Shown here: in pieces, positions 1-44,229 of the stretch
Layout of the letters: each line of letters begins with the position of its first letter
How positions within the stretch are numbered: the first letter of the stretch is position 1
Program-made: the position numbers and the translations under genes
The notes under the pieces: generated by a model
Databases searched by the model: none
Seen by the model: only the letters and a program-made list of their open reading frames with translations
What the model was told of the DNA's origin: nothing
Virus record (IMG/VR): IMGVR_UViG_3300025000_000182
Coordinates: 1-44,229 of that record
DNA: 44,229 bases
Strand: one strand, 5' to 3'
Origin: a virus

Positions 1-127
1 ACAACACCCTTAAGAGTCCTTGCTGTTAACTGAGCTTCCCCTACCGCAGTTGGCCCGAATTTTTTAACCCTGGCTACACTGATTGCAGGACTATATTCAC
101 CTGGTGCAGTTATATTGGCATGGGTGA
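1..127. repeat. Copy of 40222-40348 at the contig start
   Basis: Bases 1-127 are identical to 40222-40348. From 128 the sequence follows the 42740 region instead. The shared TGGGTGA at 121-127 occurs at both 40342-40348 and 42733-42739, so the crossover lies inside these 7 bases. The length of 127 equals a k-mer size often used in short-read assembly, so the contig may begin at a branching node; that is an inference. Confidence 0.9.
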
Positions 128-674
128 CCTCAGAGGTTTTCTTAGCCCTTACCCATCCATCCGCATCGGCATAAATCTGAACAGATGAATTAACCGGTAT
201 TGTGACAAGAGTACCAGTTCCACCTATATCATTGGTTACATCTGCATCAAGCGAGAGTCCACCATTGAACCCGGCTATTGTAACCGGAATTGCAATCGCT
301 GTATCATTATATAATTCAACTGTTAAAATATTCGGTGCTGTTGCACTCCAAGCTGCAACGGCCATTGTCACGGATGTAACTCCCGTGTTAATATGTACCT
401 CTGCGGTCTTGTGTAATGCGCTTGTTATTGGGACAGCACCCGTCCCGGTTAATTGGATCTTAACAAGGGATGCCGCAAGTATCGTCTGAATAGACGCTTC
501 TGTAACCGGCATTGATGGCGTGGACCCGGCAGCACCAGAATTCATTAATGTGCCCTTGTTAACACCATCCGTTATCTCAATCTGATGACCATCTAACGAT
601 TGACCAAGCGTTCCAAATGCCTCTGCCTGAGTCATTCTTACCACTGTACTTACTCCCTCACCCTTCATGTGCAT
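1..674 (-). CDS. Partial fused tail fibre gene (variant form of the locus)
   Basis: This open frame starts at the ATG at 672-674 and runs off the left edge without a stop. Residues 1-184 are identical to the start of the 632-residue fibre protein at 41388-43286. After the 7-bp sequence TGGGTGA (121-127) it continues, in frame, as residues 333 onward of the 444-residue tail protein at 40005-41339. If completed as in that gene, the product would be about 296 residues. Relative to the full locus, bases 40342-42732 (2391 bp, 797 codons) are missing. It is either a real deletion variant in the phage population or an assembly chimera. The exact preservation of frame favours a functional variant, but reads are needed. 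A second possible start lies two codons downstream. Confidence 0.7.
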   Translation of the reverse strand, partial: MHMKGEGVSTVVRMTQAEAFGTLGQSLDGHQIEITDGVNKGTLMNSGAAGSTPSMPVTEASIQTILAASLVKIQLTGTGAVPITSALHKTAEVHINTGVTSVTMAVAAWSATAPNILTVELYNDTAIAIPVTIAGFNGGLSLDADVTNDIGGTGTLVTIPVNSSVQIYADADGWVRAKKTSEVTHANITAPGEYSPAISVARVKKFGPTAVGEAQLTARTLKGV

Positions 675-677
675 CTC

Positions 678-785
678 CTATTTATAAAATATTAATGCAA
701 AAATTAAAGAACTTACTGCGAACACAATTGCAGTGTACACAATAATCACATCAACCGTTATCTTATCAGTCCATCTGCGGTTCAT
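678..785 (-). CDS. Small single-span membrane protein, 35 aa
   Basis: ATG at 783-785 is preceded by a good AGGAG site, and the frame closes with TAG at 678-680. The protein has a short charged N-terminus (MNRRWTDK) followed by about 25 hydrophobic residues, which suits one membrane span, and a final Lys. It overlaps the end of the upstream 96-residue gene by 20 bases and ends just before the fibre gene start at 674. It is duplicated at 43290-43397. Its place between tail genes and its size would suit a holin-like or membrane-anchoring role, but no family is recognisable. Confidence 0.6.
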   Translation of the reverse strand: MNRRWTDKITVDVIIVYTAIVFAVSSLIFALIFYK

Positions 786-1056
786 AATTCTCCTCTGTAA
801 AAATGTATTTAACCGGAACTATTTCAATTCCAGTCTCTTCTGTACCTAACTTTATCTCTGAGAAATATTGAAGTGTATCCAAGGAAGTACATTTGCTGTC
901 AGTATCATCTGTACTCATAAATTGTACGTTCCAGGTTGTTTCTGTCTGGCCCATGCAAGAAAAACTTACCGGTCCACAAAGGGCTTCAATTGCCTTATGG
1001 ATCTCAAATGATTTAGAAGTCCATTGATCTTTATTAAATTGAAATGTGGCTATCAT
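766..1056 (-). CDS. Hypothetical protein between tail genes, 96 aa
   Basis: The start ATG follows AAAGGA closely, and the frame lies 8 bases after the end of the repeat-containing tail gene. The protein is acidic at its C-terminus and has two or three Cys residues but no signal peptide or membrane span. I do not recognise the family. Its position in the late tail block suggests a small tail, fibre-attachment or chaperone role; that rests on context only. An identical copy lies at 43378-43668 because the contig ends overlap. Confidence 0.65.
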   Translation of the reverse strand: MIATFQFNKDQWTSKSFEIHKAIEALCGPVSFSCMGQTETTWNVQFMSTDDTDSKCTSLDTLQYFSEIKLGTEETGIEIVPVKYIFTEENYEPQMD

Positions 1057-1064
1057 ATTATCCT

Positions 1065-2630
1065 TTAAAGGTTAGGAGTAATCGCTACACCTTTAGTTAC
1101 TGTCAAAGTTGTAAATGCTGCATCCGAAGCAGACGTCCTTGCGGCATTCGGGGAAGAGATATTGATACTCTTCTCTGTTACCCAAGTTGCAACATTGGCC
1201 AGATCAATCAATAACTGGTCAATTTCACTGGCTGTTAAACCATACCCTGCACCAGGAATAAAATAAACCCGCCTCATATTATTAGCCCATGTGCGAGTTG
1301 TGTATCCTGTAACTGTTATTAAACTACCACTGCAATAAAAGTAAGTCATAACAGCAGGTATAGAACTTAAATTCCCTGTAATTTCCATGAGATTGCCATT
1401 GCAAGTAAAGTAAGTCATAACAGCAGGTATAGAACTTAAATTCCCAGTGATTTCCACAAGATTGCCACTGCAAATAAAGGTAGTCATAACAGCAGGCATA
1501 GAACTTAAATTCCCAGTGATTCTCTGGAGATTGCCACTGCAATAAAAGTAAGTCATAACAGCAGGTATAGAACTTAAATTCCCTGTAATTTCCATGAGAT
1601 TGCCATTGCAAGTAAAGGTAGTCATAACAGCAGGTATAGAACTTAAATTCCCTGTAATTTCCATGAGATTGCCATTGCAAGTAAAGGTAGTCATAACAGC
1701 AGGCATAGAACTTAAATTCCCAGTGATTCTCTGGAGATTGCCACTGCAATAAAAGTAAGTCATAACAGCAGGTATAGAACTTAAATTCCCTGTAATTTCC
1801 ATGAGATTGCCATTGCAAGTAAAGGTAGTCATAACAGCAGGTATAGAACTTAAATTCCCTGTAATTTCCATGAGATGGCCATTGCAAGTAAAGTAAGTCA
1901 TAACAGCAGGAATCTGATTCAAGTTGAACCAAATATTAGATGTGGTATTGGTAGCCGTGAACTTTGTCATTGACTGCTTATTCGTTATTGTGACCTTACG
2001 ATTTACCACAGCCCCATAATTCTTTGTATACACCTGGTCAGTAGTCCCGGAATAATTTGTACTTGTTCCATCCCCCCAATCAACCGTAATTGTCTGCCCG
2101 GCCAACGTCCTGAACACACCATCTATAGTTTGAGTACCGGTTACATAGAATATGAACTTATCTTGTGGAACGCTATATCTACGCTTTGTTAGAATACTTG
2201 CGCCATAATCACCACTTAGATAATGATGTTTGTTATTTAACAAAGCAGCATCTGTAATCTTTTGTGGTGAACCAAGTGGTAAACCGTTGTGATTCACATT
2301 AACCCAAGAATGCAATCCAGAAGGGTCTTTTTCTACAGTTATTTCGATGTCATTTGTGGTAGTAGTAACCCCTGTAGATATCAAACTCGTTTCAACACCA
2401 TTTAGGCATTTTATCAACCCGGCTGTACCTGTGCCAGTATTAACCCATGCCTTTAAATAATTCAACGGAGATTCATAACCATCAGCATTGAAAAACACAT
2501 TTGCCTGAGAACTCGCAGGGATTGACAAGGAAGTGGTTAAGGTTGGGTTCGAAAAGCCTATAGGGGGAAACCCAACCCCGCCAATGTTGACCCCGTTTTG
2601 TAAACTTATATTGTCCCCGATTTCGAACAT
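1065..2630 (-). CDS. Tail protein with nine 23-residue leucine-rich-like repeats
   Basis: A 521-residue protein with a strong ribosome site (AGGGGAGGGGC) before ATG at 2630. The N-terminal half is beta-rich and includes a PKD-like signature (VDWGDGT, near residue 180). Nine tandem 23-residue repeats follow, of the form IPAVMTxFxCxGNLxxITG with an NLSS linker, and then a C-terminal segment (GAGYGLTASEIDQLLIDLA) of a type I associate with phage proteins carrying LRR-like solenoids. The repeats differ mainly at a few positions that would lie on one face, as expected for a binding surface. Position among tail genes suggests an exposed fibre or tip protein, possibly for host recognition. Function is inferred; the repeat structure is seen directly. 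Confidence 0.75.
   Translation of the reverse strand: MFEIGDNISLQNGVNIGGVGFPPIGFSNPTLTTSLSIPASSQANVFFNADGYESPLNYLKAWVNTGTGTAGLIKCLNGVETSLISTGVTTTTNDIEITVEKDPSGLHSWVNVNHNGLPLGSPQKITDAALLNNKHHYLSGDYGASILTKRRYSVPQDKFIFYVTGTQTIDGVFRTLAGQTITVDWGDGTSTNYSGTTDQVYTKNYGAVVNRKVTITNKQSMTKFTATNTTSNIWFNLNQIPAVMTYFTCNGHLMEITGNLSSIPAVMTTFTCNGNLMEITGNLSSIPAVMTYFYCSGNLQRITGNLSSMPAVMTTFTCNGNLMEITGNLSSIPAVMTTFTCNGNLMEITGNLSSIPAVMTYFYCSGNLQRITGNLSSMPAVMTTFICSGNLVEITGNLSSIPAVMTYFTCNGNLMEITGNLSSIPAVMTYFYCSGSLITVTGYTTRTWANNMRRVYFIPGAGYGLTASEIDQLLIDLANVATWVTEKSINISSPNAARTSASDAAFTTLTVTKGVAITPNL
1305..1925 (-). repeat. Nine tandem 69-bp coding repeats
   Basis: Nine units of 69 bp encode the 23-residue repeats of the tail protein. 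Units are nearly identical at base level. Longer blocks recur: the Leu-Gln-Arg type unit followed by Met-Glu types occurs twice. This points to recent expansion by recombination. The array is also the place where the right end of the contig stops, so the true copy number may differ from nine. Confidence 0.85.
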
Positions 2631-2641
2631 GTGCCCCTCCC

Positions 2642-2938
2642 CTATCCGTAAAATTCTATTTCAAGCGTGGGTGTTCCGGAAATTGCCTTTGCATAAAAAA
2701 TCGTTTGCCCTGGATTCGCCTTAAAGGGCATGCTCTGTTGACCTTCAAGCTGTAAGGCTGTTGCTGTGGCAGCAGAGGTTACACCCCGCCTCCATCCTAC
2801 AAACAAATCTCCCGTCTGCACTGCAACGACAATTGTTTCACTTTTCCATGCCATGCCTGATGGGGCGATAACTGCCGTTCCAGATGTCGCATTTAAGGTT
2901 ATATTGGCTGTTCCGAGTAGTGTTGTTAATTCTGACAT
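2642..2938 (-). CDS. Hypothetical small tail protein, 98 aa
   Basis: ATG at 2938 follows GGGGAAAC with good spacing. The protein is rich in Thr, Ala and Gly, with short alternating hydrophobic stretches that suggest a single beta-sandwich domain. It has no signal peptide or membrane segment. It sits 11 bases upstream of the repeat-containing tail protein and 12 bases after the large ejection-type protein. I do not recognise the family; a minor tail or head decoration protein is plausible from context. Confidence 0.6.
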   Translation of the reverse strand: MSELTTLLGTANITLNATSGTAVIAPSGMAWKSETIVVAVQTGDLFVGWRRGVTSAATATALQLEGQQSMPFKANPGQTIFYAKAISGTPTLEIEFYG

Positions 2939-2950
2939 TTAAGTTTCCCC

Positions 2951-5806
2951 TTATTCTAAATTTTTTATTGCTTGTGGTATGTCTGCATTGTATGGAGCAA
3001 CGACACCAACAGTTTCACCCTTGTCGACGAAATAAACCATATAGTCTCCGTCTTTCCCGCTGAAGAATGCTTTCGCTTTCGGATATTTGGAAAGAATATT
3101 ATCAATATACTTCGTGTTAAACATTCTCTCCTTTTTTCCTGATTTTATGTGAACCAAAACATCATCCATGCCGATTTCCGCACCTAAATAAGCCTCCTTG
3201 CCAATATCGGCGGCAACCAGTTCTTTTGATGTAATATCGAATTTTCCCTTCATGTCGTATGGGGATACTTCTATTTTTCCCTTTACTTTTGGCTTGTCTG
3301 TTTTTATTGCATATGTGCCAGATGAAAAAAAACCATCGCCATAAAAACTTGCTTTGCCCTTTTTTTCTATCACCCCAGGGCTTTTCCTTACCTTATAATC
3401 AGTAATGTGATAACCCTCAAAACCGGTGACTCTCTTCCCGGTTGGTTTTGTCGGCAAAGACGTATTCGCCTTCCCCGTCAGGGATGTTACTGGAAATTTT
3501 TCAGCTTTTTGTTTGAAAGCCTTTAATGATTCAGCGTTGTTTAGGATCGTAAACTCTCCATCACCTGGGACTTTTATATTTATTGTCCCTTGTGTCTTCT
3601 TTGCATCCTCATAGTTCTTATTCACCATTTCAGTATCTTTTGAATAACCGAGATCCCTTCTTTGAGTTTTAGCCTGAGAGATGGCAGAATCTGTTTCTTT
3701 CAAAAGATATTCTTTCTGTTGCTTTGGGGTCAACCCATCCGCTTCTTTTTTGGGGATATTAACCGTTATTTTATTTTCGGTAACTTTTATCTTTTCCGGT
3801 TTTATCTCTCCTATAGGTGGCATCACTGGTTCAAATGGCATAACCTCATCTATAGCCAGGATATTGTTTTCCGGCAACCCGGACCCGGTAGTCTGTTTTA
3901 ATAAAGCGTCTACCGATAACGGCTTTTTCGATTTATAATACCCGGTATCAGGTTTTCTCAAGGGCATTCCTATTTTGTTATCTTTCGGCAGTTCTTTTGC
4001 TTCCCTGGCTTTAATTATTTCAGCTTCCCTGATTCGTTTTTCTTCCATAAGCCTTGCTGTTCTATCCGCTTTGTTCTCTATATTTATGGCAGGTTCTCCT
4101 TCCAGGGTAATTGTTTTTAATTGCCCAGGAAGAGGGGCCTTTACGCCAACAAAATCCCTTGGCTTAGTTAACGGACTTCCGATTTTTGAGTCCTTTACGG
4201 CGTTTTTCTCCTTTTCTATCCGGCCAAATTGTATTTCAAGCTGCCTCAGTTTCTCAAGGTCTTCTGCTTCCCTCGCTGCCTGCATTTTGTTCTTTATCGA
4301 GCTGGCAGGTTCTCCTTCCCGGGTAATTGTTTTTAATTGCCCAGGAAGAGGGGCCTTGGCAAATTGTGGTTCTGGCGAATATCGGTAAACCTCAGAAGCT
4401 TTTTCTATCGGTTCCGGTACGTAACCCTTTGGCATTTCAGGATATACAAGCTTAGAGTATTTATTTGGGTTCCCTTTTGCCAATGCAAAGGCAATCCTTG
4501 ATTTAATTTGTGGGTGACCAATGGTCGCTTCGAACATAGCTGGTATCCATGTCCTGGGATTCGATAAAAGAACTTTTACGCCAAGCGGGACCATGTTATT
4601 GTTTTGCAATCTTCCCAATGAATTTTCAACTGCTTCGGTGAGGTAAATTCTTGCCGCATCCGCTTGATTCATGCCTTTTATTTCAGGATACATAACCTCT
4701 ATCTGTCGCATTAAATCATTAGCTATCGCTTTCTTGGCCTTGTTGGTATATATTCCGGATACTGCATGCCCTGAATCTCTGTTCATTTCAGACCACTTTA
4801 TTTCATCGTAAAGCCTTCTTTTTATGGCGTTAGCTTCGTGGGGGGTCAGTCTTTCCCCGTGGGCCTTAAATGCCTCCTTCACTGCGTCAATGGCACTATT
4901 TGCCCCAACCGGGTCCGATCCCTTCGTTTGTTTATACAAAGCATCAAGGCTGTTTTTCAAGACATCTGCAACTTTAATATCAAGCTCCGGATTCTCTGAA
5001 AGTTTTTTAGTCACACTGTCAATAAAGGTTCTGGTCTCTCTCTCAAGTTTTTTCGTTTTTGCAAGACCAAACTCACTTGGAGTTATGCTATTGGAAATGC
5101 CTTCTTTGACTGCCGCAGTTCTTTTGGTTATCTCTTGACCTGGGAGAACCTTTTTCCAGCTTTTGGTCAATGGCATTTTGATCGCACTGGAATAAAGCCG
5201 CTGCGGAAGATCGTCGAATAAAAGCTTCGCTGTTTTGTCAAAAGCTTTGCCAATTATAGGCATTGCAATTAGACTTCCTATTTCCATGGTTGAACCTTTC
5301 AGAACATCTTTCCCGGCTTCTATGGATTGTTCAATTATGGGCCTTGGTTTTTCTAAGCCTAAAAATTCTTTTGTTTTTTGGGCCGCATTTTCACCAATGG
5401 CAAAACCAAGACCTGAACCGGATATTGCCCCGGCTCCCATGGTAGGGCCACCAGCGGCAGCCGCACCAATAAGAGCGCCGCCAACCGGTAAGATGGTTTC
5501 TGCTGCTGCCCCAACAATACCGGCCCCAGGTCTCGGCATACCGTCACCCGGCTCATATCCAAGTTTCAACCCGGCAACCTTTTCAAACGGTTTTGATATT
5601 TCAGTACCTTCTGGTCGGATCGATTCGATACCTGCTTGCCTTGATGATACCATTGTGTCAGGTATTTCTGTAATGATCTTCACTATGTCGGGGAGATCGC
5701 CATAGGCATCAGGGAATTTATTTGCCAGCATACCGGCCAATTTGACATCATCAACGTCATTGTAGTCCGGATACTTTGCCCTAAAATTATCTAATTCTTT
5801 TACCAT
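2951..5806 (-). CDS. Large internal virion / ejection-type protein, 951 aa
   Basis: This is the largest gene of the window. The N-terminus (FRAKYPDYNDVDDVKLAGML) resembles a short motif common at the start of podovirus internal virion proteins. Residues about 90-150 are very rich in Gly and Ala with hydrophobic runs, which would suit membrane insertion during DNA delivery. The middle is charged and contains two copies of a module with APLPGQLKTIT and EGEPA, about 72 residues apart. The last 150 residues (GYHITDY, then GDGFFSSGTYAI) vaguely recall ADP-ribosyltransferase folds found in polyvalent phage proteins; that is weak. It starts in a TAATG overlap with the upstream gene. A role in genome ejection is inferred. 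Confidence 0.65.
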   Translation of the reverse strand: MVKELDNFRAKYPDYNDVDDVKLAGMLANKFPDAYGDLPDIVKIITEIPDTMVSSRQAGIESIRPEGTEISKPFEKVAGLKLGYEPGDGMPRPGAGIVGAAAETILPVGGALIGAAAAGGPTMGAGAISGSGLGFAIGENAAQKTKEFLGLEKPRPIIEQSIEAGKDVLKGSTMEIGSLIAMPIIGKAFDKTAKLLFDDLPQRLYSSAIKMPLTKSWKKVLPGQEITKRTAAVKEGISNSITPSEFGLAKTKKLERETRTFIDSVTKKLSENPELDIKVADVLKNSLDALYKQTKGSDPVGANSAIDAVKEAFKAHGERLTPHEANAIKRRLYDEIKWSEMNRDSGHAVSGIYTNKAKKAIANDLMRQIEVMYPEIKGMNQADAARIYLTEAVENSLGRLQNNNMVPLGVKVLLSNPRTWIPAMFEATIGHPQIKSRIAFALAKGNPNKYSKLVYPEMPKGYVPEPIEKASEVYRYSPEPQFAKAPLPGQLKTITREGEPASSIKNKMQAAREAEDLEKLRQLEIQFGRIEKEKNAVKDSKIGSPLTKPRDFVGVKAPLPGQLKTITLEGEPAINIENKADRTARLMEEKRIREAEIIKAREAKELPKDNKIGMPLRKPDTGYYKSKKPLSVDALLKQTTGSGLPENNILAIDEVMPFEPVMPPIGEIKPEKIKVTENKITVNIPKKEADGLTPKQQKEYLLKETDSAISQAKTQRRDLGYSKDTEMVNKNYEDAKKTQGTINIKVPGDGEFTILNNAESLKAFKQKAEKFPVTSLTGKANTSLPTKPTGKRVTGFEGYHITDYKVRKSPGVIEKKGKASFYGDGFFSSGTYAIKTDKPKVKGKIEVSPYDMKGKFDITSKELVAADIGKEAYLGAEIGMDDVLVHIKSGKKERMFNTKYIDNILSKYPKAKAFFSGKDGDYMVYFVDKGETVGVVAPYNADIPQAIKNLE
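4092..4357 (-). repeat. Duplicated module inside the 951-residue protein gene
   Basis: A stretch of about 50 bases at 4092-4141 recurs at 4309-4357 with very few differences, about 217 bp apart. It encodes the APLPGQLKTIT...EGEPA peptide. The flanking sequence is similar in composition but more diverged, so the duplication is either old with local conservation or maintained by gene conversion. Confidence 0.7.
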
Positions 5807-7254
5807 TATCTTATCCCTAATGGGTCATTGGTTTTTGGGTTTGCTGCCGGTGCCTTCCCGCCCTTCCCAGGGGCAACGGTTTCTCTGGGTTTAATATCAT
5901 ATTTAAAATCTTTATTCATTTCCTCTGCTGCCCTGTTTAATGCTCTCAACTGAGTATTGTAATATCCAATAAATGCGCTCGGCGATAACGTTGGCCGAAA
6001 CGCCTGTTCTTCAATTTCTATTGACTTGTCTGTCAAGCCGTTCTGTTTAAGGGCATTTCCAAGGACAAACAAAGCGTCTGCCCGTTGGGTCATATACTCG
6101 GTAAATACGGGGTCATTTAACTGACCTTTTATAAATGCGTCTACTTTCCCAACAAATTGAGTGTCGGAATAATCAAGGGCCTTGGATGTTTCTTTTAAAT
6201 CATCAATCAAGCCATAGGCTGCTTCTATGTTTTGTTTCCTTGCAACTGTTACCCTTCCGCCTGCTGTTTGCCCTGTGCTTCTGTTTTTTACAGCGGAAAA
6301 CTCCATCCTGCTCAAGTCTTCTCCGGTTAGGGGTCGGCCCATTTCAGACGCTCTTCTTGCAGCATTTTCAAACAAGTCTAACGTCGGACCCGTGATCCTG
6401 CCTTGAGATGGAAACCATTCTCCCTTTGCCATCAGATCAGCGATAAAAGGTCTATTCTCTGTGATTTTTGCAGAAGCATTTAGCTTGCCTATTCTGGCAT
6501 CGTATATTTCCCTGTTTGGATCATTTGGAGATAAGGAATCCCTTTCTTTTACAAGCTTCCCGATATCTGATAGCCCTGGGCCTTGAGGCTCACGCCCCAA
6601 AATTGCCTGTTTTTGTTCGGCGGGTGACAACGTTGAAAAAGCCTTATCCCTGGCTGATACCTTCTCAGGTTTCTTCCCGATAACAGCTCCGGCAGTTTTT
6701 GGAATCAATGTTGCGGTTTCCGTAGCAGGATCATATGATTCTACCAGGTCTGGCTTTGGCAGAGATGAAGCGTATTCATTGGCCTGAGTAAGCCCCCCCA
6801 TGATTGCCCGGCTATCATACTGATCCGAGCCTGGAAGGCTCCTGTCAAGATATGCCCTGACATTGCCAGGGTTTTTTATTACGTCCAAGCCAATTTCCGT
6901 GGCATCCTTGACCATTTTTTCTTGCGTTTTGGCCTTTCTGTGGTTGTCAAATTGGACGAATAGGGCCATAGCCTTCTCAGGCTGTATCCCGTAAAGGGAT
7001 GCCTGATTCATGAGCAAATCTTGTGTTATTTCACCAGTCGAAGGAGAGAAGATGGATCTCATAAACATTTGCTCTTTGTGTTTTTCAAAATTCTGTGCAT
7101 TGACCTGTTGCTGCTGCATCAATGCTTCTTGAACTCTTTGATCTCCCCCGCCGATGGCATTCATGATCTGCGGGACAATAGCAGCAAGGGAATTCGCTTG
7201 AGTCGTTTTGGTAATTTCGGCCGGCATTGCCGGTAATGTTGTATTTTGTGCCAT
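5806..7254 (-). CDS. Internal virion / ejection-type protein, 482 aa
   Basis: ATG at 7254 has only a weak upstream purine run (GGGATTAAAAAAA). The protein is mostly helical and charged, Gln-rich early (ALMQQQQVNAQNF), with no membrane span or catalytic motif that I can see. It lies in a run of four genes between tail genes and the tail tip, the usual place for podovirus pilot or ejection proteins, and it overlaps the next gene by one base. No close family is recognised. The role is inferred from gene order. Confidence 0.6.
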   Translation of the reverse strand: MAQNTTLPAMPAEITKTTQANSLAAIVPQIMNAIGGGDQRVQEALMQQQQVNAQNFEKHKEQMFMRSIFSPSTGEITQDLLMNQASLYGIQPEKAMALFVQFDNHRKAKTQEKMVKDATEIGLDVIKNPGNVRAYLDRSLPGSDQYDSRAIMGGLTQANEYASSLPKPDLVESYDPATETATLIPKTAGAVIGKKPEKVSARDKAFSTLSPAEQKQAILGREPQGPGLSDIGKLVKERDSLSPNDPNREIYDARIGKLNASAKITENRPFIADLMAKGEWFPSQGRITGPTLDLFENAARRASEMGRPLTGEDLSRMEFSAVKNRSTGQTAGGRVTVARKQNIEAAYGLIDDLKETSKALDYSDTQFVGKVDAFIKGQLNDPVFTEYMTQRADALFVLGNALKQNGLTDKSIEIEEQAFRPTLSPSAFIGYYNTQLRALNRAAEEMNKDFKYDIKPRETVAPGKGGKAPAANPKTNDPLGIR

Positions 7255-7260
7255 TTTTTT

Positions 7261-8409
7261 TTAATCCCAAAGTCCTGAAATAAAATCCCACGCACTGGAA
7301 AGGTTTGTCTTGCCAGTACCATTTGAAGAAAGCAGGGTCCCAACAACCGGCGCCCAGGTCGAAAGAGTGCTCGGTTTGTTTGCGTCTGCCAATGCGAGTG
7401 AATTATTAAGGCCCAATTGGGATGCTCGCTCCATTTTGTAAAGATCAAGATCTGTTTGTGTCGGCAATAAAGAGTTTGATAACCCCGTTTGATTAACATT
7501 GAACAGATTATTATTCAGGGCGTTCCTTGAACTCATACCGCTCAATGCTGTGTTCGCCTGTTGTCCTATCAGGTTTCCTTTTGTGTTGGCCTGGTCTGAG
7601 TACATAGCAGAGCTGACCTTCGGTGCAAGTGGTAGCGTGGCACCGCCAATCGTGTTCGGCAAAGTCAGGTTCAGCTTAGGGATGCTGTCTAAATTGCTTT
7701 GATATCCCTTCTGAACATCTTCATACTTCCCAAAATATGTGTTTTCAAAGTCAAGATAATCATTCCAGATGCTATCGGCTTTTGTGTTGTAATCAGAAGT
7801 GATCTTATTAGAATCTGTGACATATTTATCAAGTCCGGCGCTGATATTTCCAGGTATGCCGGATGACTTTGAGAGCGATGCGGAACCAGATGGGCCGGAA
7901 GCTGTGTTTGTAATGATATCGGATGCCATCGTAACGAAATCATTCCCTCCTCCCTCCGCTGTTTGCTCACTTCCAGATTTTCCTGCGAAGGTGCTGCCTT
8001 TTCCAGCGCTTGAATATGGGTCTGACACCCCCCCCCTTGCGACTGCTGAGGCAATCGCCTGTCCTATTGTTTTCCCGGACATAGCCTTTGCTGCCAAACT
8101 GGCTACCCCTCCCCCTGGCAATGCAAAAGATGCTATATCAATAGCCTTTGCAAGCCATCCTTGTTCGGCTGCTGTTGCAGCCCTGCCCATTGCATCTTCA
8201 TACCCTGCTTGGATCTCTTGAGATATCGAAGATAGGTCTGATCCGACCCCTTTCCCCTGCCCCCCGCTGAAATCTCCGCCCGTTCCGGTACCAGCACCAC
8301 CATAATTACCGGAAACGCTACCCTCTCCGCCAGAATACCCGCCACCGCCGAAGGAATCATATGCGTTTATCTTAAACAAGATCCTGGCTATTTTGGTTTT
8401 CGAAAACAT
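7261..8409 (-). CDS. Gly/Ser-rich ejection-type protein, 382 aa
   Basis: ATG at 8409 follows a clear AGGGGGG site. The first hundred residues are extremely rich in Gly, Ser and Ala, and a hydrophobic Ala/Gly segment (IASFALPGGGVASLAAKAMSG) lies near residue 95. The C-terminal half is rich in Asn, Leu and Ser. Low-complexity, amphipathic composition of this kind is common in DNA-ejection proteins. It is flanked by other proteins of the same sort. A sequence-based family cannot be named. Confidence 0.55.
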   Translation of the reverse strand: MFSKTKIARILFKINAYDSFGGGGYSGGEGSVSGNYGGAGTGTGGDFSGGQGKGVGSDLSSISQEIQAGYEDAMGRAATAAEQGWLAKAIDIASFALPGGGVASLAAKAMSGKTIGQAIASAVARGGVSDPYSSAGKGSTFAGKSGSEQTAEGGGNDFVTMASDIITNTASGPSGSASLSKSSGIPGNISAGLDKYVTDSNKITSDYNTKADSIWNDYLDFENTYFGKYEDVQKGYQSNLDSIPKLNLTLPNTIGGATLPLAPKVSSAMYSDQANTKGNLIGQQANTALSGMSSRNALNNNLFNVNQTGLSNSLLPTQTDLDLYKMERASQLGLNNSLALADANKPSTLSTWAPVVGTLLSSNGTGKTNLSSAWDFISGLWD

Positions 8410-8419
8410 TTAAACCCCC

Positions 8420-9070
8420 CTAATAATTTGAATTGATCATTTGTGCTGCCAATTGCGCCCAATTTAGTTGGTCGGAAGCGTTCGCACCATAAAGGCTTGT
8501 CAATGCGTTAACTCCCGACATTGCTGTCGTGGGCAGAGTATTAATGGCATTAAATTTCAATTGATTCCCAGTATTGGATATGTTCTGCTTGTTCTCGTTC
8601 AAAAGCTTAACCAATTGAGATGTCAAATTTGATACAGAATTATCATATTCTGTTCCGCCCATGACACCAGATCCTGCCCTCTGATTTCCAACCTGTGTCA
8701 AAATGTCAGACGCTTGCTCCCCGGTGAACCGTTGTGCATTGATTTGGTTCCCCATCCAATCATCAATTTGAGATGGTAGTCCTTTTGCCGTTTTGTAAGC
8801 ATCAAAATAATTGGGGATGGATGGCATGAGCGAGTCAACCACCCCAGGGATGTTTGTATTTGACATCCCTGGCAAGGAAATATTCCCTCCCGTCGTGGTT
8901 GTGGTAGTAGGTGTCCAACCCCGGTTCTCATTTTTCCCAAAAGTATTGTAGTGCTGTTCTGCAAACTGATTTGCAGTTTTGCCAGCGAGCGGTCCCGTCC
9001 CTGCGTTTGCGTCCCAATATTTCATTAGGTCAGGCTGTGATGTTAAATAGTCAGTCCAGTTTGTGGCCAT
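8420..9070 (-). CDS. Virion-associated protein with an HYNTFGKNE-type motif, 216 aa
   Basis: The N-terminus has the pattern QPDLMKYWDANAG, then AEQHYNTFGKNENRGW. I associate this short repeat-like motif with phage internal virion or tail-associated proteins. A Thr-rich linker follows, and the rest is Asn/Gln/Ser-rich and probably helical. It starts two bases before the end of the 164-residue gene upstream and ends 10 bases before the Gly/Ser-rich gene. A role in the injection apparatus is likely from context, but the biochemical function is unknown. Confidence 0.6.
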   Translation of the reverse strand: MATNWTDYLTSQPDLMKYWDANAGTGPLAGKTANQFAEQHYNTFGKNENRGWTPTTTTTTGGNISLPGMSNTNIPGVVDSLMPSIPNYFDAYKTAKGLPSQIDDWMGNQINAQRFTGEQASDILTQVGNQRAGSGVMGGTEYDNSVSNLTSQLVKLLNENKQNISNTGNQLKFNAINTLPTTAMSGVNALTSLYGANASDQLNWAQLAAQMINSNY

Positions 9071-9072
9071 TC

Positions 9073-9567
9073 TTACACCTCCTCAAACAAAGGCATCAGC
9101 CTCATAATTTCATCTTTGGTTAGAATCGGATTTCCGAGCTTAATGCCGGCTTCAATTTCCCCGGCCTTTCTCCAACAATCAGCGCCCCAGTTCTTGAGGT
9201 TCGCTGCATCTATAAAATTATCACTCCACCCACAAGCAGTATGAATATTGTCATATCCATACTGCTTGGCGGTTGTGTCTAAAAGTTGCTGAATACTCGC
9301 AGAAATTTCCTGCCGGTTTGCAGATATCTGCGCTTCTATCCGTAAGGAATCATTCATTTCTCCGGCATGAGTTTTCTTCCACCCAGCATCGAAAAAATAT
9401 TCTCCTGCCCGGTAATCATCAGGGATTTCCGCCACATCTTCAATTGTGTGGGTCATAGATGTGATCCCAGGAGCAATCCATTCCGGGCACGACAGGGATT
9501 TTTCCGTTAGGATTAGGCCCTCCCCTGCGAACAAAACCACATTGTGTTTATCTTTAACTATTTTCAT
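9073..9567 (-). CDS. Possible tail fibre assembly-type protein, 164 aa
   Basis: The gene starts within the last bases of the long tail gene (ATGA-type overlap). It is an acidic, soluble protein. Residues 75-110 are Gln/Ile/Ser-rich and helical (EAQISANRQEISASIQQLLD), followed by YGYDNIHTACGW. Proteins with such an N-terminal beta domain and helical C-terminus, directly after a fibre gene, are often fibre chaperones (DUF4376-like). I hold this only as a suggestion, because no diagnostic motif is visible. Confidence 0.5.
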   Translation of the reverse strand: MKIVKDKHNVVLFAGEGLILTEKSLSCPEWIAPGITSMTHTIEDVAEIPDDYRAGEYFFDAGWKKTHAGEMNDSLRIEAQISANRQEISASIQQLLDTTAKQYGYDNIHTACGWSDNFIDAANLKNWGADCWRKAGEIEAGIKLGNPILTKDEIMRLMPLFEEV

Positions 9568-11495
9568 AAATCAATCCTTTTTGCTGCGAGATAACCTGAA
9601 TTTAAGCTGTCTTGATACACAACAATCCCCCCCGTGCTGTCTAAAGCAGACACCGCTATGTTATTATCCGCAATATCCACAAACGCCGTAGATTCAACAT
9701 TGAGTATACAATCCGCCGGGGTGGTTGAACCAATCGCTTTTATTTTATACGCATATGTCTGATCCCCATGGCCAGGGCAGACAAGGCATAGGGTGTCCGC
9801 GTCTGTTTTTGTTAGCCACCCTCCCCCGTAAATCGTATCCGTGTTATGTATGCCCTCAATGACAAGCGTTCTCCTTATAAAAAGCGCTGTCCCTGACCAA
9901 TATCCAAGCACAACAATTGTTTGAGTCGTGGATGATGAATATACTTTTTCCAAGGAGGAAGCTATAAAATAATCTGCCGATAAGGCCACCACACTTGTTC
10001 CAGCCTGGGATTGTCTTATAATAACAGATGTGGACGGGGTGAGCGTTGTCCCGTTCCAAGCAATTTGAATAACAAAAGAACTTCCTGCATTAACAGAAGC
10101 GGCCATGATCATGGATGCCGAATCAACAGCCCCTGATAAAAGATCTAAGGATAGTTGTGTGCCCGCGTTTTTTACTAACGTCTCCGCCGTATTCGCGGTA
10201 ATCTCAGTTCCTGTCCAGTTTAAAATCTGCCCGTATGAATACGTGTTTGCCTTCACGTACACAATGCCTATCTTGCCTGTTGATGCGTGGGGGTATACTG
10301 CGCATACTCGTACATCAGAAATTGAATCCACATCGGCAAACTCATGTGTGTCTGTTAAGGTTAATGTGTCGGTGCCGTTGTATGTCACAGCACAGATGTA
10401 ACCATCTCCGTCCGCCCCGACATACCCTATAATTCCTACCGTGTCAGTCATTCTACAACACGACATGCCAGTGGCATTAGTTGTATCAAATTCCAGAATA
10501 TTTGAAACAGTAATGGCTGGTGTGCCAGGAACCCATGTCAAGACAGCGCAATACCCGTCAGCATCAGTGCCTTTCCATATAACCATGGTTGTAGTTGTGG
10601 TCATTTTGCATTGGGCTATGTCTTCACTTATCATCGCATTTAAAACAGTTTTCACCCGGGAAGAGATTGTCCTTCCAGATACAAGCCAGCTTCCTGCAGC
10701 CGTGGCATTGTCTGCCAAAGTCAATGTAGCCCATTCACCCGGAACACACAAAGCCTTGAAGGCACTCGCAGAATCCAGTACCGTAAAATTATAAGATCCT
10801 GAATTATAAAATACATACCTCCGGCCTTCGGGTAATGTCGTAGCATCAGGGAGGATGACAGATTTGCCGGTTGCTGTCATGGAGATGTTTTGGTAAACGC
10901 TTGAACTTGAAGTAAGGGTGATGTTTGCTGATGCCGATACTGTTGCAAGCGTAGCCGAGGCAGAAAAATCAAGTTTTTCATCGCCTCCAGGGTTAGACAC
11001 TGAAAACGAGACGCTCCCATCGGTTGATACAACTTTTGTGGATAGATATCCTGGGGTTGTATCATTCGCAGTTACTGGCACCCCGGACCCGACCAGGAGC
11101 GCAATTATTGCAGCCTGTAAATCATCTATTTGCGCAAGCAAATTGCCTTTCCCATCCCTGGCTGCGATCACTTCATTCGTGACTGATGCAATATTTGTGT
11201 CCTGGTCCTGCTCTTTGAAAAGAAGGGATGTTTCCCCGTCACGGGCGGCAATCACTTCCGTTGTGGTCACTTGCAATTTATCTATTTGCGCAAGCAAATT
11301 GCCTTCTCCATCCCTGGCTGCGATCACTTCATTCGTGACTGATGCAATATTTGTGTCCTGGTCCTGCTCTTTGAAAAGAAGGGATGTTTCCCCGTCACGG
11401 GCGGCTTCGATCTCCCCGTATAACTCAATAAAATTATCATTTGCGTCTGTCATATCCTGAGACAACAGCCCGTTGATCACATCTTTCCTTGCCAT
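9564..11495 (-). CDS. Tail fibre / tail structural protein with N-terminal repeats, 643 aa
   Basis: The gene starts with a TAATG overlap on the upstream 663-residue gene. Residues 30-130 contain two copies each of two alternating segments (ARDGETSLLFKEQDQDTNIA and ARDGxGNLLAQID), predicted helical and probably a trimeric coiled coil. The rest is beta-rich, with many WNGT, GYVGADGDG and similar loops typical of beta-propeller or beta-helix fibre bodies. It probably sits at the tail base and may be the main fibre. Function is from context and composition. Confidence 0.6.
   Translation of the reverse strand: MARKDVINGLLSQDMTDANDNFIELYGEIEAARDGETSLLFKEQDQDTNIASVTNEVIAARDGEGNLLAQIDKLQVTTTEVIAARDGETSLLFKEQDQDTNIASVTNEVIAARDGKGNLLAQIDDLQAAIIALLVGSGVPVTANDTTPGYLSTKVVSTDGSVSFSVSNPGGDEKLDFSASATLATVSASANITLTSSSSVYQNISMTATGKSVILPDATTLPEGRRYVFYNSGSYNFTVLDSASAFKALCVPGEWATLTLADNATAAGSWLVSGRTISSRVKTVLNAMISEDIAQCKMTTTTTMVIWKGTDADGYCAVLTWVPGTPAITVSNILEFDTTNATGMSCCRMTDTVGIIGYVGADGDGYICAVTYNGTDTLTLTDTHEFADVDSISDVRVCAVYPHASTGKIGIVYVKANTYSYGQILNWTGTEITANTAETLVKNAGTQLSLDLLSGAVDSASMIMAASVNAGSSFVIQIAWNGTTLTPSTSVIIRQSQAGTSVVALSADYFIASSLEKVYSSSTTQTIVVLGYWSGTALFIRRTLVIEGIHNTDTIYGGGWLTKTDADTLCLVCPGHGDQTYAYKIKAIGSTTPADCILNVESTAFVDIADNNIAVSALDSTGGIVVYQDSLNSGYLAAKRIDL
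11140..11407 (-). repeat. Internal duplication in the tail fibre gene
   Basis: The DNA coding the N-terminal helical segments occurs twice, nearly identical over more than 60 bases per element (around 11190-11250 and 11340-11407, with the paired element at 11140-11170 and 11290-11320). The period is about 150 bp. The near identity at synonymous sites indicates a recent duplication. Confidence 0.75.
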
Positions 11496-13486
11496 TACAA
11501 TCCACCTATCCTGTTAGAGTGTAAATTGATTTCCCCAAAATAAAGAGGCTTACCATTCAGAAGAATATCCTCCACCCCGACCATTAATGTCCGGTAATTA
11601 AAGTTGATCCCAGCCCGATCAAAGTATCGCAGTGGGACTGTTGAAAAATCAGCCTCAAGCGTTGGGATATCTGCATCAACAGTGAGTATTTCAGAATCAG
11701 CAGGCAACAGAAATGGAATCGTGAAAAATGATGTCCTGGAATAATCACGGTAGAATTTAAAATTGCAGTTTCCCCCGTACCGCCCAAAAACCCTGTAGCC
11801 AATCTTATATGCTTGAGCTTCTTCAAATACGGTTGGAATAGCAGATGTGATAAATTTATATGTGGCATCGTTCCCATTATCCGTTACCATCGTTTTGTCA
11901 GCCTTGTAAACATTCCCGGCATCCGTTCCCACCAGGAGGAATCCGTCTCCGTGTCCGAAAGCCGTTACCGATCCGCCGAAAGCAAATCTCCATATCCCGG
12001 CCGGGCTATAAGCAGTTGTTTTGCGGCCAGCATATTTGATATCTTTAGCCCTTGCACTCATGGCTAATATATCATTAGTCCCTGCCATCTTCAACAAATA
12101 AACACCCCACTCAGGATCATATCCTGCCACTGCCTCCGATGTGAAAAACTCCTGGATCGTGGATCTGATATTGTCTGCTTGTGATTCTGCCGATATGTCG
12201 GATGATTCCTGTACCGCTGTAATCATATCTATCCCCGAAGGATGAGCGAAAATAATATTATCAGCGGTCACAACGATTGATTTGTAATCACCTGACACCT
12301 TTTGCATGGTCTGGTTTATGGCAAATTCAGTTGGCGTTGTCCCTGATCTTTGCCCCAAGAATGGCTGTCGTGGGGTCCCAAAAACCCATACCCCTTGATT
12401 CCAGGATGCGATCCCTGATATTGGGTAATTTGTTGCAGATGAGTCGATGCAGGCCACATATCCGCCGCCATTTGGAGATGACCAATCAAGTTGATTCCCA
12501 GCATTGCAATACCACATGAAGGAAGGATTCGTTCCTGCCGTGCCTTCGATACAATTCAACCGATCTGCATGGACTATTCCGAACTCAGCTTTGGGTGGCA
12601 TCCCTGGTTTAAGAGAAAGCATTGGAGTCGATGAGTCAACAGCCTTGACGTTAATATAGTTTGAGGCATCCCCTCCGGAATAGGAAAGAACAATCTTGTA
12701 GCCCGTGGAAGGGATCATCTGTGTCGTTACGTCCGCACTTACAAAAATTGCTTCATACTCTTCTCCATCCGTCACGGTCGTTATATTCGCCACGGTTGTA
12801 GAGATTGCCTTAGATGCTATCGTGACACCTCCGGCAGTCTTGACGGTTGCAATTATGGTCCCTGTCGGAGTACCAACCCTATAAAGCTGAGCGTAAACAT
12901 GTGTTGGCGGAATCGTATACCCGGCATCCCATGCCTGCGATGTGAAAGGAAGCTCAACAGTCGTAACGGTCCCGTTTCCTAGCGGTTTGTCAGTCGTAGG
13001 TGTCGATGTTCTTTTATTAACCTGGTATGGCGTTACTGCACCGGTTCCATTATCGTAAAGGATAGATACGGTTGTTCCATCCCAGGCTTTAATAAAAGAT
13101 CCATCAAAGATTATGAGCAGGCCCATAAAACCAACAAACCGGGCCTGCCCTTCCAGGGTTGCAATGGCGGTTGCAGTCCCCGAAATATTGCGATACAGTT
13201 TTTTGTCCGTATCGCTTATAATTGTGTACCATGTTGCCCCGACCTTGATATCATCCACCTGAACAATATTCCCGGTGCATCCTGAGCAAACAAGGGTTGT
13301 GCCGTTTCGTGTCCTCAAAATTCCAGGTCCTACGATGAGCATATTTAAGCATGCAAAAAGTTGTGATTTACTCATCTGTTCCGGTTGGTATTCTGTTACA
13401 AGACCACCCGGCCAAAGGCCGAATTTTATAATTTCTCCCCTTGATTGCGGTTTTGACGCAATGCTTTGTGATAACCTTTCAAACAT
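11495..13486 (-). CDS. Tail hub / P22 gp10-like stabilisation protein, 663 aa
   Basis: A large beta-rich protein directly after the head-tail adaptor gene, which is the position of P22 gp10-type DNA stabilisation proteins. Sequence traits fit a beta-propeller-like hub: many repeated strands with GTAT, FVGFMGLLIIFDG, WNQGVWVFGTPRQPFLG and FAHPSGIDMIT segments. It starts in an ATG overlap with the adaptor stop and ends in a TAATG overlap. Length is greater than P22 gp10 (about 470). The assignment is by order and pattern; a distinct tail tube or nozzle protein is the alternative. Confidence 0.65.
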   Translation of the reverse strand: MFERLSQSIASKPQSRGEIIKFGLWPGGLVTEYQPEQMSKSQLFACLNMLIVGPGILRTRNGTTLVCSGCTGNIVQVDDIKVGATWYTIISDTDKKLYRNISGTATAIATLEGQARFVGFMGLLIIFDGSFIKAWDGTTVSILYDNGTGAVTPYQVNKRTSTPTTDKPLGNGTVTTVELPFTSQAWDAGYTIPPTHVYAQLYRVGTPTGTIIATVKTAGGVTIASKAISTTVANITTVTDGEEYEAIFVSADVTTQMIPSTGYKIVLSYSGGDASNYINVKAVDSSTPMLSLKPGMPPKAEFGIVHADRLNCIEGTAGTNPSFMWYCNAGNQLDWSSPNGGGYVACIDSSATNYPISGIASWNQGVWVFGTPRQPFLGQRSGTTPTEFAINQTMQKVSGDYKSIVVTADNIIFAHPSGIDMITAVQESSDISAESQADNIRSTIQEFFTSEAVAGYDPEWGVYLLKMAGTNDILAMSARAKDIKYAGRKTTAYSPAGIWRFAFGGSVTAFGHGDGFLLVGTDAGNVYKADKTMVTDNGNDATYKFITSAIPTVFEEAQAYKIGYRVFGRYGGNCNFKFYRDYSRTSFFTIPFLLPADSEILTVDADIPTLEADFSTVPLRYFDRAGINFNYRTLMVGVEDILLNGKPLYFGEINLHSNRIGGL

Positions 13487-14139
13487 TATGGCGTGAACCT
13501 CACATCCTGCTTTTGTCTTTTTCTCAGGATTGACATGGCCCGATCTTGAAAGAGTTCCATCAGGGCTGCATCAACCGCCGTGCCGTATCCTTCCCGGTTT
13601 TTTGCTATTATTTTCACTCCTTCCACAAAAGCATTATTGAAAATGTTTTTGAACGGCATTGATGCGGCCACCGTTGTGATACCTGCAAAATTGGGAATAT
13701 ATTTTAATTTTATAGTGTAAACGGCATCGGGAATTGGAAGAAGGCCGATATTGTCCCCCTCTATGTAATAGAAATTCGGCTGACTGTATGCCGTGGACCC
13801 TTTCTCTTGTTCAAGAACGTGGGCCATTCTTTCTTCTTCTTCGCAGATTTCTAATTCTGATAATCCGCTTACCCAAACTTTTAATGGGGCTATCAGATCG
13901 CCCATATCGTTTACTGACAGGTCATAGATTTCTGTTCCGGCAACTGTAACAAAATCACCGGTTCCGGTCTTGATGAGATCGCTTTCATGTTCCGTCAGGA
14001 TATCATGGATGAATTCTGCCCATTTGTTTACATATTCAAGGGTTTCGGCAGCCTCAAATTGTGTTGCGTAAGAGTTCCTTAATTCATAATTAAACCTGGT
14101 GGTCATGTCTCCGACAGTGACTATCCTTGCATCACCCAT
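13486..14139 (-). CDS. Head-tail adaptor (P22 gp4-like position), 217 aa
   Basis: The gene starts inside the end of the preceding 81-residue gene, after GAGGAATTGG. The protein is mostly helical at both ends with a beta-rich middle (VTVAGTEIYDL, FYYIEGDNIGLLPIPDA) and a basic helical C-terminus (SILRKRQKQ). This layout and its position between capsid and tail hub fit a head-completion adaptor that docks on the portal. No catalytic residues are expected. The assignment rests on order and general architecture. Confidence 0.6.
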   Translation of the reverse strand: MGDARIVTVGDMTTRFNYELRNSYATQFEAAETLEYVNKWAEFIHDILTEHESDLIKTGTGDFVTVAGTEIYDLSVNDMGDLIAPLKVWVSGLSELEICEEEERMAHVLEQEKGSTAYSQPNFYYIEGDNIGLLPIPDAVYTIKLKYIPNFAGITTVAASMPFKNIFNNAFVEGVKIIAKNREGYGTAVDAALMELFQDRAMSILRKRQKQDVRFTP

Positions 14140-14377
14140 CCAATTCCTCCTTGAGGATCAAAAAACCATTCTGTTTCACCAATTCTGATCTTGTTTTTAC
14201 TGGCCTAAAAGACCTATCGCATACCAATCTGCGAGACAAAACAACATCCGTAGCTGCCAGCTCTTCACCTGTGAAGAAATCTTTCCCAAGCCTTGTCTGT
14301 CCTGCATAAGCAGTGTTCACAACGCCGGCAGCATCTGCCGTTGGCACAATGATACTGTTTTTATTAACATCATACAT
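14132..14377 (-). CDS. Hypothetical protein after the capsid gene, 81 aa
   Basis: I place the start at ATG 14377 because a near-perfect GGAGGTGA site precedes it; an upstream in-frame ATG at 14410 lacks one. The protein has a small beta-rich N-terminal part and a charged C-terminus (KTRSELVKQNGFLILKEELDG). It overlaps the adaptor gene by 8 bases. In many phages a short gene here encodes a head-closure or minor head protein. I do not recognise the family. Confidence 0.6.
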   Translation of the reverse strand: MYDVNKNSIIVPTADAAGVVNTAYAGQTRLGKDFFTGEELAATDVVLSRRLVCDRSFRPVKTRSELVKQNGFLILKEELDG

Positions 14378-14422
14378 TAAGTCACCTCCGGAAGAGAGTG
14401 CCGCCAACACTCTCGTTCAATC

Positions 14423-15328
14423 TTAAACAGCCGGAACCATGTAAATCTGCCGGGGGTCGTTGCACTCATCACTTGCCCTGTAGGATACCGAAAAGATGGA
14501 ATCACCCGTATCTGGGTCACCATGACGCTGGATAACCGGTTTCTTTCTGTCAAAATGGATCAGGCCCACATCCGGGTCTTTGTCTCCCATGACAAACCAT
14601 CTGCCATCAGTGATTTCGGGTTCAATGTGGAGCTTTAGAGACCGTCTTGTCCGGAGTGTATTGTTCGCATTATACTCATTTTCAGCGACCTGGACCGATT
14701 CCAGGATCTTTGCCATAGTGAATTCATGCGTTGGTCCACAAATGACCGTTTTGGCCTTCTGGTCATAGTTTTTCCCACGGTGGTCAACAATGGATTCAAA
14801 ATTCCTAACCGCCGCTTCAACCGCCGCCGTGGTAGGTGAAGTCGCTGCCATTACATTTGACCACGTGCCCCCGTCCAGCCGGACATGATTGGAGACGCAT
14901 AATGCCAACCCATCGCCGCACGTGTTGTATGTGGTGCTTGTGGCATTCATCAGCATCCGGACCGCTAAAAGGTGCTGTGTTGCGGCCGCTGAAACGCCTA
15001 AGTCGGTCGCTGCCATTTTCATTTTTCCATAGAGGTCGTCTTCAATGGATTCCTCGGTGATCTTGACCGCAAGTGTGAATTTCTTATGATTCCATCTTTT
15101 TGTATGACCCTGGATTCGGGCATCATATGTGTATGGGGTGCCTTCTGGTGTCTCTACGAGATACCCCAAACCAGCCATGGTCATTGATTCCTCGTAAGCT
15201 TTGGTGCTGGCCCTAACCGTAAAAATCTCTTTCCATGTCGGCGTGTGTCTTTTGAAAGACTCCGCCGAAACAGCAAAAAGGCCAGGCACGTATAAATTAT
15301 TAAATCTGCTTCTTGTTTCGGTACTCAT
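14423..15328 (-). CDS. Major capsid protein, 301 aa
   Basis: ATG at 15328 has a strong AGGAGGGG site, as expected for a highly expressed protein. The length and mixed alpha/beta pattern suit an HK97-fold coat protein, with some resemblance to the Mu gpT-like group: helix around TPTWKEIFTVRASTKAYEES, a long spine-like helix near MKMAATDLGVSAAATQHLLAVRML, and a P-domain like stretch (KTVICGPTHEFTMAKILES). It sits after the scaffold and decoration genes and before the adaptor, in canonical order. Confidence 0.8.
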   Translation of the reverse strand: MSTETRSRFNNLYVPGLFAVSAESFKRHTPTWKEIFTVRASTKAYEESMTMAGLGYLVETPEGTPYTYDARIQGHTKRWNHKKFTLAVKITEESIEDDLYGKMKMAATDLGVSAAATQHLLAVRMLMNATSTTYNTCGDGLALCVSNHVRLDGGTWSNVMAATSPTTAAVEAAVRNFESIVDHRGKNYDQKAKTVICGPTHEFTMAKILESVQVAENEYNANNTLRTRRSLKLHIEPEITDGRWFVMGDKDPDVGLIHFDRKKPVIQRHGDPDTGDSIFSVSYRASDECNDPRQIYMVPAV

Positions 15329-15343
15329 TTTATTTTCCCCTCC

Positions 15344-15919
15344 TTATGCTATTGCATCAACATTGTTTTCTTGCCGGAGTTGGTGATTATGGATTTCAAC
15401 CACATATTCACCATTTGCACCCCACTCATTTCCGGGCTTATTTACCGAACCGATCAATCTAAGCTGATCAGTTACTGCACCCGAAACGGCCGAAGAATCT
15501 ATCTCCATCCCCGACAAGTTTGTGGTTGTGTTCCCGGCGTGTGTGATCTTTATGTTCACGGTTCCGCCAACATTCGCTTGTGTCAAAGACCCGCTGCCAT
15601 CACACTGTGCCACATACCTTTGCGATGGAGCATCTGCCACTAACGCAATCCAATTATAAATGGAGCTTGCTGGGTAATAACCACCGGCCTTAATCCCTCC
15701 ATTAATGCTCTCAAATCCAACTATTGCACCAAGTATTGGGTTGGCGGTTCCGGCAGTTGCTTTGACGATGTATCCGCCTGACAGGGCCACCATGTCACCG
15801 ATGTAAAGGGCGGTTGCGTATGGCGTGCCCTCACTGCCCTGAATCCTGTACGGTGTTGGGGGTCTAACAGCTACCCCGTTTAAAAGCGAAAATCCATGAG
15901 GATTATCCATGTTTGACAT
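15344..15919 (-). CDS. Probable head decoration / capsid-associated protein, 191 aa
   Basis: A Gly-, Ala- and Thr-rich protein with many short beta strands and an opening of the kind MSNMDNPHGFSLLNG, followed by Pro-rich PTPYRI. It has a good AAGGAG site and lies directly upstream of the major capsid gene. Proteins of this kind in tailed phages of similar layout are annotated as capsid decoration proteins or structural proteins of unknown place. No enzyme motif is visible. Confidence 0.6.
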   Translation of the reverse strand: MSNMDNPHGFSLLNGVAVRPPTPYRIQGSEGTPYATALYIGDMVALSGGYIVKATAGTANPILGAIVGFESINGGIKAGGYYPASSIYNWIALVADAPSQRYVAQCDGSGSLTQANVGGTVNIKITHAGNTTTNLSGMEIDSSAVSGAVTDQLRLIGSVNKPGNEWGANGEYVVEIHNHQLRQENNVDAIA

Positions 15920-15933
15920 TTTTCTACTCCTTA

Positions 15934-16491
15934 TTAAAAGTCATTTTTTTCTCTCTGATATCCGATCGACTCCGCTATGGTGTCAATCTCACCAGCATTA
16001 AAAATTGGTCCTGCGCTCTTTTCATCGATCATACTGACAGAGCCTTCGACCGCTCGTTCTCTTTTGCTCGTAATTCTGTTGGTTTTATCGTTGTAATGTT
16101 TGACAATGCTCGCATGCTCAAGCTCCATCGCCTCTCTATAACAAAAAGCAAGAATGTTTTGCCCCTTGTATAGGATACCTCCTGATGCATCAAAAACCCT
16201 GTCAGGGGCATGGCTATGATTGTTCCTATTGACAATCTCCCACTTCGACCCATTGATACTGTACAGATCATCTATGGATAGCCAGGCATAAGCGTACTCG
16301 TTCCCCCTTGAGACTCCTTCCGGAATTGCCATCTCGATTTTCCGGTAAAGCTCATTGACATCTGTGATCTTCGGAGGTTCTTTCCTGGCTGATGATACAT
16401 ACCCTGAAACCCTCTGTTGTAACGGTGAAAGCTTCGATTGTTCTACGACTGGGTGTTCAGGGAGTGTGGTTCCCTTGGCTTTATCATTCAT
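15934..16491 (-). CDS. Hypothetical protein between scaffold and decoration genes, 185 aa
   Basis: The start overlaps the scaffold gene stop (TAATG). The protein is soluble, with a Pro-rich N-terminus (PEHPVVEQSKLSPLQQRVSGY) and a central part with aromatic residues and Asn/His (WEIVNRNNHSHAPDRVFD). It ends with charged residues. No protease catalytic triad can be claimed. I do not recognise it; a head-assembly role is inferred from its position only. Confidence 0.55.
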   Translation of the reverse strand: MNDKAKGTTLPEHPVVEQSKLSPLQQRVSGYVSSARKEPPKITDVNELYRKIEMAIPEGVSRGNEYAYAWLSIDDLYSINGSKWEIVNRNNHSHAPDRVFDASGGILYKGQNILAFCYREAMELEHASIVKHYNDKTNRITSKRERAVEGSVSMIDEKSAGPIFNAGEIDTIAESIGYQREKNDF

Positions 16492-17471
16492 TATTTTCCC
16501 CCTCTCGGCATTGCTGCCAAAGTCTTTGCATACACATCATCCGACAGGCCAAATTTCCTTGCTACATCTTTTTGCGCTGATGTTAGCGTCGTTGAAACGT
16601 CGGTTGACTGTTTCCCGCCAGTGTGCATAGCGCTGACTGCAACCCTGTCTTTTCTCGCGGACTCATCAGCCTTGACCTTTTCGGCTTCGGCTTGCTGCGC
16701 TTTAACTTGCTGTGCAGGTGCGAATGCAGAAAGATCAATTTGTCTCTCCCTTGCCTGCCGTTTAAGCTCTCGTACCGCCCGGAAAACGCCATCCGGTTTA
16801 GTGTTGAATTGGACCTTCGGATCATAATAAATATTTGCAAAAACCTGCCTGATATTCGGATCTGTCAATGCCGGTAACTCTTCACACTCATCGGCATAAT
16901 CTTTCTGATGGATCGCCTGAATATTCGAAACAGTTTTCTGTTGTTCCATCTGTGCGATGGCTTGTTCCTTCTCGGATGTAAACTCCTTTAGGCGCTCTCT
17001 GTAATCGATGACAGAATTGGTACATCCTTCATAGTCATCTTCCCACTCGGCAGCGGTAAACGTCGGCTTCTGTGGGGGCTGCGGTTCAGCTTCTTCGATT
17101 TTCGGTCTAACAACCGTTTCGGTCAAGGCTCGTACCTGGTCAACCAGGGTTTCAATTTGAGCGTCCTTTTTTCCCAACATGGCGATGGTTTCATTCCATC
17201 GCCTTTCTGCCGGGTCGATTTCGGCCTTTGTTTCAGGTGCCTTATCCCCTTGCTCTGTATCGATCTCAGGCTCTTTTTTCTCGACGGATGCTATATCCTT
17301 ATCGGGCTCTTCTTTTTTTACATCTACCGCCGCTGTGATATCAACATCAAGCGCTATCGACTTATCGGGCGCTTCCTTTTCTGTGGGTTCCTCGATATTC
17401 GGCGCATCGTTGAACCCTCCCATAACCGGTTCATCATCTAACAAAAATAATGTTTCCCTATCTCCCGCCAT
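16491..17471 (-). CDS. Scaffolding-like protein, 326 aa
   Basis: An acidic, low-complexity N-terminal third (EPTEKEAPDKSIALDVD, EPDKDIASVEKKEPEIDTEQ), a helical heptad-rich middle (TIAMLGKKDAQIETLVDQV and EFTSEKEQAIAQMEQQK) and a basic, helical C-terminus. This is the typical pattern of phage scaffolding proteins, whose C-terminus contacts coat protein. It lies between portal and capsid genes, as expected. It has an AGAGGA ribosome site. Sequence homology to a named scaffold cannot be shown by eye. Confidence 0.7.
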   Translation of the reverse strand: MAGDRETLFLLDDEPVMGGFNDAPNIEEPTEKEAPDKSIALDVDITAAVDVKKEEPDKDIASVEKKEPEIDTEQGDKAPETKAEIDPAERRWNETIAMLGKKDAQIETLVDQVRALTETVVRPKIEEAEPQPPQKPTFTAAEWEDDYEGCTNSVIDYRERLKEFTSEKEQAIAQMEQQKTVSNIQAIHQKDYADECEELPALTDPNIRQVFANIYYDPKVQFNTKPDGVFRAVRELKRQARERQIDLSAFAPAQQVKAQQAEAEKVKADESARKDRVAVSAMHTGGKQSTDVSTTLTSAQKDVARKFGLSDDVYAKTLAAMPRGGK

Positions 17472-17475
17472 AGCT

Positions 17476-17721
17476 TTAGTCCTCTTTAATATTGCGTTTA
17501 TAAAAAATCATCTTTGCCATCGATTCAAAATGCTCTCTCACGGCAGACATGACCGTCTCTTTTTCCTGGTTATCAGGCATGGAATTTTTAATCCTGGTTA
17601 CTAATTCCCGCATTGCCTCTGCTTTCGTAAATGCCTCTGCCCTCACCGCCTCATCAGTATCAAACACTGATGTCATGCTGTAATCATCGTGATGTTGTAA
17701 AATTATTTTTAAAATATCCAT
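17476..17721 (-). CDS. Hypothetical helical protein, 81 aa
   Basis: I choose ATG at 17721, preceded by AAGGAA with 6-base spacing; an upstream TTG at 17742 also lies in frame but has no such site. The protein is helical and charged (EAFTKAEAMRELVTRI), without Cys or membrane spans. It lies 26 bases after the portal stop and 4 bases before the scaffold-like gene. No family recognised; a head-assembly accessory role would fit. Confidence 0.55.
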   Translation of the reverse strand: MDILKIILQHHDDYSMTSVFDTDEAVRAEAFTKAEAMRELVTRIKNSMPDNQEKETVMSAVREHFESMAKMIFYKRNIKED

Positions 17722-17747
17722 CGCAATTTCCTTATCCGCCAAAAGGT

Positions 17748-19781
17748 TTAATTATTATCAAGGCCGCCAACCTGTTCAACGACCCTGCCTATCATTTTCC
17801 GCTTGAAACCCTCATTCGCCCGGTCAACGATTTTCTTGTTTTCATATGGCGCCTCAACTTCTCTTTCGATCTGTTGCCGTTCAATATTATTTTCTGCCTG
17901 CAACCTTACTTGTGACTGCCTATCTTGCGCCTCTTTTTGCTGCATACCCTGTTGCACAATCTGCATTACCTGTTGCTTGAGTTCCGGAACTGCGGTCAAA
18001 GCCTGCATGATCATCGCAAATTCCTGCGACACATATTTGTCAACGTCTTTTTTCCCGAACGCCCGGTACAAATCTTGTGTGTTCTCGACCTGGTTAATCC
18101 AGGGCATTCCCTTTGTGATGTTCATCAGGGTGATAGCATCATTCCGGTTTGTCATTGAATTCGAGGACGCATCCGAAACATCGACACGCAGATCATACCG
18201 GCCCTGTAGCGCCTGGACATTTACCGGCTTGAACACCCACTCGTTTCCCTTAAAAATCCTTATCTTTGCGGACATTGGTATGTTTTGTGCATACAGGCTC
18301 AAGCAATCTGTGAGCAACTCTGAAAAATCATCCTGCAATCCCTCTCCGGTATAATTATGCTTGATATTCCCCTCTTGGAGGATCATGTTCATCCCGCTCG
18401 CTGTATCTCCGCCCTGGCCGGCTGTTGAAGATCTAGTCCCGGCTGAATAATCCATCAGGGACAAAGTGCGCTCAAAGAACGTTAAAAGCAGGTTAATAAA
18501 ATTGATATATGCCCCTGACTTATCCGCCAGGTTCGGGAATGTTACATTGGCATCTTTCGGGATAGCATTGCCATACCCCGGCTGTAGTTTGAATTTTTTA
18601 TTGCTCGTGATCCCCGTAGAATTGGAGTTATAAAAGAAAAACGGGCTGTTTGTCACTGTGCCGCAATCAATCATCTGGTTATAAAGATCGTTAATCCCGG
18701 TATCAAAATGGATTGTCTTTTTGGGAACACCTGTGCCCATACTCTCGTTCGATTTTGGATAAATCCTAAACCGCTTTATCGGTTTCCGGCTATGCCAATA
18801 GATGTCGGATATCGGTTGATTCCGAACCTCTTTCCAGTTCGCATCGAGAGAAAACGTGGCCAATCTCCACTCACCTTTCCAAATCAAGTAACACTCAATC
18901 AGCTCGCACTCCTGGCCGTAATCTGAATACTGGACAGCCTTCCGCTGTTCGTCTTCTGTCTCTTGGCGCTTGACCCCCTTAACCATCGAATTATCGATAT
19001 CTTTGTAAACGCCTTTTTTTTGCAGCTCTACCAGATCCCCCAGCTTCGGATAGATTTTTCTCAGGAATGGTTGATCATCCCAGTTATCATTGTGATCAGG
19101 GAAATAACAATCTTCGATTTTCAGGGCTTCCAGGTGGACCTTGAAATCCAGCTCGGTTTTTTCCCTGACCCCCTCCTCAGAACCTCCTGGCATTATACCC
19201 ATCTGCATCAACTGAGCCATCAGCTCCTGCGGATTCCCGCCTTGCATAAATCCAGCGGGCGGCTTAACCCTGTTGCCCTGTAAATCTGTAAAAATCGGGA
19301 CTGTCCCACGGCTTTTGATCACGATCTCTTTTTCCTGCCACATCGGGATTACATGCTTGGTGCCATCCATCAATAAATCGTGTACGATTGGCTTTACAGC
19401 TTTTTTGATGTGCATATTGTTGTGGCATGCCCATTGCAAAAACTCCTTGACCTCTTTAGCCAAATCAACATCTTCAGCACCGGTGGGCGTTACCTGAATA
19501 AAATCATCCTCTGAAACCAATTTGTTAAAAATCCTTGGCTCTAAATTATCGACAGCAATGGCGGTTAGGCTCATCGATTTGTTTGAGCACCCTTCCCAAG
19601 GGAAATTTTTTGCGATTCGATCGGTATCATACCGCTTGCGCCCCTCATTGATCTCATCGAGTTTGCGCTTCCTATATGCGCTATCATACTCAATATATAA
19701 ATTTTGGCAGTGTGTTGCAATAGCCGACATCGTTGCTGTATCATGATACTCATCTTCTTCGAGTTTTATCTGATCTATCAT
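17748..19781 (-). CDS. Portal protein, 677 aa
   Basis: The length (677) and features suit podovirus-type portals, which form the dodecameric ring for DNA entry. Seen in the sequence: an early helical region with RKRYDTDRIAKNFPWEGCSN, a middle stretch with KIYPKLGDLVELQKKGVY, a segment with MDYSAGTRSSTAGQGGDTASGMN near residue 450, and a long Gln-rich helical C-terminus (QQVMQIVQQGMQQKEAQDRQ), typical of portal barrels. The gene follows the terminase region and precedes scaffold and capsid genes. It starts in an ATGA overlap. Confidence 0.75.
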   Translation of the reverse strand: MIDQIKLEEDEYHDTATMSAIATHCQNLYIEYDSAYRKRKLDEINEGRKRYDTDRIAKNFPWEGCSNKSMSLTAIAVDNLEPRIFNKLVSEDDFIQVTPTGAEDVDLAKEVKEFLQWACHNNMHIKKAVKPIVHDLLMDGTKHVIPMWQEKEIVIKSRGTVPIFTDLQGNRVKPPAGFMQGGNPQELMAQLMQMGIMPGGSEEGVREKTELDFKVHLEALKIEDCYFPDHNDNWDDQPFLRKIYPKLGDLVELQKKGVYKDIDNSMVKGVKRQETEDEQRKAVQYSDYGQECELIECYLIWKGEWRLATFSLDANWKEVRNQPISDIYWHSRKPIKRFRIYPKSNESMGTGVPKKTIHFDTGINDLYNQMIDCGTVTNSPFFFYNSNSTGITSNKKFKLQPGYGNAIPKDANVTFPNLADKSGAYINFINLLLTFFERTLSLMDYSAGTRSSTAGQGGDTASGMNMILQEGNIKHNYTGEGLQDDFSELLTDCLSLYAQNIPMSAKIRIFKGNEWVFKPVNVQALQGRYDLRVDVSDASSNSMTNRNDAITLMNITKGMPWINQVENTQDLYRAFGKKDVDKYVSQEFAMIMQALTAVPELKQQVMQIVQQGMQQKEAQDRQSQVRLQAENNIERQQIEREVEAPYENKKIVDRANEGFKRKMIGRVVEQVGGLDNN

Positions 19782-20491
19782 CCGCCATATCCCTCATGCT
19801 TGTTAGGATTATACTCAGTTTCGGGGCGCTGGTACGGGCTTATCACATAGCTCATGATGATGTGGTTGAACGCATTGGCAGCCGGGTATTGCTCCCATGG
19901 CCTGGCACTTTTTATATCAGACTTGCCCGCAGCTTTGAAATCCCTGGTTATCTTGCAATCCCCTGGCCATCTGCCCTTCTCGGGCTGGCTCATGACTTTA
20001 AATGCACCTGGTATAATCAAAATCCCCTGATGCCCGTAATCGTCGAGCGGCGCTTTTGCCGCCTCAAAATTTGCATAGCTCGAATCAAAACCATCAAAAT
20101 CGGATGCATCATACAGGCCAACCGTATCGACTCCAAGCCGTTGTACTGCGTGCTCAAAATCCATCTCGGAACTCTCGAAAGCCTTTGAACAATCAGCGTA
20201 AACTCGCTCACATTTAAGGAGACGCATATCTTTGCATAAAGATGTAAAAAGCCTCCGCTGATCCTTATCTTCGCACTCAACGAGGAGTTCGAGCGGCCGC
20301 TTAGCCCTGTGAGTAACCACGTTTTTTAACCCAAATATGCAATAATAACCTGGGTTGTTTGCTGTTGGGAAAGTCATGCCAGCCCGGCGATCATTATATA
20401 TATCAACAATAGGGGCATACCCTATCCTCTCGGTTTGTCGGCATAGCCTGTGCTCATCCGTGTAGTATGATATTTTTGCGTTATTAGTCAT
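19778..20491 (-). CDS. Hypothetical protein between terminase and portal genes, 237 aa
   Basis: A soluble alpha/beta protein with four or five Cys residues and many Asp/Tyr (YDASDFDGFDSSYANFEAAK). The ribosome site before ATG is weak (AAGGCTAAAAAAA). It ends in an ATGA overlap with the portal gene, so the two are translationally coupled. No nuclease motif such as HNH is visible. I do not recognise the family; a DNA-packaging or head role is suggested only by place. Confidence 0.55.
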   Translation of the reverse strand: MTNNAKISYYTDEHRLCRQTERIGYAPIVDIYNDRRAGMTFPTANNPGYYCIFGLKNVVTHRAKRPLELLVECEDKDQRRLFTSLCKDMRLLKCERVYADCSKAFESSEMDFEHAVQRLGVDTVGLYDASDFDGFDSSYANFEAAKAPLDDYGHQGILIIPGAFKVMSQPEKGRWPGDCKITRDFKAAGKSDIKSARPWEQYPAANAFNHIIMSYVISPYQRPETEYNPNKHEGYGG

Positions 20492-20556
20492 TTTTTTTAG
20501 CCTTTGTTAACATTGCCTCCCGGCCGGAGACACATACTACTGTAAAAAACCTCAAT

Positions 20557-22089
20557 TTATGCCAACCCCGCATAAAACAGGGACGCTGACGGATCGTGGA
20601 ATGATAGGCATAAGGCATCCAGCCTGTTTGGTGATGGCACACCCCTTGCTCTCATCACTTGCTTACTCTCCACCCCTATCTTGCCAGCTCCGGTGTTGAT
20701 CCGCTTTGGCCTGCTGATCTCGGATATCAGATCCGGATCGTTGCACATCTTAATACAAAGCTCATCCGGGTGATTTTTGATCCCGTTTGCTCGCTCATAC
20801 GTGCGCTCAAATCTACGGCGCAGCGACCACATATTTTTTGCCCGGATGTTTGCAAAAAGATCTGAATTGAGCCGCTCGGTATCCTCGTACCTGCCGGGCA
20901 GATCGGTTGATGCGTTATGCACACCTACATGGCTCAATACCTCGTTGCTCAGTGCATCCAGGCTCTTAAGCTCGCCCTTGATCCCCGCGCCGACCCCGGT
21001 GGCATCGTATACCAGGAGTGATATTCTTTTATCCAGCGCCTCGGCCCTTGCCTCCCTGGCCGTCTCTGTGGTATCTCCCTTGTGCCAGTGGCGGCAGGAC
21101 TCAACAACAACTCCGTGTCTGATCACAAGCGCCTTGCCATCCTTGCCCTCATCATCGGGATCAAGGCCCATCTGCCGGATGCCGGACGGCTTGATATCGA
21201 TATTGATTGCAGCCTGCACCCATTTGGCTGGTATAAAAACCCCCTCTACTGATGCCGCGTAATCTCTATCGATTTCTTGGGCGAAAATGTGCTCTAAGCC
21301 CTCAGCCACGGCCTTATCACGCTTTTTATCGTACCATTCCTGGGTTTTGCGGGGATCATCTCGCCAATCGTGGACAAAAACCCTAACAGCCCCGCCAAAC
21401 CTGCGGCGGTGGAATATGTTGCCCTCGCCGTTGACGCTCGAAATGTCAACCTGGCAATCGGTGTTTTCCGAGAGTGCTGCTTCGATCATCTCCGGGCGCT
21501 CATAATGCGCAGCCTCATCCTTAAAATAGATCGTTGTCCGGCCACCTCGGCCAATATTGCTTCCGGCCTCCCCCACAATCGTTGAGCCGTTAGCTGGATG
21601 CAAAATCCTTAAAAACCCGGCGTGTTGGCGCTCAGAGTACCCGGCCGGGCGGAACTCTACAGGCAGGTTGCGGATGATGATCCTGATTTTTTCGAGGATC
21701 GAATCCGATACCCCTAATCGATCAACAAGATCCTCCTTGCGTGATCCAAACCCGATGGCCTGGCCCGGGTAAAAAAGCCAGCGGTGCACTGCCCAGGCGC
21801 ATGAGCACCATGTATATCCGCCATCCCGCGCTTTTTCGACCAATCCGCTATCGCGCTCGGTTACCAGCTCTGTTAGCCAGTTAACATATTGGATTTGTTT
21901 GGGAAATAGCGCAAATGGCATGTATGGTCTTGGCTGCCGTGGATCGTAGGTTACCATCCACCCCGAAATAAAATCAGCTGGCCTGGTGGCGTAATAACGG
22001 CAAAACGCAGCATGTATCACGCCTGATTTATCCTCTCGGATAGCCTTGAGCACCTTGAGGCGGTTGATCATGATCCTATCCGAGTACAT
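20557..22089 (-). CDS. terL: Terminase large subunit, 510 aa
   Basis: The DNA-packaging motor ATPase and nuclease. Near residues 86-93 the sequence KARDGGYTW fits a terminase Walker A variant (R-D-G-G-Y-T). A Walker B follows (TIYFKDEAAH, catalytic Glu about residue 192). The C-terminal RNase H-like nuclease has GLDPDDEGKD, then DATGVGAG, then RLDALCLSFHD, with acidic residues as expected. I take the ATG at 22089, which overlaps the small-subunit stop and has AGGAG upstream; an upstream in-frame start would extend it by 13 residues. Confidence 0.85.
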   Translation of the reverse strand: MYSDRIMINRLKVLKAIREDKSGVIHAAFCRYYATRPADFISGWMVTYDPRQPRPYMPFALFPKQIQYVNWLTELVTERDSGLVEKARDGGYTWCSCAWAVHRWLFYPGQAIGFGSRKEDLVDRLGVSDSILEKIRIIIRNLPVEFRPAGYSERQHAGFLRILHPANGSTIVGEAGSNIGRGGRTTIYFKDEAAHYERPEMIEAALSENTDCQVDISSVNGEGNIFHRRRFGGAVRVFVHDWRDDPRKTQEWYDKKRDKAVAEGLEHIFAQEIDRDYAASVEGVFIPAKWVQAAINIDIKPSGIRQMGLDPDDEGKDGKALVIRHGVVVESCRHWHKGDTTETAREARAEALDKRISLLVYDATGVGAGIKGELKSLDALSNEVLSHVGVHNASTDLPGRYEDTERLNSDLFANIRAKNMWSLRRRFERTYERANGIKNHPDELCIKMCNDPDLISEISRPKRINTGAGKIGVESKQVMRARGVPSPNRLDALCLSFHDPSASLFYAGLA

Positions 22090-22477
22090 TTTTATATATC
22101 TCCTCCGCCTCCGACTCAGTGAGTGCATTGATATTATCTTGCAGGATCTGAGGGGCTACCTGCTCTATTTGCTTGCGCTCCATAACTCTGCCCTCTGTGC
22201 GATCGAGGTACTCCCTTGCTGCTTGTACGCTGCCTTTTTTTGCAGATGCGAGCAAGGCTTTGAGCACTGCTGCCCTAGGTCGTGCTGAGTTTTTTTTGCG
22301 GATCTCATATGCCTCCGCCTCAATCGCTGTGAGATCAGCGGGGGTAAAATGATAGTACAGGGTTTTGCCTGCAATGCCTAGATGCTTTTGGTACGTTCCC
22401 CGATCCGGGTAATCTTGCTCTGGATCAGAGAGGTACTCTAATAGCCGTGCTCGGTGTTTTTCTCTCGCCGTAGTCAT
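22076..22477 (-). CDS. terS: Terminase small subunit, 133 aa
   Basis: This is the first gene of the late block. It is a basic, helical protein with an N-terminal helix-turn-helix-like part (YQKHLGIAGKTLYYHFT), helical middle, and an acidic C-terminus, the usual layout of small terminases that recognise the packaging site. It overlaps the large subunit by 14 bases. The ribosome site is GGGGGTGTAAAAAA. The family is inferred from its place and architecture. Confidence 0.7.
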   Translation of the reverse strand: MTTAREKHRARLLEYLSDPEQDYPDRGTYQKHLGIAGKTLYYHFTPADLTAIEAEAYEIRKKNSARPRAAVLKALLASAKKGSVQAAREYLDRTEGRVMERKQIEQVAPQILQDNINALTESEAEEIYKNVLG

Positions 22478-22544
22478 TTTTTTACACCCCCGTTACACTA
22501 TATATATAGATACCCCTCATATATATCATGTATTATATTTTTTC

Positions 22545-22689
22545 GGACATGTAAAGTCTTGTTTTATATTTTCGGACATTTTATGTCTTATTTTGCTGTT
22601 CAATATCTTGAATTACTGTTCAATATTTTAAACTACCGCAAGATACTTGCCCGAGTAAGCAGATATCGCAAATCGGACATACCATGTCT
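22545..22689. promoter_or_regulatory. Three operator-like palindromes GGACAT-N3-ATGTCT
   Basis: Sites lie at 22545-22559 (GGACAT GTA AAGTCT), 22574-22588 (GGACAT TTT ATGTCT) and 22675-22689 (GGACAT ACC ATGTCT). Each is an inverted repeat with a 3-base centre, and the first has one half-site mismatch. They lie between the divergent small-terminase and early plus-strand genes. Such spacing suits binding of a dimeric repressor. Candidate binders are the HTH protein at 32670 and the ribbon-helix-helix protein at 23700; which one is unknown. Confidence 0.55.
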
Positions 22690-22712
22690 TATTTCCAATT
22701 CAATATTTTAAA
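22599..22712. repeat. Three AT-rich elements TTCAATATxTTxAA
   Basis: Copies at 22599-22612 (TTCAATATCTTGAA, with perfect TTCAA/TTGAA arms), 22619-22632 and 22699-22712 (both TTCAATATTTTAAA). They alternate with the GGACAT palindromes in the same intergenic region. They may be a second set of binding sites, or part of a composite regulatory unit. No binding protein is known. Confidence 0.5.
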
Positions 22713-22821
22713 CTTTTGAGCATTGCTTGGCCGGGCGCTATAGCAGCCTGCAATATTTTTATTGTTGCAAAAACCCTTTGTTTACAGGCTTCTTCATTCT
22801 TTTTGTTTGTGTTTGATATTA

Positions 22822-22850
22822 TTGGCATCATGATTGCAATGATATATATT
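22822..22850 (+). promoter_or_regulatory. Candidate sigma70-type promoter for the small early genes
   Basis: TTGGCA (22822-22827) and TATATT (22845-22850) are separated by 17 bases, each matching 5 of 6 consensus bases. The predicted start would lie near 22857, within the first hairpin. It faces the 48-residue gene. It is the best promoter match I found by eye in the 22478-22890 region. The 413 bases without a gene here hold this promoter, the palindromes and AT-rich sequence only. Confidence 0.6.
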
Positions 22851-22854
22851 TAAT

Positions 22855-22872
22855 CCCGGCAATCACGCCGGG
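22855..22872 (+). promoter_or_regulatory. Leader hairpin copy 1 (CCCGGC-AATCAC-GCCGGG)
   Basis: A perfect 6-bp stem with the hexaloop AATCAC, 18 bases before the start codon of the 48-residue gene. The same loop and stem recur before the next two genes. The hairpin lies at the predicted 5' end of the transcript, so it may affect stability or translation of the leader. Confidence 0.6.
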
Positions 22873-22890
22873 TAAAAAAAGGAGAAGATC

Positions 22891-23037
22891 ATGAAAATAT
22901 CAAACATCCAGAATAAACATCGGAAAGGCAAGAATGTTGTTAATTATACAGGCCCGGAGTGTAAATGCGGGAAAGGGTGCAAACCAGGAACCTGCCGGAA
23001 AAACAAAAAATCTTGGGAAGAATCAAAGAATTCTTGA
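22891..23037 (+). CDS. Small Cys-rich basic protein, 48 aa
   Basis: ATG at 22891 follows AAAAAAAGGAGAAGATC, a strong site, and the frame closes with TGA at 23035-23037. The protein is basic (many Lys) and has a cluster CKCGKGCKPGTC, with four Cys in 10 residues, which suits binding of one zinc ion or a small metal-binding fold. It is not a classic zinc ribbon. It is the first gene of a small plus-strand early group, after the candidate promoter at 22822. I do not recognise a family; a small DNA/RNA-binding or host-takeover protein is possible. Confidence 0.65.
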   Translation: MKISNIQNKHRKGKNVVNYTGPECKCGKGCKPGTCRKNKKSWEESKNS

Positions 23038-23061
23038 CCTCACTGAGACCTAAAGGGCGAA

Positions 23062-23079
23062 ACCGGGGCAACCCCCGGT
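23062..23079 (+). promoter_or_regulatory. Intergenic hairpin (ACCGGGG ... CCCCGGT)
   Basis: A 7-bp GC-rich stem with a 4-base loop, between the 48- and 145-residue genes. It is enclosed by a weaker outer pairing of GACC with GGTC and CCTC with GAGG. No T-tract follows, so it is not a standard terminator. It may be a processing or stability element. Confidence 0.4.
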
Positions 23080-23097
23080 CTGAGGATTGATATTCCA

Positions 23098-23113
23098 CCG
23101 GCAATCACGCCGG
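23098..23113 (+). promoter_or_regulatory. Leader hairpin copy 2 (CCGGC-AATCAC-GCCGG)
   Basis: The same loop AATCAC and 5-bp stem as in copies 1 and 3, upstream of the 145-residue gene. Here the hairpin is intercistronic, 39 bases before the start codon. Confidence 0.6.
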
Positions 23114-23152
23114 AAACCGGCCAAATAGGCCAAAAAATAAAGGAGAAAGGCC

Positions 23153-23590
23153 ATGATATTAAATCTAACCCAGCATGCGGGCACACCTGAGCAAAACGTA
23201 CAAGACCTTAAAGGGGAGGATTTACTGGAGCTTAAAAGGCTCCTGACTTTCGACAGCTTGCCTGGAGCCCGGGAAGTGAAGGAACGTGCAAAGGCTATTG
23301 CAGCCTTTGCGGCAAGGCAGGAAGTCCCGCCTGATTTCTGCATGGATTTCAGGGAGGGTGTAGAAGAATGCCCGGAAAGGTGTTGGTGCAAAAAAACTTA
23401 CGCCGATTGCATTTACGCATGCGCCATGATAGGAGGGGCGCCGTATCTTATGGCACCCTTGGAAAAAGCCCTTGGAGTACAGGGGATCGATCCCTTGTAT
23501 TCCTTCTCTGAGAGGGTTTCGGCTGAAGAGATTCAGCCGGATGGGAGCGTAAAGAAGGTGGCGATTTTCCGCCACAAGGGTTGGGTTTAA
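23153..23590 (+). CDS. Conserved hypothetical protein, 145 aa
   Basis: ATG at 23153 follows AAAGGAGAAAGGCC. The protein begins MILNLTQHAGTPEQ and ends with a module MAPLEKALGVQGIDPLYSFSERVSAEE; I recall similar start and end patterns in phage and plasmid proteins of unknown function with a Rossmann-like alpha/beta fold. Between them lies a Cys-rich insertion (CxxxxxxxxxxCxxxCxC, residues 62-80) that could bind metal. The function is unknown. It sits between a Cys-rich small protein and a ribbon-helix-helix protein in an early group. Confidence 0.65.
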   Translation: MILNLTQHAGTPEQNVQDLKGEDLLELKRLLTFDSLPGAREVKERAKAIAAFAARQEVPPDFCMDFREGVEECPERCWCKKTYADCIYACAMIGGAPYLMAPLEKALGVQGIDPLYSFSERVSAEEIQPDGSVKKVAIFRHKGWV

Positions 23591-23600
23591 TCCCTGACCA

Positions 23601-23628
23601 GGATGCCTTATTGCAAGATAGGGCATCC
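23601..23628 (+). promoter_or_regulatory. Intergenic hairpin (GGATGCC ... GGCATCC)
   Basis: A perfect 7-bp stem with a 14-base loop just after the 145-residue gene. It has no T-tract, so it may be a 3'-end stabiliser or attenuator rather than a terminator. Confidence 0.4.
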
Positions 23629-23645
23629 GAGTGAGTGATTAAATA

Positions 23646-23661
23646 CCGGTAATCACGCCGG
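23646..23661 (+). promoter_or_regulatory. Leader hairpin copy 3 (CCGGT-AATCAC-GCCGG)
   Basis: Copy 3 of the repeated hairpin, before the ribbon-helix-helix gene. Compared with copies 1 and 2 the closing C-G pair is changed to T-G, which as RNA would be a U-G wobble. The change keeps RNA pairing, so the element probably acts as RNA. Confidence 0.6.
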
Positions 23662-23699
23662 ATAACGGCCCGGAAGGCCAAATAAAAGGAGAAGAAATC

Positions 23700-23882
23700 A
23701 TGAAAATGGAGATGAGGCAGGATCTGGTGTCGGCGGAGGAAGTCAAATCTTTTACGATCCGGCAGTTACCGGAGAAAACTCACCGCCGGGCAAAAGTAGA
23801 AGCTGCCCGGCAGGGGATCTCTATGCAAGACTTTATCATCAGGGCTATTGAGTTAGCCCTGGAAATAGCCGAAAAATCATAA
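23700..23882 (+). CDS. Ribbon-helix-helix regulator-like protein, 60 aa
   Basis: ATG at 23700 follows AAAAGGAGAAGAAATC. Residues 16-60 fit an Arc/CopG-type ribbon-helix-helix: strand with SFTIRQLPE, then helix KTHRRAKVEAARQ, the turn GIS, and helix MQDFIIRAIELALEIA. Such proteins form dimers that bind DNA palindromes. Here it is the last gene of the small early group, ending beside a strong terminator. The operator-like sites at 22545-22689 are possible targets, but no data link them. Confidence 0.75.
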   Translation: MKMEMRQDLVSAEEVKSFTIRQLPEKTHRRAKVEAARQGISMQDFIIRAIELALEIAEKS

Positions 23883-23883
23883 G

Positions 23884-23921
23884 AAAAAACCCGCTGTCAG
23901 AATTTTGACAGCGGGTTTTTT
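23884..23921. terminator. Bidirectional rho-independent terminator
   Basis: AAAAAACCCGCTGTCA at 23884-23899 pairs perfectly with TGACAGCGGGTTTTTT at 23906-23921. Each strand ends in a run of at least six T, so it can stop both the plus-strand early group and the minus-strand replication operon that converge here. Confidence 0.9.
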
Positions 23922-24023
23922 TTACATGTAAAAGGTTTTAATATCCATCAAGATTTTTTTATAAATTTTGCGGATAAAATAACCTGCCCCAACCACAAGG
24001 GTTATTGAAATCAAAAAAGACAT
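23922..24023 (-). CDS. Small membrane protein, 33 aa
   Basis: ATG at 24021-24023 has a strong AAGGAG site at proper spacing, and the frame ends at TAA 23922-23924, next to the terminator. The N-terminal 16 residues (MSFLISITLVVGAGYF) are hydrophobic, then the protein turns basic (IRKIYKKILMDIK), which suggests one membrane span with a cytoplasmic basic tail. It overlaps the zinc-ribbon gene by 13 bases. It is the last gene of the replication operon. No family is known. Confidence 0.6.
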   Translation of the reverse strand: MSFLISITLVVGAGYFIRKIYKKILMDIKTFYM

Positions 24024-24529
24024 ATTTCAGCTCCTTCCGCGGGTGATTTGAAATACAGACAATCAAATCCGAGCCTTTTGATACAAACAAGGCTTTCCTC
24101 CTCACACAAAAATTTGCCTTTGTTCTCGCACTCAGGCCCTGGGGGTAGAGCAAAATCCGCAGCTATTTTTTTAGGTTTGGCCATGCTTTTATTGATCGTC
24201 GATGTTAATTTTTCCGGCAAAACCCTTGGGCTCGTCGAATATTGGCAGCGCTGGCAATGCCCCTCTTTTGCGGGTCTAGTGTTAAGACTGCAAGAGATCG
24301 CACCGCAATCACATTTTTTGTATTTTGTCAGCAGCCAGCCTTTTCCGCAAACAGGGCAGTATGTCCGGACAGATCCGGATGTATACCTGCGCTTGATATC
24401 CAGTTCCGGGCCGTGAGCGTGCCCGCAATCATAAACGTAGTAAATTATTTGCGTTCGGATTTCCATATTTTTTTCAATCGTTTTTTCGGTCTCTTCGATT
24501 TTTTTTTGGTCTACCTTGGCGTTCTTCAT
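24011..24529 (-). CDS. Multi-zinc-ribbon protein, 172 aa
   Basis: I start at ATG 24529, which overlaps the upstream RuvC-like stop as ATGA; a longer upstream frame has no good site. The N-terminus is a Lys/Glu helix (KNAKVDQKKIEETEKTIEKN). Then come several Cys pairs: DCGHAHG, CPVCGKGW, CDCGAISC and CQRCQYS, as in zinc ribbons, and a C-terminal segment with three further Cys. Such proteins bind nucleic acid or act as hubs, but no particular activity can be given. Context suggests replication or transcription support. Confidence 0.6.
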   Translation of the reverse strand: MKNAKVDQKKIEETEKTIEKNMEIRTQIIYYVYDCGHAHGPELDIKRRYTSGSVRTYCPVCGKGWLLTKYKKCDCGAISCSLNTRPAKEGHCQRCQYSTSPRVLPEKLTSTINKSMAKPKKIAADFALPPGPECENKGKFLCEEESLVCIKRLGFDCLYFKSPAEGAEICLF

Positions 24530-25191
24530 GCTCCCTCCTGTTGTAATTGCGGTTTGGTTGGTTTGCCGGCCTGGACGTGCCGGTATGCCCGATATGCGAT
24601 CAGCGCAGCTTCTGCCCGGTCGTGTCTGTAAAATTCTTTTTCGTATTTCGGAAAAAGCTCGATGGCTTTTTGTATCACGTAATCCTTTGATCCTGATAAA
24701 GGAACAAGGCCCTTCCGCCATGTTTCGGGGGCATATTTCCAAAAATCAATCCCGGAAAGAGTTAGGAGCGTTTCCCACATTTGCGCATTCCGGATTAAAA
24801 TTTCCGCGCTTTTCACGTCCCTTTCTGATGCCCGAATCCAAACTTTTTCCAAAATCGCAAATTTGATGGAAAATTTGCGATTTAAGAGGACTATGGTTTT
24901 GTTGGCGGTAAGGGTATCCGCAAAGTCGTGAATCTCTAAAATAGACCCATAAATAACCGCCATAGCGCCTTTTTTTCCAGGATCGATACCAATGACCGCG
25001 GCATTATCTGCCAATATCTTTTTTTTCTGGACGATAATTTTTTCTTTATTGGCCCTCCCGATGTGCCACCCAGCGCAGTTTTGGCAAAAGAAAATATTGA
25101 ACGGAACCCCTGTTTTTTCAATCATCCCTTTTGCCGCTGTCCTGGCTTTGCCTTGTGTTTTAAAGATAACTTTCAAGCATTTTTTATGCAT
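24526..25191 (-). CDS. RuvC-like nuclease (Holliday junction resolvase type), 221 aa
   Basis: ATG at 25191 is preceded by AAGGGG. The first 45 residues hold a small Cys-containing region (FFCQNCAGWHIGR) of zinc-finger look. From residue 67 the RNase H-like fold of RuvC is visible: GIDPGKKG (first Asp), AILEKV (Glu near 112) and HDRAEAALIAYRA (acidic pair near 190). These are the expected metal ligands for resolving four-way junctions. An in-frame upstream TTG could lengthen it by 10 residues. It lies in the replication operon, consistent with resolving branched phage DNA. Confidence 0.75.
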   Translation of the reverse strand: MHKKCLKVIFKTQGKARTAAKGMIEKTGVPFNIFFCQNCAGWHIGRANKEKIIVQKKKILADNAAVIGIDPGKKGAMAVIYGSILEIHDFADTLTANKTIVLLNRKFSIKFAILEKVWIRASERDVKSAEILIRNAQMWETLLTLSGIDFWKYAPETWRKGLVPLSGSKDYVIQKAIELFPKYEKEFYRHDRAEAALIAYRAYRHVQAGKPTKPQLQQEGA

Positions 25192-25363
25192 TTTTGGTTG
25201 TTCCCCTTTCGATTTCGGCAACTAGTTTTTTGAGCTGCCGGGTAATTTCTTTCGATTGTTTTAATTCCGCTTCAAGTTTTTTATTTTTTACAACCTCCTC
25301 AAATAATAGTGTTTTAAAATCTATTTTGTCTATTTCGAACTTTATTTTTTTTAAGTTTCTCAT
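25184..25363 (-). CDS. Small coiled-coil protein, 59 aa
   Basis: ATG at 25363 comes directly after the helicase stop, with GGGGGTATAA upstream as a ribosome site. The protein is mostly Lys, Glu, Leu and Ile with heptad-like spacing (FEEVVKNKKLEAELKQSKEITRQLKKLVAEIE), so a coiled coil is likely. The end overlaps the start of the RuvC-like gene by 8 bases. No family is recognised; position between helicase and resolvase suggests an accessory or adaptor role. Confidence 0.6.
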   Translation of the reverse strand: MRNLKKIKFEIDKIDFKTLLFEEVVKNKKLEAELKQSKEITRQLKKLVAEIERGTTKNA

Positions 25364-26683
25364 TTATACCCCCATAACAAACATGCCACGTTTAGCGTTA
25401 AATGTAACTTTTGTCTCCACCCCTGTCGCTCCATTCCGATTTTTTGCCAAATTTATTTCTGTGCTGCCCTGATCAGGACTTGCATACGGGTTTTCGATTT
25501 TATCATAATACCCGCCCCGGTACAGGAAAAAAACCATATCCGCATCCTCTTCAATTGCTCCCGTTGCTTTAAGATCAGAGAGCGTAGGGCGTTTATTAAC
25601 ACGCTCCTCAACCTTCCTGCCGATCTGACACAGAAGAACAATCGGAATCCTGAGTTCTTTTTTAAGATCCGCTATCCGGTTGCAGTTTTGCGTAAAACCT
25701 TGATATTCTGTCAGTTTCGGCGGATATTGAATTTTGGACAGCTGATCTATAAAAATAATTTGAGATCCCCTTTTTTTTGCCACACGGCATTTCCGGACCA
25801 CATCTTCAATTTTACACCCTGAATCATCGATATCGATTTGGAGATACGACAGCCGACTACAGGCCGATTCTATTTCCGCAAACGAGGCGGCAGAGAGCCC
25901 ATTTTTGGCATAAAAACACAAAGAATTAACGTCTGCCTCATCGGATAAATATCTATCAGTCAGGGCCTCCTTATCCATTTCCAGGGATAAGATCGTGCTT
26001 TTAACCCCCTGTAAAGCAAGGTGTTTTGATATCGATAACATCAACGCCGTTTTGCCCATGCTCGGGCGGGCGGCAATGATTATCAGCTTGCTGCCTGTGA
26101 TATGCATCGCATTGTTCAAAACCGGGAAACCAAAATTTAACCCGCCCATTTTAGGGTCCGCCTGGGCTGCCTTTATCCTGCCGATCGCATCTGTTACAAG
26201 GCTGTCCATACTCACAAAATCATCTTTTGTGCTCGTTGTTTTTAGAGATAAAATATATTCTTGTGCTTTGGAAACAAACTCTTCCGGATCAACGGTTTTA
26301 TAACCCTCATCGATGATGGACATGCAAGACAAAATAGCTTTCCGGACCGTCGACAAACCCTTAATCCCCTTTGCGTATGCCTTGACATTAGCGGCGATAG
26401 CAGCACAATCAACCATCATCGACAGATGCCCTATCCCGCCGATCAATTTTGCCTGATCTGTGGCTATTAGACGCTGCCCTACCGTAACCAGGTCAACCGG
26501 CTGTTTTTCTACAAACAGGGCCGTCATGACGGAAAAAATTATACCGTGCGCTGGTTTATAAAAATCATCCGGTGTTAATTCTTCTGTGTGTCCAAAGCCG
26601 GAATTATCAATAAGCAGCGCCGTTATCAACGATTCTTCCATTTCAAGATTATTCGGTAACACTCTGTCAATCTGTTTTTTCAT
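25364..26683 (-). CDS. dnaB: Replicative DNA helicase, DnaB type, 439 aa
   Basis: The N-terminal domain (NNLEMEESLITALLID, then PDDFYKPAHGIIF) is the primase-interacting domain of DnaB. The C-terminal RecA-like domain has Walker A ARPSMGKTA (about residues 207-215), Walker B IIFIDQLSKI (about 313) and an arginine-rich finger area near KKRGSQ and RKVEERVNKRP. Length is close to bacterial DnaB. It starts with an ATGA overlap on the initiator stop. It would unwind DNA at the fork together with host polymerase; I see no phage polymerase in this window. Confidence 0.9.
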   Translation of the reverse strand: MKKQIDRVLPNNLEMEESLITALLIDNSGFGHTEELTPDDFYKPAHGIIFSVMTALFVEKQPVDLVTVGQRLIATDQAKLIGGIGHLSMMVDCAAIAANVKAYAKGIKGLSTVRKAILSCMSIIDEGYKTVDPEEFVSKAQEYILSLKTTSTKDDFVSMDSLVTDAIGRIKAAQADPKMGGLNFGFPVLNNAMHITGSKLIIIAARPSMGKTALMLSISKHLALQGVKSTILSLEMDKEALTDRYLSDEADVNSLCFYAKNGLSAASFAEIESACSRLSYLQIDIDDSGCKIEDVVRKCRVAKKRGSQIIFIDQLSKIQYPPKLTEYQGFTQNCNRIADLKKELRIPIVLLCQIGRKVEERVNKRPTLSDLKATGAIEEDADMVFFLYRGGYYDKIENPYASPDQGSTEINLAKNRNGATGVETKVTFNAKRGMFVMGV

Positions 26684-27495
26684 GATAAGAAATCCGCTAT
26701 TCTTTGCTCGTCGGTTTGTGTTTGAGATGGTTGGTATGCTTTTGCTTTGTGTTCATCTTTGAACCAATTTGCGACCATCTTTTGCTTCCAGTTTTTGATG
26801 GCATTTCCCCTTGAATCATGCCAATCGCCGGTATTATAGTATTTAAAAGCTTTTTCCGCTGTAGATTTTAAATACCCGTTTTCGATAAAATAATTAACGA
26901 CCTCATCAACGGACGGCGGTATGAATTTTTTAGACGGGGCAGGTTTTCTTAGGGGGGGGATTTCTTTTTCTTTTTCTTTTTCTTTTTCTTTTTCTTTTTC
27001 TTTATTCTTATAATTCTTAACATTCTTCTCATTCTTGTTTATATAAGAAGGTTCACTACCGGTCCGTTCGTTGGTCCGTTCGTTGGTCCGTTCGTTGGTC
27101 CGTTCGTAGTTTTCTGGTGTCTGGAAAAAGCTATAATTAATGATAGTTATAAGAGTCCCGTGAGGTCCGTTCGTTAGGTCGATCATACGTTCGTTCATTA
27201 GTCCGTTCATTGCTCTCTTCGTTGCGCTCTCATTGTAACGCTCAGTCCGGTATCCAATTTTCCAGGACAAAGCCTCTCTGATTTCCGCGTACGTCCTGAT
27301 CAATTGCCCTCGCTTGACAACAAAACCGTTTCTCTTGACATCTACATGGTTGGCCTCCCGGAGGAGATAATCCCATATCTCCCGCGCAATAGGTTGTGCG
27401 TGAGATATCCAACTGTTTTTAATCGTTCTCGCTTTGATGTAATAGCCGCCAGGGATAACCCCGGTTCGAGTTAAAGATATTTGCCGTTCTTCCAT
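26680..27495 (-). CDS. Replication initiator / DnaD-like protein, 271 aa
   Basis: I choose ATG 27495, preceded by AGGTGAT; a TTG two codons upstream is also in frame. The N-terminal 110 residues look like a winged-helix domain (ISHAQPIAREIWDYLLREANHVD, then RGQLIRTYAEIREALSW). Then come low-complexity repeats ERTN and KE, and a C-terminal DnaD-like helical domain (VDEVVNYFIENGYLKSTAEKAFKYYNTGDW, then NWKQKMVANWF). This arrangement is like phage initiators that load DnaB at the origin. The gene lies directly upstream of dnaB. Two repeat elements within it may form the origin. Confidence 0.75.
   Translation of the reverse strand: MEERQISLTRTGVIPGGYYIKARTIKNSWISHAQPIAREIWDYLLREANHVDVKRNGFVVKRGQLIRTYAEIREALSWKIGYRTERYNESATKRAMNGLMNERMIDLTNGPHGTLITIINYSFFQTPENYERTNERTNERTNERTGSEPSYINKNEKNVKNYKNKEKEKEKEKEKEKEIPPLRKPAPSKKFIPPSVDEVVNYFIENGYLKSTAEKAFKYYNTGDWHDSRGNAIKNWKQKMVANWFKDEHKAKAYQPSQTQTDEQRIADFLS
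26961..27003 (-). repeat. Hexanucleotide polypyrimidine run in the initiator gene
   Basis: About seven tandem copies of a TTTTTC-type 6-base unit on the plus strand, coding alternating Lys and Glu on the minus strand. Because the unit is 6 bases, slippage keeps the frame. A perfect polypurine-polypyrimidine run next to the iteron block may serve as an easily melted region. Confidence 0.8.
27061..27175. repeat. Iteron-like 12-bp repeats in the initiator gene (candidate origin)
   Basis: GGTCCGTTCGTT occurs as four tandem copies at 27061-27108 (the last differs in its final base), and again as an exact copy at 27164-27175. Further partial copies lie around 27185-27211. The tandem copies encode Glu-Arg-Thr-Asn; the exact copy at 27164 is read in a different frame (Thr-Asn-Gly). 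Selection on the DNA rather than on the peptide is therefore likely. Iterons within the initiator gene followed by an AT-rich run are the layout of lambda ori within O. Confidence 0.65.
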
Positions 27496-27530
27496 TCGCA
27501 ATCACCTATATATACCACCGTCAAATTTTT

Positions 27531-27565
27531 GACACCAAGCGGAGCCCCTTGCTCTGCCTGGTGTC
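27531..27565 (-). promoter_or_regulatory. Intercistronic hairpin between SbcC-like and initiator genes
   Basis: GACACCA (27531-27537) pairs with TGGTGTC (27559-27565), and the inner GCGGAGC with GCTCTGC allows a longer stem with one weak pair. No T-tract follows on the minus strand. It may be an RNA-processing or attenuation site that separates recombination genes from replication genes. Confidence 0.45.
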
Positions 27566-27574
27566 ACCCCTGAC

Positions 27575-30136
27575 CTACATTCCTGATTCCGAAACAATAC
27601 CGCCCTTCTGAAACAGGAGCGAGTGATCGGCCATGGCCTGGCACTCCGGAATATGAGAAATGAAAAACAGCTTTTCAAAATGCCCCTGAACCATCAAGGC
27701 CCGGTACATCTGGATAAACCGCTCTGCTTTTTCTTTATCCAGGGCTCCGGATTCTTCATCTGCAAAGCAGGTGGCAAAATGAATACCGGATTTTTCGGTA
27801 TTGACCAGGATCTGAGCGGCTTTGAACGCTTGTAATATCCAAACCGATTCCCCTCCTGAAAAGTCACAAAGTGAATATGATTGCCCATCTCCACGGGTGA
27901 TCATAATATCCAGGACTTCCGCACCCGTTTCCGGGTCCTGAGTGATCAGGTCCAAATAAAATTCCCCCCCATATGCCGCATGGAGGAGGTCATTTGCAAT
28001 ACCGGTCAAAAGGGGAGCTGCCGCCGAAATTTCAAGGGCTTGCAATCCGGATTTTGAAACAGCATCCCGGACATATGCCCATTTTCCAATTTCTTCACGG
28101 ATAAACGATTCTCGCAGTTTTAACCGGGTTATTTCTTCGATGTCTTTTTTCGCTGCCATTGCCTTATCTTCAAGGACAGCAATCGTTTTTTCGATATCAG
28201 AAACAACCTGTATCGATACTTTTAGGGATAACTGAGCAATCCGGATGCCTTGTTCTGTAATATCAATATCGATATTGATATTTTCTTGCGTCCTGGCCGG
28301 TGTGGACATTATCACATCTAATGATAGGGGTGCGGCTTCTGATTCAAGTTTCACGATCTTTGTCCTAAAATCAAAATCTCTTGATGCGAATGCCTGATTT
28401 CTTTCCTCAATAGATGTTTGTAATAAGGCTATTTTTTGTTCTGCTAAATCCATTTCTGATTTTTTCATAGATAGGATTTCGAGCCGGGAAATTTTTTCCG
28501 GAATTACTGACTGTTTTAATTTGAGTTCCGTATAACCAGACAACAGAGAGTCTTTCCTCTTTTCAAGCTTTGTCATTTCGGTCAAAAGCTCGGTCTCTTT
28601 TTTATTCAAATCCTTCCTTTTTTGGTCGCTCTCGGCCGTAAGGGTGTCTTTCTCACAAGCCACTGATTTAATAGTCATCACGGCCTTATTAAGAGAGGCG
28701 AATATTTCTTCTTTTTCATGTTCGGCAGCTAAAATCAGCCCCTTGTTTTTTTCAATAGCATCAGCTATTTCTTTTTCCTTCGCAGGCTTCATGCCTATTT
28801 TATCAAACGCATTTTTGATAAACGGACAGGCATCAATTCCACAACCATCCGGGCGGAGAGCCAATAAGGATTCCGCAGCTTTAAATTGTTCAAGGTCTTT
28901 TCGCAGGGCTTTAATTACCGGGTCATCCCCCAGGGCTGCAAGTTTGATATTAATGTCTGCAATTTTCCGTTCCGTTTCACTTTTATCGACATTGAGCAAT
29001 TTTGTATACTCGACAATCCCCTTGAGTACCGGATCATTATCTAACCCGATCCGATCCGATTTTAGATTTACGAGAGCAAGATATATATCTGAGAGTTTTT
29101 CTTTATTAACTGTAGCTTCAATTGATACCGCCTCTATATCAGCCGCAAGGGTGGATTCTTCTTTCATGAGTTCGGCAATCGTCCGTTCCGCAGAAAGAAT
29201 TTCTTCTTTCTGATCTACCAGGCTTTGCAGGGGAAAAATTTCTTCCTCTTTTGAATCAATCCAGTCGTTATGTTTCCGGCTGGATTCTAACATCTCCGCC
29301 TTGAGAACAACAATCTGATCCGCAATTGCAGAAAGCTGCTTCCTTTTTTCAGTCAAAACAGCTTCTTGTTTTTGTACTTCTGCGGATTCTCTTTGGAGTG
29401 TGGCCAATTCTTCCTGACCCAAAGATACCTTCTTTTCTCCCTCAGAAATTTCCGCCTTTTTAACATCAAAGGACGCTCTGTTTTCCGCCAATGATGTTGC
29501 ATTCCTGGAAATTTCATCTTCCCTGGCTGAATAATATTCCAGATCCCGAATAACTTCCGAGAGCGCCCCCTCACATTCTTTGATACAAGCCCCGGCATTG
29601 TGCCAGTATGTGGTGTATTTTTCAAGACCCAGGAGTTCAATCAAAAGCTGCTTGAACTCTCCGGTCTTGAGATCTGTAAGCTTTTTTCCGCCCTGGCAGC
29701 TAAAAATGGACGAATAGAAAAGGTCCTCTGAACCAAATAGTTCAGACACCTTCTTTTTATATTCGCTGATTTTTCCCTTAACGACAGGCACACCGTCGCA
29801 ATAAATATAACCTTCCGGTGACATGGTTGTTCCTGCCGGGATCTCAACCCGGAAAACATATTTTTTCCCTTGAAAGAGATAGCAAACTTCTTTATAGCTA
29901 TCCCGAAGCCGGAACTGCTTTTTGAAATTGTACTTTTGAGGGTTTTTCTGTTGCCTGGATGGGAATACTGGGAACGGAGAAAGCAGCTCCATGAATGTCG
30001 TTTTCCCCTGTCCATTATTCCCAGCCAGGTTAATCAGGCCAGAAAGATTTTCAAAGTTTACAGCGATCTCATCAACTCCGAGACCATAGTGAATGCCAAA
30101 ACTTCCTTTCACTTTTATATATTGCAAATTTGCCAT
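27575..30136 (-). CDS. sbcC: SbcC/Rad50-like ATPase, 853 aa
   Basis: The N-terminal ATPase part has Walker A GNNGQGKTT (39-47). Long coiled coils follow (many Glu/Lys/Leu heptads between about 170 and 700), broken near 430 by CGIDAC, a Cys-pair hook that is wider than the usual CxxC. The C-terminal lobe holds the signature SGGES (near 760), Walker B with FADEESGALD (near 793) and the H-loop FFISHIPE. The start ATG overlaps the SbcD-like stop. With the SbcD-like nuclease it probably processes DNA ends for recombination-dependent replication, as T4 gp46/47 do. Confidence 0.9.
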   Translation of the reverse strand: MANLQYIKVKGSFGIHYGLGVDEIAVNFENLSGLINLAGNNGQGKTTFMELLSPFPVFPSRQQKNPQKYNFKKQFRLRDSYKEVCYLFQGKKYVFRVEIPAGTTMSPEGYIYCDGVPVVKGKISEYKKKVSELFGSEDLFYSSIFSCQGGKKLTDLKTGEFKQLLIELLGLEKYTTYWHNAGACIKECEGALSEVIRDLEYYSAREDEISRNATSLAENRASFDVKKAEISEGEKKVSLGQEELATLQRESAEVQKQEAVLTEKRKQLSAIADQIVVLKAEMLESSRKHNDWIDSKEEEIFPLQSLVDQKEEILSAERTIAELMKEESTLAADIEAVSIEATVNKEKLSDIYLALVNLKSDRIGLDNDPVLKGIVEYTKLLNVDKSETERKIADINIKLAALGDDPVIKALRKDLEQFKAAESLLALRPDGCGIDACPFIKNAFDKIGMKPAKEKEIADAIEKNKGLILAAEHEKEEIFASLNKAVMTIKSVACEKDTLTAESDQKRKDLNKKETELLTEMTKLEKRKDSLLSGYTELKLKQSVIPEKISRLEILSMKKSEMDLAEQKIALLQTSIEERNQAFASRDFDFRTKIVKLESEAAPLSLDVIMSTPARTQENINIDIDITEQGIRIAQLSLKVSIQVVSDIEKTIAVLEDKAMAAKKDIEEITRLKLRESFIREEIGKWAYVRDAVSKSGLQALEISAAAPLLTGIANDLLHAAYGGEFYLDLITQDPETGAEVLDIMITRGDGQSYSLCDFSGGESVWILQAFKAAQILVNTEKSGIHFATCFADEESGALDKEKAERFIQMYRALMVQGHFEKLFFISHIPECQAMADHSLLFQKGGIVSESGM

Positions 30137-31470
30137 TATTCCACCTCTCTTTCTTTCTCAATTCCGTTAACGATTTGTGCCGGTTTGTCCTGATTAAGCC
30201 GTGTTTGACAGTGTTTAACCAGGTCAGCAAGGTTAAGATTCTCTAAGTTTTCAAACAGATCTAAAACCCCTTCCGGGACCGGTTGACTTCTGTGGTTTGC
30301 GAGCGCTCGGACCTTATCTATCAGCGACACCGCCTTGATAATCCCCTCGTCCCTTGAATTTTCCCGCCGCACCCGGTCAATTTCCAAGATAACATTATCT
30401 GCACCGGCTTCTTTGATCGCCTGTTTCAGGGCGGATTGATTTATTCTCCTAATATCGTCTATCCAGAGTGTGATTTTTACCTTTGCCCAGTATCCTGGTT
30501 TCTCCTGGCCGCCGCTGTCGAGGATGTCAGAAACAACAGTCTGGATAAACTCCCTGTCCAGGATCGCTGGATCAGAGACACAATTATAATTGACCTGAAT
30601 CATTTCCCGGGTGGGGGTCTGGATGAACTCATGCCGGTCGGGTTCGTTGTCATCGCAGATATCATGTATGTAAAAGCCCTTGGCTTGGCCCTGCTCTCCA
30701 AAATCTTTCCGGAAAATTGATCCGGCGTGGAATGCTTTTTTCCCGGATGGCATGTCATAACCCTGAACCATGTGTATATGGCCCAGGAGGCATATATTCG
30801 CCTGAGCCATAGAAAGAGTTTCGGTATCAATAGCAATGTCCGTACCGGGGAGGGTTTGCGTTTCTGAAATTTTTGATCCCTTCATTGAAAAATGGCCGTT
30901 CAGGACGTGCGGTACTCGTGGAAATTGTTTTGCTGCCTGCCCGAACCCGGCAAAGATGGAACCCATGGCCTGGGCGATGTTCTGATTATCAGCTTCTATC
31001 CCCTGTCGGTTTTTCCAGAATTCTTTTGTTGGGGCTGGAATTTGTGTTACGGCAAGGATTATCTGCCCGGACGGGACGTATGTATCCTTAACCCATTCAT
31101 AGGCAATTTTGTCCCGATTTCTTTCAAATTGCCGGAGATAAATTTGCTCCGGTTTTGTGCTGACATAAATTGGGTTTTTCCCGGAAACATATTTCAAAAT
31201 CTCCGGTGTCTGTCCGTCGTGGCTTGGGGTCCCGACCACAACGGCAACCGGTGCGATATTTGATAGCCGTCTGAACTGATCGGCTATCGTTTTTGCTGAT
31301 TTGGTGTCAGTTCCAAGATATTGGCTGTTCGTCACGTCCCCGGAGCAAATGATCACATCCGGGCGTTTCTGTTCGGCCACGCCGATCATATATTCCATGC
31401 AGTTTTTTATTTCATCATGATTCTTTTCCTCATAATGCACGTCTGCAAAATGCAAAATGCTTGCTCCCAT
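30136..31470 (-). CDS. sbcD: SbcD/Mre11-like nuclease subunit, 444 aa
   Basis: A calcineurin-like phosphoesterase. Metal-binding motifs are seen in order: FADVHY (8-13), GDVTNS (44-49), GTPSHD (80-85, where most relatives have GNHD), NGHFS (191-195) and GHIHM (230-234). The C-terminal part is helical and may bind the SbcC coiled coil. Start and stop both lie in TAATG overlaps, so it is tightly coupled to its neighbours. The missing Asn in the GNHD box is odd, since that Asn is usually a metal ligand; the His and Asp are kept. Confidence 0.85.
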   Translation of the reverse strand: MGASILHFADVHYEEKNHDEIKNCMEYMIGVAEQKRPDVIICSGDVTNSQYLGTDTKSAKTIADQFRRLSNIAPVAVVVGTPSHDGQTPEILKYVSGKNPIYVSTKPEQIYLRQFERNRDKIAYEWVKDTYVPSGQIILAVTQIPAPTKEFWKNRQGIEADNQNIAQAMGSIFAGFGQAAKQFPRVPHVLNGHFSMKGSKISETQTLPGTDIAIDTETLSMAQANICLLGHIHMVQGYDMPSGKKAFHAGSIFRKDFGEQGQAKGFYIHDICDDNEPDRHEFIQTPTREMIQVNYNCVSDPAILDREFIQTVVSDILDSGGQEKPGYWAKVKITLWIDDIRRINQSALKQAIKEAGADNVILEIDRVRRENSRDEGIIKAVSLIDKVRALANHRSQPVPEGVLDLFENLENLNLADLVKHCQTRLNQDKPAQIVNGIEKEREVE

Positions 31471-32504
31471 TATTTTTTCCTCCCTTCCTCTATTATGTGT
31501 ATAAAATATCCAGTCCGGTCAGCCTGCTCCCATTTGTGGAGTGGTGCCTTCCTGGATGACATGGTCTTTTCGTGTGCCGTATATCCGGTTTTTTTGATAG
31601 CGGCTTCGATCGTTTTTACCTGATCTTCAGGAGACTGGTTCTCAAAATCCAGCAACCTGGATTCGTCCGAGGTTGGAGTTTGTCCGAGACGCTCAATGGT
31701 CTCATCGGACCCGGAAACCTCTTTTATCTCTTTTTTGTTTTGTGGAAGCTGCACTTGTGGAGAGGCTTGTCCATAGATTCCAAGTGATGCCTGCGCAAAA
31801 CTCGCAATCTGGACCTGCTGAACCAGCGGGTTCAGCGAATCCAAGACATACCTCACCATATAAAAGTTTTTTGATATGCCGTCGTGATTATTTTTATCAT
31901 TTGGGTATGGAGAAAAGGCCACCGGCAAATGAAGGATATTCCGGATCACCCGGACCTGGGCACCTGATTCACATCGTTCGTCCAGGGTCTCTTTGATCTG
32001 GTTGATGTCCCGCTCTGTATAAAACCGGATAAATTCTTTTTCATCGGCCGGCCAGGGAGTTTTCCCTTTTCCGGCCTTGAAATCCTTAACTTTAAAAGAA
32101 AACTGAGTCCGATATTTTTCTTCAATTGATCCCCTCTTGGCATCCAAATTAATATGTTTATGCCCTACCATCTCTGCCCAGAGCCCTTCTTGAGTTCGGA
32201 ACCGGCCAACAACCCTGAACGAGCAATAATTATTGGGATTATCCCGGTTATCTATGCGGCCTACCCTCCCTGATTCAGCAGCCCATTGAATACCGGCAGC
32301 ATCAGCAAGTTTCATGAAAGCATGGTGGTGGATGCCGAATTTACCGGAAGTCACGTAAAAATCTTCCGGTTTTAATTTAATAATATCCAGCACCGGGACA
32401 AATATCCCGTTTGCCTGGGGCAACGGTGTTGACGGAACAAAAATAAAATGTCCGTCTTTTTTAGCCTGAGTGAGTTTTTCCCTCAACTCTGCATTCTGGT
32501 CCAT
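31470..32504 (-). CDS. Possible single-strand annealing protein, 344 aa
   Basis: The gene has a strong AAGGAGG site. The pattern GIHHHAFMKLADAAGIQW, then NNYCSFRVVGRFRTQEGLW, and later QVRVIRNILHLPVAFSPYP, recalls phage proteins of the RecT/annealing-protein kind, in which a related AAGI motif is followed by a hallmark Tyr-Cys strand. It is the first gene of the recombination operon, directly before SbcD and SbcC, where an annealing protein would be expected. The C-terminal third is low in conservation-like features. Family membership is not certain. Confidence 0.45.
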   Translation of the reverse strand: MDQNAELREKLTQAKKDGHFIFVPSTPLPQANGIFVPVLDIIKLKPEDFYVTSGKFGIHHHAFMKLADAAGIQWAAESGRVGRIDNRDNPNNYCSFRVVGRFRTQEGLWAEMVGHKHINLDAKRGSIEEKYRTQFSFKVKDFKAGKGKTPWPADEKEFIRFYTERDINQIKETLDERCESGAQVRVIRNILHLPVAFSPYPNDKNNHDGISKNFYMVRYVLDSLNPLVQQVQIASFAQASLGIYGQASPQVQLPQNKKEIKEVSGSDETIERLGQTPTSDESRLLDFENQSPEDQVKTIEAAIKKTGYTAHEKTMSSRKAPLHKWEQADRTGYFIHIIEEGRKK

Positions 32505-32553
32505 GAGAACCTCCTTCTTAAATATAAATGGTTTTGATTTTTTCTTCGAGGCG

Positions 32554-32570
32554 GGCCGATGTGGGATCGA
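32554..32570. repeat. 17-bp element GGCCGRTGTGGGATCGA, copy 1
   Basis: This element occurs at 32554-32570 and at 32944-32960 in the same orientation with one difference (GGCCGA against GGCCGG). The two copies flank the HTH gene at 32670. They may be binding sites of that protein, or a shared regulatory sequence moved by duplication. It is not a plausible attachment site because no integrase is present. Confidence 0.5.
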
Positions 32571-32572
32571 TG

Positions 32573-32669
32573 GCGGGAATCATCGCATATAAAAAGAGGA
32601 TAAGTCAACAGTATTTTTTTTAAAAAAAACAATTTGACATTATCTAATTTGTCTAATAGCATATGACCC
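32573..32669. promoter_or_regulatory. Divergent promoter region of the two large early operons
   Basis: On the plus strand, TTGACA (32634-32639) and TAGCAT (32657-32662) are 17 bases apart; the -35 is perfect and the -10 weak. The expected start lies at about 32669-32670, at the ATG of the HTH gene, so the transcript may be leaderless. On the minus strand TTGACT with GATGAT 18 bases away (about 32612 down to 32583) is a weaker candidate for the recombination operon. The region also contains a T8-A8 tract that would be rigid or bent. Confidence 0.5.
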
Positions 32670-32924
32670 ATGAAACTAACATTTAGAAAAATAGCGAGTG
32701 AGACCGGCCTTTCAAAGGCATACGTCCACCTGCTATTAACAAGAAGGTTTAACAATCCAACGCTTAGGACTATTGAGGCGTTGGGTTGTTTTTTTAAGTG
32801 CCGCCCAGACCTGGAAGTGATCAGGAAAAAATATGCTCGATTGTGCGACAGGAGACCGGCTTTGCCAACGTCCACCGCCAATGTTTGCATTTCTGAAAAC
32901 GGAAAAGACAGGGCGGAAAAGTAG
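32670..32924 (+). CDS. HTH regulator, Cro/CI-like, 84 aa
   Basis: Residues 1-45 read as a HTH_3/Cro-type domain: FRKIASETGLSKAYVHLLLTRRFNNPTLRTIEALGCFF, including the typical turn GLS and the recognition helix KAYVHLLLTRR. The C-terminus is short and lacks a cleavage or dimerisation domain like that of CI. There is almost no leader, so translation may start on a leaderless transcript. It is the first gene of the plus-strand early operon and divergent to the recombination operon, suggesting it regulates both. Confidence 0.75.
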   Translation: MKLTFRKIASETGLSKAYVHLLLTRRFNNPTLRTIEALGCFFKCRPDLEVIRKKYARLCDRRPALPTSTANVCISENGKDRAEK

Positions 32925-32943
32925 TTTTTTTTTTAAAGAGTCT

Positions 32944-32960
32944 GGCCGGTGTGGGATCGA
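32944..32960. repeat. 17-bp element GGCCGRTGTGGGATCGA, copy 2
   Basis: See copy 1 at 32554-32570. This copy lies 27 bases before the start of the first solenoid gene, so it could be a regulatory site for that gene. Confidence 0.5.
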
Positions 32961-32986
32961 AAAGAATCTTTAAAAAGGAGAAGTAA

Positions 32987-33679
32987 ATGAAGAAGAACAC
33001 AGTTTATGTTGAAGGTGTGGGGTATGTTGATATTAGAATAACAACGCTGCATGCCAATTCTGCGGAGTCAATACCGGCAACGCTGGTTAATCTCACCCGG
33101 CTGTCCGCCAATTCTGCGAAGAAAATCCCGGCAACACTGGTGAATCTCACCTGGCTGCATGCCAATTCTGCCAAGATAATCCCAGAAACCTTGGTGAATC
33201 TCACAACACTGTATGCCGATTCTGCGGAGGTAATCCAGGCAACGCTGGTGAACCTCACCCGGCTATCTGCCGATTCTGCGAAGGTAATCCCGGGCACACT
33301 GGTGAATCTCACAGAGTTGTATGCCCATTCAGCTAAGAAAATCCCGGCTGAATTGGTGAGTCTCACCTGGCTGTATGCCAATTCAGCTAAGAAAATCCCG
33401 GCTGAATTGGTTAATCTCACCCGGCTATCCGCCAATTCTGCGAAGAAAATCCCGGCAACACTGGTGAATCTCACCTGGCTGCATGCCAATTCTGCCAAGA
33501 TAATCCCAGAAACCTTGGTGAATCTCACAACACTGTATGCCGATTCTGCGGAGGTAATCCAGGCAACGCTGGTGAACCTCACCTGGCTATCTGCCGATTC
33601 TGCGGAGTCAATCCCGGCTGAATTGGTGAACCTCAAAACGCTGTATGCCGATTCGGCCAAATCTAAAAAGGAGAAGTAA
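32987..33679 (+). CDS. Leucine-rich solenoid protein 1, 230 aa
   Basis: Strong AAGGAG site before ATG. After a 22-residue N-terminal cap (MKKNTVYVEGVGYVDIRITTLH), eleven 18-residue repeats follow, of the form A[DHN]SA[KE]xIPxTLVNLTxLx (DNA 33053-33646), then a short Lys-rich tail (ADSAKSKKEK). The tail is encoded by sequence that also carries the ribosome site of the next gene. Repeats 2-4 recur as repeats 8-10. The repeat periodicity suits an LRR-like beta-solenoid; a binding function is likely, but the ligand is unknown. Confidence 0.75.
   Translation: MKKNTVYVEGVGYVDIRITTLHANSAESIPATLVNLTRLSANSAKKIPATLVNLTWLHANSAKIIPETLVNLTTLYADSAEVIQATLVNLTRLSADSAKVIPGTLVNLTELYAHSAKKIPAELVSLTWLYANSAKKIPAELVNLTRLSANSAKKIPATLVNLTWLHANSAKIIPETLVNLTTLYADSAEVIQATLVNLTWLSADSAESIPAELVNLKTLYADSAKSKKEK
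33053..33646 (+). repeat. Eleven 54-bp coding repeats (solenoid gene 1)
   Basis: Unit length 54 bp. A block of three units (around 33107-33268) recurs 324 bp downstream, six units away, nearly unchanged. Confidence 0.85.
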
Positions 33680-33853
33680 ATGAAAAAAGCTATGAAAGTG
33701 TTGCCCGCAATTTGGATCGTGACCGGAATCATTTTAGTGACAGGTGAGGCAAATGACGCTAAAAGCCAGTTGCTATTAGCCGTCATCGGCGTGATGGTGG
33801 CGTGTGTCGGCGGGTATTGGTTTTCTTATCTCTGTGAGAGAGATGATGAGTAA
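33680..33853 (+). CDS. Two-span membrane protein, 57 aa
   Basis: ATG at 33680 follows directly after the solenoid-gene stop, with an AAGGAG site. Two hydrophobic stretches (VLPAIWIVTGIILVTG and LLLAVIGVMVACVGGYWF) are joined by a short polar loop (EANDAKSQ), so an inner membrane hairpin is likely. The C-terminus is acidic (CERDDE). It overlaps the helicase gene by 11 bases. No family is known; it may anchor a neighbour or affect the membrane. Confidence 0.6.
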   Translation: MKKAMKVLPAIWIVTGIILVTGEANDAKSQLLLAVIGVMVACVGGYWFSYLCERDDE

Positions 33854-35534
33854 AAAGCTCAGGCAACATCAATGGCAACTGAACCAGGTCATTGATGGTA
33901 TTATTAACCGGCACCCCAAATATGCGGGTGTCAAAAGGATTATTTTGTCCGTTGTGCCGGGCGGGGGGAAAGGCTCAGTCCCGGTGAATGCGGGGAAATT
34001 GATCAAGGCGGGACTGGCCGATAGAATTTGTTGTATCGTGCCACGTAAATCTTTGCAAACTCAGTGTGAAGAAGTCTGCATGGATACCTTCTTTCAGCAG
34101 CTTTTCGAGACAAAAATATCTCTCAGGGCGTCAACGAATGATTGGAACCCCTGCCGTGGACTGCATGGGTTTGTCACGACATACCAGGCCCTGGGACATG
34201 ACAAGAACGGGTTTGTAGTTGATGCGGTCAAGGATCGGCGGACAATCGTTATCCTGGATGAGTTTCACCATGTCGAAGAGGACAGTCCATGGCATAAAGC
34301 AGTTGCCCAAATTATCGAAGCGGCAACTTTTGTGATCATGATGTCCGGGACCCTGTCCAGGGCGAACAAAAAAAAGATTGCTATCGTGGAATACCGGAAT
34401 GGATATGTTGACCTGTCAGGAGACGCCAATACTCATGTTATCCGGTATTCCAGGACTGACGCACTCAGAGAACAAGCGGTACTCCCAATTGTTTTCCACC
34501 TGCACGACGGATCTTTTTCTTGGAAGGAGTTTGACAGGGAAAAGGTCCATTCAGTTGACAGTTTCAAGGCTGTGAAAAAAACTGACCGGGCAAGCGCATT
34601 GTTTACGGCGCTGCAAACTGAATTTGCAGATCAGTTGATCGATCAGTCGTTGGCCCATTGGTTGGAGACAAAAAAGAATCAACCAGGGGCCAAGATTCTC
34701 TTCGTGTGTGCCAGGATCGGAGATGCAAAGAGATGTATTGAACACTTGAAAGGGCTTGGTATCCCTGCACTCCTGGCAACCAGTCACGAGTCAGATGCTT
34801 GCGCCAAAAATATTGCTGCTTTTAAGGGCAAAGCTCCAGTATTGGTCACGATCGCTGTGGCCTATGAGGGCCTTGATGTCCCGCCGATTTCTCATGTGTG
34901 TGTCTTAACCCGGATCAGGTCAGCAGAATGGCTGGAACAATGCGTCTCTCGTGCTACCAGATGGGATCGTGCCAGCGGAATGTACCGGGATCAGCAAGCC
35001 CATATTTTTGCGCCCAGAGATCAGGCATTTATGGAATTTGTTGGGATTATTGAAAAAGAACAAGTAACCCGTGCCTTACCAGTAGAGAAAAGGGAAGAAC
35101 AGCTTGACCTTTTCTCTCTCCCAGACGGAGAATCAGGAGGAGGCGCACAGCGTGGACCCTGCATCCCTCTGCGGTCTGAGATTTTAGCCCTCAGCAAAAA
35201 AATCTTGGGTGGGAACGAGTCTTCACCCTGGGAACCGGTTGTTAACACTCCCCGGCAGGAAGAACACTTAATCCGAAGGGATATCGACCGATACTTAAAA
35301 CGGTATGCAAGGGAAAATGGCTATGAGATCCATCAGGTCAATAAGGATGTCAGAGCCAGAATATCCATAACGCCCAGGGCAGAAATGACAATGCCTGAAC
35401 TTAAACACCTTTTTACCAGGATAAAAGATATGTACCCCATGGATAGCGGGTCACTTATCCTGGTGTCACATTGTCCGCCCGTTCCGGTTGTTGCAGCCAG
35501 GCCGTTTGATTTAATGGAAGAAAAATTCTTTTAA
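33843..35534 (+). CDS. Superfamily 2 helicase, 563 aa
   Basis: Motif I is VVPGGGKGS (about 37-45; a Ser variant of GKT), motif Ia lies in VPRKSLQTQ, motif II is DEFHH (139-143), motif III is SGT (168-170), motif V is near TIAVAYEGLDVP and motif VI is QCVSRATRWDR (about 366). The order and spacing fit an SF2 DEAD/H-like helicase. The C-terminal 130 residues are unassigned. I place the start at the first of two ATG codons (33843), where only a weak purine site exists; the second lies three bases later. It probably acts in DNA replication or repair. Confidence 0.8.
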   Translation: MMSKKLRQHQWQLNQVIDGIINRHPKYAGVKRIILSVVPGGGKGSVPVNAGKLIKAGLADRICCIVPRKSLQTQCEEVCMDTFFQQLFETKISLRASTNDWNPCRGLHGFVTTYQALGHDKNGFVVDAVKDRRTIVILDEFHHVEEDSPWHKAVAQIIEAATFVIMMSGTLSRANKKKIAIVEYRNGYVDLSGDANTHVIRYSRTDALREQAVLPIVFHLHDGSFSWKEFDREKVHSVDSFKAVKKTDRASALFTALQTEFADQLIDQSLAHWLETKKNQPGAKILFVCARIGDAKRCIEHLKGLGIPALLATSHESDACAKNIAAFKGKAPVLVTIAVAYEGLDVPPISHVCVLTRIRSAEWLEQCVSRATRWDRASGMYRDQQAHIFAPRDQAFMEFVGIIEKEQVTRALPVEKREEQLDLFSLPDGESGGGAQRGPCIPLRSEILALSKKILGGNESSPWEPVVNTPRQEEHLIRRDIDRYLKRYARENGYEIHQVNKDVRARISITPRAEMTMPELKHLFTRIKDMYPMDSGSLILVSHCPPVPVVAARPFDLMEEKFF

Positions 35535-35551
35535 AGAGGGGGATTGTGTCC

Positions 35552-35896
35552 ATGCCTGAAGTCATAGCAATAAATTCAAAGAGTTCGGCCGATGATATCG
35601 AGATACAGGCATTCGACCGGCAGACCCGAAGCGTTTTATGCACACCGCCGTACAGCAAAATTGACCCAGGGCAGGTCATCCCTTCTTTATTGATCCTCTC
35701 AAGGTCTGAAGCGCAGTCATTAATGGATACCCTTTATGATTGTGGTTTGCGGCCCAATACTTCGACCGATGATCTATCGATTTTCCAGGGGATGGCGTTG
35801 CATGATGAAATTGAGATAAAGCCTGGCGTTTATGTAATGAAGGTCCCGAATGGATTTATTTATCAATTCCGGACAAACTTGCAATTCGTTCCGTAA
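35552..35896 (+). CDS. Hypothetical protein, 114 aa
   Basis: I choose ATG 35552, 11 bases after an AGAGGGGG site; a GTG two codons upstream is equally possible. The protein is soluble, with an N-terminal beta-rich part (IEIQAFDRQTRSVLCTPP), a helical middle (PSLLILSRSEAQSLMDTLYDCGLRP), and a C-terminal strand pair (VYVMKVPNGFIYQFRTN). The end overlaps the 96-bp duplicated sequence that leads into the second solenoid gene. No family is recognised. Confidence 0.6.
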   Translation: MPEVIAINSKSSADDIEIQAFDRQTRSVLCTPPYSKIDPGQVIPSLLILSRSEAQSLMDTLYDCGLRPNTSTDDLSIFQGMALHDEIEIKPGVYVMKVPNGFIYQFRTNLQFVP

Positions 35897-35959
35897 ATAT
35901 AAGGAGGAAAAAATGAAAAAGGTTTATGTTGAGGGTGTTGGTGATGTCGATGTTAGAAT
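35864..35959 (+). repeat. 96-bp duplicated leader, copy 1
   Basis: Identical to 36637-36732, starting at CAATTCCGGACA. It contains the end of the 114-residue gene, the AAGGAGG ribosome site and the start of solenoid gene 2. A 42-bp partial third copy lies at 37734-37775. Confidence 0.9.
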
Positions 35960-36689
35960 AACAACGCTGCATGCCAATTCAGCCAAAGAGATCCCGGACA
36001 CACTGATTAACCTCAAGTGGCTATCTGCCACTTCAGCGGAGGCAATTCCGGACACGCTGGTGAATCTCACAACGCTGTATGCCCATTCAGCCAAAGAGAT
36101 CCCGGACACACTGATTAATCTCATATATCTGTCAGCAGATTCAGCCAAGGCAATTCCGGACACGCTGGTGAATCTCACAGAGTTGTCCGCAGATTCTGCC
36201 AAGGCAATTCCGGACACACTGATTAACCTCACAGAGTTGTCCGCAGATTCTGCCAAGGCAATCCCGGACACGCTGATTAATCTCATATATCTGTCCGCCC
36301 ATTCAGCGGAGGCAATCCCGGACACGCTGGTGAATCTCACCCGGCTGTATGCCCATTCAGCCAAAGAGATCCCTGACACGCTGATTAACCTCAAGTGGCT
36401 ATCTGCCAATTCAGCTGAGGCAATTCCGGACACGCTGGTGAATCTCACGACGCTGTATGCCCATTCAGCTGAGGCAATCCCGGACACGCTGGTGAATCTC
36501 ACGACGCTGTCCGCAGATTCAGCTGAGGCAATTCCGGACACGCTGATTAATCTCAAGTGGCTATCTGCCCATTCAGCCAAGGCAATCCCGGACACGCTGA
36601 TTAACCTCAAGTGGCTATCTGCCCATTCAGCCAAGGCAATTCCGGACAAACTTGCAATTCGTTCCGTAAATATAAGGAGGAAAAAATGA
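35913..36689 (+). CDS. Leucine-rich solenoid protein 2, 258 aa
   Basis: Starts with MKKVYVEGVGDVDVRITTLH, then 12 repeats of 18 residues (35973-36620) and a tail IPDKLAIRSVNIRRKK. The variable part of each repeat is one of a few sets (TT, TE, TR, KW or IY before Leu, then Ser, Tyr or His). Each set keeps its own codons, so modules were moved as blocks. The tail is the translated duplicated leader of the next gene. It shares the ATGA overlap with the start of the third solenoid gene. The function is unknown; a protein- or ligand-binding scaffold is likely. Confidence 0.75.
   Translation: MKKVYVEGVGDVDVRITTLHANSAKEIPDTLINLKWLSATSAEAIPDTLVNLTTLYAHSAKEIPDTLINLIYLSADSAKAIPDTLVNLTELSADSAKAIPDTLINLTELSADSAKAIPDTLINLIYLSAHSAEAIPDTLVNLTRLYAHSAKEIPDTLINLKWLSANSAEAIPDTLVNLTTLYAHSAEAIPDTLVNLTTLSADSAEAIPDTLINLKWLSAHSAKAIPDTLINLKWLSAHSAKAIPDKLAIRSVNIRRKK
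35973..36620 (+). repeat. Twelve 54-bp coding repeats (solenoid gene 2)
   Basis: Unit 54 bp. The variable blocks keep fixed codons, for example the Lys-Trp-Leu-Ser type always reads aagtggctatct. Confidence 0.85.
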
Positions 36690-36732
36690 AAAAGGTTTAT
36701 GTTGAGGGTGTTGGTGATGTCGATGTTAGAAT
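36637..36732 (+). repeat. 96-bp duplicated leader, copy 2
   Basis: Identical to 35864-35959. It fuses the end of solenoid gene 2 to the start of gene 3. The first 12 bases (CAATTCCGGACA) also occur in many 54-bp repeats, where they are followed by CGCTG instead of AACTTG. A crossover at this 12-bp microhomology would produce exactly this tandem arrangement. Confidence 0.9.
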
Positions 36733-37783
36733 CACGACGCTGTATGCCCATTCAGCGGAGGCAATTCCGGACACACTGATTAACCTCACAGAGTTGTATG
36801 CCCATTCAGCGGAGGCAATTCCGGACACGCTGGTGAATCTCACCCGGCTGCATGCCCGTTCAGCCAAAGAGATCCCGGACACACTGGTGAACCTCACGAC
36901 GCTGTCCGCCCATTCAGCGGAGGCAATCCCGGACACGCTGGTGAATCTCACGACGCTGTATGCCCATTCAGCGGAGGCAATTCCGGACACACTGATTAAC
37001 CTCACAGAGTTGTATGCCCATTCAGCGGAGGCAATTCCGGACACGCTGGTGAATCTCACCCGGCTGCATGCCCGTTCAGCCAAAGAGATCCCGGACACAC
37101 TGGTGAACCTCACGACGCTGTCCGCCCATTCAGCGGAGGCAATCCCGGACACGCTGGTGAATCTCACGACGCTGTATGCCCATTCAGCGGAGGCAATTCC
37201 GGACACACTGATTAACCTCACAGAGTTGTATGCCCATTCAGCGGAGGCAATTCCGGACACGCTGGTGAATCTCACCCGGCTGCATGCCCGTTCAGCCAAA
37301 GAGATCCCGGACACGCTGGTGAATCTCATATATCTGTCAGCTAATTCAGCGGAGGCAATTCCGGACACGCTGATTAATCTTAAGTGGCTATCTGCCCATT
37401 CAGCGGAGGCAATCCCGGACACGCTGATTAACCTCAAGTGGCTATCTGCCCATTCAGCGGAGGCAATTCCGGACACGCTGATTAACCTCACAGAGTTGTC
37501 CGCAGATTCTGCCAAGGCAATTCCGGACACGCTGATTAATCTCATATATCTGTCAGCTAATTCAGCGGAGGCAATTCCGGACACACTGGTGAATCTCACC
37601 CGGCTGTATGCCCATTCAGCCAAAGAGATCCCGGACACGCTGGTGAATCTCATATATCTGTCAGCTAATTCAGCGGAGGCAATTCCGGACACGCTGATTA
37701 ACCTCAAGTGGCTATCTGCCCATTCAGCGGAGGCAATTCCGGACAAACTTGCAATTCGTTCCGTAAATATAAGGAATAAATAA
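36686..37783 (+). CDS. Leucine-rich solenoid protein 3, 365 aa
   Basis: Same N-terminal cap as protein 2, then 18 repeats of 18 residues (36746-37717) and the same type of tail (IPDKLAIRSVNIRNK). A four-repeat block (216 bp, with TELY, TRLH, TTLS and TTLY modules) occurs three times in a row from about 36740. This is the largest and apparently most recently expanded of the three. Its last bases again contain the duplicated-leader scar (37734-37775). The function is unknown. A rigid LRR-like binding protein is the best guess. Confidence 0.75.
   Translation: MKKVYVEGVGDVDVRITTLYAHSAEAIPDTLINLTELYAHSAEAIPDTLVNLTRLHARSAKEIPDTLVNLTTLSAHSAEAIPDTLVNLTTLYAHSAEAIPDTLINLTELYAHSAEAIPDTLVNLTRLHARSAKEIPDTLVNLTTLSAHSAEAIPDTLVNLTTLYAHSAEAIPDTLINLTELYAHSAEAIPDTLVNLTRLHARSAKEIPDTLVNLIYLSANSAEAIPDTLINLKWLSAHSAEAIPDTLINLKWLSAHSAEAIPDTLINLTELSADSAKAIPDTLINLIYLSANSAEAIPDTLVNLTRLYAHSAKEIPDTLVNLIYLSANSAEAIPDTLINLKWLSAHSAEAIPDKLAIRSVNIRNK
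36746..37717 (+). repeat. Eighteen 54-bp coding repeats with a 216-bp higher-order unit
   Basis: The 216-bp block recurs near 36746, 36962 and 37178 with almost no differences. The blocks are longer than typical read overlaps of short-read assembly, so the copy number may be under- or overestimated. Confidence 0.85.
37734..37775 (+). repeat. Partial third copy of the duplicated leader
   Basis: Matches 35864-35905 over 42 bases and then diverges, in a stretch where the ribosome site AAGGAGG is changed to AAGGAATAAA. It is probably the remainder of a further lost tandem copy. Confidence 0.8.
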
Positions 37784-37890
37784 AAAATGAAGGTAATAGA
37801 GGCATTAGGCATAGCTATTGAACATTGGGAGGTTGATTAGGGAAACAGCGTGAATGAAAAATTAAAAAGCCAAACGAAAGGACAAAAAAA

Positions 37891-38559
37891 ATGCTTAACA
37901 GACAAGGACCTGGAAAAATAGGTTGGACTGATTGGACATGGAATCCAATATCCGGATGCCTGCATGGGTGCCCATATTGCTACATGCTGCGGATGGAAAA
38001 ACGGTTCCCTGGTATAATGCAGCCAAAATACCGCCCGGAATACCTCAAAGATCTTCAGTCTAAAAGATTAACACCCGGTGACAAAATCTTTGTGGGTTCA
38101 TCCGGGGATACGTGGGGTGAGTGGGTCAAAGATATGCATATCACAGAAGTGTTATTTGAGGCGGCAATTAGACCCTATCTAACCTTCCAGTTTTTGACCA
38201 AGAAGCCTTCAAGATATAAAGAATTCCATCTTGAAAATTTGGATAATTGCTGGTTCGGGACATCCGTTGATGGGACTTACAAAACAATATTTAATTTGCA
38301 GGAATTGGCTGCATCATTGCCCGAAACCGCAAAAAAATTCGTGTCGTTTGAACCGTTAATAGAATCACCCACAATAAGCAGTGATTTTTACGATTTAAAC
38401 TGGATCATCATTGGTGCCGACTCCACAAGAGGGGCCAAAAAACCGCCCAAGGCCTGGGCTGATTTTCTGATCCGGGAGGCACGAGACAAAAATATCCCGG
38501 TATGGGTAAAAGACAATTACGGGTACCCGGAAGTGATCAAGGAATTTCCAATTATTTAA
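37891..38559 (+). CDS. DUF5131 / phage Gp37-Gp68-type protein, 222 aa
   Basis: Residues 10-31 read GWTDWTWNPISGCLHGCPYCY, with three Cys (23, 27, 30) in a CxxxCxxC arrangement, as in radical SAM iron-sulfur proteins and the phage Gp37/Gp68 family. The later parts FLTKKPSRY, NCWFGTSVD, FVSFEPLIESP and WIIIGADSTRGAKKP match my memory of this family, including its common C-terminal VKDNYG-type ending. The biochemical role is not known. It follows the solenoid genes after about 107 bases. Confidence 0.8.
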   Translation: MLNRQGPGKIGWTDWTWNPISGCLHGCPYCYMLRMEKRFPGIMQPKYRPEYLKDLQSKRLTPGDKIFVGSSGDTWGEWVKDMHITEVLFEAAIRPYLTFQFLTKKPSRYKEFHLENLDNCWFGTSVDGTYKTIFNLQELAASLPETAKKFVSFEPLIESPTISSDFYDLNWIIIGADSTRGAKKPPKAWADFLIREARDKNIPVWVKDNYGYPEVIKEFPII

Positions 38560-38573
38560 CGAAAGGGTAGAAA

Positions 38574-38696
38574 ATGACAAAAGAAGAATACCAAGGGTTT
38601 CTCTTAAAAAAGGACGGGGAGAAACGGAAGGATCTGAAAAGGGAGATAAGTTATCAGCACCATTTGAAAACAATAAACGGCACACCGATCCTTTAA
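38574..38696 (+). CDS. Small charged protein, 40 aa
   Basis: ATG at 38574 follows GAAAGGG. The protein is basic and helical (MTKEEYQGFLLKKDGEKRKDLKREISYQ), with no membrane span. The stop lies at the foot of the terminator at 38695. It is the last gene of the plus-strand early operon. No family is recognisable. Confidence 0.5.
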   Translation: MTKEEYQGFLLKKDGEKRKDLKREISYQHHLKTINGTPIL

Positions 38697-38744
38697 CCAA
38701 AAGGCGCACCGCCCGAGTTATGATGGCCGGTGCGCCTTTTGGTT
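38695..38744. terminator. Bidirectional terminator between early and late operons
   Basis: AACCAAAAGGCGCACC (38695-38710) pairs perfectly over 16 bases with GGTGCGCCTTTTGGTT (38729-38744). The convergent genes end on either side (38696 and 38748). There is no long T-tract outside the stem; the GCGCC-TTTT inner part gives U-rich pairing. It therefore probably ends both operons. Confidence 0.8.
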
Positions 38745-38747
38745 GGG

Positions 38748-39251
38748 TTATGTAAAACCTTTATATGTTTCTTGCGCCCCTGCTGCCTGCAGGAGCATCC
38801 GGAAAATTCCCGGGGAGACAACAGCCGGGTTGATCTGATCCCATCCCATGAAAGCGCATAGGGGTGTGACCATCTCTTCCGAACAAAATGTTTTATCCGG
38901 ATTATCAGATCCTTTCAAGCCAAAGTTAAGGATGCCGCCCCAATCATATTCTTTTCTCTTTGCCGCCGATTCCCGGTAAAAATTCATCACAAAATCATAA
39001 CATTCAGGGGAAACCACCAATGACCAAATTGAGTATGGGGTCCCGGGTGTGTGTCCTGAATAATCGGAATAATCCATCCAGGATTTTACTCCACCATCGT
39101 GAGGCCATTGTTCGATCAACTGTTTGTCCGACATCCTTTCTCGGTCCATGACCGCAGAATGGGAATCATTATCCCTTGTAAATTTTTGGATGATCCTGGA
39201 AACAAATCCTATCCCCTGGAACTGGACATACTCAAGAGATCTTGGTATCAT
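38748..39251 (-). CDS. Permuted NlpC/P60 (YiiX-like) papain-fold protein, 167 aa
   Basis: I place the start at ATG 39251, after TTGTGGGGATGTGAAA, just beyond the small membrane-gene stop; an upstream ATG at 39290 lies within that gene. The order of catalytic residues is His (SHSAVMD, His 31) followed by Cys (TFCSEEMV, Cys 123), as in circularly permuted NlpC/P60 proteins. These cleave peptide or ester bonds, in some cases in lipids or cell wall. Here it is the last gene of the lysis cassette, so a cell-envelope role is likely. The target cannot be read from the sequence. Confidence 0.65.
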   Translation of the reverse strand: MIPRSLEYVQFQGIGFVSRIIQKFTRDNDSHSAVMDRERMSDKQLIEQWPHDGGVKSWMDYSDYSGHTPGTPYSIWSLVVSPECYDFVMNFYRESAAKRKEYDWGGILNFGLKGSDNPDKTFCSEEMVTPLCAFMGWDQINPAVVSPGIFRMLLQAAGAQETYKGFT

Positions 39252-39253
39252 TT

Positions 39254-39391
39254 TCACATCCCCACAAGAGCAATTAATTGGTAAACCCATTTAGGAAGCT
39301 CTTCCCCGGTGATCATCGCAATCCCTGCGAGAACAGATCCGCAAATAATAATCAGTACTTTTATTGGTTGATCTTTAATTTTTTGAATCAC
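39254..39391 (-). CDS. Small membrane protein of the lysis cassette, 45 aa
   Basis: The start is GTG 39391 after a very strong AAGGGGGTGAT site; it lies just past the lysozyme stop. A hydrophobic segment (VLIIICGSVLAGIAMI) and a second short one (WVYQLIALVGM) are predicted membrane regions. It could be a second holin, antiholin, or spanin-like component. There is no cysteine in a lipobox context. No family recognised. Confidence 0.55.
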   Translation of the reverse strand: MIQKIKDQPIKVLIIICGSVLAGIAMITGEELPKWVYQLIALVGM

Positions 39392-39392
39392 A

Positions 39393-39818
39393 TCACCCCC
39401 TTAATAGTTTTTCAACCCTGTTTACAAGCCTCTCCGCCCGGCCATGGGTATACTTGTCCCGGTACCAGTCAGAATCTTTCATTTCTCTTATCATCCCTGA
39501 GAGATCCAGCCTGTTGACGGCATCGATCATCTTTTTGAAATTCCGGAATCCACCATGTCCAAGCTGAAACCTCATGTTAAAAAGAACATGATGGAGTTCT
39601 TCAGGTAGTTTTTTAAGGTCAGGGAAAACCTTATGCAGATCTTTGTAAACCTCGATATAACTGGTTTCAAACAGGAGATCAATTACTTCCGCAGGGAAGT
39701 CAACATCCTGAAAATTGAAACCGATACCGACCGTCCATTTCCCAGACGTGCATTTGTAAGCACGGGTTTTAATCCCCTCGTCTGCGATTGCCTCAGCCTT
39801 AACTTTATCGAAATTCAC
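39393..39818 (-). CDS. Lysozyme-type endolysin, 141 aa
   Basis: I choose the GTG at 39818, which has AGGAGGTGCAA upstream and overlaps the holin stop; the longer upstream frame has no such site. The glycoside hydrolase 24 signature is EGIKTRAYKCTSGKWTVGIGF: catalytic Glu14, then Cys23 and Thr29 (the E-x8-C-x5-T variant found in many phage lysozymes, in place of E-D-T of T4). It degrades peptidoglycan. No signal peptide or SAR segment is seen, so it relies on the holin for release. Confidence 0.85.
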   Translation of the reverse strand: MNFDKVKAEAIADEGIKTRAYKCTSGKWTVGIGFNFQDVDFPAEVIDLLFETSYIEVYKDLHKVFPDLKKLPEELHHVLFNMRFQLGHGGFRNFKKMIDAVNRLDLSGMIREMKDSDWYRDKYTHGRAERLVNRVEKLLRG

Positions 39819-40003
39819 TTGCACCTCCTGAATAACTTTCTGATATTCGGCCACGCTTTTGGGAGCGTGACAAAGAAGAAGGTGGTTGCAGCCACCAATA
39901 AAGCAAACAAGCTTGCCCAATCCTGCAACGTATCGGGCACCATCCAACATAAAAACGAAACCGTGTAACTCAAAATTTCGGCTTTCACCTTCTCAAATTC
40001 CAT
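39815..40003 (-). CDS. Holin-like membrane protein, 62 aa
   Basis: The start is ATG 40003, preceded by TGGGGGTAAT; an upstream ATG 15 bases earlier is possible. The protein has a charged N-terminus, two hydrophobic segments (LSYTVSFLCWMVPDTL and WASLFALLVAATTFFFVTL), then a basic tail (PKAWPNIRKLFRRCK), as expected for a class II holin. It overlaps the lysozyme gene by 4 bases and precedes it directly. It is the best holin candidate in the window. Confidence 0.75.
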   Translation of the reverse strand: MEFEKVKAEILSYTVSFLCWMVPDTLQDWASLFALLVAATTFFFVTLPKAWPNIRKLFRRCK

Positions 40004-40004
40004 A

Positions 40005-41339
40005 TTACCCCCAGACATGCTCCATCTCTACGTCTTTCATCTCTGCCCCATCCACGAACCTGCCACCGAGCTTATCATCTACAGCAAAGGAAATATCTGT
40101 TATATCCTTTGTGATAGGAAAATCATCGGTAGTGTTAATAACAAGACTGGCTGCCTGGCCAGTAGTAACATTAACCTTCTCAATCGTTGTATTCGCTGAC
40201 ATTGCACCAACCCGGTTAATAACAACACCCTTAAGAGTCCTTGCTGTTAACTGAGCTTCCCCTACCGCAGTTGGCCCGAATTTTTTAACCCTGGCTACAC
40301 TGATTGCAGGACTATATTCACCTGGTGCAGTTATATTGGCATGGGTGAAGGTAACTATATAACCTGTAGTCGTAAGCGTTGTACCATCTGTCATGGGCCA
40401 AGTCTTTGTAACTGACGCCATATCGGTTGGCATACTCCATGTAGTTTCGTACCTTATGGGTGGGATAGTGCTAACCGCAGGTCCGTTCCTTAAACCATCA
40501 GATGGATCGACCAAGTTTTGGAATAACTTATATGTCCCATCGGTAGATAGATATTTAGTGAGCCTTGCGCCGAAGTCTTCAATCCTCCTGAATACATACC
40601 TTACAATGGAAGTAGGCTTTGTGGGTGTAATCATAACGGCTTCATCATCTATTGTAGGGAAGATGGTAGCTAATGAAGTTGGTGCAACTGCTGGATTCGT
40701 ATCCCCTCCAACGTATGCAGTGGCATTCAGGTACTTTTGCCCATCTGTTGGGTAATGACCAAGTATCCGGGATAAAAGTGGTGTAGCCGTGATATTTGAT
40801 AGCCCATTAAAGGTTATCTTATACCAAGGATATGCTGTATTATACAACGTTTCTTCTGATTGTGGGTTCAAGGCAAATGACTGCATTTCGGTTGCTGGCT
40901 GTGTCCATGTTAATGCCTGCCATCCTGTGTTCCTAAAGGCATTCGTGGCATCATTTGTTATAACTAACTCCCGCTTTGCAGCACTCCCGTTTGTGGAATC
41001 CCACAGGCGTAACCCTGATGTGGTGTAAGCCCCAGCTGTCATGATCCGGAAGAATATCTGCTTCATTACGGCCCCATTAGAGATAAATACTGCATCTGCA
41101 AGGGACAAATTTGCTATCGTACCCCATAGCTCTACATCATTCAGATCGGTCGACGTTGAAACAGCGGACAAGTCAGTAAAGGATTCTCCTGTCGGAGTGT
41201 TGTCCATTCGAACCACCTTCACGGCAGAGGTTATAATTGGTTTTAATAAATAAGTGTCTACAGTGGTTTCCTTCGGTCCGCCGTAGAACCACCCATCTGA
41301 TCGGTCCCCAGCGTCAGCAGCAATTCTTGAAGTTATCAT
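40005..41339 (-). CDS. Tail fibre / tail protein, 444 aa
   Basis: A beta-rich protein with repeated Thr/Ser-rich strands (TVDTYLLKPIITSAVKVV, LWGTIANLSLADAVFISNG, GTTLTTTGYIVTFTHANITAPGEY). The fusion at 1-674 uses residues 333 onward as its C-terminal part. It is the last structural gene before the lysis cassette. A fibre or tailspike component is inferred from context. The N-terminal boundary has no special attachment motif visible. Confidence 0.65.
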   Translation of the reverse strand: MITSRIAADAGDRSDGWFYGGPKETTVDTYLLKPIITSAVKVVRMDNTPTGESFTDLSAVSTSTDLNDVELWGTIANLSLADAVFISNGAVMKQIFFRIMTAGAYTTSGLRLWDSTNGSAAKRELVITNDATNAFRNTGWQALTWTQPATEMQSFALNPQSEETLYNTAYPWYKITFNGLSNITATPLLSRILGHYPTDGQKYLNATAYVGGDTNPAVAPTSLATIFPTIDDEAVMITPTKPTSIVRYVFRRIEDFGARLTKYLSTDGTYKLFQNLVDPSDGLRNGPAVSTIPPIRYETTWSMPTDMASVTKTWPMTDGTTLTTTGYIVTFTHANITAPGEYSPAISVARVKKFGPTAVGEAQLTARTLKGVVINRVGAMSANTTIEKVNVTTGQAASLVINTTDDFPITKDITDISFAVDDKLGGRFVDGAEMKDVEMEHVWG

Positions 41340-41387
41340 TTTTACTCCTTATAAGTAGGGTGACTTAATGCCACCCTATTGATTATG

Positions 41388-43286
41388 TTATACCCTTACC
41401 AATGTAACTGAGCCTTCATCCCCTGTGGTGTAAGCCTCAGCACTAAAATTTCCAAGTCCTACTTCAATATAGTCTCCTGCATTAAGAACAATAGATTGTA
41501 CTCCAGTGAGATACATTCCAATATCAGCCGGGTTATCAACCATTGTAATAGACTGGGAAGCACCAGCTCCATTCACTCGATAAGCAAGGAATCTGTAGCT
41601 CTGTACCGTACCATTGTTCGTAGGACATTTCCCAGTTAATAGGTACGTCCCAGTAGCAGGTGCGGTTAGTCTCGTTGGGTTCGTTGTGTTATCATGGAAG
41701 TTATGAGAGTCGGCCTGCTCTGATACAAAGCTGAAATATGTTGTGGCAAATCCAGGCGCCACTGATAAATCAGCAGGAATATTTAAGGTCGTAGCACAAA
41801 GAACCCTGCTTATCATCGTCCAGTTCGCAGCTTCAGTTGCATTGAACGTTGTACCTGTTGTCCTGGTTGAATTAGACCGCATTGTATCACCAATAGCAAA
41901 TTGACCAGCACTTACAGTTGCTCGTCTAATTTCATTGGCCAGGACAATTGTGCTACCTGCCCAATCATACTCCGTTATCATCGCCGGGGCATATACGCTT
42001 TCGTGGAACTCTATACGAGAAAGCCCAACATTACCTCCCTCATCTACGATATCCCACAATCTATAATAGAGATATGCTGTGGTGTTCATGAAATCGAACG
42101 TTTGGGTGGTTACGCCAAGAGTTACTGTTTGCGATGTGAGCGATGTCCATATAACACCATCATTTGAACCCTCAATCCTCCATTGTGTTATACGTTCTAC
42201 TGTACCTCCCCGCCCACGGAGAACAGCCCTTGTACAAATTTTTGGAACTGCGAATTGCATACGTATCCAACGATTTACATTGGCTGTACTCCCCGTTCCG
42301 AGCACTGCCCAAGATTCCGCATCATTGTTATTCACCGCCCTCCATGCTGCATATACACTGCTAAATTCTGAACTAGCAAGTAGTGTGTAAAGCTCGCCAC
42401 CAGATGTAAGCGTATTCGCAGTGAAATTAACTGGGTGCGCAAGGAAAGGTGTTTTGGTGAGCGCCTTCTCGTGGACTCTCTGTGTTGTTACTTCATTGGC
42501 AGTTACTACCGACGTGTTTGCTTTGCCTATTGCTGCATCATTCCATAACATAGCCTCAGCTGCATTGAATGTAGCTCCTGTGGTCCTTAATGAAGGGCTG
42601 CTTATCAGTTGCCCAACTACGAATCCGCCAACTGCAACTGTTGCAGTCCTGAATTCATTTGCACGGACAAGTGTTGTAGCAGCCCAAGGTAAGGCATTTG
42701 CACTCTGGACGATCACAGCATTCAATTCAGCCTGGGTGACCTCAGAGGTTTTCTTAGCCCTTACCCATCCATCCGCATCGGCATAAATCTGAACAGATGA
42801 ATTAACCGGTATTGTGACAAGAGTACCAGTTCCACCTATATCATTGGTTACATCTGCATCAAGCGAGAGTCCACCATTGAACCCGGCTATTGTAACCGGA
42901 ATTGCAATCGCTGTATCATTATATAATTCAACTGTTAAAATATTCGGTGCTGTTGCACTCCAAGCTGCAACGGCCATTGTCACGGATGTAACTCCCGTGT
43001 TAATATGTACCTCTGCGGTCTTGTGTAATGCGCTTGTTATTGGGACAGCACCCGTCCCGGTTAATTGGATCTTAACAAGGGATGCCGCAAGTATCGTCTG
43101 AATAGACGCTTCTGTAACCGGCATTGATGGCGTGGACCCGGCAGCACCAGAATTCATTAATGTGCCCTTGTTAACACCATCCGTTATCTCAATCTGATGA
43201 CCATCTAACGATTGACCAAGCGTTCCAAATGCCTCTGCCTGAGTCATTCTTACCACTGTACTTACTCCCTCACCCTTCATGTGCAT
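41388..43286 (-). CDS. Tail fibre protein with discoidin- and C1q-like parts, 632 aa
   Basis: The start is ATG 43286, two codons before another in-frame ATG, after AGGAGATGCAC. N-terminal 184 residues are shared with the fused form at 1-674. Two related segments (VRANEFRTATVAVGGFVVGQ and VLANEIRRATVSAGQFAIGD, followed by RTTGxTFNAxEA) form an internal repeat. Between them lies a F5/8C discoidin-like domain (about 290-430), with AAWRAVNNNDAESWAV, WIRMQFAV, and RITQWRIEGSNDG. The last 120 residues look like a C1q/TNF-type jelly roll (ATGTYLLTGKCP, then AGDYIEVGLGN). All fit carbohydrate-binding fibre tips. Confidence 0.75.
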   Translation of the reverse strand: MHMKGEGVSTVVRMTQAEAFGTLGQSLDGHQIEITDGVNKGTLMNSGAAGSTPSMPVTEASIQTILAASLVKIQLTGTGAVPITSALHKTAEVHINTGVTSVTMAVAAWSATAPNILTVELYNDTAIAIPVTIAGFNGGLSLDADVTNDIGGTGTLVTIPVNSSVQIYADADGWVRAKKTSEVTQAELNAVIVQSANALPWAATTLVRANEFRTATVAVGGFVVGQLISSPSLRTTGATFNAAEAMLWNDAAIGKANTSVVTANEVTTQRVHEKALTKTPFLAHPVNFTANTLTSGGELYTLLASSEFSSVYAAWRAVNNNDAESWAVLGTGSTANVNRWIRMQFAVPKICTRAVLRGRGGTVERITQWRIEGSNDGVIWTSLTSQTVTLGVTTQTFDFMNTTAYLYYRLWDIVDEGGNVGLSRIEFHESVYAPAMITEYDWAGSTIVLANEIRRATVSAGQFAIGDTMRSNSTRTTGTTFNATEAANWTMISRVLCATTLNIPADLSVAPGFATTYFSFVSEQADSHNFHDNTTNPTRLTAPATGTYLLTGKCPTNNGTVQSYRFLAYRVNGAGASQSITMVDNPADIGMYLTGVQSIVLNAGDYIEVGLGNFSAEAYTTGDEGSVTLVRV

Positions 43287-43289
43287 CTC

Positions 43290-43397
43290 CTATTTATAAA
43301 ATATTAATGCAAAAATTAAAGAACTTACTGCGAACACAATTGCAGTGTACACAATAATCACATCAACCGTTATCTTATCAGTCCATCTGCGGTTCAT
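43290..43397 (-). CDS. Small membrane protein, second copy, 35 aa
   Basis: The same gene as at 678-785, seen again because the contig overlaps itself. It starts within the end of the 96-residue gene and ends 4 bases before the fibre gene start. Function unknown; one membrane span. Confidence 0.6.
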   Translation of the reverse strand: MNRRWTDKITVDVIIVYTAIVFAVSSLIFALIFYK

Positions 43398-43668
43398 AAT
43401 TCTCCTCTGTAAAAATGTATTTAACCGGAACTATTTCAATTCCAGTCTCTTCTGTACCTAACTTTATCTCTGAGAAATATTGAAGTGTATCCAAGGAAGT
43501 ACATTTGCTGTCAGTATCATCTGTACTCATAAATTGTACGTTCCAGGTTGTTTCTGTCTGGCCCATGCAAGAAAAACTTACCGGTCCACAAAGGGCTTCA
43601 ATTGCCTTATGGATCTCAAATGATTTAGAAGTCCATTGATCTTTATTAAATTGAAATGTGGCTATCAT
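43378..43668 (-). CDS. Hypothetical protein, second copy, 96 aa
   Basis: Identical to the gene at 766-1056 and part of the terminal duplication. Only one copy exists in the circular map. Confidence 0.65.
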   Translation of the reverse strand: MIATFQFNKDQWTSKSFEIHKAIEALCGPVSFSCMGQTETTWNVQFMSTDDTDSKCTSLDTLQYFSEIKLGTEETGIEIVPVKYIFTEENYEPQMD

Positions 43669-43676
43669 ATTATCCT

Positions 43677-44229
43677 TTAAAGGTTAGGAGTAATCGCTAC
43701 ACCTTTAGTTACTGTCAAAGTTGTAAATGCTGCATCCGAAGCAGACGTCCTTGCGGCATTCGGGGAAGAGATATTGATACTCTTCTCTGTTACCCAAGTT
43801 GCAACATTGGCCAGATCAATCAATAACTGGTCAATTTCACTGGCTGTTAAACCATACCCTGCACCAGGAATAAAATAAACCCGCCTCATATTATTAGCCC
43901 ATGTGCGAGTTGTGTATCCTGTAACTGTTATTAAACTACCACTGCAATAAAAGTAAGTCATAACAGCAGGTATAGAACTTAAATTCCCTGTAATTTCCAT
44001 GAGATTGCCATTGCAAGTAAAGTAAGTCATAACAGCAGGTATAGAACTTAAATTCCCAGTGATTTCCACAAGATTGCCACTGCAAATAAAGGTAGTCATA
44101 ACAGCAGGCATAGAACTTAAATTCCCAGTGATTCTCTGGAGATTGCCACTGCAATAAAAGTAAGTCATAACAGCAGGTATAGAACTTAAATTCCCTGTAA
44201 TTTCCATGAGATTGCCATTGCAAGTAAAG
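43677..44229 (-). CDS. Partial copy of the repeat-containing tail gene
   Basis: This is the 3' part of the tail gene described at 1065-2630, cut by the window end. It covers the C-terminal segment and just over four of the 23-residue repeats. It is not a separate gene: the sequence equals 1065-1617. Confidence 0.85.
   Translation of the reverse strand, partial: FTCNGNLMEITGNLSSIPAVMTYFYCSGNLQRITGNLSSMPAVMTTFICSGNLVEITGNLSSIPAVMTYFTCNGNLMEITGNLSSIPAVMTYFYCSGSLITVTGYTTRTWANNMRRVYFIPGAGYGLTASEIDQLLIDLANVATWVTEKSINISSPNAARTSASDAAFTTLTVTKGVAITPNL

Follow-up and report, generated by a model that had tools for sequence, protein, structure and literature searches.

A fibre-gene fusion at a 7-bp microhomology as the short allele of a tail fibre-type locus in an uncultivated podovirus-like phage

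In-register deletions that join two neighbouring fibre genes, ltfA and ltfB, have been described in the T5-like phages DT57C, DT571/2 and DT530 (PMC4728585). The fusion in DT530(1) is crippled; the one in DT571/2-ABF, in which LtfA 1-663 is joined to LtfB 288-767 by a spontaneously arisen deletion of about 2.1 kb, is functional and has changed host use (PMC4728585). There are long direct repeats between ltfA and ltfB, and the deletion in DT530(1) has been attributed to recombination between identical sequences (PMC4728585).

Here, we describe a comparable locus in the IMG/VR record IMGVR_UViG_3300025000_000182, which is listed as linear and of which all 44,229 bp were analysed (the window). 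As in the case of ltfA and ltfB, one form of the locus consists of two adjacent co-directional genes, while the other is a single ORF with the N-terminal part of the first followed by the C-terminal part of the second. The systems differ in three respects. In contrast to the long direct repeats between ltfA and ltfB, only 7 bp are shared here and the flanks are identical at 12 of 40 bases. Moreover, the ltfA-ltfB fusions come from laboratory stocks or selection, whereas the fusion reported here belongs to a podovirus-like uncultivated phage known from sequence. Finally, the proteins are unrelated to LtfA and LtfB by the searches run. A second comparison is with host-range mutants of phages, in one of which a deletion fuses neighbouring genes and in another of which it hits a tail fibre gene; however, the fused genes in the former are not fibre genes, and in the latter the fibre gene is broken by a premature stop. 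Fibre-gene fusions of this type have already been described for laboratory phages; the present one is of the same kind, in a wild, unrelated phage and with shorter homology.

The long and the short allele of the fibre locus

The long allele comprises two adjacent genes on the minus strand and in the same frame, both of them complete with a start, a ribosome-binding site and a stop. The upstream gene (41388-43286) encodes a protein of 632 amino acids that matches PHROG tail family 17517 and whose residues 304-404 form an F5/8 type C (discoidin) domain (Pfam PF00754, E 2e-9). The downstream gene (40005-41339), preceded by the ribosome-binding site AAGGAG, encodes a protein of 444 amino acids. 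Self-comparison of the window revealed that the short allele lacks the 2391 bp from 40342 to 42732. The heptamer TGGGTGA, which in the long allele is present as a downstream copy (40342-40348) and an upstream copy (42733-42739), occurs once at the short-allele junction (121-127). Because the net loss equals 3 x 797 bp, it is divisible by three, and a minus-strand frame at 3-674 stays open across the junction to the window end. This frame holds the first 224 codons of the fused gene, which leaves the window at its start; the complete gene is present in other IMG/VR records (L004 1105-1995 and L005 6001-6891). The fused protein of 296 amino acids consists of residues 1-184 of the 632-residue protein and residues 333-444 of the 444-residue protein (184 + 112), i.e. 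the deletion is in register and links the N-terminal part of the upstream gene to the C-terminal part of the downstream gene. Thus, the proposal of a preliminary description of this DNA that two adjacent fibre-type genes are fused in frame at a microhomology of 7 bp is confirmed to the base, with exact coordinates and on the same strand and frame.

The same description held that the short form lacks a discoidin-like and a C1q-like part. The former is borne out, since the carbohydrate-binding-type PF00754 domain lies within the lost part; the latter is unconfirmed, with no C1q-like part recognised by Pfam, PHROGs, PDB sequences or NCBIfam. The 444-residue and the fused proteins match no informative family in Pfam, PHROGs, NCBIfam or the phage collection. 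AlphaFold models of the 444- and 296-residue proteins have pLDDT values of 31 and 37, respectively, which is too poor to judge the folding of the fusion. The two genes lie next to a lysozyme-like gene and a weak match to holins, and the phage carries an SU10-type portal and adaptor and is therefore podovirus-like. We infer that the proteins of the fibre locus function in the virion, most likely as a receptor-binding appendage. The short allele would then encode a fibre reduced to a minimum, with altered binding, and an effect on host range or adsorption is plausible.

The short junction in other viral records

A 28-base sequence spanning the junction, searched against 2.9 million viral contigs, is present in two further IMG/VR records, and a search with the fused protein returned the same two. 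IMGVR_UViG_3300001242_001209 (4,786 bp) matches the window at 100% identity across the junction and along either flank, over 1661 bp towards the leucine-rich-repeat gene and 3135 bp towards 37214; because of this identity, the two datasets may derive from the same site or sample. IMGVR_UViG_3300024999_000384 (24,449 bp) crosses the junction without a break and represents a slightly different strain, with six nucleotide and two amino acid differences in the fused gene and further SNPs in patches elsewhere. Compared with the window, this strain has a mosaic structure: it is nearly identical near the fibre locus, and identity drops to 97-98% farther from it. In both records, the 296-residue ORF is intact (two residues differ between them), and the short form sits internally in place of the long form and continues into 40348-37069. 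The join is the same across 90 bases in all copies. Because the same join is found in two strains and is surrounded by strain-specific SNPs, a single shared library chimera is ruled out. Doubt over the reality of the short form is largely settled, and the objection that only rare chimeric reads carry the junction is answered indirectly, since two further records have the junction and one of these stems from another strain. The short allele is, as far as these sequences tell, almost certainly real and naturally occurring.

The short form had been regarded as a derived minority version, a view that the public records turn around as regards frequency: both of the other records covering the locus, few as they are, have the short form. 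The 2.4-kb segment is absent from both, and its peptides matched no other viral contig in IMG/VR. Of the two alleles, the short one has thus been recorded more widely and the long one in the present record only. The best explanation is that the allelic pair coexists in one population of this uncultivated podovirus-like phage.

Other loci in the window also stand out. The leucine-rich-repeat-like protein encoded at 1065-2630 is built from 69-bp units; in 3300024999 the array (L005 4969-5369) is shorter by 207 bp, i.e. three units, and contigs break here, so that its copy number may be strain-variable or misassembled. At 32987-37783, three related repeat genes with an 18-residue motif (IPDTLVNLTTLYAHSAEA) are open on both strands and contain long near-identical tandem blocks, at which contigs from other datasets break. 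In the 3300024999 strain (L006 and L009 against 9604-21491), the region around 9.6-10.9 kb is unalignable or less than 80% identical; it lies in the gene for a 643-residue protein, which suggests that this may be a second variable appendage gene. At 23700-23882, the window encodes a small protein of the ribbon-helix-helix type that resembles FitA/HicB-type antitoxins (PF22513, PF05534), next to an ORF of 145 amino acids without a family match.

Origin of the two alleles

Based on these data, we suggest a model in which the two forms are alleles of one fibre locus and the short one was generated by a microhomology-type deletion; taken as a whole, we regard this model as likely. In this model, the long allele with its two co-directional genes (632 and 444 amino acids) would be the starting state. 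An in-frame deletion of 2391 bp between the two copies of TGGGTGA, by short-homology (illegitimate) recombination during replication, would give one gene for 296 amino acids with loss of the discoidin-like domain and the remainder of the segment. The short allele would have arisen once and then spread, and a single origin is what we infer from the copies at hand.

Loss is the probable direction of the change. It requires one event and is simpler than gain, because the long genes are each complete with a ribosome-binding site and their base composition resembles that of their neighbours; specifically, the GC content and the codon-position GC of the 2.4-kb segment resemble those of the neighbouring genes. 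A 7-bp overlap is expected at a blunt random join with a chance of about 4e-4, and its rarity indicates short-homology recombination. TGGGTGA itself was rejected as a special site: there are about 170 direct matches of at least 7 bp between the two genes, 89 of them in frame and some longer than TGGGTGA. Because such matches are abundant, the site needs no special property, and the keeping of the frame could be due to chance (one in three) or to selection. Extended homology at the breakpoints was likewise rejected, as the identity of the flanks is about that expected by chance; the repeat search found no repeat longer than 7 bp at the junction and no long flanking repeats bracketing the segment. 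Insertion of a transposon with a 7-bp target duplication was discarded, since the segment has no terminal inverted repeats at its ends and no transposase.

The phage has recombination enzymes of its own, as an SbcC-like and an SbcD-like protein are encoded at 27575-32504, followed by a 344-residue protein that matches phrog_13782 only and has no match in the phage collection. This region is a possible recombination module; that its SbcC/SbcD-like proteins are linked to the fibre deletion is only a guess.

The polarity of the change could also be the reverse. As the long form is found in a single record, it could be the derived one: the short gene would be ancestral, and recombination with another phage would have added a module of 2.4 kb, dividing a single fibre gene into two. 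The short form is indeed the sole form in the two other records covering the locus, and no relative of the segment turned up in IMG/VR. However, the incoming segment would have had to supply a C-terminus with its stop, an intergenic region with a ribosome-binding site and a matching N-terminus, and also to fit the frame at both ends with a 7-bp duplication; moreover, its GC content is the same as that of its neighbours. We therefore consider a gain of the segment unlikely. Outgroups were sought in three places: neither the fibre locus nor a homologue was seen in the relatives identified by the major capsid protein (L011-L013 and L021), the bacterial genomes searched contained no outgroup fibre locus, and a search of 50,697 phage records yielded no more than a weak discoidin match, to the Erwinia phages RisingSun and Joad.

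The idea that the deletion acts as a phase-variation switch is not supported. The genes scanned by Pfam included no recognisable site-specific recombinase or invertase, the repeat search found neither matching inverted nor long direct repeats that could serve as recognition sites at the breakpoints, and TGGGTGA is one of the roughly 170 matches described above. The loss of 2.4 kb is irreversible without a donor and can be restored from another genome only. A population-level version, in which selection, e.g. by hosts with different receptors, maintains the alleles side by side, homologous recombination exchanges them between lineages and the loss and regain of the segment thereby amount to a switch in receptor binding, is in our view doubtful.

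Contig start and genome form

In the deletion model, the start of the contig would be the assembler's trace of the branch between the short and the long allele at k = 127. The first 127 bases (1-127) equal 40222-40348 in a match that is exactly 127 bases long and is followed by divergence; we read this stretch as the branch k-mer of the assembly graph from which the short-allele path starts out. The contig later runs into itself: 121-1617, which is common to both alleles, is identical to 42733-44229 over 1497 bp with no mismatches. A start of exactly one 127-mer that recurs in the same contig, together with a 1.5-kb stretch used twice, fits what we take to be a SPAdes-type path with k = 127 from a branch vertex. 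The origin of the contig start at a k = 127 graph branch, raised in the preliminary description, is thus supported by the exact 127-base match.

The window therefore closes on a 42,612-bp circle, the exception being bases 1-120, which lead into the common stretch from another side, namely by the join without 40342-42732 and with TGGGTGA at the junction. In effect, the record represents a complete genome that is circular and measures 42,612 bp with the long allele or 40,221 bp with the short one. Its listing as linear and its 1,617 bp of excess length result from the short-allele junction at 1-120, which masks the terminal repeat.

A single contig end with microhomology at a k-mer boundary has the look of a chimera, and a chance join keeps the frame one time in three. 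However, two other records, one of which belongs to a different strain, have the junction contiguous with both of its flanks, and the fused edge at k = 127 requires 120 distinct 128-mers, of which one 150-nt read yields at most 23, so that several reads must lie behind it; an artefact of chimeric reads or misassembly is accordingly very improbable. It is just as improbable that a true linear genome carries both fibre versions together within terminal repeats of about 1.5 kb, as the direct repeat of 1497 bp at the ends of the contig might suggest, because in two other records the short form takes the place of the long one within the contig and runs on into 40348-37069, and the stretch at the start is exactly one k-mer long.

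Thus, a contig end that resembles an assembly fault can record true variation within a population, and an end of this kind can conceal that a genome is complete and circular. For the phage itself, the finding means that a fibre-gene fusion of a type known from laboratory stocks occurs as a standing allele in phage DNA from the wild, in several metagenomes.

Follow-up and report, generated by a model that had tools for sequence, protein, structure and literature searches.

A probable replication origin within the initiator gene of an uncultured phage

Where does DNA replication begin in an uncultured phage whose DnaD-like initiator gene contains direct 12-bp repeats, and do these repeats have a role as DNA or only as codons? 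The initial annotation had placed a candidate origin inside this gene, by analogy with lambda. We analyzed the whole 44,229-nucleotide stretch (the window), a single IMG/VR virus record, together with related initiators. The segment at 26960-27211 is very probably the phage replication origin, lying inside the gene of its own initiator, whose product would bind it and recruit DnaB. Computed support comes from the identity of the gene, its repeats, a weak duplex, DNA-level constraint in relatives and a disordered protein linker. The segment thereby offers a candidate start site for a complete 42.6-kb phage.

Genome and replication genes

The ends of the record match each other, positions 42730-44229 being 99.93% identical to 118-1617 (1500 bp), which indicates that the genome is a closed circle of about 42,612 bp. 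The initiator gene (26680..27495, minus strand, 271 aa) matched PHROG 2514, 'DnaD-like helicase loader', with an E-value of 4.9e-19. Its start is likely the ATG at 27495, which has a ribosome-binding-like AGGTG site at 27503-27507; the TTG at 27501, used as the start in the listed open reading frame, is a less likely choice. The gene directly downstream (25364..26683, minus strand) overlaps the initiator stop codon and encodes a DnaB-type replicative helicase (Pfam DnaB_C, E 8e-58; DnaB, E 1e-22). Directly upstream, profile matches identified SbcC-like and SbcD-like nuclease genes (27575-31470), and these flank the replication genes together with a Holliday-junction resolvase-like gene. A scan of genome contigs gave a single relative, which matched in the C-terminal domain, and identified no host.

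GC skew had been suggested as a way of locating the start. After detrending, its minimum lies near 21870 and its maximum near 38869, and the proposed origin at about 27 kb is not indicated. Because skew tracks gene strand in this genome, it is uninformative for the origin.

Searches of Pfam (E 0.01) and NCBIfam with the initiator protein assigned no family, the PDB sequence search with its profile gave generic wHTH proteins only, with DnaD at E 0.37, and Foldseek with the structure model returned no match at E<=0.001. A single-sequence PDB match to a Rubisco accumulation factor was discarded, as it covers mainly the charged low-complexity linker. The AlphaFold2 model contains two confidently folded domains separated by a linker (about residues 132-185) that is predicted to be disordered. 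The winged-helix DNA-binding domain (residues 23-131; 27103..27429, minus strand) has pLDDT values mostly above 90 and wHTH matches in the PDB. It aligned with RepA chains 4pql, 4pt7, 4pta and 5kbj over 99-108 residues at Z 7.3-8.0, scores that generic winged helices tie; plasmid RepA N-terminal domains gave the longest structural alignments in this match list.

The C-terminal helical domain (residues 190-252; 26740..26928, minus strand) was likewise modeled with confidence and is common to Flavobacterium phage replication proteins, with which it is shared at about 57% and which have unrelated N-terminal domains. We propose it as a candidate helicase-recruiting module. A Toprim and/or DnaB-type primase-helicase gene comes next in four of the seven C-terminal relatives scanned (L007, L008, L011, L013), and in annotated Flavobacterium phages a primase-helicase-type gene likewise lies downstream of the relative with this domain. 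Out-of-frame linker repeats also occur in C-terminal relatives L007, L008, L010, L013 and L019. Fusions of the C-terminal domain to several unrelated N-terminal domains were seen in L006-L014, L018, L019, L030 and L134; the partners include DUF6291, Lin1244_N, DUF1376 and others, often with linker repeats of the lineage's own.

Iterons in the initiator gene

The repeats form two clusters on the minus strand. Cluster II (27061..27108) consists of three tandem copies of AACGAACGGACC followed by TACGAACGGACC. The exact copies start at 27061, 27073 and 27085, and the fourth (GGTCCGTTCGTA, 27097-27108) matches at 11 of 12 positions, giving 3.9 copies in total; the four tandem repeats of the initial annotation are thus present as an array, of which three are exact. 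On the coding strand the unit AACGAACGGACC is asymmetric and reads Asn-Glu-Arg-Thr in this cluster. Beyond a repeat-free spacer of 55 bp (27109..27163, minus strand) lies cluster I (27164..27211, minus strand), made up of four units in a 12-bp register. The unit at 27164-27175 is the exact fifth copy that had been described 55 bases away and in another frame, and those at 27176, 27188 and 27200 have six, three and two mismatches, respectively. Cluster I falls within the codons for the recognition helix and wing, where the reading frame differs from that of cluster II. The last core of cluster I and the first core of cluster II are 67 bp apart, a distance found unchanged in at least eight relatives. 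No further exact copy of the 12-bp unit occurs anywhere in the genome, and copies with up to two mismatches are limited to lone sites at 4917, 37873 and 40480.

A period-12 exact run of such length was obtained in none of 20,000 codon resamplings, which alone proves nothing because simple slippage could generate such a run. Given the protein and the codon usage of the genome, the unit has a probability of about 0.005 of recurring exactly in another frame. Taken by itself, this genome did not reach significance in the general out-of-frame repeat test (2/60 and 6/100 shuffles). Since the 12-bp step keeps the reading frame, the repeats of this genome are only suggestive on their own, and the initial statement that the out-of-frame copy cannot be explained by protein selection was too strong for this genome by itself.

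Iterons in related phages

Initiators related to that of the window were collected from IMG/VR scans and phage records, and 60 with less than 70% identity were retained. Contig L005, 100% identical over 6.8 kb, adds no variation. The check for iterons in the initiator genes of relatives, proposed with the initial annotation, gave a positive answer: the repeats are lineage-specific in their units, lie at the equivalent position directly past the winged helix and are mostly out of frame. Out-of-frame DNA repeats exceeded the synonymous-shuffle expectation (p<=0.01) in 38 of the 60 initiators, which are not mutually independent, versus 3 of 109 neighbour genes of similar size. About one third of relatives have no significant out-of-frame repeat, which counts against the origin reading.

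The predominant repeat step in relatives is 11 bp, with 516 five-base matches versus 77 expected (z 41); steps of 22, 23 and 12 bp are also raised, while those of 9-10 bp are not. Repeat pairs of 6-mers are direct in 1487 cases and inverted in 16. Because an 11-bp step shifts the frame with every copy, protein selection cannot maintain the repeats of these relatives, and here the initial claim about protein selection is borne out. Within the subclade of the window the unit varies among phages and the core ACGAA is kept, tiling the wing codons and the linker; it occurs 112 times versus 68 +/- 6 in shuffles, both core and subclade having been selected after the sequences had been inspected. No enrichment was seen for the reverse complement of this core. 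A DnaB, DnaC or primase-helicase gene lies downstream of the initiator in at least 20 of the 60 winged-helix relatives.

Weak duplex and AAGAAT element

The proposed DNA-unwinding element (about 26960..27059) adjoins the iterons and contains the least stable 60- and 100-bp windows of the circular genome, which start at 26960 and 26959, respectively. It contains a 43-bp run that is homopurine on the coding strand (26961..27003, minus strand), the sole run of at least 20 in the genome and exactly the polypyrimidine run of 43 bases that had been pointed out initially. It also contains four copies of AAGAAT at 9-bp steps (27004..27036, minus strand), the counterpart of an AAGAATG element in relatives. 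There, AAGAATG was counted 104 times versus 32 +/- 5 expected, and AAGAAT follows the iterons, 50-150 nt past the winged helix, in 26 of the 27 genes in which this could be tested. Lys codons that precede Asn in the AAGAAT region of relatives are AAG rather than its synonym by 134 to 31, a preference that is reversed elsewhere. For 39 of the 60 relatives, this linker ranks within the 2% of the locus with the lowest stability. The AAGAATG element is a candidate single-strand site for opening or helicase loading. No description of it was found in the open-access literature by searches in which the motif itself was not a term.

Constraint on the DNA is also visible in synonymous positions. When relatives carry the same amino acid, identity at four-fold codons is 0.30 in the first part of the wHTH and 0.34 at the C-terminus, and it reaches 0.43 in cluster I (0.60 in the subclade), 0.51 in the linker and 0.48 in the unwinding element (the next ~20 codons). 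Comparison of the 60 relatives thus shows, at the level of sequence, that letters of the putative origin region are kept for DNA reasons beyond protein coding.

Another AT-rich stretch occurs at about 22490-22700, in an intergenic region with divergent genes on either side; it carries a 29-bp repeat and about three operator-like CGGACAT...ATGTCT sites.

Comparison with known origins

The initial annotation had likened the layout to lambda ori within gene O. With lambda ori as a control, the order of iterons followed by a purine-rich AT tract is the same, although the protein is no homologue of lambda O. Lambdoid O genes contain iterons and an AT tract, and where iterons are added the protein becomes longer (PMC7466680). 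In both phages the central part of the initiator gene contains four iterons with a purine-rich AT tract after them, and the gene that follows functions in helicase loading. The iterons of lambda are 18 bp long with inverted symmetry (PMC7466680), whereas those of the window are 12 bp, asymmetric and arranged head-to-tail, with a second cluster in the codons of the DNA-binding domain. Membership in the lambda O family was rejected on sequence, as no relationship was found and the PHROG matches are DnaD-like loaders; the iterons, moreover, are not inverted repeats.

A closer precedent than lambda O is the replisome organizer of the Lactococcus phages Tuc2009 and TP901-1. Rep2009 of Tuc2009 and ORF13 of TP901-1 bind repeats internal to their own genes that act as ori (PMC8965321), and Tuc2009 orf16 is annotated as 'contains origin of replication'. 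Like these proteins, for which binding is known, the initiator studied here is of the DnaD-like winged-helix type with gene-internal direct repeats, and it fits this class in having a gene for a replicative helicase or loader next to it. It differs in the repeat sequence and the C-terminal domain, and its gene is immediately followed by that of DnaB. The Tuc2009 rep linker was examined for AAGAATG, and the element was not seen there.

RepA_N plasmid initiators show a similar organization. RepA of pSK41 binds to boxes midway along rep and does not need its central segment, and in plasmid pPR9 a phage-like N-terminus and the origin have been exchanged together (PMC5703833). A winged-helix N-terminus, a linker-encoded origin mid rep and exchangeable modules are thus common ground with pSK41 (PMC5703833); in contrast to those plasmids, this is a phage, its protein has no Pfam RepA_N match and its sites step by one helical turn. 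Membership was rejected on sequence, the window protein having no Pfam match and RepA_N (PF06970) occurring in 0 of 46 aligned proteins. B. subtilis DnaD, for which a single-strand recognition element is described (PMC10201434), has a related wHTH fold class and a strand-asymmetric unwinding region but, unlike the role proposed here, it is not an iteron-binding initiator. With Tuc2009/TP901-1, lambda O and the RepA_N plasmids as precedents, the proposed origin is of an already known design. Less familiar are the one-turn step as a general feature, the location of sites within codons of the winged helix, and the AAGAATG element common to relatives.

Proposed mechanism and alternative explanations

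In the mechanism that we propose, winged helices of the initiator would bind head-to-tail, one per helical turn, to the direct 12-bp repeats of clusters I and II with their ACGAA core. The resulting nucleoprotein filament would strain and melt the adjoining purine-rich, AT-rich DNA at 26960-27059. The C-terminal domain would then bring in the DnaB helicase from the neighbouring gene, upon which theta replication could begin. The repeats are translated as a disordered linker and are therefore tolerated by the protein. An origin inside the initiator gene, as first annotated, is thus supported by the PHROG 2514 and DnaB identities, the iterons of relatives, synonymous conservation and the weakest duplex, and remains a candidate derived from sequence.

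In one alternative, the array is just a NERT peptide repeat that slippage expanded within a disordered linker and has no DNA role, and the KEKEKE run is likewise a charged linker. The tandem array is indeed in frame and inside the disordered linker, one relative (L233) has a similar NERT run, and this genome gives a weak result in the general out-of-frame test. We nevertheless regard this as very unlikely in view of the exact out-of-frame copy (P 0.005), the 11-bp step of relatives that alters the frame at every copy, their conserved synonymous sites and the position of the genome's weakest duplex beside the repeats. The initiator could also bind the repeats to control its own expression or copy number, with replication starting at another place such as the AT-rich intergenic region at 22490-22700, which has repeats of its own. 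The instability of 22494-22593 almost equals that of the proposed unwinding element, and this second AT-rich repeat stretch, with its 29-bp repeat and operator-like sites, counts against the origin reading. Yet the iterons lie well within the gene, away from its start, the 22.5-kb sites resemble inverted-repeat operators between divergent genes, and known proteins of the same type have gene-internal repeats as ori (PMC8965321), so that regulation alone seems highly improbable.

A further possibility, which we consider real though doubtful, is that the gene-internal repeats serve as an early theta origin only, with recombination-dependent or rolling-circle replication from other sites taking over later for the bulk of the DNA. 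The SbcC/SbcD-like and Holliday-junction resolvase-like genes around the replication genes would fit such a switch; our analysis gave no evidence of a second start site, and this scheme would refine the gene-internal origin and is compatible with it.

Taking the gene-internal origin further, the chances appear about even that a portable composite origin within the coding sequence is common to DnaD-like phage initiators of many lineages. Its asymmetric one-turn sites would extend from codons of the winged helix into the linker, and the conserved purine-rich AAGAATG would follow at a set position, serving as a site of strand-specific unwinding or loading. The DNA-binding domain and origin would be exchanged as one cassette, leaving the C-terminal helicase-recruiting module in place. 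For uncharacterised phages the gene-internal origin suggests a rule for finding origins: direct repeats of 11-12 bp past the winged-helix codons of the initiator, then a weak purine-rich stretch.

Other repeats in the genome

Arrays of 54-bp repeats (18 aa, LRR-like) with up to 18 copies occupy 33046-37749 and are largely open on both strands. Close to the record junction, a minus-strand gene contains 69-bp (23-aa) tandem repeats at 1327-1910 and 43939-44229. At 22855-22900, 23090-23150 and 23640-23700, near-identical leaders precede three small plus-strand genes, each leader with a hairpin-like CGG-AATCACG-CCG motif and an AAAGGAG site.
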